From the NCBI GenBank assembly GCA_033239005.1, contig BSQZ01000028.1:2995001-3059000 (forward strand): DNA of 64,000 nucleotides, written 5' to 3'. This DNA is from Lamellibrachia satsuma. Lineage: Eukaryota; Annelida; Polychaeta; Sabellida; Siboglinidae. Position 1 is the stretch's first letter. Each line of letters starts with the position of its first letter. Shown one piece after another: positions 1 through 64,000 of the stretch. The notes below the pieces were generated by a model. That model was not told the origin of the DNA. It saw only the letters and a program-made list of their open reading frames with translations, and made no database searches. The translations under genes and the position numbers were made by a program.

Positions 1-410
1 GCCTCATTTAGTCGACGTACTTGTCGGAGAGCCGCCATTTTGAAAGTCCCTAAGAACTACTTAGTTGACTTACGCCACGGGGGTAGGAGGCGCAGGCTAA
101 GTAGGGTGTTGCGCCCACTGCGTAGTCTAAGTAGATGACATGAAACGCGTAAATTCATAAGACAGTCATCTTAGTGCTAAGTAAACTTTCTTAGCCGCTA
201 AGTAGGCGACATGAAACCGGCCCCTGGGGTGTTACAAGTATCAAAACTGGTCACGCTCGGTAGTGTCGTCACTATCCGCTTGGTGGTGCCATCGCTGATA
301 CCCCACCGTAGGTGGCCAGGTGCCCGGGTTCCACATGCCATATCCAGCACATACATTCCATCCTCCTTACTACTGACGACTTTCATATCACATAAAATTA
401 ATATGAAATA

Positions 411-465
<55 letters not shown>

Positions 466-576
466 TGTATGTATGTATGTATGTATGTATGTTTGTTAAA
501 TTTGTATATACGCATACACACACGTACGCAAACACGCACGCACGCACGCACGCACGCACGCACACGCACACGCACG

Positions 577-666
<90 letters not shown>
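411..666. repeat. compound microsatellite (TATG)n-(GCAC)n-(AT)n
   Basis: Consecutive runs of ATGTAT/TATG units, then CGCA/CACG units, then about 40 AT dinucleotides. Peptides predicted across it in several frames are repeat artefacts. Confidence 0.95.
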
Positions 667-670
<4 letters not shown>

Positions 671-1011
671 CAAAACACGGTATATAAATAGACACATAAC
701 AAATATGATCAGGAGACTCCACTAAGACTTTCATCGTCTTTCTCAAGGAGCCACACTAAATTAAACTAAGTGGCGGCTGGCGAAGCGGGGGCGCTGCCAT
801 GACATGACACCACTGCGACATCTCAGTTTGACACGACGAGACATTTCATGATCCGAGTCCAAGTCATGCAGTCATAGCTAAAATACCTGAATGTAATTCG
901 TACGGAGAGCGTATGTTAACCATGCTGGTTATACATGTAGTATATGTTCCTTATAGAAGCTGGTATCGCACCTTCATAACGTCAACGCGAAAATTTGCGA
1001 GATGGCTGAAC

Positions 1012-1012
<1 letters not shown>

Positions 1013-1108
<96 letters not shown>
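1013..1108. repeat. (AT)n microsatellite
   Basis: Uninterrupted AT dinucleotide run of roughly 48 units. Confidence 0.95.
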
Positions 1109-1110
<2 letters not shown>

Positions 1111-2940
1111 ATTACAACATTAGTGTAATTTACCTCTACACGATTACATACTTACCGCTCTGACGTATGTGGCGTATTAGGACAGTTCGGGCGTCAACTA
1201 AGCCCGTCGAGTTCTGAGACGAGAGGACACCGTCACCAGTCTTCGCCAACAACGACCAGAAATTGCCTGTAAGTAACCTCGTCCGTGAATAGTAATTCCT
1301 CCTGTGCCACAATCGCTTCTACATGTTACATTAATTTTAAAATGTAAAAATACTCACGGCTGCATAGAACAAAATATTCATAACAATATGTTAAAGAGAC
1401 GATTAGCACAAGAGTTAATTAAAAATATACACTACGAGTACCGTACTCACAAGAAAGCACCAGCAGGATCACCGCTATGCTAAACTGCCAACACTTGGCA
1501 GATTTAATCAAATAAGAAGAAGTCCAACGTTCTATATTGCAGTGGCATATCATGGCGTCACTAGACACTGACGTCATACAACACACCTCCGCGCATGCGT
1601 GAAAATATATCATATTAACACAATTTACATTTACAGGTAGATTTTGCACATCTTTTTTTTCATTTGGTAAACTCCTAATGATCGTTAAGAAACACTTCAA
1701 TTGCGTACACTTGTGGATTGTATTTTATGTTGAAAATTTAAATGAGACAATATAAAAATTTGACCAAAATTTGTGGAAATGTACGCTATGTGCAACAAGT
1801 CATGAGCAACAATGGCGTCGCCCAGCCTACAGGCCGTTTATACCACTCAATCAAGCGTCCATTTTGAATTAAATCACGTTGTGGCAGCGGTGATATGGTA
1901 AGTGGCGCCCCTGGCGCCTTCCGTACCGTAGACTATCCTTTAAGGGAACCAGTTATTACTTCACAGCACACACACACCCCCTCCCCCCTTGTAATACAAG
2001 TTCATTGCCACAGTGATCAAACACCTTGGATCCATAGTCCACACAGCACTTATCAAAGTCACTTCGGTATATGGCACGTCTCTGTATCAACTTGACCTGT
2101 CGACTGTCACGGTCGCTTGGCGGCAGACACATTTTTTTCGCACCAACCAACGGGAGACCTGGGCCATTAACTGGGGACGTAAACGAACCACTAAACTGAA
2201 ATGTCAATTTAGGTCTTCTGTCAGTTTTAACGTTACATGCTAATGTTTGCTCATTTTGCTCACTGCTCTTTTAGAGTTTCTAATTCCAGTCATAGCTGCA
2301 TAAAGTGCCTCTTTTGTAATGTGTGCACTCTTCATCCTTTCAGGAAATAGAGTTTTCCCGAATGTAGGAAACAACTAGAACAACCAGAACTTGAGCACCC
2401 AGAGTCAACGAAACTAAAGACGTCCGATGTGTTTACGTCATTCGATGAACGGAAACTAGACGCCATGACACCGTACTCGGCCTGCTTGCGTGATCGGAGT
2501 CGCGCGTGTGCTATATGGCTAAGACAATGACCCCACATTCAGTGGATCATGACACTAGTTTCAACCTGCTGTCCTACTATCTACCGTAGTCACAAAGCAT
2601 GATTAACTAGTCACGTTTTGTTTATTTTATATTAGTAGGATGGCTCCCATGATAGCGACATTTAATGTCTTAAAGGGAGTGTCCCTGACCTTATCAAGAA
2701 TTTTGCTTTTTATTTCTATATATGAGATGATAAATGAAATAAATACGTCTAAGTAATGTTATGACCAACGCACATCTCCGTTCAGGTAACGTTTCAGGTA
2801 AGTGACACCGAAGTTAATGACGCACAGCTATATCGTATATCCTGTCTGCCGTACGTCACGACACAAGGAGAAGACATATGGGCCATCGCCCAGTCGTGAT
2901 GCAACTGGTCGCTGGAACACGACATATTTCTGTTACCGGC

Positions 2941-19164
<16,224 letters not shown>

Positions 19165-19205
19165 AACTGGTTTATACTGGGAACACGATACGTAATATAA
19201 TACAT

Positions 19206-19211
19206 AATAAA
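19206..19211 (+). terminator. AATAAA polyadenylation signal of the LamG gene
   Basis: Canonical hexamer 42 nt after the LamG stop codon. Confidence 0.6.
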
Positions 19212-19433
19212 CAACATTTCAAAAACAGGTTATTCATCTGCTTTCAACTATCATAGGTCTGCAGCTCGGTCATCAATATGACCGTGTAGGATTACGCCAC
19301 TTCCAAGTTGCGTTCATTCTTGCTCAAATATTCTGTGTTACGTCATAGCAGAACCCATTATAAGACTGCATTTAGCTATTCAGCTGTGGCAGAATCTGAA
19401 AAACACAAACTAACACGATATTTTCCCCTACAG

Positions 19434-21083
<1,650 letters not shown>

Positions 21084-21547
21084 TGTGTCTCAAGTGTTAT
21101 ATGTTTTCTTAAATTTCTGTAAAATTGTAGTTGTGTTGTAACATATGATGGGTTATTCATTGTTTGATCCGTTTATCGCAACTTTGTTTTTACGGTGTTA
21201 GTTTGTTTTCCTGCCAACAAGGGCCTTTCTAAGAGATAATCTAGGAATATCAGATAATCATAAGCCAAAATGTCGGTTCTTGCGAGCTTATCTCAGAAGC
21301 AGTGGTTGTTTTCTTGTCACCTACTGTCTCAGACATGCAGAACAATCAAATATTTTGAAGTCAAATTACATTTCTTCATTTTCGATAAGTGTACGTACGT
21401 CAATTATATTTTACATACCTATATGTCCCGATTACATTAACTAGAGTGATCTAAAAAGAAACTGTCTCATTCAAGTTATGGGCTATTATAGTATAATTAT
21501 ACAGAGTGTAATTTAAAGTACAAAGCAACATGTTGTTTCCCCTACAG

Positions 21548-22938
21548 GTGTATACCGTTTATTATCAAGACGCAGTGGAACAGTCTGCCCTTGGACCACC
21601 CGGTCATCACTATCAAACTCTGTCAGACACCAGGCGGGGTGAGGGTGTCAATAACAGCTCCTTTCTTTAACTCACCCCCCAGTCCTAGTGGCAAACCTGG
21701 CGAACCATTTATGAAACTTTGGGACTACGAAGGTGAGTTAACATTAAATTTGCCTTCAGTGTATGCCATTCAGTGCCGTACATACATTACATGAAATTGG
21801 GTTGTGTAGTTTTATATATATATATATATAAACTTATGTCAGCAGTATTAATGTAGTGCATTTATATTAATGCTGTTGCATAATCACTTTGCGTTCTTTA
21901 GTTGTAGAGGTGTTCTTCCTAAACAGTGCCGACCATTACCTTGAAGTGGAATTTTGCCCGTAAGTTCCTCTTTGTTATACGTTTGTATATATCTATAATA
22001 CGTATATATGCTGAAGCAGCTCTCTTATTCTTGTATAGCTATTGCCTTCGCAAAGTCGTGGATTTTCAGTAGACATGCAATAATCAACCTCTACTGTTGC
22101 AAATCGAATCGAATGAATGCAATAATGTAAATATGTCTGCATGATTTCATATTTTAGACACGGTCAACATCTCGTGTTGTTCCTGAACGAAACTCGTAGC
22201 GCTATCAAGGTGACTATACAATTGAAACCAACCAACTACACTAGTAAAACTTTGCATACGTTGCATATTCCAAATGCTCTCTTGGTTTGAATAGTTAATG
22301 TTTTCCCACATTATGTTAAAACTGCTAAAAGTAATATGTCTATTATGATGAAATAATAAATAAATTCAGACGTATCAATGGTACATCGTTACACTTCAAT
22401 GCGCATATATATGGCATGCTTCTCTATCTTTCCCTGTCAATATTCCATCCATCACCGTTTTTTTCCAATCCATCGTATTTCTTAAAGTTGTGTAAATATG
22501 TATTTACTGGAAACCTAAAAGCAGACAACACATGTAGTTTAACTAAAGGTTTGAAAACGTTTTAGCTCGAGCTGCCATTGGAGTTCACGTCCACCATTGA
22601 TGGGGATCAGTGGCAGGGAGAAGCGATTATTCCAGCCAGCTACTTCCCGCCGAAAGTGAACAAATTCAATGCTTACGCGATCCACGGAGAAGGCGATGGG
22701 CGTGTCTACGAGGCACTCTACCCCGTGCCCACTGGAGCGTATCCAAACCCAGACTTGTGAGTTCTTTAACATTTCGCTAAGACCTAAACCCATTCATATC
22801 CCATGTTTATCACATAACTAAATGGCATGTAACAATGTTATGTTTTAAATGTGTAACATCCAAATCTACGAGCCTGTTTTGTCAATGGCCTGCTTTTGAT
22901 TGATTGATTGATTGATTGAATGATTGATTGATTGATTG

Positions 22939-22996
<58 letters not shown>

Positions 22997-23115
22997 ATGT
23001 GGTTTTATTCTTTTTTCACAGCCATCGCCTGGACTTCTTTCGAGCTATCGATTTCAAACAACTGCTACCAGAGAACCAGGAGATGGTTGCTCTCTCAGAC
23101 GTGTGGACATCGTAA
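21548..23115 (+). CDS. C4orf33: C4orf33/UPF0462 homologue, array copy 2
   Basis: Exons 21548-21732, 21902-21959, 22158-22209, 22566-22756 and 23022-23115. Phases are the same as copy 1 and the reading frame is intact to TAA. Differences from copy 1: Lys instead of Thr in PSPSG(K/T)PGEP, Thr instead of Ser in FTS(T/S)IDG, and F-R-A-I-D-F-K-Q in the last exon. The first intron carries only a short TA run. No initiator exon or polyadenylation signal is evident in the spacers on either side, so it may be spliced from a shared upstream exon or be an untranscribed duplicate. Confidence 0.75.
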
Positions 23116-23579
23116 TGTGTCTCAAGTGTTATATGTTTTCTTAAATTTCTGTAAAATTGTAGTTGTGTTGTAACATGTGATGGGGTTTTCATTGTTTGAT
23201 CCGTTTAGCGCAACTTTGTTTTTCCGGTGTTAGTTTATTTTCCTGCCAACAAGGGCCTTTCTAAGAGGTAATCTAGGAATATCAGATAATCATAAGCCAA
23301 AATGTCGGTTCTTGCGAGCTTATCTCAGAAGCAGTGGTTGTTTTCTTGTCACCTACTGTCTCAGACATGCAGAACAATCAAATATTTTGAAGTCAAATTA
23401 CATTTCTACATTTTCGATAAGTGTACGTACGTCAATTATATTTTACATACCTATATGTCCCGATTACATTAACTAGAGTGATCTAAAAAGAAACTGTTTC
23501 ATTCAAGTTATGGGCTATTATAGTATAATTATACAGAGTGTAATTTAAAGTACAAAGCAACATGTTGTTTCCCCTACAG

Positions 23580-25279
<1,700 letters not shown>

Positions 25280-25742
25280 TGTGTCTCAAGTGTTATATGT
25301 TTTCTTAAATTTCTGTAAAATTGTAGTTGTGTTGTAACATGTGATGGGTTTTCATTGTTTGATCCATTTAGCGCAACTTTGTTTTTCCGGTGTTAGTTTG
25401 TTTTCCTGCCAACAAGGGCCTTTCTAAGAGATAATCTAGGAATATCAGATAATCATAAGCCAAAATGTCGGTTCTTGCGAGCTTATCTCAGAAGCAGTGG
25501 TTGTTTTCTTGTCACCTACTGTCTCAGACATGCAGAACAATCAAATATTTTGAAGTCAAATTACATTTCTTCATTTTCGATAAGTGTACGTACGTCAATT
25601 ATATTTTACATACCTATATGTCCCTATTACATTAACTAGAGTGATCTAAAAAGAAACTGTTTCATTCAAGTTATGGGCTATTATAGTATAATTATACAGA
25701 GTGTAATTTAAAGTACAAAGCAACATGTTGTTTCCCCTACAG

Positions 25743-27100
25743 GTGTATACCGTTTATTATCAAGACGCAGTGGAACAGTCTGCCCTTGGACCACCCGGTC
25801 ATCACTATCAAACTCTGTCAGACACCAGGCGGGGTGAGGGTGTCAATAACAGCTCCTTTCTTTAACTCACCCCCCAGTCCTAGTGGCAAACCTGGCGAAC
25901 CATTTATGAAACTTTGGGACTACGAAGGTGAGTTAACATTAAATTTGCCTTCAGTGTATGCCATTCAGTACCGTACATACATTACATGAAATTGGGTTGT
26001 GTAGTTTTTTATATATATATATAAACTTATGTCAGCAGTATTAATGTAGTGCATTTATATTAATGCTGTTGCATAATCACTTTGCGTTCTTTAGTTGTAG
26101 AGGTGTTCTTCCTAAACAGTGCCGACTATTACCTTGAAGTGGAATTTTGCCCGTAAGTCCCTCTTTGTTATACGTTTGTATATCTCTATAATACGTATAT
26201 ATGCTGAAGCAGCTCTCTTATTCTTGTATAGCTATTGCCTTCGCAAAGTCGTGGATTTTCAATAGACATGCAATAATCAACCTCTGCGGTTGCAAATCGA
26301 ATCGAATAAATGCAATAATGTACAAATGTCTGCATGATTTCATATTTTAGACACGGTCAACATCTCGTGTTGTTCCTGAACGAAACTCGTAGCGCTATCA
26401 AGGTGATTATACAATTGAAACCAACTACACTTGTGAAATTTTGCATATGTTGCATATTCCAAATGCTCTCTTGGTTTGAATAGTTAATGTTTTCCCACAT
26501 TATGTTAAAACTGCTAAAAGTAATATGTCTATTATGATGAAATAATTGATCAATATAAATAAATTCAGACGTATCAATGGTACATCGTTACACTTCAATG
26601 CGCATATATGGCATGCTTCTCTTTCTTTCCCTGTCAATGTTCCATCCATCACCGTCTTTTCCAATCCATCGTGTTTCTTAAAGTTGTGTAAATATGTATT
26701 TACTGGAGACCTAAAAACAGACAACACGTGTAGTTTAACTGTCTAAAGTGTTGAAAACGTTTTAGTTCGAGCTGCCATTGGAGTTCACGTCCACCATTGA
26801 TGGGGATCAGTGGCAGGGAGAAGCGATTATTCCAGCCAGCTACTTCCCGCCGAAAGTGAACAAATTCAATGCTTACGCGATCCACGGAGAAGGCGATGGG
26901 CGTGTCTACGAGGCACTCTACCCCGTGCCCACTGGAGCGTATCCAAACCCAGACTTGTGAGTCGTCTAACATTTCGCTAAGATCTAAGCCCATTCACATC
27001 CCATGTGCGTCGCATAATTAGGTGTCATGTAACAATGTTATGTTTTAAATATGTAACATCCTAATCGACGAACCTGTTTTTCGTCATTGTCCGACGTTTA

Positions 27101-27134
<34 letters not shown>

Positions 27135-27253
27135 ATGTGGTTTTATTCTTTTTTCACAGCCATCGCCTGGACTTCTTTCGAGCTATCGACTTCAAACATC
27201 TGCTACCAGAGAACCAGGAGATGGTTGCTCTCTCAGACGTGTGGACATCGTAA
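25743..27253 (+). CDS. C4orf33: C4orf33/UPF0462 homologue, array copy 4
   Basis: Exons 25743-25927, 26095-26152, 26351-26402, 26766-26956 and 27160-27253. The frame is intact. It shares the Lys variant of PSPSGKPGEP and the short TA run with copy 2. Private changes are Tyr for His in SAD(Y)YLEVEF and Phe for Leu at the first codon of the fourth exon. An initiator exon is not visible. Confidence 0.75.
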
Positions 27254-27717
27254 TGTGTCTCAAGTGTTATATGTTTTCTTAAATTTCTGTAAAATTGTAG
27301 TTGTGTTGTAACATGTGATGGGTTTTTCATTGTTTGATCCGTTTAGCGCAACTTTGTTTTTCCGGTGTTAGTTTATTTTCCTGCCAACAAGGGCCTTTCT
27401 AAGAGGTAATCTAGGAATATCAGATAATCATAAGCCAAAATGTCGGTTCTTGCGAGCTTATCTCAGAAGCAGTGGTTGTTTTCTTGTCACCTACTCTCTC
27501 AGACATGCAGAACAATCAAATATTTTGAAGTCAAATTACATTTCTTCATTTTCGATAAGTGTACGTACGTCAATTATATTTTACATACCTATATGTCCCG
27601 ATTACATTAACTAGAGTGATCTAAAAAGAAACTGTTTCATTCAAGTTATGGGCTATTATAGTATAATTATACAGAGTGTAATTTAAAGTACAAAGCAACA
27701 TGTTTTTTCCCCGACAG

Positions 27718-27979
27718 GTGTATACCGTTTATTATCAAGACGCAGTGGAACAGTCTGCCCCTGGACCACCCGGTCATCACTATCAAACTCTGTCAGACAC
27801 CAGGCGGGGTGAGGGTGTCAATAACAGCTCCTTTCTTTAACTCACCCCCCAGTCCTAGTGGCACACCTGGCGAACCATTTATGAAACTTTGGGACTACGA
27901 AGGTGAGTTAACATTAAATTTGCCTTCAGTGTATGCCATTCAGTGCCGAACATACATTACATGAAATTGGGTTGTGTAG

Positions 27980-28068
<89 letters not shown>

Positions 28069-29371
28069 TATGTCAACAGTATTAATGTAGTGCATTTATA
28101 TTAATGCTGTTGCATAATCACTTTGCGTTCTTTAGTTGTAGAGGTGTTCTTCCTAAACAGTGCCGACCATTACCTTGAAGTGGAATTTTGCCCGTAAGTT
28201 CCTCATTTGTTATACGTTTGTATATATCTATAATACGTATATATGCTGAAGCAGCTCTCTTATTCTTGTATAGCTATTGCCTTCGCAAAGTCGTGGATTT
28301 TCAGTAGACATGCAATAATCAACCTCTACTGTTGCAAATCGAATCGAATGAATGCAATAATGTAAATATGTCTGCATGATTTCATATTTTAGACACGGTC
28401 AACATCTCGTGTTGTTCCTGAACGAAACGCGTAGCGCTATCAAGGTGACTATACAATTGAAACCAACCAACTACACTAGTAAAACTTTGCATACGTTGCA
28501 TATTCCAAATGCTCTCTTGGTTTGAATATTTACTGTTTTCCCACATTATGTTAAAACTGCTAAAAGTAATATGTCTATTATGATGAAATAATTGATCAAT
28601 ATAAATAAATTCAGACGTATCAATGGTACATCGTTACACTTCAATGCGCATATATATGGCATGCTTCTCTATCTTTCCCTGTCAATATTCCATCCATCAC
28701 CGTTTTTTTCCAATCCATCGTATTTCTTAAAGTTGTGTAAATATGTATTTACTGGAAACCTAAAAGCAGACAACACATGTAGTTTAACTAAAGGTTTGAA
28801 AACGTTTTAGCTCGAGCTGCCATTGGAGTTCACGTCCACCATTGATGGGGATCAGTGGCAGGGAGAAGCGATTATTCCAGCCAGCTACTTCCCGCCGAAA
28901 GTGAACAAATTCAATGCTTACGCGATCCACGGAGAAGGCGATGGGCGTGTCTACGAGGCACTCTACCCCGTGCCCACTGGAGCGTATCCAAACCCAGACT
29001 TGTGAGTCCTCTAACATTTCGCTAAGATCTAAGCCCATTCACATCCCATGTGCGTCGCATAATTAGGTGTCATGTAACAATGTTATGTTTTAAATATGTA
29101 ACATCCTAAACCTGTTTTTCGTCATTGTCCGACGTTTAATTGATTGATTGATTGATTGGTTGGTTGGTTGGTTGGTTGGTTGGTTGGTTGGTTGGTTGGT
29201 TCTTTGGTTGGTTTACTGGTTGGTTGGTTGATTGATTATTTTAGTGATTGACAGTTAGTTTTGCTCTTTCTTCTCAGCCACCGCCTGGACTCCTTTCAAA
29301 CCATCGACTTCAAACATCTGCTACCAGAGAACCAGGAGATGGTTGCTCTCTCAGACGTGTGGACATCGTAA
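27718..29371 (+). CDS. C4orf33: C4orf33/UPF0462 homologue, array copy 5 (terminal)
   Basis: Exons 27718-27902, 28136-28193, 28393-28444, 28811-29001 and 29278-29371. Thr variant of [10 protein letters not shown] and a long TA tract. The last exon differs from the other copies ([19 protein letters not shown]), and the sequence after the stop diverges completely from the other spacers. An AATAAA lies at 29505. This copy therefore probably keeps the ancestral 3' end of the gene, and the tandem units arose upstream of it. Confidence 0.78.
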
Positions 29372-29504
29372 TGTGTGCTGCCGACTTGGCGGGTATTCGT
29401 CTTGTACAGTGTCTTATCATGATGCTGTTCACAACGTATGGAGATAATCTTTATATGGGTCAATCACCAGTAAATGGAAACAATGGCATATTTCACTTGT
29501 CACA

Positions 29505-29510
29505 AATAAA
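29505..29510 (+). terminator. AATAAA polyadenylation signal after copy 5
   Basis: Canonical hexamer 134 nt after the stop of the last array copy; no equivalent follows copies 1-4. Confidence 0.6.
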
Positions 29511-29999
29511 AGTCCCTATTTATTCAAATAAATAACTTTTTGTGTGAGGAGAACGGGTCTTATGATTACCTGACATCCGTTAGAAGGGACGATCCTTAAT
29601 GATTTTTTCGACGATCCTTAATGATTTTTTGGGGGGGATTATTTCTGGCACTACCCGACAATGTGTCAGTACCGCAACACTAGTAAAATGGCTGATAAAA
29701 ATAATTGGACAAATTATTTTTATTTTCTTCATGAGTTATGGTGATTTATATAACCATGCAATTCTCAATAATCTGTAATTCTTTTTGTCTGGTAAAACTG
29801 ACTTTTTCATTTTATGAAGTGTTCAATTCAAATTATTTTGTATTTTACCTAGGTAACAACTCAACACCGAATCTTTTTTATGAAAAAAGAAACTGTTTTC
29901 ATAAAGATAAGTCCATTCAAAATCATCAAATAATTACTCCTAATTAGCATTTTAGTTTAATTGGTATTATATAAATTAGGGTTTGTTTGCAAAGTTACA

Positions 30000-30150
30000 G
30001 GACTGACAGAGGTGTTACGGGACTGACAGAGGTGTTACGGGACTGACAGAGGTGTTGCGGGACTGACAGAGGTATTGCGGGACTGACATAGATGTTACGG
30101 GACTGACAGAGGTGTTACGGGACTGACAGAGGTATTACGGGACTGGCGTA
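30000..30150. repeat. 20-bp tandem repeat (GGGACTGACAGAGGTGTTAC)
   Basis: About seven to eight units with single-base variants (ACGG/GCGG, AGAG/ATAG). The same GGGACTGAC / GTCAGTACCGTAAC motifs recur in both orientations 700-900 bp downstream. Confidence 0.85.
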
Positions 30151-30333
30151 TAATGTTGGGACTGACATTTCGTCGAAACGAAATGACATTAATAAGTAAG
30201 CAGATTAAGAGTAATGGAAACAATGAATAAGTCTATTTAGTATTTAACATGTTATCAACATCAAACAAATCATATAACTAGGATACATGTATTTCAAAAC
30301 ATTAAGCAAACTGTTCGGAATGTGGCAACAATT

Positions 30334-30636
30334 TTAAGAATTTTTAAAATTCGAAAATATAAACGGAATCAATTGCAAATGCCATTGCAATTTTTTCCAG
30401 GTGTCATTGAGTTGTTGTCGTCCCTTTGGAAGAAGATAAGATGCACATGCACTGGCAAGGAGCGTATCACTGTGTTGCCGCGAAGTCATATATTTTACAA
30501 GCTTCTTGCTGCCATATTCTTTTCGTCTTAGAAAACGTTCACGTTCAGATTGGACATAACGTTGGTGTGCGTCAGGATCAGTCTTTAAACGTACACGCCA
30601 CTGTTGTGACCGAATCTTGCTGGATTTCGGTGGCAT
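30334..30636 (-). pseudogene. fragment of a basic repetitive-family protein (uncertain)
   Basis: A 100-codon minus-strand frame starts MPPKSSKIRSQQWRVRLKTD, followed by DPDAHQRYVQSERERFLRRK. The DP-x-A/K-x-x-x-Y and E-R-E-R-x-x-R-R-K pattern resembles the N-terminus of a multi-copy basic protein family of invertebrate genomes. The rest of the frame shows nothing I recognise, so this is at best a fragment. Confidence 0.3.
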
Positions 30637-31770
30637 GTATAGTTTCTCCCGGCGCTATGAAGACAAACCAGATTCACCGTCGCTTATACTGGAATTTAGA
30701 CATAATTCATTTTCCACATAGCTTACCATTGTCGAGGTAGCACTATTTCAGTTGTTCATTTATCCATTTCTTTATGAACGTGAAACATTTATTTTAGAAA
30801 AAAAACACTCACTATTTGAGAGATATCCTATAAGACGCACATCGGTTACAAATATATGTCAGTACCGTAACAGTATGTCAGTACCGTAACAGTATGTCTG
30901 TACGGCAACGAGAGAACGTCGCGGGACTGACGTTACGGGACTGACGTGATTTTACAAACAGCGCCCGCTTTATCAATAATGAGCTTTTAATTACGGTACT
31001 GACTTGGGGACCTGCCAGCATTAAGACACCACCGTCTATGTAAAGGGTTAAATCAACCCAAACGATAAAGATATTTCATACTTTTCCCACTGTATTTTAT
31101 AATTCTTATGTATAGATTAGCTTGGATATCTAACGCATAGATATTTTGCAAACAATAACTTTCTATTGAACGCAAACCGTTGGCGACATCAATGTGTCCC
31201 TTTACTGGTGATTGACCCATATATTATTGCGCACATATTGGATTCATTTGGGGGAAGAGTCTTTTTATTGTTGCTTAATTGTTTTCGAGAAATCATTAGA
31301 GACAGCATCATACACTTAAGTATATCTGACGTTTTAAATAACAAGCGTGAACAAACAATCTTTTACTAGGCCTGTGTAAGACGTTTCGAGTTGCCCAATA
31401 TTAACCTAGGAATGGATCGACTCAACAATAATAAATTATTGTGATATACCCGCACAGCATATGCGAAACATGTTGAGTTTTCCTTCATATTGTTGTCGTC
31501 CCCAGCAGTGAATTATTTTGTATTTATGCAAGGCTAAATAAAAAAATTGGCCGGTTAATGTTAGGATGTCCATGTCTAACTATTAATAATACACATTACG
31601 TTTCATGCTTCAAATGTGCTTCCAATGTGGTCACCGGGTCGTAGCTATGTCGATGAAGAGCAATGACTAAAGTCTATCGTCTTCAACTGTCTCCATTTCT
31701 ACAAGAAATGTAAAATATTTTTCTGCTATAAATACAACACATGTACAAATTGTTTATGTGGAAATAAGCA

Positions 31771-31840
31771 TTCATACATACATACATACATACATACATA
31801 CATACATACATACATACATACATTCATTCATTCATTCATT
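31771..31840. repeat. (CATA)n-(CATT)n microsatellite
   Basis: About thirteen CATA units followed by several CATT units. Confidence 0.95.
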
Positions 31841-32126
31841 AGTTTGATTCCCCGCTTTGTAAATATCGCACCAAATCCGTGAACAGGACTACGCGATCTC
31901 GCCATTGACGTAATGTAGTGTGACGTCATCATATATGAACTTGCCTGACCCAGAGTCGAGCCGTTTACAGCACGTTCGGACGGACGTGTTTCTTCAGCAG
32001 ACAAACGAAGTTGATGCAACTTCTAAAGACAAGTAACATCGGACCGTCTTGTTTGAGCAAACATCTACGCCGTGACATGAAAAATCGGTGCCACCGACTC
32101 CGGGACTACCACCGTTGTCATTTCCC

Positions 32127-32132
32127 GTTATT
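32127..32132. other. Polinton target-site duplication, left (GTTATT)
   Basis: GTTATT directly abuts the left terminal repeat and is repeated exactly at 50625-50630 outside the right end. Six bp is the known target duplication length of Polintons. Confidence 0.92.
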
Positions 32133-32292
32133 AGTAGTTATAGTGTGCTTTTGGGGGATCAAAAGAGCAGCCCAGTAAAGAGCACCCCAGTAACTTCCGG
32201 TCACGTGACTTCTGGGTAGCCCCCAGCGCCCCCTAGCGGTGACCTACATCCGCGCCCCCTAGCGACTGGAGATAACCCTAACGGTCATAACC
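32133..32292 (+). repeat. Polinton left terminal inverted repeat (160 bp)
   Basis: Reverse complement of 50458-50624, with one visible substitution (CAGCGCC/CAACGCC) and a 7-bp indel. Contains GGTCACGTGAC and a doubled GCGCCCCCTAGCG motif. In this protein-primed system the ends should act as replication origins and integrase substrates. Confidence 0.95.
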
Positions 32293-32857
32293 TTGTGTGT
32301 GTGTGTGTTGACCTGTACTGACCAGGTAGTGACCGTGACGATTCATACGTAGTAATTATAGGGTCATTAGTAATCAACTAATTAATAATAGGGTCGTTAA
32401 TTATATCAACTATCAAAGGGGACTAATGGAGACGAGAAATCAACGCAACACGATAGGGTACGAGTGCACACGTATTTTATTGAGTATAATACAAGCAGCA
32501 TGGCGATACATCAAGCGTGGTAGCGTGTAATATCACTACAACTACAACTACGATGAATATATATGAATCGACTTGCGTATGTTGACCATCGCGCCAGAGG
32601 TCGTGAGCTTAGGGGTGTTTCCACCGCGCCAGAGGCTCGAGGATGACGACGACGAGGCGACTTTCGGATGTTTACCATCACGCCAGAGGTCGCGAGCTTA
32701 CGGGTGGTGCACCACCTCGCCAGAGGCTCGAACGATGATGTGGTGTACTGCTGCTGCTACTATGAGCGATAATACAGTGTACCACAATATCGCAGCTGTT
32801 TTAAGCCAATCAAATACGCGGCAATCATTAACTACTGAATAGGTGCCGAATATATCA
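32293..32857 (-). promoter_or_regulatory. 3' module of the late gene block (repeats plus AATAAA)
   Basis: Downstream of the protease stop lie four related units containing CGCCAGAGG(T/C)(T)CG, with GTG and CCACC/CATCACGCC, at about 32580-32735. Next comes TTTATT at 32476-32481 (AATAAA on the minus strand) within TTTTATTGAGTATAATACA. The same arrangement occurs at 44752-45042 after the other minus-strand block. It probably forms the transcript 3' end. Confidence 0.5.
32476..32481 (-). terminator. AATAAA on minus strand, end of late block
   Basis: Canonical hexamer about 377 nt past the protease stop codon. Confidence 0.55.
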
Positions 32858-33346
32858 TCAGTCTCTGTAAGATACACGATAGTAGGGTATACCCTTTTTC
32901 AATAGTCTCATCCAATCGAACACTTCAACATCGTTATTGACCAGATTAGTGTGGAACATGTTTACGAAACTCTTCATAGAAGAACCTTTACAACGAAACA
33001 TTACATAAGCAACACAATATTGTCCGCAAACGTTAGACAGAGGACTCTGAAGCCTCTGGGTATTATGAGTCCATTCGGAACAGTGTTTGTTCAGGAAGGT
33101 GCGGAACGCTGCGTAACGAGGCGGCAGTCCGTACGAGCAGAAGTATTCGCCGCGTCCGTCGGCGTCCAGGTACAGCGCTATCCAATGTTCGCCTGGTTCG
33201 TCGCCGTTGTCGGTGTTGCACACGAAGGCTGCGGGCAGAGTGCCGTCTATCGTAGTGGGTAGTCCGTCTCTGGGTACGACGCCGCGAAATATAGTTCTGG
33301 TGCACGGGTCCACTGCCAGTAGTCTAGCAATCTGCAGGGTGTCCAT
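32858..33346 (-). CDS. PRO: adenain-like cysteine protease
   Basis: Expected to cleave capsid precursor proteins during maturation. The 162-residue product has the adenain triad layout: His54 in GEHWIALYL, Gln100 in RLQSP, and Cys107 in NVCGQYC. The Gln-Cys spacing of seven matches adenovirus protease. The start was placed at 33346 (MDTLQIARLL), because the ATG sits one base after the ancestral stop of the major capsid gene and upstream residues are low-complexity Ser/Thr. It is the last gene of the minus-strand block, as in many Polintons. Intact; function is inferred from family. Confidence 0.88.
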   Translation of the reverse strand: MDTLQIARLLAVDPCTRTIFRGVVPRDGLPTTIDGTLPAAFVCNTDNGDEPGEHWIALYLDADGRGEYFCSYGLPPRYAAFRTFLNKHCSEWTHNTQRLQSPLSNVCGQYCVAYVMFRCKGSSMKSFVNMFHTNLVNNDVEVFDWMRLLKKGIPYYRVSYRD

Positions 33347-33347
33347 T

Positions 33348-33548
33348 TTAGTAGTCGTAGATGACGTTGCGATTCTTGTCAATTTCCAGCACGGACTCGA
33401 GCTCGGCGTAGGCGACGACGTTCACGGTGTTCAGCAGCGCATTGCGGAAATGCACTTCTATGCGCAGGTTGCCCTTTTGTACTAGATGGAAGCAGGGACC
33501 ATCGCACTGATCGGGGGTCAGGTCGAAACCGAAGAAGGTGTAGCCGTG
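33348..33548 (-). pseudogene. detached C-terminal segment of the major capsid gene
   Basis: In the same frame as the capsid gene, 66 sense codons continue past the TGA at 33549-33551 to a TAA at 33348-33350. They include a well-formed C-terminal segment (FRNALLNTVNVVAYAELES) ending NVIYDY. The tail shows that the capsid stop is a mutation rather than the natural end. One base separates its TAA from the protease ATG. Confidence 0.8.
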
Positions 33549-34664
33549 TCAGTAGTCGCTGCGAGTCAGTCCGTTCCCTTCGTCCTGCCACAACTTACCG
33601 GTCGACGAGAACAGACTCATGTAGCTCCTGACAAAGAGGTCGTCTTCGAAATTCGGCTGGAAAGGTTTGGAGGGTATATGTCGTCCGTCCACGTACACCG
33701 CGAGGAAGCTGATGGCGTTGTTCTTGGCGTGAAACGGATTCTTGTCGTACGCTCCGTTGTAGGCATCGTTATCGATGCAGCACAGCACCAGACGTTTCGG
33801 CAGGGTGCCGAGGAACAGGTTCTCGTACGTGTGCGAGCGAGTGCCGGCAGGAATGGAGTACACCTTGCACTCGACGGACCGCATCGGATACTTGACCGTA
33901 CTCTTGTCCAAAGCCTTGACGTGTGCTATCTGCACGCTGGGATTCACGGTGACTTTCTTTGCAAACAAGCAGGCATTGACTATTTGTATCTTGTAATCGG
34001 GGTTGACTCCACCAGCCATGAGTGCAAAAGCAGGTTTACTACGCACCAGTCGGATCTTGACGTCGACGCCGTTGATGAGGAATTTATCCTGCAGAAAGAG
34101 GTCCACGTGGAGACGGCCCATCATATCGACAACACGGCTCCTCAGGATGTTCTCTCGTCGAGCCACGAACCCTTCGTTAGCTGCGGGTCCGTCGGCTATC
34201 TCGACGGCGTCCATGCGAGTGGCCGTGTCCTTGTGCCACAGCTGACTCGTCAGTTGCGTGTTCTTGGCATCTGGACCGTAGCTGAGCAACGTCTCTATGA
34301 GGGCGCGATACGCATACGTGTTGGTCGAAGGGGTCACGAGCGTATTGTTCAGGGAGACGTCGGCTTGACTGATCAGTGCATGCAGCCAGTTATTCACCGG
34401 TCCCACGGGATCGGCCAAGTCGAGATCGTCCCCGTTGGCTCGTGTCACCTTCGCCTGCACGTGCAGTATCGTGTTGGCGAGATCCAGGTAATCGTCTCCC
34501 GATCCGGGTATGAGGAATTCTATGGGTCCACCCGAGTCCAGCGAGGACAAGGGCTGATGTTCCACTACGTGACTGTCGATGATGCTGGTCTGAGTAGGGG
34601 GTACTGTAAAGAGATCCAGCTCGCTCTTGACCCCTTCACACGACTGTTTATGTACGAATGCCAT
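33549..34664 (-). CDS. MCP: major capsid protein (double jelly-roll), truncated by stop
   Basis: Forms the capsid shell in this virus-like element. The 371 codons begin MAFVHKQSC, with ELDLFTVPPTQTSI and VGPVNNWLHALISQADVSLN near the N-terminus and VDMMGRLHVDLFLQDKFLIN mid-protein. This is the conserved signature of the Polinton hexon-type protein, often annotated in invertebrates as F54H12.2-like. An in-frame TGA at 33549 removes the last 66 residues, which remain open downstream. This should prevent a functional capsid from this copy unless read through, or it could be a sequencing error. The start overlaps the pVI/pX-like gene by 17 nt. No promoter of its own is obvious. Confidence 0.88.
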   Translation of the reverse strand: MAFVHKQSCEGVKSELDLFTVPPTQTSIIDSHVVEHQPLSSLDSGGPIEFLIPGSGDDYLDLANTILHVQAKVTRANGDDLDLADPVGPVNNWLHALISQADVSLNNTLVTPSTNTYAYRALIETLLSYGPDAKNTQLTSQLWHKDTATRMDAVEIADGPAANEGFVARRENILRSRVVDMMGRLHVDLFLQDKFLINGVDVKIRLVRSKPAFALMAGGVNPDYKIQIVNACLFAKKVTVNPSVQIAHVKALDKSTVKYPMRSVECKVYSIPAGTRSHTYENLFLGTLPKRLVLCCIDNDAYNGAYDKNPFHAKNNAISFLAVYVDGRHIPSKPFQPNFEDDLFVRSYMSLFSSTGKLWQDEGNGLTRSDY

Positions 34665-35061
34665 CGTCGTCGAATATGTCGGCCTCGCGTTTCGCGGACG
34701 TCTGTCTCTTGCGTCGTCTCTTTGCTAAAGTGACTCCTTTCTTTGGCGGCGCGCGTTTTATACGTTTTCGAGGACGCACGCCAGGAACCACCATACGCAT
34801 CAGATTCCTACCGGCATCTGTGACGCGTCGTTTGGTTGCCTTTTTTATGCTCTGTCCAGACATGACGTCGTCGGCTATGCGCACGCCGGTCTTCAAAGCC
34901 CCCTTTCCCAACGCCACGGCACCTCTCTTGATGAGCGGCATGGCGCTGCGCAGCAGACCGGTGAACAGACTACCTAGTCCATGTCCCCGCTGGTATTGAG
35001 CACCGGCGAAGTAGGGCAGCGCACCACCTGCCTGACGCGCGTAATACTCGTTGTAATTCAT
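34648..35061 (-). CDS. small basic virion protein, pVI/pX-like
   Basis: 137 residues. The N-terminus, NEYYARQAGGALPYFAGAQY, is followed by GHGLGSLFTGLLRSAMPLIK, a glycine-rich amphipathic stretch. The C-terminal half is strongly basic (RPRKRIKRAPPKKG, AKRRRKRQTSAKR). This architecture and its place between the penton-like and major capsid genes match the adintovirus/Polinton proteins compared with adenovirus pVI (membrane-active) or pX (core). The Arg/Lys tail suggests DNA binding or nuclear import. Its start lies 3 nt after the stop of the minor capsid gene. The exact homology is uncertain. Confidence 0.65.
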   Translation of the reverse strand: MNYNEYYARQAGGALPYFAGAQYQRGHGLGSLFTGLLRSAMPLIKRGAVALGKGALKTGVRIADDVMSGQSIKKATKRRVTDAGRNLMRMVVPGVRPRKRIKRAPPKKGVTLAKRRRKRQTSAKREADIFDDDGIRT

Positions 35062-35063
35062 CT

Positions 35064-36020
35064 TCAGAACAGTCCGATCCTGCGCCGTCGAAAATGAAGT
35101 GTCACGGTCACTCTACCGTACTCGAATGGCACGCGTCGTCCTGTGTCGTCCCTTATATCGATTTCAATAGACTTGAAGTGCGAGTACAACAGAGGCACGT
35201 AGTGAATGTTAGTGAACCTGTCGGATACCGTTTCGCCGTGACTTCCGACAACCGGGAGGGCTCGCAACAAAGGCGCGACAGTGTCACCTACTATGCGAGA
35301 CTCCACGACGTCCGTGTAAACGTATATGGTATCGAACCCTTGATCCATCTGCACCACGTGGTTGGCCTCTTTATGGTAGGTATACGGATCATCGGGAGTC
35401 TCTTTGGGTGGCACAACCACGGTGGCCGACGGTGTGAGACCGAGATTCCGTCCACCACGTAGACTCGGGTGGATGTACGTGCGCTCGTTTGCATTGGCCA
35501 GCGCTTCGAGTAGTTTTGGTGGCAGTGGTGTCTCTGCTGACGGCGACGGCGGTGGTGGGGATGCTGACGGACTGGTGACCACCGTCGGTTCGAAACCTAA
35601 CATTCTTGCCAACGCACTGCGGCGAGGTACAGTGAACTCGGTGCCTGGTGTCATGTGCATCGTCATTTTTTGAGTGACGGGGCTGTAGGTCAACTTTGCT
35701 CGTATCTTATCCGTCGTCATACTGTCCAGTCCCCTGTTGACGTGATCCATCAATGTCGCGGGAGACTTGTAATATCCAGCACTGATCCTTGCACTCGAGG
35801 TTAGACCCACAGCAATAGTCTCGTTAAGGAATAAGCAGGTGTCGTTCATTCCTATGTTGTACCACGTATGCGGGTACTGTATTTCTGCCAACCCGCATTC
35901 CCACTCGCCAGTCAGATCGATAAGTCGAGGTAAGTCTGTGATGTAATGAGCCAACGTATTGTTGGGATACATCTTCATGGAAGCGTTGCTAGGCAGTGTC
36001 AAGTAGAAATCAGTCGCCAT
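35064..36020 (-). CDS. minor capsid (penton-like) protein
   Basis: 318 residues. The start, MATDFYLTLPSNASMKMYPN, leads to LTGEWECGLAEIQYPHTWYN, the highly conserved opening of Polinton minor capsid (vertex, single jelly-roll) proteins. A Pro/Ser-rich linker (about residues 145-170) interrupts the middle. The C-terminus, FEYGRVTVTLHFRRR, closes the domain. It overlaps the upstream membrane-protein gene by 11 nt, consistent with a compact polycistronic block. Frame intact. The role as capsid vertex protein is known for the family. Confidence 0.82.
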   Translation of the reverse strand: MATDFYLTLPSNASMKMYPNNTLAHYITDLPRLIDLTGEWECGLAEIQYPHTWYNIGMNDTCLFLNETIAVGLTSSARISAGYYKSPATLMDHVNRGLDSMTTDKIRAKLTYSPVTQKMTMHMTPGTEFTVPRRSALARMLGFEPTVVTSPSASPPPPSPSAETPLPPKLLEALANANERTYIHPSLRGGRNLGLTPSATVVVPPKETPDDPYTYHKEANHVVQMDQGFDTIYVYTDVVESRIVGDTVAPLLRALPVVGSHGETVSDRFTNIHYVPLLYSHFKSIEIDIRDDTGRRVPFEYGRVTVTLHFRRRRIGLF

Positions 36021-36345
36021 TACGTCTCAACGTGGGATTGGGGAGCAGGTAACCCAAAGAACTACTCAACAGAGCCGTCCACAGAGTAGAATTCTCGTGA
36101 CCTGTGGTCAGATTGTAAATGCTTATGAGAATGACCGTAAACAATATGAGCACCTGACACAGAAAGACTATTTCCTCTTTAGGACACGCGGTACCGAACA
36201 GATGCCAAGGAGTGCTACTGCTACCGCTACTGCTACCGCTACTGTCCTCTGCGTTCTGCGCGTCAGTACTGTCCTCTACTACTACGTCCTCTTGTTCCTC
36301 CTGTTCTACGACAGTGAAGTCTCGTGTTGTCGTGTCATGTGTCAT
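36010..36345 (-). CDS. small Polinton membrane protein
   Basis: 111 residues. An acidic, Ser/Gly-rich N-terminus (DSSGSSSGSSS, partly coded by a TGCTAC-type microsatellite) is followed by one clear membrane segment (FLCQVLILFTVILISIYNL). A second hydrophobic patch ends in LLSSSLGYLLPNP. The LLSSS-x-GYLLPNP ending recurs in small proteins of many Polintons; the function is unknown, perhaps virion membrane interaction. The start codon overlaps the integrase stop by three bases (ATGA type). A TATA box lies 36 nt upstream at 36381-36387. Confidence 0.7.
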   Translation of the reverse strand: MTHDTTTRDFTVVEQEEQEDVVVEDSTDAQNAEDSSGSSSGSSSTPWHLFGTACPKEEIVFLCQVLILFTVILISIYNLTTGHENSTLWTALLSSSLGYLLPNPTLRRNGD

Positions 36346-37448
36346 GTCTCGAATGAAGTCTTACCGAACGCGTGGCTAGTCTTTATAGTAGACTGCACCA
36401 GTGCCTTGGCATCGATCCAGCTGTTGAATTTGGAGGGGTAGCCGAACCATTTCACGAAAACTTGATTTCGTCCACCTACCTTGCGACGATCCAGGACCTC
36501 TTGCACGTAGAACAGTTTATCGGGGGGTACCAACACTTTCTGCAACTCCATTTCGTAGAAGGTACCTTCCAGTACTTCGCCGAGATCGTCCTTCAATCGA
36601 TACACGGGTGGAGCAGAGGGATGAACCTCGTGTATCGTGAAAATCTCTTCGCTCCAATTCGCCGTGTACCCCTTTTCGAACTTACCTTTGTACTTGCTGA
36701 TACGTACGCGATCCGACACGCGCAACTTGGGCACGCCCTTACCGTCGTGACCGTACAGTCGCTGCCACACCTTTTCCTGATTACGGTAACTCACCTGTGA
36801 AGGAGCCATGCCGATACTGCGGTGGTAGCTGTTGTTGTACGAATGCACCAGGTCCTGAAGGATGTTGATGTATCGCCACGTCTGGTGTTTCGTGAAGTAT
36901 CGCCACATGCGTGACTTCAACGTCCTGTTGAATCTTTCCACGATGCACGCCTTCGTCTCCGCGTTGTGCGTGGAGAAGTGATGGATGTTGTGCTTCTTCA
37001 ATAGAGCCTGGACGGATCTATTCAGAAATTCCTTTCCTTGGTCTGTCTGCAACACCTTTGGCCAGCCTTTGCTGAACGTGCTGTCAAGTGCCGCTACCAA
37101 CGACGCTGCGGACTTGTTCTTCATGGGAACACACCAGGCCACTTTCGAGAAGACGTCGATCACCGTGAGGAGAAAGGTCATACCGTCGTTGTGCTTTTTC
37201 AAATGCGACAGATCGACGAGATCGGCCTGCCACTGCTGATGCAGACCGCTCACGATGACGCGTCGTCTCTCGAAACGACGTCTAGCCGGCTTGTGTAGGG
37301 TATAGGCGTCCTGTTCCGACAACCATTCCGCGACCTTTTTTCTTGATATGTGTGTGACGCGTCGCAAGGCATCGGGTCCGCCGTAACTACCTACCCTTTT
37401 CGGATCGAAGTAGACCGTCCTAAGTGCTCGTTCTTTCTTCGGTGCCAT
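36342..37448 (-). CDS. INT: Polinton integrase (RVE, DD35E, chromodomain)
   Basis: 368 residues. Catalyses insertion of the linear element into host DNA, producing the 6-bp duplication. The N-terminus, VYFDPKRVGSYGGPDALRRV, is typical. The RVE core has Asp76 (QWQADLVDL), Asp136 (LQTDQGKEF) and Glu171 (KACIVERFNRTLKSR), a DD35E spacing. A C-terminal chromodomain (FYVQEVLDRRKVGGRNQVFV, KWFGYPSKFNSWID) probably tethers to chromatin. The start at 37448 is chosen because it shares its A with the stop (TAATG) of the tiny upstream membrane ORF. All catalytic residues are present, so this copy could be active. Confidence 0.93.
   Translation of the reverse strand: MAPKKERALRTVYFDPKRVGSYGGPDALRRVTHISRKKVAEWLSEQDAYTLHKPARRRFERRRVIVSGLHQQWQADLVDLSHLKKHNDGMTFLLTVIDVFSKVAWCVPMKNKSAASLVAALDSTFSKGWPKVLQTDQGKEFLNRSVQALLKKHNIHHFSTHNAETKACIVERFNRTLKSRMWRYFTKHQTWRYINILQDLVHSYNNSYHRSIGMAPSQVSYRNQEKVWQRLYGHDGKGVPKLRVSDRVRISKYKGKFEKGYTANWSEEIFTIHEVHPSAPPVYRLKDDLGEVLEGTFYEMELQKVLVPPDKLFYVQEVLDRRKVGGRNQVFVKWFGYPSKFNSWIDAKALVQSTIKTSHAFGKTSFET
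36381..36387 (-). promoter_or_regulatory. TATA box (TATAAAG)
   Basis: CTATAAAGAC on the minus strand, 36 nt upstream of the small membrane-protein ATG and inside the integrase 3' end. The spacing matches other TATA-ATG pairs of this element. Confidence 0.5.
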
Positions 37449-37609
37449 TAAAAGAGTTCCGATGGACTGACGGTTGTGACGTTTACTGCGCAGCACGGTG
37501 CGCAGCACGGTTCGTGACGAGTAAGAAAGAGTACGCTGATGTACACCAGAAGCCCCACTACCACACCCAAGACGATGACGAATGATCTATATTCTAGTAC
37601 TGTGATCAT
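37448..37609 (-). CDS. tiny membrane protein overlapping integrase start
   Basis: 53 codons beginning MITVLEYRSF. A single membrane helix (VIVLGVVVGLLVYISVLFL) is followed by a doubled cysteine motif (EPCCAPCC). Its stop shares a base with the integrase ATG (TAATG), and its start overlaps the preceding tiny ORF by 23 nt, as in tightly packed viral operons. I recognise no family. Function might involve virion or nuclear membranes. Too short for most gene finders. Confidence 0.5.
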   Translation of the reverse strand: MITVLEYRSFVIVLGVVVGLLVYISVLFLTRHEPCCAPCCAVNVTTVSPSELF

Positions 37610-37730
37610 ACTCTGCAGAGCAACTGTTGTAAAGATTTCGCACTACGGCGTCAGCAATCAAGTACAGTCCAACGCAAAATACTGTAACGACGACGGAACG
37701 GTAGTACGTGTCCTGTGGATCGTTCGACAT
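37587..37730 (-). CDS. tiny membrane protein upstream of integrase
   Basis: 47 codons starting MSNDPQDTYY, with one hydrophobic segment (SVVVTVFCVGLYLIADAVV) and a short polar tail ending DHSTRI. It lies 39 nt after the stop of the 272-residue gene and overlaps the next tiny ORF. No similarity recognised. Support comes from position, packing and the membrane helix, not from homology. Confidence 0.42.
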   Translation of the reverse strand: MSNDPQDTYYRSVVVTVFCVGLYLIADAVVRNLYNSCSAEYDHSTRI

Positions 37731-37769
37731 CGCAGTGCACACTGAGCTGTGGACACGTGTTGCAACGAC

Positions 37770-38588
37770 TTAAATGTCTTCCCAACTAGCCAATGACGTC
37801 AGTGCCTTGCGTTGACGTTCTGGAGGTGGGGTGAGCATGGAATGTTCCATTTGTCCGCGTCGACGAGCGAGGGGTGTCCAACTGAGCGATCTTCTTGCGC
37901 TACCACCACCACCAGAGCGAGGTGTAGCCGGTATTCGACGACGACCTGGAGTGGATGTGGTCGGTGTCGGTGCCTGGCGTATGTAGTCTCTCCTGGCGAC
38001 GTTACCGACCAACTCCATGGGCAGGTTCATGGCACGGAGTTGTCTTGCAAACGGTTGCCACCCCTTCGGATTGGTCTTTCTCTTGCGCAACACATCGTTC
38101 ACGAGATCCACCACGTTACTTCCGGCGATGGGCACACCCTCGTGTATCAGTTCGCCGCGGGCGGTCCAAGACATGTTTCTTTTCATGCGTTCCATCAACC
38201 GTCTGGCTTTGCCTTGCATGGTCTTGGGAACGGTATCCACGACGTCGGCTTCTATCTCGCTAACAGGAGCTTCCCCCGCCCCCGGCCCCGGCCCCGGCCC
38301 CGGCCCCGGCCCCGGCCCCGGCCCCGGCCCCGGCCCAGACTCGTTCACCGAGATCACTCGTGTCGGTTCCTTGGCGTGTTTATCGGACAAGACGTTATAC
38401 CGTTGCAACACCTGATTATACAATGTTACCTTGGTCCTGTCGTCGAGGTCCTTTCTGTCGAGGATGGCCGTCATCTCGTCATCGAGAGCTCGCACCTTCT
38501 TACCTAAGGTATCCGTCGGGGGTGGGGGTGATCGAAGCGTGTCCAACATTCGTGGATCTACCAAGGCCATCTTGCGTGCGTGTTCCAT
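37770..38588 (-). CDS. conserved Polinton protein of unknown function (272 aa)
   Basis: The C-terminal half contains RRLMERMKRNMSWTARGEL, GSNVVDLVNDVLRKRKTNP and GWQPFARQLRAMNLPMELVG, a block I recognise from other Polinton elements but cannot assign a function. The middle holds a Gly-Pro dipeptide run encoded by a CCGGCC hexanucleotide-like repeat (38278-38336), probably an expansion. The N-terminal third is charged and helical. The C-terminus is basic with Ser/Pro sites (ARRSLSWTPLARRR). The start codon immediately follows the stop of the upstream 133-residue gene. It may be a virion core or scaffold component. Confidence 0.65.
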   Translation of the reverse strand: MEHARKMALVDPRMLDTLRSPPPPTDTLGKKVRALDDEMTAILDRKDLDDRTKVTLYNQVLQRYNVLSDKHAKEPTRVISVNESGPGPGPGPGPGPGPGPGPGAGEAPVSEIEADVVDTVPKTMQGKARRLMERMKRNMSWTARGELIHEGVPIAGSNVVDLVNDVLRKRKTNPKGWQPFARQLRAMNLPMELVGNVARRDYIRQAPTPTTSTPGRRRIPATPRSGGGGSARRSLSWTPLARRRGQMEHSMLTPPPERQRKALTSLASWEDI

Positions 38589-38990
38589 CTAACCTCCCGA
38601 ACGAAGGTGGCGCGACCTGGTTGCTTGCGGGAGCAGCACCTCTCGAAGCAAGGGTAGAAACACCGAACTTGCCAACGGTGCTAGGAAGGCCGATAGGAAC
38701 CCTCCGCTCTGTCCCTCGCCGACCTGTCGGTTCAGCAAGAGGCGTCTTCTTCTACCAGCCGACGTTCGACTGTGAGCCAACTCCCGTAACCTCTTCCTGT
38801 ATTTACTCAAACGACGCCTCTGTAATGCAGACAATGGAATGTTCTGTTTTAATATGTTGTAGGCACACTCGGCTAGCGCACACAAAAGATCGGCGTCAGC
38901 GTTTTCGATGATGGCTCTTTTCAGTTTGTTGTTCTTGATCCTGTTCAGCGCCTGTATGCATATAATGTGTCTCTTCACCAGGGCAGACAT
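38589..38990 (-). CDS. small basic Polinton protein (133 aa), unknown function
   Basis: The start at 38990 (MSALVKRHIICIQALNRIKN) is supported by a TATA box at 39024-39032, 34 nt upstream. The chain continues with ADLLCALAECAYNILKQNIP and LSALQRRRLSKYRKRLRELA, then a basic RRRRLLL stretch and a hydrophobic C-terminal segment (GGFLSAFLAPLASSVFLPLL). This combination of a helical basic domain and a GGFL-hydrophobic tail is found next to the ATPase in many Polintons. A virion or DNA-condensing role is possible, not shown. The stop abuts the next ATG directly. Confidence 0.7.
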   Translation of the reverse strand: MSALVKRHIICIQALNRIKNNKLKRAIIENADADLLCALAECAYNILKQNIPLSALQRRRLSKYRKRLRELAHSRTSAGRRRRLLLNRQVGEGQSGGFLSAFLAPLASSVFLPLLREVLLPQATRSRHLRSGG

Positions 38991-39023
38991 GGTGGGAATG
39001 AAGAGACTATCCACGCGTGCGGT

Positions 39024-39032
39024 CTTTTTATA
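39024..39032 (-). promoter_or_regulatory. TATA box (TATAAAAAG)
   Basis: GGTATAAAAAGACC on the minus strand overlaps the end of the ATPase gene and precedes the 133-residue gene's ATG by 34 nt. Confidence 0.55.
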
Positions 39033-39654
39033 CCTTCGGCAAGTACACGTACTGAACACCGTCGTCTGGAAAGATGGCCGTGCGCAGACGCATGTCCTCG
39101 GGCGTGTCCTGCTTGAGATCGACCAATAGATAGCCGTACGGTACCGAGGTGGCGTCTTTAAAAGCCTCTTGAACGAATTTGGCGCGCCCCGGATACATCT
39201 GTCGAGCCAAGTGCGACATCTGCGATGCGTCACGAGGATTCTTGAACACCACCATGTATTGAGAATTCAGACTGATGGTACGACTCTCTTTGTTTTTGGG
39301 GAAAAGGTTCTGTACGAGATACAGCACGGACGTGTTCCTGTGGTGACTCTTTTTAGTGAACAAGGTCGTGACCCGTTCTTCCGTTTCTGCCATGAGATCG
39401 TCTATGACGATGAGGTTCCTCGTCGACGAATCGAACATGCTAGCACTCGGCAACCCTTCCTCGAAGCGCACGTCCATCAAGTCCATCGTTGCGTAGGCCT
39501 CTTGCCATTCTCCGTAACACCACGTGATCCGTTCGGGAGGAGGATCGATCATCGCAGCAGCGTGACGTAGCATACGCGTCACGAAAGTACTTTTGCCGCA
39601 TCCCGTCGGACCGGCGACGATGCACGTGAAAGGATGTTTCCACCGCGCGTCCAT
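39028..39654 (-). CDS. ATP: genome-packaging ATPase (FtsK/HerA type)
   Basis: 208 residues, the usual size for Polinton ATPases. Predicted to pump element DNA into capsids. Walker A is GPTGCGKST (residues 15-23) and Walker B is LIVIDDL with Asp85-Asp86. Downstream SVLYLVQNLF with SRTISLNSQYMVVF matches the family's sensor/arginine-finger region. Frame intact. It lies between the polymerase (39 nt from the polymerase stop) and the 133-residue gene. Confidence 0.92.
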   Translation of the reverse strand: MDARWKHPFTCIVAGPTGCGKSTFVTRMLRHAAAMIDPPPERITWCYGEWQEAYATMDLMDVRFEEGLPSASMFDSSTRNLIVIDDLMAETEERVTTLFTKKSHHRNTSVLYLVQNLFPKNKESRTISLNSQYMVVFKNPRDASQMSHLARQMYPGRAKFVQEAFKDATSVPYGYLLVDLKQDTPEDMRLRTAIFPDDGVQYVYLPKV

Positions 39655-39693
39655 GGTCGCTTATGAAAGACGACCGCAGTGCATCGTCCTTTT

Positions 39694-42600
39694 CTACACG
39701 TCCACCGGACCCGTGCTCACCCCGTCCTCGTGCACCACTCGTTTGGGATAGAAGTAGGTGAGAGCCGCTCGTTCCTGCACGTACGTCATCACGGTCGAGT
39801 GACGCACCCGGAACCCACGGTTCTTTCCACTTCCGCTCCGACGGTTGGTGAGCACCTCCAGGAACGCGTTCTTGTCGATGTCGTTGTGACGTTTGCTCAG
39901 TCCTTTGGTGCTGTATTTGTCGGTGGTTCCGAAACAATAGTTCGTCTTGCTGCACAACCCCACGAACCCGTCCCCGGACCATTCCACCTTGAACAGACCA
40001 GGTGTCCTCTTGTCGTAAGCCCTACGTGCTTTACAGCACGCCTCGTCGCCGACCCACGGTCTATTGGCGAGTCGACAGCGCACGTACTCGTTCCGATGAT
40101 GGTCGCAACATTCGGACGGCAACCATTCGGAGCGGTGCCGGAAGTAATGTTCTCGTAGTTCCGGAGTCACGAGGGCGTCGACGGACTCGCCGGCCAAGGC
40201 CAAATAGGCAGAATCTGTATCTGTCTCGCAGTACTGAAAAAGAGGGCGCTCCAGGTACCTGTCGATGAAGTCGTAGTAGAACTGTAACATGCGCATCTTG
40301 GCGTACTGCAGAACGAAGAATCCCACGTGTATGGGCAGGGTGTACGTGACGGTCTTCTTGTTCATCTCTATCTCGTACGCATCGTCCACGATGACATCGA
40401 GTTGTCGGAATCTCTTATCGTTGACCAAGAGCGATGCCGCCTTCTCCTTGCAATAATTGACGTCACGATGTCGGTCCACGTTGGTTATAGTCTTTCCGTA
40501 ACCCGAGTTCCCCAGCAACTTCATGGTGTCTGCGATGATGGCCTTGTGCGAGTGGACGTCTCCTTCGCGTCGCGCTGCGGACACTGCATCGCCGAACCGT
40601 CTGAAACACGGAACGGGATCGTACTCGATGACCTGATACACGTGCGTCACCTCGAGACCGTGGTCCATGTACCATCGCAGCAGAGGCGTGGCAAGCAGGA
40701 TCTTATCCCCTCGATAACTACCCACGAGCATGCGTCTCGGTGTCGTCATGATGTCGTGCTCCTCGGCGTATCGGCGCATGAACGGTCCGAGATCGTCTCG
40801 TGTCAGTCGGATGTTCTTGAACACGGGCTGCATCTCGGCAAAGTGTTCTCGCAATGCTTCCGGTATGCAAAGGTCACAATCGATCAGACCGAACACGGTT
40901 CCGGCACGCACGCCGCTCAGGATCTGTTGTGACGTCATCGTCCATCGTGCGTGACGTCGGCGCGGAAATGCAGCATCCAGAAGCTTTTTCACGACAGGAT
41001 CTCGTCTCGTCTGTTTCCACTCGCATTCCCACATCTCTACGACTTTGACAAAGTGACGGAGGTAGACGGTGTTCTTTCGGGTCTCTTCGAGCAGTTCAGC
41101 CATGGGTTTCCCGTTGACCTCGTTGACCTCTTTGCCAGTGCACGAGTGACCATGGAAAAAACATCCGTGGTACTGATAAGCCGTTTTCGTCTCGCTGCAC
41201 CACCCGTCCACCAGCAGTTTGCCTATTCTCTTCTCTCTACCGTTGATCTGGTGTCGTATGACGCGTCCCGTGCGTTCGGATTCCCAAGTCAACCATTCCG
41301 CGGCCATCTGACCGTACAGCTGCGCCGATTCCGGTCGGAAATCTTTCTCTTCCCGTCGTCGCGTGTACCATCCCATAGGCATGTCTTGCATGAGTGACCA
41401 CAAGTACAGGGCATTGGCATCGTATCCAACGATGGACCTACAAGGACGAGCGGCCTCTCCGTACTCGTTCTGACGTAGCGTGGTGACCCCTTTCTCGTGA
41501 TAGCGATGAAAAATGAGCGAAGCCCCGCCAACCACGTGATCTTTGACGAGATGATGAAGATCTTTATTCTTCTCGTTGAATATGGTAAAGTAGGTCTTCT
41601 CGGGAAGGTCGTTGAACAGGTAGAGCAAGGTCAGACCAGGTACGCTGATGCCTTGCTTGAACATGTCTATGCCACGTTGTTCGTAGAAGGCAAACTGTCT
41701 GTCGATGGCCTGCAGAAAGGGAACTACGTCTCTGTTGTTGTACCAGACGAGAAAGTCTCGCAAAGTCGTCATGGAATTATCGCGCCAGGCCTCTTGACAA
41801 CTGGCATAATCCTCGTCGGAGATACCTTCGTTCTTCAGTCGACTGAAGAAGGCCTGTTTCGATGGAAGTGCAGTGTCGTCGAGTCTCTCCAAACGGTCCA
41901 TGTACTCGTACGGGAAATGACCTTTTGTCACCTCGCATCCGTACGCCTTCAGATACTTGTCGTAACTGAACCCGGGAGCTATGTAGTTGGTCATGTCTAG
42001 GAATTTCAGCTGATCCGTCGAAAGACACATGAAAGTGTTGTTGCGTTTGATGACGAAAAAAGTACCGACACCCTCATTCTCTTCGTCTTTGTCGTCTTGT
42101 TCTTCTTCTTGTTCTTCTTGTTCCTTTGATTCGGTGGATAAGAAGTAGGGTATGAGAAACTGTTTGATGGCATTGAGATCATACTTACCCGAATTGAACC
42201 CGATGACAGGTAACTGATGCATCCAGCCATAGAGTTGTCCCATCAGCTTTTTGTATGGATTGGTCGTCGGACGAGATTTCTTCTTATCGATGGCTGATCG
42301 TGAGGCCTTCTCAGTTTCGTCCCATTTCGTCAGTTCCTCTGCGAGTTGATCCAAGACATCTTCGTACGAGTGTTTGATCTTGTCGTACGCGGCGTCACTC
42401 ATCGCTTGTAAGATATTCATCATTCTACTCACCAACTTGTTGGTGTCTCCGTCCGTGACGAGACATTGCACTCGCTCCTGACCGGGGACGTTGGATGCTA
42501 CGCTGACGCTCAGTGGAACGTGACGCGCCACCCAGTGGACCTTGTCACTGTCCGACGGAAGTTGTTCCGTGTCGAACCAACACTCGAAATCAAAGGTGGC

Positions 42601-43873
42601 TCGATACGGATAGTAGCGCAACGATTCAGCCACGCGAATGTTCTCGTCGTCCAGACGTTCGAACACCGATGATGTGGAATGGTACACGCCGCCAGGATAG
42701 ACTCGACGCACACCTCCCGTACACGTGCGCTCGTGTCGATACAGCAACCATGCCTTTTTCCATAACGAGTCATCGCACTTCCGACATCGATACGAGTTGC
42801 AGTACATGCAGACATCTTGGATGAATGAAAAATGTGTCCCGTGAAGGTTGAGATACATTGTTTCGGGGTACTTGCATAACGATCGACGAACCAGTTCGGC
42901 AGTCGACTTACCGTCCTCCTCGTTGACAAGACGGTACACGCACACATTCGTTTGGAACGTGGTCTCTACGCGATAGAGGTCATCCAGCGTGACCCCTGTA
43001 AATTCTTCCATAGGTACGTGATCTCGATCGTATGTCTCGTAGAGCGTCTTCACCGCCGGTTCCAATCGATATAGATCGCATCCTCGATGCAGGGCCAGAC
43101 ATCGGAACAGACACAGGTTATCTTTGTACCTCTTGTTATGGATGGGATCCGTTTCCAATCCGATGATGCTTTTCTTCCTTTTGATGTACGATGGTAGAGA
43201 GATCATGCCTACACATCCTATAGGATGATCGATGATGCGATTAACGAAAAAAGTGACATTCGTCACGAGTTCGCATACCCACGCAGAATCCGGTCTTTGA
43301 TTGATGGCCCATTGCAAGAGGTCGGGTTCTCGGATGCGTTCGAGAAATTTATCAAAGTCCTTGCTGTTGGCGACGAGACTGGGTTCGTCCAGGTAGCGTC
43401 CACAGCAATTACAAGAGGTATGATAGTACTTGTATTGACCCGTGTTCTTGTTTCTCAGAATGAACCCGTAACTGAGGTTAATCTTGAACGCATTGGTCTG
43501 TTCCTGGAACATGATCTTCAAAGACGGTTCCAAGTCGGTCGTGTCTAGCGTGATTAATCTGTAATCGTACCTGCATTGAAGTGGACCTCTGAACACGTGG
43601 GTCCGTATAGCAGACCAGTGCGCACGAACGACATCTAGCAACTCCGTCGACAGAGTATCGGCGAAGGGAAGTCGATCAGGCGGATCTAACGGATCTTCCT
43701 CGGTAACGAGCGGATGGTTTTGAGATGGGATAGTGTCTTCTCTTGTTGATCTCTTTGGTGCTGGTGGTTCGGTGACGTCGGTACACGCAGTTCGTGCGTG
43801 CATGGTCAGATTGTAACGTTTTTCGAACTTCCGTCCGCATTTCTTACACGCGTAGACGATGCTTCTACTACTT

Positions 43874-43924
<51 letters not shown>

Positions 43925-44166
43925 TCTCTACATACCGACCTTACGTGACGCTGTAGGTTGTTATATCTCCCGAAGGCGGCGCCGCATTTCTCGCATGCGT
44001 ATTTCGGTCTCTTTGCATAGTCGCTGCGTGGCGCCACCATAGGCGGTGCTATGGAGTATGAATGTAAGTCGCATGATGGTGTCGAGTGAGTACTCTGCAC
44101 GTGACGTTGTAGTTCTGCGCACGTGTCGAAGGCGACCTCGCAGTGACGACACTGGTGTTTTTCCAT
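39694..44166 (-). CDS. PolB: protein-primed DNA polymerase B with N-terminal zinc fingers
   Basis: About 1490 residues, fully open. Replicates the linear element from its ends. The N-terminus has three zinc fingers: C6/C9/H22/H27, C58/C61/H74/C79, and a third at about 105-127. A poly-Ser run (residues 82-97, from a CTA repeat at 43864-43924) separates fingers 2 and 3. Exonuclease motifs are FDFECWF (about 524), GFNSGKYDLNAI (about 655) and YNNRDVVPF (about 812). Polymerase motifs are DANALYLWSL (about 918), KLLGNSGYGKT (about 1222) and CETDTDSAYLAL (about 1315). A YQYHGCFFHGH element (about 998) typical of this polymerase type is present. The start at 44166 rather than 44241 follows from a TATA box at 44208-44215. 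All catalytic Asp residues are present. Confidence 0.93.
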
Positions 44167-44189
44167 GGCTGCATCTACAACTGAGAGGG

Positions 44190-44640
44190 AATGGACTCTC
44201 AGTACATCTATATAGTGCGTGCGAGGTGGATAACATGTCAATCATTAATAAGAGACGTTCCTATTGGTCAATTACTAATTAACATGGGTACTATTGACCA
44301 ATCAGCAATAAGAGACGTTCCTAGCTTGATTCCTATTGGTCAATTACTAATTAACTATTGACCAATCAGCAATAAGAGACGTTCCTAGCTTGATTCCTAT
44401 TGGTCAATTACTAATTAACATGGGTACTATTGACCAATCACGAATAACCTAACATGGGTACTATGGACTCTCAGTACATCTATATAGTAGGTGCGAGGTG
44501 GATAAGATGTCAATCATTAATAAGAGACGTTCCTATTGGTCAATTACTAATTAACATGGCTACTATTGTCCAATCACAAATGAGAGACGTTCCTAGCTTG
44601 ATTCCTATTGGTCAATTACTAAAATGGGGCGTTCCTAACT
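44190..44640. promoter_or_regulatory. duplicated promoter with CCAAT-box repeats
   Basis: At least five units carry AAGAGACGTTCCTA, ATTGGTCAATTACTAATTAA and ACTATTGACCAATCA. ATTGG/CCAAT boxes occur on both strands. The proximal TATA region (44190-44235) recurs at 44463-44507, 272 bp upstream. The array lies immediately 5' of the polymerase and probably holds its transcription-factor sites. Confidence 0.6.
44208..44215 (-). promoter_or_regulatory. TATA box of the polymerase gene (CTATATAG)
   Basis: Lies 42 nt before the preferred polymerase ATG. The same sequence with flanks (GGACTCTCAGTACATCTATA) is duplicated at 44461-44500. Confidence 0.55.
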
Positions 44641-44751
44641 TGGACACTTAGTATTGTCCATCATAATTGACTACGGGTTTCCCTTTCGTGAAGAGGGGTG
44701 TCAGTCGTGCGAATAATGAAGGTACAACACGTTCCATTCCATTTTGACTAT

Positions 44752-44757
44752 TTTATT
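44752..44757 (-). terminator. AATAAA on minus strand, end of early block
   Basis: Within TTTTATTCAATATAATACAT, closely matching the sequence around the other AATAAA at 32476. Confidence 0.55.
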
Positions 44758-44832
44758 CAATATAATACATTGTCTATGAAATATATATACTGATATGAAA
44801 AGATAGGCTTCTCTATATATAAGTTGATGATG

Positions 44833-45042
44833 ATGACTGACTTGTGGGTTTTTACACCACGACAGAGGTCACGTGTGTGTGAATAATGACTGACTTGTGG
44901 GTTTTTACACCACGACAGAGGTCACGTGTGTGTGAATAATGGCTGACTTGTGGGTTTTTACACCACGACAGAGGTCACGTGTGTGAATAATGACTGACTT
45001 GTGGGTTTTTACACCACGACAGAGGTCACGTGTGTGAATAAT
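44833..45042. repeat. 53-bp tandem repeat, 4 copies
   Basis: Units contain GTGGGTTTTTACACCACGAC, AGAGGTCACGTGTGTG and GAATAATGACTGACTT. Related in sequence and placement to the repeats at 32580-32735. AT-rich imperfect repeats (CTAATGATATATAA) follow to 45400. Confidence 0.85.
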
Positions 45043-45406
45043 TGTATATAGAGAAGTCGATCTCTTCATGCATAAAGATTACTATATGTATTTCATAGAC
45101 ACTAATGATATATAACAACTACATAGATTAAAGTCAATAACAATTACTAAAGACACTAATGATATATAAAAAATAAATACATAAGATTAAAGTCAATATA
45201 AAAACACTAATGATATATAACAACTACATAGATTAAAGTCACTAATGATATATAAAAAATAAATACATAAGATTCAAATCAGTTACTCTGTGTGACACTA
45301 ATGATATATATAACAACTAAATACATAAGATTAAATTCATTAACAATTACTAAAGACACTAAACAATTACTATAAATTCATCAACAATTACTAAAGACAC
45401 TAAACA

Positions 45407-45636
<230 letters not shown>

Positions 45637-45664
<28 letters not shown>

Positions 45665-46254
45665 ACTTCGTGTATTAAGTATGCTTGCATCTCCTCTGAC
45701 AGTAGCCGAGTGCATCCTTCTGCACATACATTGACAGTAGCTTCGGCTACTGTCAGAGGTGTATGGTGTGCTCTATGCATGATGAGATGCGTGAATGCTT
45801 CTGTGATCATGGTATTTGCTATAGATGGATTTAAAATGTTCGGATTGCTTGGCGTAGATTCTAATATGATTGTTTCGTTGCAGCAGCGGTCGCAGGTGCA
45901 TGGCTGCTGCTGCTTCATGTCGGAGGATGGCGGTGTTATCAATGTCTTGTTCATTGTTTCAAACGATGACGACGACGACGACGGTGGGGGTGGCGGTGAC
46001 ATCGGTGCGGTTGGCGCTGTCACCGCCGTTGCTGCTGCTGCTGCTGCTGCTGGCGCTGGCGCTGCCGCCACTGCTGCTGCGGTTGGTGCTGCAAATCGAC
46101 GTTTTCTGTCGAGCACCAACCGCAAGTCATTCGCAGCCAACGGCGGCAATTTTCGTTTTCGTCGCTGCTGTTGCGGTGGTGGTGCTATCTTGTCATCGTC
46201 GACGTCATCGGCTTTTTCGTACGCCTCACGCAATTGGCGTAGACCGTTATGGAT
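45637..46254 (-). CDS. alternative exon B of the early spliced locus (Pro/Ala-rich, nuclear)
   Basis: Open from the acceptor CCGTCTATAG|ATC at 46255/46254 to TAA, 205 codons, with no ATG near the beginning. The phase-0 donor at 47330 would join 24 residues of the RPA-like gene in frame, giving a 229-residue protein. Features: acidic DDVDDDK, basic QQQRRKRKLPP (candidate nuclear signal), a poly-Ala/Pro run and poly-Ser (microsatellite coded), a CTCDRCC motif, then a helical C-terminal domain (ANTMITEAFTHLIMHRAHHT, LIHEVACFNPWML). No family recognised. Splicing exon A to this acceptor would instead stop after two codons, so exon B is probably an alternative to exon A. Splicing is predicted only. 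Confidence 0.5.
45693..45759. other. overlapping inverted repeats in exon B
   Basis: CCTCTGACAGTAGCCGA (45693-45709) pairs with 45743-45759. The right arm also belongs to a tight hairpin TGACAGTAGC-TTCG-GCTACTGTCA (about 45732-45755). The two folds are mutually exclusive. Confidence 0.6.
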
Positions 46255-46285
46255 CTATAGACGGGACAACAAAAGACACACCTGT

Positions 46286-46897
46286 TTAATCAATGTCAGG
46301 AACTTCGTTCTTACCTGCATATAGACTGGCTATGGTCGCTCTGATCGTGTCTGCCATATCGACACACCATTGTCTTTTACCAACCCTCTCCTCCATCGCT
46401 ATGACAACCCAGCGCATGACGTGATTGATCAGACCGGAAGACGGTACGTAATATTCACCTTCCGATAAATCTAATATACGCTCAATCTCGTTACATGCAT
46501 AACGAACACAAGCTGCGTCTATCAATGTGTTGAAGGTGTTCTGGTTCATCATGGCTTCTGTACGATTTCGTATTCTGTATATGTTCATTGCTGTCGCCTG
46601 CATATCGTTGCCGCCACCACCACTGCTGCTGCTGCTGCCGCTGCTGCCGCTGCTGCTGCTTATGGTCATAGCTGTTTCGCTGCTTACGCTAATAACCGCA
46701 TCTTTATTTTCCTCGTCTGTTATACACAGAGTCGGTTCGGTAGAGGAAGTGATGGATGGTGTGGATGGTAACAGATTACGTTGTTCATACGAGTCTAACC
46801 ACTGCTGTACCTTTTTATTCATGGTATTTTCCCAGTCCCGTATCTTTTCATTGCTGTTGTCAGAGCTGGTGGCGATGGCATTCTCTTTGTCTTCCTC
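46286..46897 (-). CDS. alternative exon A of the early spliced locus
   Basis: Open from the acceptor CATTCTCTTTGTAG|GAG (46898/46897) to TAA at 46286. It is 203 codons, or 227 residues when joined to the 24-residue leader exon 47330-47401. If unspliced, it could start at the internal ATG at 46822 (178 residues). Features: acidic EEDKENAIATSSDNSNEKIR, a Ser/Gly run (46605-46665, microsatellite coded), then a helical domain with TFNTLIDAACVRYACNEIER and GLINHVMRWVVIAMEE. The domain is faintly reminiscent of a histone-fold, which I would not claim. No family recognised. A donor (GCAG|GTAAGA) near the 3' end would, if used to 46254, end the frame two codons later. Confidence 0.52.
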   Translation of the reverse strand, partial: EEDKENAIATSSDNSNEKIRDWENTMNKKVQQWLDSYEQRNLLPSTPSITSSTEPTLCITDEENKDAVISVSSETAMTISSSSGSSGSSSSSGGGGNDMQATAMNIYRIRNRTEAMMNQNTFNTLIDAACVRYACNEIERILDLSEGEYYVPSSGLINHVMRWVVIAMEERVGKRQWCVDMADTIRATIASLYAGKNEVPDID

Positions 46898-47401
46898 CTA
46901 CAAAGAGAATGCCTCGTCAAGAATTTCCAACTCTGACGCAATGTAGTTTACGTACTCCTTGTTGACACGCTTTTTAATGGTCGCTCTGACACGGACCCCC
47001 CTCAACACAGACAGGGCAGCCACCCGTTCGTCTTCTGACTTCATTGCAACGTACTGGTTCGCGGTGAAGCCAAGGATTTTAACTGCCAGCGTATCAAATA
47101 CGCTAGCCCAACATTCACTGCCTATGCTGTCCCTCAGGAGGACACGCAGGTTGAATCTATACGTCGGAGACCGCTGCCGTTTGTGTGTCGAACAATAGTA
47201 GCCCTTACTGGTACTACGCTGGACTCCTACGGAACACTCTGAGCATGCCAGATATACTACATATCTCTCCTGCCGTGCGGTAGACACTATGGTTAACGGT
47301 GTTGGAAACTTGTATGTTCCATCGCTTACCTCCGACTGCAAACGCGTCAGGTTCATCATGTGCTCGTCATCGAAAAGCTGCTGTTGCGCGGCGGCGGCCA
47401 T
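46898..47401 (-). CDS. RPA1-C-like OB-fold ssDNA-binding protein (retained-intron form)
   Basis: 167 residues from ATG 47401, which lies 85 nt after a TATATAAG box; ATGs further upstream precede that box. The core YVVYLACSECSVGVQ, YYCSTHKRQR, YRFNLRVLLRDSIGSECWAS, VFDTLAVKILGFTANQYVAM matches the C-terminal DNA-binding domain of replication protein A subunit 1. The zinc ribbon uses C53-x2-C56 and C70-x2-H73. Likely role: single-strand DNA binding during protein-primed replication. Codons 25 to the stop lie within a predicted phase-0 intron (47329-46898, 432 nt) whose last bases TAG are also the stop. Intron retention gives this protein; splicing removes the OB fold. Homology is a motif judgement. 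Confidence 0.68.
   Translation of the reverse strand: MAAAAQQQLFDDEHMMNLTRLQSEVSDGTYKFPTPLTIVSTARQERYVVYLACSECSVGVQRSTSKGYYCSTHKRQRSPTYRFNLRVLLRDSIGSECWASVFDTLAVKILGFTANQYVAMKSEDERVAALSVLRGVRVRATIKKRVNKEYVNYIASELEILDEAFSL
47330..47401 (-). CDS. shared leader exon of the early spliced locus (24 aa)
   Basis: Encodes MAAAAQQQLFDDEHMMNLTR plus four residues and ends in TCGGAG|GTAAGC, a near-consensus donor in phase 0. Both acceptors downstream (46897 and 46254) are in frame with it. Confidence 0.5.
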
Positions 47402-47485
47402 CTTGCTTCGGTAGAGTGAGAGAGAGACTGTCGAGTGAGTGAATCGCTGCGAGAATCGTGTTATGACAGTTGCAGCTACGGGTCC

Positions 47486-47493
47486 CTTATATA
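47486..47493 (-). promoter_or_regulatory. TATA box of the early spliced locus (TATATAAG)
   Basis: GCTATATAAGGGACCC on the minus strand, about 85 nt before the ATG at 47401; it lies just downstream of the NADAR gene's stop. Confidence 0.65.
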
Positions 47494-47594
47494 GCGGGCC
47501 GGTTGCATGGCGCGTCTGTGTTATATTTACCAGCTGGCCCTCTGGTATGTATTGCGCAATCACCGCGCATTCCTATCGCTATGCGCGCCAGACT

Positions 47595-48062
47595 TTATGG
47601 CGCCTGTTTTTTTCGAATGAACTCGCGGCAATTCACGAGTATCTGGCCCAACACGTTCTGTCCACGCTGTCCAGTGTAAGTGGACATGCTCCAGTATCCC
47701 TCCCTACTTCTCACATTTTCCATTAACGGCGCTGGATATGTTTCTAATAATAGTTTGCGTAATGTCGTGTCGCGAAATTTAATAGCAACTAACGCTCTCA
47801 TTACATATCGTCTCTGTTTGTTCCACTGCGCGCGTAACTCCTGTTTCTCTCGGATGGTCTTGCTTAGATATTTCGCCTGTAGTCCGGTTCTTGTGGCAAG
47901 CATTTTCTGCGCCGTGTCGACATCTCCATAAAAGATGCATTTCCTGTACTGGTATGCAGCTTCAACTGTGTTAAAAACATGACCCCATGCATGTATTCTA
48001 CATGCGTAGAAATTGGATAGAAACGAGGTTTCTCCACGGAAGTATATAGCAGGAGGAGTCAT
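47595..48062 (-). CDS. NADAR-domain protein (YbiA/DUF1768-like)
   Basis: 155 residues from MTPPAIYFRGETSFLSNFYA. The ATG at 48062 follows a TATA box by 36 nt, whereas an ATG at 48122 precedes it. Family signature: FLSNFY, HVFNTVEAAYQYRK, KMLATRTGLQAKYLSK, MRALVAIKFRDTTLRKLLLE, YWSMSTYTGQRGQNVLGQIL. NADAR proteins act on NAD/ADP-ribose derivatives, and some remove ADP-ribose from nucleic acid bases. In this element it might counter a host ADP-ribosylation response or act in nucleotide metabolism. That role is inference. The frame is intact and full length for the family. Adjacent to the RPA-like locus. Confidence 0.85.
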   Translation of the reverse strand: MTPPAIYFRGETSFLSNFYACRIHAWGHVFNTVEAAYQYRKCIFYGDVDTAQKMLATRTGLQAKYLSKTIREKQELRAQWNKQRRYVMRALVAIKFRDTTLRKLLLETYPAPLMENVRSREGYWSMSTYTGQRGQNVLGQILVNCREFIRKKQAP

Positions 48063-48097
48063 TCTGATTTTATGCTGTTTAATGTTACATGCACTGT

Positions 48098-48106
48098 ATT
48101 TATATA
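48098..48106 (-). promoter_or_regulatory. TATA box of the NADAR gene (TATATAAAT)
   Basis: GTATATAAATACAG on the minus strand, 36 nt upstream of the ATG at 48062. Confidence 0.6.
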
Positions 48107-48612
48107 CATAAAATGCATGCATAAATTAATGCATATATAAATTAATGCATGCATATATAAATTAATGCATATGCATTAATGTCCACCAGTTTCCATGCAG
48201 CAATAACTTCCATAAGTACATGGTGTTTTTTATGCGTGATAAATGAGTTTTCGGATTCAGCGTTAGTTAGTTGACAAGCTTATCGAGGGAGGAGTTGTTT
48301 ACTGTTTCATGCAGAATGTCTGGAATCGATACAACGTTGGTTGAGAACTGGTTGACTTTGTTTTTTACACGTGATAAATGAGATTTTGCTTTCAGCATCG
48401 ATTCTCTGACACTTCTGTGACAAACTTATCGAACTTGTTTTTCGTTGTGAAGGATGACTTATTTTTCTAGCGGATTTGGGAGTTGATTATTAGCATTCCA
48501 GTTTAATAATAATTTTATTATGGGTGTTTTCTAACATAACTTTCTGACTTTGATGGATTTGTTATTGTGTTATAGCAGCTTATGTCAGCTGTCTGCATTG
48601 TTTAGCTTTTCC
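48107..48612. promoter_or_regulatory. divergent intergenic region with AT-rich palindromes
   Basis: Between the minus-strand NADAR gene and the plus-strand spliced gene. 48110-48180 holds four copies of ATAAATTAATGCAT joined by ATGCAT palindromes. The rest contains two diverged copies of a block with CACGTGATAAATGAG / GCGTGATAAATGAG, TTGACAAGCTTATCGA-like sequences. No open frame. Probably regulatory. Confidence 0.45.
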
Positions 48613-48621
48613 TATATAAAG
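48613..48621 (+). promoter_or_regulatory. TATA box of the plus-strand gene (TATATAAAG)
   Basis: CCTATATAAAGCCG, 106 nt upstream of the ATG at 48719. A second TATA (TATAAATAG, 48967-48975) lies within the intron and could drive a shorter transcript. Confidence 0.6.
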
Positions 48622-48718
48622 CCGTCCTCAGACAAGGTATTTCTTTATACACTTACCGCCATTCTGCAACCGTCGTTCTGCTGCTGCTGCTGCTGCCGTT
48701 GCCTCTGACGTCATCACG

Positions 48719-49754
48719 ATGCTGTCTAGTGTCGCTTTGTTTTCCGACTTGATGCAAGCCTATATCGAGATTGGCGTTGCGTTGAGCCTGATACTGTATC
48801 GATCGTAAGTACATATTGTCCGTGGCTGTTTGGTGATACGTACTCCTGTGTTTTTAAAAGGTTTTAAAAGCGTCTACATAACACACACAGTTTAACTTTA
48901 AGAGACATCTTTTATGCGTCTGTGACCTAGTTACAATGCCTCTTGCTAAGCGGCTGGTAGTCTGATTATAAATAGCACGCGCGCCGCGTCGGCCGAGCGA
49001 GGTCGCCGTGTCAGTCTTATCAGTTTTCGATGACCTAGTTTCTACGCGCTTCTACTGCTGTCGGTGTAGCATTACATACGCCGTGGTGGATCCAAAGTAC
49101 ACCGCTCACAGCAGGTCTACTCATAGTTTATTATTAACAGATGTGCATGTGCTATTTAATGTATATACGATGCTTTTAACACAGTCCTTTACCAATGGCT
49201 CAATGTGTCTTTCACTCTGATTTTTCAGCTTCCATAGAATCCACTGGGCGTTCGTAATGAAAGAGTTACGTGATCGTACGCCGCTCGTAGTCAACGACGA
49301 CATCGTCGACGATGGTTATCAGTCCGAGAGTTGGGACAACGAGTGCGATGACTACGCTGCATTTCTAGACCACAGAAAATTATGGTCTGCTGTCATGGTG
49401 GAGTTAGGAATGGTGCGGCCAATAGTGCGGGTTACCATGGAAATTGCCATGGGCTGCAATGCTATGGGTCAACAGAGACAGCAACCTGCTAACGTTTACG
49501 CCGCGTTGGTAAAACACAGAGCCCTGTGGCCGGCTGTCATGCAAGAAATGAAACTATTTAAATCACGTTCTCAGATAGAAATGGAAATGCTGTGGGGGTT
49601 TAACGATAAAGGGGAAATAGCAATACCACGTTCCGTGATAGAAATGGAAAAGGCGTGTAGGGAGTGCAGCAATGTAGTAAAACACCCAGTACAACGACCT
49701 ACAAAACTTATTGACAGAAGAGGAAAGTCACTGCCACCACTGAACTTGTGTTGA
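48719..49754 (+). CDS. two-exon plus-strand Polinton gene with triplicated HRxxWxxVMxE motif
   Basis: Exons 48719-48804 and 49229-49754. Donor CGATC|GTAAGT and acceptor TGATTTTTCAG|C join in frame (86 + 526 nt, 203 residues). If unspliced, the second exon could start at ATG 49257. The motif H-R-x-x-W-x-x-V-M-x-E-L/M occurs at residues 31-42, 77-88 and 125-136, each after an aromatic/Ala stretch (DDYAAFLDHR, NVYAALVKHR). The two full units each extend to about 40 residues with a common M-E-x-x-x-G-x-N segment (TMEIAMGCNAMGQ, EMEMLWGFNDKGE). Exon 1 encodes a hydrophobic helix (IGVALSLILY). Acidic between units; Cys pair near the C-terminus. No family recognised. Only gene on this strand of the element. 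Confidence 0.6.
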
Positions 49755-50457
49755 AATGGAAAACAAGATGAACACTATGTTTCAATATATGACTTTATAT
49801 GCTTTAACATGGCTATTTTTAAATGAACTAATGAAAGATATTTATATGACTTTATATGCTTTATATATGGCTATTTTTAAATGAAATAACGAACGATATT
49901 TATATGCTTTAATATGATTAAATATATGGCTATTTTTCTAAATAATTAATATGATTTTATGTGTTTTAATATGATTTGATATATATGGTTATTTTTTAAA
50001 TAATGATATTACTATATTTATATGATTTTATGTGCTTTAATATGATTTGATATATATGATTTGATATATATGGCTATTTTTTTTAAATATTGATATTACT
50101 ATATTTATATGATTTGATATATAACTATTTTTAAATAATTATATTACTATATTTATATGATTTTATGTGCTTTAATATGATGTATCGTTATTAAATATTA
50201 AAGTTTCTTGATGATTTCATTCAATGAGGTGTTGTGTCTGTTAGCAACAGGGTAACGCGGGGCACAACGAACCAACGGTTAGGGTATCGCGGACTACATC
50301 GAACCACGGATTATATGTCTTGGTATAAAATTACTCCTCAAGGATCGGGGTAGCGCTCACATAGGCTAGCGGTCACTACGTTAGGGTAGCGGTCACTACT
50401 GAGGTCAAGGGTCACCACACATGAGATCAACAGGTCGGGATCATGTCAACATGTTGG
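49755..50457. other. AT-rich degenerate repeats, then subterminal region
   Basis: 49790-50210 consists of diverged units with TTTATATGCTTTAATATG and GGCTATTTTTAAATAA. 50240-50450 carries GGTAGCGGTCACTAC-type direct repeats before the right terminal repeat. No open frame of note. No AATAAA for the plus-strand gene; ATTAAA occurs near 50190. Confidence 0.5.
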
Positions 50458-50624
50458 GGTTATGACCGTTAGGGTTATCTCCAGTCGCTAGGGGGCGCTC
50501 GTGGTGGATGTAGGTCACCGCTAGGGGGCGTTGGGGGCTACCCAGAAGTCACGTGACCGGAAGTTACTGGGGTGCTCTTTACTGGGCTGCTCTTTTGATC
50601 CCCCAAAAGCACACTATAACTACT
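50458..50624 (-). repeat. Polinton right terminal inverted repeat (167 bp)
   Basis: Inverse of 32133-32292, with a 7-bp insertion. Ends GCACACTATAACTACT, followed directly by GTTATT. Confidence 0.95.
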
Positions 50625-50630
50625 GTTATT
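50625..50630. other. Polinton target-site duplication, right (GTTATT)
   Basis: Exact copy of 32127-32132. Confidence 0.92.
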
Positions 50631-50642
50631 GCTGGCGCCGCC

Positions 50643-52251
50643 AGCTCAGAACTGTACAGCCACAACACCAACGGAGACCCAGTAGTACTAAACTGTCCAC
50701 AGACTACTGAAGAGGACGACTACCCCATTCTTCGTGAGGAAGTAGAGGCTGCAGTAAAGTCTCTGAAAAAAGGAAAGTCAGCTGGAATTTATAACATACC
50801 AGCAGAACTGGTTCAAGCTGGGGGAGAAGCCTTGATTACCACACTTACAACAATCTGCAACAAGATCTGGCAGACAGGAGAATGGCCCACCCCATGGACT
50901 CAGTCACTGATCATCACACTTCCCAAGAAAGGTAACCTACAGATGTGCCAAAACTACAGAACAATCAGCCTCATCAGCCACCCGAGCAAAGTCATGTTGA
51001 AGATACTACTCAACAGACTCAAACCCCAGGCAGAAGAGATTATCGCTGAAGAACAAGCGGGTTTTCGAGCAGGACGGAGCACCATTGAACAGATCTTCAA
51101 CCTTAGAATCCTTTGCGAGAAACACCTTCAACATCAGCAAAGCCTGTATCATGTCTTTATAGATTTCAAGAAGGCCTTTGATAAGGTATGGCATGCGGCC
51201 CTATGGGCAACCATGAGGAAGTACAACATTGGCTCCAAGCTTGTCCGAACAATTGAACACCTATATGACAATGCCACCAGTGCAGTAACCTTCAACAGCA
51301 GCATAGGAGACTGGTTTCGAACAACTGTTGGAGTTCGACAAGGATGCCTACTATCACCAACGCTCTTCAACATTTTTCTGGATAATGACTGATGCTTTAG
51401 AAAACCATCAAGACACTGTCAGCATTGGAGGCAGGACAATCACCAACCTTCGTTTTGCTGACGACATCGACGGCCTAGCAGGAGATGAACAAGAACTAGT
51501 CAATTTAGTGGAGCACCTTGAGAAAACATCTTCATCATACGGCATGGAGATCAGTGCCGAAAAGACCAAACTGATGACAAACAGCACACAAGGCATCAGC
51601 ACAGAGGTCAAAGTTAATGGACAGAGACTTGAGGCAGTAACAAGCTTCAGGTACTTGGGATCAATTATCACAGATGAGGGTTCCAAACCGGAGATACTTG
51701 CCAGGATTGCACAGACAACAGCAGCACTAACAAGGTTGAAACCCTTATGGAACGACAGGAACATCACGGTCAGTTTGAAAATAAGGCTGATGCGCTCCCT
51801 TGTCATGTCCATCTTTCTGTACGCTTGTGAAACATGGACCCTTTCAGCAGATCTACAGAAGAGGATACAAGCCATGGAAATGAGATGCTTCCGGAAGATC
51901 TTGCACATATCATACAAAGACCATGTTACTAACGATGCTGTCCGTAACAAGATCAAACAAGCCATCGGACCATATGACGACCTTCTTACAACAGTTAAGA
52001 AGCGTAAACTGAAGTGGTACGGTCATGTATCACGATCATGTGGCCTTGCAAAGATTATCTTGCAAGGTACCGTAAGAGGGGGGAGACGAAGGGGTATACA
52101 GAAGAAGAGGTGGGAAGACAACATCAAAGAGTGGACAGGAATGGAGTTCGCTGACTCCCAGAGGGCTGTAGAGAACAGGGAAACGTGGAGAGAGCTGGTT
52201 AGAAAGTCATCAATGGTGCCCCAACGATCCTTACGGGTTATGGGAAAGTGA
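50643..52251 (+). pseudogene. 5'-truncated LINE reverse transcriptase with frameshift
   Basis: Homology starts near 50643 (SSELYSHNTNGDPVVLN), 18 bp after the Polinton end, so the endonuclease and N-terminus are missing. RT motifs: SLKKGKSAGIYNIPAELVQA, QNYRTISLISHPSKVMLKIL, EEQAGFRAGRSTIEQI, VFIDFKKAFDKVWH, GVRQGCLLSPTLFNIFL. A small deletion at about 51378 shifts frame. The second half carries FADDIDGLAG, FRYLGSIITDEGSKPEILAR, and the C-terminal LKWYGHVSRSCGLAKIILQG. It resembles the RTE-type/craniofacial-2-like non-LTR elements of invertebrates; clade assignment is tentative. Dead copy. Confidence 0.85.
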
Positions 52252-52259
52252 AGTGAAGC

Positions 52260-52496
52260 CATAACTTCCGTGCACCATGGCGACTGACAATGAGAAGAAT
52301 ATTTCTACGAAATAACTACGAAAAACTATGAAAGCTCCGTGGAAGGGGGCTCTTCCCGCTTTTCCATGAGCGGATGTTGACACTATGTAGTCTCTGGCTC
52401 AGAAGGTGCACGATTTTGTAGAACTCTGATTCCTGTGGTCCGCTTCTCAGCCCCGAGAGGGGTACTGTCATACCAAAGCGATGGGGACGTGGAGCA

Positions 52497-52565
<69 letters not shown>

Positions 52566-53117
52566 AGAGATTTATGGTCACCAAGAGAGAATTATTGAAC
52601 AACTTATCTAATATCTATAAGTGTAAGGTAAGCCCGGGCAGAACGTTTTCATTGTGAAATTTCCTCTTCGATGAAAGAGAGAATTATCAGGTTTAATTGG
52701 GGCACAAAGAAAGAAAATTTACATTTTTTCTTCGGACAGACAGAGAAAAATGGCCAAAAACATGGGCATTTGCGCGGCACATACATGTATACCTCAGTAT
52801 AGGGAGTACCCCCCGGGCTCTCAGCCAGTTGTGTTGTTCATTTATCATCTCCTCTTGCTCCCCTTCTCAACAGCCCCATCAGCTGTTTATGTCAATGCCA
52901 GCCATCTACACGCACGCTTGTACGCGTCTGTAGCGGATGTACGGACGGCCAGTAGGCTGAGACCCTATGACATGTTCACCACATAGGAGATTTGTCTGTA
53001 TACGACCGTCGACCGTCCGATGAAAATGGCCGAGCGGTCGCTGGCTGAAGGAAAAAGCATACTCTATGACTTACGTGTGCATGACCGTCTCCTACCAGGA
53101 GATGCTGAGGATGCGTT
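52260..53117. other. LINE 3' flank and (GA)n microsatellite
   Basis: After the LINE stop there is unassigned sequence, a (GA)n run at 52502-52559, and nothing I recognise to 53117. Confidence 0.5.
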
Positions 53118-53550
53118 TGAGGCCTGAACATGTGAAAACTATTAAGTCTCTTCTACTGCCTGGCGTATGTTGTCCAGGCCTCACTGTTGTAGCGAAGTGT
53201 GCTGGGACATAAGCCTGGTAGACACGCAATTTGTTATTTTCCGTCAGGTTATTATTGCTCCGTACTTCTGCCTGCCCAGCTTGGACATGGTGGCTGCAGC
53301 TTGTGATGCACGCATGTTGAATTCAGCATCTAGTGACACATTACTCGTGATCGTAGAGCCTAAGTACATGAAGCTATCAACGACCTCCGGTGTCACGTTG
53401 TCGACGTCAATTGTTGGCGGCACAACAACAGCCTGTCCCGTGACACTGGTGGTCAATCCAAATTGTTTGCAGGAGTCTGTTCACTAGTTGCTGCATGTCT
53501 TCCTCTGTGTGAGTTACTAGCGGGGCATCATCAGCGAAGAGCATTTATCA
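53118..53550 (-). pseudogene. second LINE reverse-transcriptase fragment
   Basis: On the minus strand, reading from 53550: MLFADDAPLVTHTEEDMQQL, then after a frame change VVDSFMYLGSTITSNVSLDA, NMRASQAAATMSKLG, and a degraded tail. The FADD box and YLGSTI block identify the RT C-terminal half of a non-LTR element different from the one at 50643. Frameshifts throughout. Confidence 0.75.
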
Positions 53551-53965
53551 GATGAGGACTCGGCGCACTTTTATTTTGGCTTGGTTAAACAACTTACAAT
53601 GTGTTCTGCTGTGTATGTTCACCCTCTCTGTGGATGAACCGAACGAGTGTGACAACACCAGGGAAAACCATGACACTGAGTGCCCATGCCAGGACACGTC
53701 AATGTTTTACTACTCTGCGAATGTTTTTATGCGAATTATATTAGACAGCACCTCGACAGCTCCTAGACAGCACCTCGACAGCACCTAGACAGCACAGCAA
53801 TATTGTGTGTAATCCCGGTTCCTTTGCTATGCTAAAAACGTTTCGATGCTTGAGAAAGTGCAGCCCGGAACGGCTAAACTGGTATTAGGATTTATCATAT
53901 TATTATGATGGAAATGTTGCGATATAACGATCAACGTCAATTCTTTCGATGATTTTAACATAGAT

Positions 53966-55215
53966 GGGGAGACAGGGGCTAGTTGTTATAATTTTCAGTT
54001 AAAATAACTTTTTTGTGAAAAAAATATGATAGATGCATTATTTCTGTCAACGTATACATTAAATTCATCTTTCGTGTTAATAAAACATACCATACCATTG
54101 ACTTTCCGTGTTGCAGTTAGATTTGTGGAGTTTCCCAGGCGACTGTAACAACTAGTCCTGTAAACGGGGCAAGTTGTTACATCATACGGGGCAAGTTGTT
54201 ACAGCTAAGAACGTGTGGATCGCAAAGCAAGTGTCACTCGTACATGTTACCGCTATTACATTAACTGGATTATACAGACGTATACATCTTATACACAATG
54301 TGCATAACAATGTAGTTGTCCACAGCTTCATATATTAAGCTTTTCATTTTTAGTTACCAAAAGGCTTCTTACTTAACATTCAATTGTGAATGGAACATAA
54401 ATTATTGAATGGAGTACGAAATATGAATGGCAATATAGTGTAATGCGACTTCTACTTGATTGAATGATACACACAGGTACGCACTCACGCACACGAACAT
54501 GCACATTTCAATGTATCGTGCATTATTTACTGATTGCTCAAATAGGACTGTGCCATAAAAATTAACAAGATTTAACAATATTGCCATCCAACACAAAACA
54601 CCCAGATGGTAAGTGGGCAAGGAAGCCATGGGCTTATCGAGAGTGCAACAATGTTCCATCTCTGTGTAACCCGCCCTTCTTAACGTAAAATAAAACGTTC
54701 AGACGTCGTGGTTAAATAAATTGTGTTCTTTCAGTCATTGTCAGCGCACAACTCGCTGGCTGAGCCATCGGTACGAGCCGCCCGAGCGTTGTTACAGTTG
54801 TAACAACTCGCTGGCTGAGCCATCGGTACGAGCCGCCCGAGCGTTGTTACAGTTGTAACAACCTGCACCAAACACAATTGTTGTAGTTGAACGCACGTGG
54901 ACAATACAAATCCTGAATTTCAGATTAACATCTACTTGGCATAACCCCTTATATGTAGTAGACATGGTTCAAGTTTCATTCACAAAACATAAAAAAGTGG
55001 CTGCGTTAGATGATATTATGTGGACTTACCAAATATGTTTTAGGTGGTTAAAAGTCATTTGTATCCACACCTCGTTAATTTCGTCATCTTAACTCCCGAC
55101 TTTTGGACAGTGTCTGCTGTCTGCTGGTGAACAATCAACTACTGTTGATGGTATCTCCATATGTGTGGTATGTTCTCGTAAAACGACTCTATAATAACTA
55201 GTTCCAGTGTCCGGC
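53966..55215 (+). repeat. interspersed repeat family, copy 2
   Basis: Counterpart of 3940-5125. Here the segment GTTGTTACAGTTGTAACAAC plus CTCGCTGGCTGAGCCATCGG is duplicated in tandem (about 54741-54860). Moderately diverged from copy 1, so not a recent duplication. Confidence 0.75.
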
Positions 55216-56155
55216 TATAAACCGCAGGGGAGATTTCCGGCTGAGATCTGAATGTGTTTATGTGTACCCGAAGTCTTCTTAATGACAAATGTATATTTGT
55301 GGTCTGCGGTGTATGACAAGAACTACGACTGAAACGTTGTATTTAAAAGACGTTTATTGAAAGTGACATCACTTTGATACATACGTGAACATTAAACAGA
55401 AGATATGTTGACGACGTTTCCGTGTAATTTCACATTCCTTCATTTCGTGACGGGATATCGCCGCCAACCCAGAACCGGTCTCCCGGTGCCCTTGACGCCG
55501 AACTGTGCCACGTCTGCATGCCGCTTCAGACGATGGCCGACAGCCGAGTCTGGTCGCGTAAACGAGAACGGGAATTACATAGAACAATTGAAGAAACGGT
55601 GTAAGCGCGCGTATGAGTCAGCTACTCACGCTAGCTGGCTGTAGACGGCGAGATTCAAGACTGAATAAAACACTTTTAATAATAATCACATTCCTTTTCA
55701 TTGCCACGTTGACAATAAGTTCTGTAATTAACATATACTTTACCATTCGGATTTCATGAGAGAGAACAGAACTAGCGTGGTCATGATAATTAAAAAGCTG
55801 TAGAGACGCCTTTATCTACGTGGGAATTTTTTACTGACCAAAACCTTTTGGTTTTACCATACATCACATGCTTCGTACTAGCGTCCACATAAATAAAAAT
55901 ATAACCATTGTAACATAAGTTCATAACATCGCTATAAATTCAAGAACATTCAAGGGTACTTAATGACATCTTCAAATTCAAGAACATTCGGGGATCTGTG
56001 TGAGCCCTGAACATAACATTATCAGATTACATGCGTAATTGTGTGACTTCTTAATTACCACTTGAGGGTCATCGTAGTAAAAATTCTTAAACTATTAAAA
56101 TCGCTTCTTTTTATATACACTAGAACAACCAGGGGAAATGAAGAAGTAGAAGATA
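55216..56155. other. no supported gene; possible minus-strand 3' end
   Basis: A minus-strand open frame (55369-55587) ends just before AATAAA (TTTATT at 55349-55354). This could be the terminal exon of an unrecognised gene, but no domain or splice model supports it. Confidence 0.25.
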
Positions 56156-56156
56156 A

Positions 56157-56819
56157 ATGGGATGGACTGATAACATGAAGCACTGGACAGACGGTGGACT
56201 CACAGTGGCTAGAGAGATTGACAACATGAAGCACTGGACAGACGGTGGACTCACAGTGGCTAGAGAGATTGACAACATGAAGCACTGGACAGACGGTGGA
56301 CTCACAGTGGCTAGAGAGATTGACAACATGAAGCACTGGACAGACGGTGGACTCACAGTGGCTAGAGAGATTGACAACATGAAGCACTGGACAGACGGTG
56401 GACTCACAGTGGCTAGAGAGATTGACAACATGAAGCACTGGACAGACGGTGGACTCACAGTGGCTAGAGAGATTGATAACACGAAGCAATGGACAGATGG
56501 TGGATTCAAAGTGGCTAGAGAGATTGATAACATGAAGCACTGGACAGATGGTGGACTCACAGTGGCTAGAGAGATTGATAACACGAAGCAATGGACAGAT
56601 GGTGGATTCAAAGTGGCTAGAGAGATTGATAACATGAAGCACTGGACAGATGGTGGACTCAAAGTGGCTAGAGAGATTGATAACACGAAGCACTGGACAG
56701 ATGGTGGACTCAAAGTGGCTACAGCAATTGATGACATCAAGCACTGGACAGATGGTAGACTCGAAAAGGCTAGAGAGGCTTTGGCTACACATTATCATCA
56801 TAATAATTATGAACAATGA
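56157..56819 (+). repeat. 51-bp minisatellite, about 12 copies, open in both strands
   Basis: Each unit would encode MKHWTDGGLTVAREIDN on the plus strand. A 220-codon frame begins MGWTDNMKHW and ends HYHHNNYEQ. Units 1-6 are nearly identical, while later units alternate two types (ACGAAGCAATGG with TTCAAAGTGG versus ATGAAGCACTGG with CTCACAGTGG). The 51-bp period keeps all frames open, so coding potential is unproven. It lies just past the TMEM185 polyadenylation signal. Confidence 0.85.
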
Positions 56820-56833
56820 AAGTGCACCGATAC

Positions 56834-56839
56834 TTTATT
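56834..56839 (-). terminator. AATAAA of the TMEM185 homologue
   Basis: TTTATT on the plus strand, about 400 nt beyond the TMEM185 stop. Confidence 0.5.
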
Positions 56840-57242
56840 GCTAAAAATAACATTGTGTTAATTTTCATTGATACAGATGCCCATAGTTTTTAGATCAACT
56901 TTTACCAAAACAGTCAACAGTTTCTAGATTTAAATGAAAGTTGATTATGTGGGTAGACTTCTTTGGTAATGGTCACGCATTAAGCAGCTTTGCAATAGTT
57001 TGTAGCCGCATTGTCAAACTGGGTAGAAGATATTTCAGTGTTTTTTGCTATGTCAAATATACCACCAGAGATAAATATTTCTACACACAAACATACCTAC
57101 ATGAGCACTCTGTCGTCACAGGAGCAGATGCTATAACATCTGCACAAAAGTATTAACCAGAGCAGTTTCATCTCATATGTAGTTGGCCAAAAAACTATAC
57201 GCATTATAAATGGAATATCACCTGGTCTCTCAGGTAGCACCA

Positions 57243-62325
<5,083 letters not shown>

Positions 62326-64000
62326 CTACAAACAACAGACCATGTTTACATCCCCATACACAGAACAATGCCCTTGTAGTGGGAGTACGACGCCCCTCCA
62401 GTCTACAAACAACACGCCATGTTTACATCCACATACACTGGACTATGCCCTTGTAGTGGGAGTACGACGCTCCTCCAGTCTACAAACAACAGACCATGTT
62501 TACATCCCCATACACAGAACAATGCCCTTGTAGTGGGAGTACGACGCCCCTCCAGTCTACAAACAACACGCCATGTTTACATCCACATACACAGGACTAT
62601 GCCCTTGTAGTGGGAGTACGACGCCCCTCCAGTCTATAAACAACACGCCATGTTTATATCCACATACACTGGACTATGCCCTTGTAGTGGGAGTACGACG
62701 CCCCTCCAGTCTACAAACAACAGACCAAGTTTACATCCCCATACACAGGACTATGCTCTTGTAGTGGGTGTACGACGCCCCTCCAGTCTACAAACAACAG
62801 ACCATGTTTACATCCCCATACACTGGACTATGCCCTTGTAGTGGGTGTACGACGCCCCTCCAGTCTACAAACAACACGCCATGTTTACGTCCACATACAC
62901 TGGACTATGCCCTTGTAGTGGGTGTACGACGCCCCTCCAGTCTACAAACAACACGCCATGTTTACGTCCCCATACACAGGACTATGCCCTTGTAGTGGGA
63001 GTACGACGCCCCTCCAGTCTACAAACAACAGACCATGTTTACATCCCCATACACAGGACTATGCCCTTGTAGTGGGAGTACGACGCCCCTCCAGTCTACA
63101 AACAACAGACCATGTTTACATCCACATACACTGGACTATGCCCTTGTAGTGGGTGTACGACGCCCCTCCAGTCTACAAACAACAGACCATGTTTACATCC
63201 ACATACACTGGACTATGCCCTTGTAGTGGGTGTACGACGCCCCTCCAGTCTACAAACAAAAGACCATGTTTACATCCTCATACACAGGACTATGCCCTTG
63301 TAGTGGGAGTACGACGCCCCTCCAGTCTACAAACAACAGACCATGTTTACATCCACATACACTGGACTATGCCCTTGTAGTGGGTGTATGACGCCCCTCC
63401 AGTCTACAAACAGCAGACCATGTTTACACCCTCATACACAGGACTATGCCCTTGTAGTGGGAGTACGACGCCCCTCCAGTCTACAAACAACAGACCATGT
63501 TTACATCCACATACACTGGACTATGCCCTTGTATTGGGTGTACGACGCCCCTCCAGTCTTCAAACAACAGACCATGTCTACATCCCCATACACAGGACTA
63601 TGCCCTTGTAGTGGGAGTACGACGCCCCTCCAGTCTACAAACAACAGACCATGTCTACATCCCCATACACAGGACTATGCCCTTGTAGTGGGAGTACGAC
63701 GCCCCTCCAGTCTACAAACAACAGACCATGTCTACATCCCCATACACAGGACTATGCCCTTGTAGTGGGAGTACGAAGCCCCTCCAGTCTACAAACAACA
63801 GACCATGTCTACATCCCCATACACAGGACTATGCCCTTGTAGTGGGAGTACGACGCCCCTCCAGTCTACAAACAACACACCATGTTTACATCCACATACA
63901 CAGGACTATGCCCTTGTAGTGGGAGTACGACGCCCCTCCAGTTTACAAACAACAGACCATGTTTACATTCACATACCATGCACTTGTAATGGGAGTATGA

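What the first reader, a model, noticed from the sequence alone, without database searches (positions are those of the whole stretch)
45637..47401. Early locus that switches between an RPA-like protein and two spliced proteins
A 24-codon leader ends in a near-consensus phase-0 donor (GAG|GTAAGC). Retaining the 432-nt intron, which is a multiple of three, yields a zinc-ribbon OB-fold protein whose stop codon TAG is itself the acceptor. Splicing to 46897 or 46254 yields two different acidic/basic, low-complexity proteins in frame. This layout recalls small-DNA-tumour-virus and adenovirus early regions and, as far as I know, has not been described in Polintons.
Basis: partly seen in the sequence, partly recalled or inferred. 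Interest (0 to 1): 0.88.

Follow-up and report, generated by a model that had tools for sequence, protein, structure and literature searches.

The report
Three-way spliced early gene in Polinton
A virus-like transposon (Polinton) in an unnamed eukaryotic genome appears to make three different proteins from one gene by splicing or not splicing its RNA, a trick known from small DNA tumour viruses that our searches did not find reported for Polintons.

Summary
The layout is real. In a complete 18.5-kb Polinton (32133-50624), one TATA box (47493) precedes three minus-strand reading frames. A 24-codon leader (47401-47330) ends in a strong phase-0 donor. Reading on gives a 167-aa RPA70 DBD-C-like protein that stops at TAG 46900-46898. 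ORF2 (203 codons) opens right after that TAG, ORF3 (205 codons) right after TAG 46257-46255. Both TAGs are strong acceptors, among the top 6 of 407 TAGs.

In 34 further copies from the same genome plus the window, donor GT is kept in 34 of 35 rows, acceptor 1 in 35 of 35, acceptor 2 in 33 of 33. ORF3 has no conserved ATG (first one at codon 24-93). Yet in its first 13 codons shared variants fall only on third positions (9/13 against 0/26, p=3e-6). ORF3 is thus translated from, or nearly from, the acceptor: splicing is the simplest explanation.

For ORF2 splicing is likely, but a conserved internal ATG and TAG readthrough remain open. Conserved poly(A)-like hexamers inside ORF2 may help to make the RPA-like form. 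No RNA was seen. A further donor (46315) suggests a cassette exon.

The parts
32133..50624 (.). Complete Polinton/adintovirus-like element carrying the locus; inverted-repeat arms 32133-32292 and 50458-50624; 6-bp direct repeats GTTATT at 32127-32132 and 50625-50630
   Evidence: inverted repeats; flanks, direct repeat read by eye; integrase with chromodomain, PolB
47487..47493 (-). TATA box of the unit (TATATAAGG in all rows)
   Evidence: CTATATAAGG in 35 of 35 aligned rows
47330..47401 (-). Exon 1: 24-codon leader with start codon in the context AGCAAGATGGC
   Evidence: start context 35 of 35; of the 33 rows printed, only L024 has a stop in the leader
47324..47332 (-). Donor 1, GAG|GTAAGC, phase 0
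   Evidence: 8th of 2735 GT sites; GTAAGC in 34 of 35
46898..47401 (-). Unspliced product: 167-aa RPA70 DBD-C-like OB fold with zinc ribbon, stop TAG 46900-46898
   Evidence: PF08646 E 2.9e-12; model pLDDT 83.6; best PDB match RPA 4gop_C, E 1.4e-8; 38 relatives
46898..47329 (-). Intron 1 (432 nt), retained in the RPA-like reading
46897..46920 (-). Acceptor 1 region ending TTCTCTTTGTAG|G
   Evidence: 30th of 2017 AG sites; TTTGTAG|GAGGAA in 35 of 35
46286..46897 (-). ORF2 (203 codons): acidic start, Ser-rich middle, conserved C-terminal part; internal ATG at 46822; AATAAA hexamers at 46819 and 46708
   Evidence: 49 relatives, 29 of them aligned; open to the usual end in 28 of 33; model pLDDT 50, no fold match; hexamers
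46309..46317 (-). Donor 2, CAG|GTAAGA, phase 1; would make 46897-46315 a cassette exon and shorten the ORF2 end
   Evidence: 4th of 2735; GT kept in 33 of 33, but context varies: CAG/CGG/TAG/GAG and GTAAGA/GTAACA/GTAAAA
46255..46314 (-). Intron 2 (60 nt) ending in pyrimidine tract and TATAG; ATTAAA at 46290
   Evidence: acceptor 15th of 2017; CTATAG|ATCCA 33 of 33; 0 of 31 shared variants in its non-coding part; ATTAAA 33 of 33
45637..46254 (-). ORF3 (205 codons), no ATG near its start: basic N-part, Ala/Pro/Ser-rich middle, conserved C-terminal part
   Evidence: coding signature from codon 4; two relatives in other contigs
44752..44757 (-). Only AATAAA between ORF3 and the PolB ORF: candidate poly(A) signal of the full-length unit
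   Evidence: exactly one AATAAA in each of 20 of 20 fetched downstream stretches, placed at about 44708-44786 by an ungapped mapping

Best explanation
One transcription unit (TATA 47493, start codon 47401, distal poly(A) signal 44757) gives three proteins through alternative use of intron 1 and of the segment 46897-46315. (a) Unspliced at 47330: leader plus RPA70 DBD-C-like OB/zinc-ribbon domain, probably an ssDNA-binding protein for the element's own replication; this RNA may also end early at hexamers inside ORF2. (b) Spliced 47330 to 46897: leader plus ORF2, with the OB domain and its stop codon removed. (c) Spliced 47330 to 46254, skipping 46897-46255: leader plus ORF3. The leader supplies the only start codon for ORF3. 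Shown: the sites, their conservation among copies, and ORF3's coding evolution without a conserved ATG. Inferred: that the spliceosome uses the sites, that ORF2 is made this way, that ORF2/ORF3 act as regulators or host-interaction proteins, and that the balance changes during the element's cycle.
For: Strong donor and two strong TAG acceptors, each at the exact upstream edge of a >200-codon open frame, with matching phase 0. Conserved in 34 further copies. All three frames open in 20 of 33 rows; ORF3 open over more than 170 codons from the acceptor in 30 of 33. In those 30 rows the first in-frame ATG of ORF3 lies anywhere from codon 24 to 93, shared only within subgroups. Shared variants (two or more rows) in ORF3 codons 1-13: 0/13, 0/13 and 9/13 at positions 1, 2, 3 (Fisher 3.4e-6); codons 1-25, positions with at least 25 rows: 1/22, 0/21, 11/21 (4.7e-6); all 75 positions: 4/25, 1/25, 12/25 (7.5e-4). 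18 synonymous: 5 non-synonymous over 46254-46150 against 0:24 and 5:18 in the other sense frames, columns with at least 25 rows. 40 of 51 distinct indel events in ORF3 are multiples of three. TATA box 35/35 and no further match to the three TATA strings scanned between 47401 and 44000. Strong start context at 47401 in 35 of 35, and ten further ATGs before the ORF2 ATG in the unspliced RNA. Two relatives (P0085, P0086, of 49) read leader and part of ORF2 as one frame without the OB domain. Donor 47330 is by far the strongest phase-0 donor upstream of 46254 (10.2 bits; the other three above 3 bits score 3.6-4.9).
Against: No RNA evidence. All copies come from one genome and are related, so conservation counts are not independent; the non-coding part of intron 2 is not more conserved than the 5' region (0/31 vs 10/199, p=0.37). 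ORF2 has an ATG kept in 32 of 33 rows, and its domain shows 3 synonymous: 10 non-synonymous shared variants; the rest of ORF3 is also weaker (middle 31:35 with 2 stops, C-part 21:25 with 1 stop). The unit holds further poly(A)-like hexamers: AATAAA 46819 (35/35) and 46708 (30/34), ATTAAA 46978 (35/35) and 46290 (33/33), so a single full-length RNA is not certain. Donor 1 GT is partly explained by Val/Ser codons of the RPA-like protein. Three more distant RPA-like relatives (P0034-P0036) end without the FSL tail that carries the acceptor's pyrimidine tract. P0085/P0086 could be simple deletions, or products of an intron-aware gene caller. Eleven of 51 indels in ORF3 are not multiples of three, 8 of them at one alignment gap.
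Confidence: 0.68

Rival explanations
1. Only ORF3 is reached by splicing (47330 to 46254). ORF2 is made from the unspliced RNA, by readthrough of TAG 46900-46898 (same frame) or by internal initiation at ATG 46822.
For: ORF2 is in frame with the RPA-like ORF. ATG 46822 has a fair context (ACCATG, 32 of 33). The 25 codons before that ATG show too few variants (2 of 75 shared) to prove coding.
Against: The TAG lies in a strong acceptor conserved in 35 of 35 rows. Ten ATGs, in three frames, lie between 47401 and 46822. In five rows the RPA-like frame is broken while ORF2 stays open, although these may be decaying copies (in L024 the break is in the leader itself).
Confidence: 0.16
2. The acceptors are real but receive another 5' exon: a spliced leader added in trans, or an exon from an upstream promoter such as that of the NADAR gene.
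For: Both acceptors are conserved in every row that holds them; the host is unidentified and trans-splicing occurs in several animal phyla (recalled). A TATA-like site lies upstream at 48106.
Against: ORF3 needs a start codon, which most trans-spliced leaders lack (recalled). Donor 1 has the right phase and strength only 433 and 1076 nt upstream.
Confidence: 0.08
3. ORF3 starts at a non-AUG codon right after the stop at 46257-46255 (for example ATC 46254), without splicing.
For: The first three codons do not vary among the 33 rows and ORF3 is coding from codon 4 on.
Against: The start would be more than 1.1 kb into the RNA behind a strong ATG and many others. The position coincides with the element's 15th-best acceptor of 2017.
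Confidence: 0.03
4. The layout is a coincidence among decaying copies; ORF2/ORF3 are remnants, or the antisense ORF (45413-46324, plus strand) is the true gene.
For: 13 of 33 rows have at least one of the three frames broken.
Against: The antisense frame is stopped in 12 of 33 rows over 46254-46150, against 1 of 33 for ORF3. ORF2 has relatives at 46-76% identity and ORF3 two at 56 and 64% over 42% of its length in other contigs.
Confidence: 0.04

Closest known systems
Polyomavirus early region (large T / small t antigens) (recalled)
   Same: Common N-terminal exon; whether an internal segment with its own coding sequence and stop is kept or removed decides which protein follows.
   Different: No Pfam match to a T-antigen, J domain or viral helicase was seen for leader-plus-OB, ORF2 or ORF3; the retained module here is an RPA-type OB fold, three products are proposed, and the genome is a linear integrating PolB element.
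Adenovirus E1A/E4 and papillomavirus E6/E6* early splicing (recalled)
   Same: Several early proteins from one promoter by alternative splicing, with a retained-intron form coding for a full protein (E6).
   Different: No Pfam match to these proteins. A string fitting LXCXE (LACSE) occurs inside the zinc-knuckle sequence, but aligned relatives read for example IACSQ or ISCSQ.
Adintoviridae / animal Polintons
   Same: PolB, integrase with C-terminal chromodomain, adenovirus-like protease and packaging ATPase (weak matches); adintoviruses are said to carry candidate oncogenes or 'oncoid' genes (passages of PMC11071296 and PMC10812802).
   Different: In the passages I read no spliced early region or RPA-like gene is described. 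The founding paper (Starrett 2021, recalled) was not held.
RPA70 DNA-binding domain C (Replication factor A C-terminal, PF08646)
   Same: Sequence and predicted fold match, with the four presumed zinc ligands C53, C56, C70, H73 at least 90% conserved among 33 aligned rows.
   Different: A free-standing single OB domain with its own short leader, not part of a trimeric RPA.

Membership tests
Polinton/Maverick (adintovirus-like) | Terminal inverted repeats and 6-bp target-site duplication | tested here: met
   duplication read by eye
Polinton/Maverick (adintovirus-like) | rve integrase with chromodomain | tested here: met
   rve 8.6e-15, Chromo 7.7e-8
Polinton/Maverick (adintovirus-like) | PolB of the organellar/viral type | tested here: met
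   DNA_pol_B_2 E 1.4e-6, 27.9 bits against cut-off 25.8
Polinton/Maverick (adintovirus-like) | Packaging ATPase, adenovirus-type protease, capsid proteins | tested here: inconclusive
   Adeno_IVa2 3.2e-5 (above cut-off), Peptidase_C5 7.4e-4 (below cut-off); no Pfam match for the two frames I take for major capsid and penton proteins
RPA70 DBD-C (PF08646) | OB fold with inserted zinc ribbon | tested here: met
RPA70 DBD-C (PF08646) | ssDNA binding | not testable with these tools
   Needs a binding assay
Alternatively spliced viral early region | Donor and acceptors of consensus strength in compatible phase | tested here: met
Alternatively spliced viral early region | Downstream exon coding without its own start codon | tested here: met
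   ORF3. ORF2 has an internal ATG and does not meet this
Alternatively spliced viral early region | Spliced RNAs observed | not testable with these tools
   No RNA data available
Small-DNA-tumour-virus oncoproteins (Rb-binding LXCXE) | Conserved LXCXE motif | tested here: not met
   LACSE within the zinc knuckle of the window protein; the aligned relatives do not keep it

The most novel reading that the evidence does not exclude
A lineage of Polintons has evolved, independently of polyoma- and adenoviruses, a three-way early switch in which one start codon and leader serve an RPA-type ssDNA-binding protein (intron kept; its stop codon is the acceptor), an ORF2 protein (cassette exon included) and an ORF3 protein (cassette skipped). 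The ratio would tie expression of the replication protein to that of two regulators.
Probability: 0.45. Interest if true: 0.82.

Novelty: new variant of a known kind. Interest (0 to 1): 0.66.

Why it matters
[quoted passage not shown] If one uses host splicing to draw three proteins from one promoter, regulated early splicing is not confined to the tumour-virus families, and these elements behave as nuclear viruses that depend on host RNA processing. It also warns that plain ORF callers may miss such genes: for ORF3, with no ATG, only 2 relatives were found, against 49 for ORF2. The claim can be tested directly in RNA-seq of the host.

Tried and rejected
LXCXE (Rb-binding) motif: rejected, not kept in aligned relatives. 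Antisense ORF over ORF3: third positions of the two frames coincide, so codon periodicity alone could not separate them; rejected because the antisense frame is stopped in 12 of 33 rows. ORF3 as continuation of ORF2 through donor 46315: rejected, phase 1 onto phase 0 brings a stop within the first eight bases of exon 3 (worked out by hand). A fold for ORF2: model pLDDT 50, no PDB match with E <= 0.001; scattered Bcl-2/Mcl-1 rows at E 3-10 are not evidence. PHROGs and PDB sequence searches for ORF2/ORF3: best E 0.025 and 0.09, which I take for chance. Relatives in IMG/VR: none in three scans. A constraint claim for intron 2: not significant against the 5' region, so not used. A single poly(A) signal for the unit: withdrawn on recheck, because conserved hexamers lie inside ORF2; for this the odds of the best explanation went from 0.70 to 0.68. 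'Only 5 of 407 TAGs score as high' was a rounding slip; the recount puts the two acceptors 3rd and 6th of 407. I asked for intron-less copies and for more divergent copies, but the genome search did not complete again.
Full report
WHAT IS THERE. The window lies in a 735-Mb genome of 279 contigs (organism not named). Positions 32133-50624 hold a complete Polinton: inverted-repeat arms, direct repeats GTTATT on both sides (read by eye), an integrase with chromodomain, a 1515-codon frame with a PolB match (DNA_pol_B_2 1.4e-6), and frames with weak adenovirus-type ATPase (3.2e-5) and protease (7.4e-4, below the curated cut-off) matches. The frames I take for capsid proteins have no Pfam match. The finding sits on the minus strand between a NADAR-domain gene (47598-48122, PF08719 E 3.4e-19) and PolB.

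The locus reads: ATG 47401; 24-codon leader; donor GAG|GTAAGC after 47330; an open frame to TAG 46900-46898; ORF2 open from 46897; TAA 46288-46286; TAG 46257-46255; ORF3 open from 46254 to 45640. Because 432 is a multiple of three, ORF2 continues the frame of the RPA-like ORF. ORF3 lies in another frame, reached in phase from the donor.

IS IT MORE THAN CHANCE. With a splice-site matrix recalled from general metazoan consensus, donor 1 ranks 8th of 2735 GT sites in the element and acceptors 46254 and 46897 rank 15th and 30th of 2017 AG sites, both strands. Both long open frames begin exactly after a TAG that is also one of these acceptors. The two are 3rd and 6th of the 407 TAGs in the element, and of 25 open stretches of at least 150 codons these two have the highest-scoring TAG at their upstream edge. 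The test was designed after seeing the layout.

COPIES IN THE SAME GENOME. A 601-base query gave 357 candidates, of which the best 40 were scored. I fetched and aligned 34 of the 39 other places with the window. Donor 1 is GTAAGC in 34 of 35 rows (L038 has lost GT). Acceptor 1 with its first exon bases (TTTGTAG|GAGGAA) is the same in 35 of 35, and acceptor 2 (CTATAG|ATCCA) in 33 of 33. The RPA-like frame ends exactly at the acceptor TAG in 30 of 35, ORF2 reaches its usual stop in 28 of 33, ORF3 is open from the acceptor over more than 170 codons in 30 of 33, and all three hold in 20 of 33. The TATA box and the start context are kept in 35 of 35. In 20 of 20 further downstream stretches there is exactly one AATAAA, near 44757 (mapping ignores gaps). 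These rows share ancestry and are not independent.

THE CRITICAL TEST: ORF3. In the 30 long rows its first in-frame ATG lies anywhere from codon 24 to 93, shared only within subgroups, while IHNGLRQLREAYE stands right after the acceptor in 31 of 33 rows (L019 has a stop, L023 one change). Among variants carried by at least two rows, codons 1-13 vary at 0 of 13 first, 0 of 13 second and 9 of 13 third positions (Fisher 3.4e-6). For codons 1-25 the counts are 1/22, 0/21, 11/21 in columns with at least 25 rows (4.7e-6) and 4/25, 1/25, 12/25 in all columns (7.5e-4). The variation begins at codon 4. Over 46254-46150 there are 18 synonymous and 5 non-synonymous shared variants, against 0:24 and 5:18 in the other two sense frames; the middle (31:35) and C-part (21:25) are less clear-cut, with control frames 5:41 and 7:39 for the C-part. 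The antisense frame shares third positions with ORF3 but is stopped in 12 of 33 rows, ORF3 in 1 of 33. Forty of 51 distinct indels in ORF3 are multiples of three; 8 of the 11 others lie at one alignment gap. ORF3 is therefore translated from upstream of codon 4, with an in-frame stop directly before codon 1. Splicing into 46254 is the simplest way. Donor 47330 (10.2 bits) is by far the strongest phase-0 donor upstream; the three others above 3 bits (47024, 46811, 46688) score 3.6-4.9.

ORF2. It has 49 relatives; nine contig lengths are shared between the ORF2 and RPA-like hit lists, which suggests linkage in other elements (my comparison; distances unknown). Its C-terminal part is conserved (29 of 49 relatives aligned). 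Against a splice-only reading, ATG 46822 is kept in 32 of 33 rows, the 25 codons before it carry only 2 shared variants in 75 positions, and the domain shows 3 synonymous: 10 non-synonymous shared variants. For splicing: acceptor 1 is invariant, ten ATGs lie between 47401 and 46822, and the start at 47401 has a strong context. P0085 and P0086 read leader and part of ORF2 as one frame without the OB domain; they may be deletions or an intron-aware gene call.

RPA-LIKE PRODUCT. PF08646 E 2.9e-12; 38 relatives; a confident model (pLDDT 83.6) whose best PDB match is RPA (4gop_C, E 1.4e-8); presumed zinc ligands C53, C56, C70, H73 at least 90% conserved. The last seven residues lie beyond the last strand at low confidence, yet 26 of 38 relatives end in FSL, the part encoded by the acceptor's pyrimidine tract (inference that the RNA signal keeps it). 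Three distant relatives, P0034-P0036, end differently, so the acceptor may be limited to one lineage. The second half of the leader is modelled with fair to high confidence just before the OB fold, so the leader may be partly structural rather than a free docking peptide.

OTHER SIGNALS. Donor 46315 (CAG|GTAAGA, 4th of 2735) lies 60 nt before acceptor 2. It would turn 46897-46315 into a cassette exon: inclusion gives ORF2 with a short new end, skipping gives ORF3. GT is kept in 33 of 33 but its context varies; use is uncertain. Poly(A)-like hexamers lie inside the unit: AATAAA 46819 (35 of 35) and 46708 (30 of 34), ATTAAA 46978 (35 of 35) and 46290 (33 of 33). If used, they would cut the RNA within or after the RPA-like frame and offer a further way to choose it; AATAAA 46819 also encodes Asn-Lys of the conserved MNKK, so its conservation proves nothing.

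HOW IT MOST LIKELY WORKS. One promoter, three outcomes: keep intron 1 for the OB protein, splice to 46897 for ORF2, splice to 46254 for ORF3. Shown: sites, conservation among copies, coding of ORF3 without an ATG. Inferred: actual splicing, regulation, early timing, and the roles of ORF2 and ORF3. This works like the polyomavirus early region (recalled) but is not shown to be related to it.

LITERATURE. PMC11071296 (passages) defines adintoviruses and mentions candidate oncogenes; PMC10812802 (passages) mentions oncoid genes; PMC12721341 (passage) reports no GT-AG sites in long gaps of a dinoflagellate Polinton-like virus; PMC12220804 (passages) reports group I introns in Polinton-like viruses; the passages of PMC8363768 shown (12 of 16 places) say nothing on adintovirus splicing. 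The listings showed no spliced Polinton early region. The library is partial and the founding adintovirus paper was not held.

Noticed in passing
47598-48122 (-): NADAR-domain gene (PF08719, E 3.4e-19) next to the early locus; a search for papers holding both 'polinton' and 'NADAR' found none.
   Followed up: partly
Own genome contig C21, about 8.916-8.931 Mb (L044, L045): Six units about 2.7 kb apart, each with window 46710-47681 (promoter, RPA-like gene, start of ORF2) plus about 1.75 kb with another small gene; the last unit runs into the right part of an element. It looks like a tandem amplification of an accessory gene pair.
   Followed up: partly
46819, 46708, 46978, 46290 (-): Conserved poly(A)-like hexamers inside the unit; whether they end the RPA-like RNA early is open.
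   Followed up: partly
49257-49754 (+) and L045 815-1189 (-): Small ORF of unknown function; a similar motif (LWPSVMAEL / LWSAVMVEL) is seen by eye in the small gene of the C21 array.
   Followed up: no
45640-46254 against 46318-47329: ORF3 carries about three times more shared variation (135/589) than the RPA-like ORF (35/429) or ORF2 (39/502) in the same rows, which suggests mosaic origin or recombination near intron 2.
   Followed up: no
P0034, P0035, P0036 (other contigs): Divergent RPA-like relatives without the FSL tail, so perhaps without acceptor 1; useful outgroup for the origin of the splice layout.
   Followed up: no
39697-44241 (-): The PolB frame begins with C2H2-type zinc fingers (PF00096 7.9e-8).
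   Followed up: no
50553-52251 (+): Reverse-transcriptase frames of a LINE-like element next to the right end of the Polinton, recognised by eye.
   Followed up: no
16174-17940, 56055-56819, 59653-61077: Long open frames made of tandem minisatellite repeats in the host flanks.
   Followed up: no
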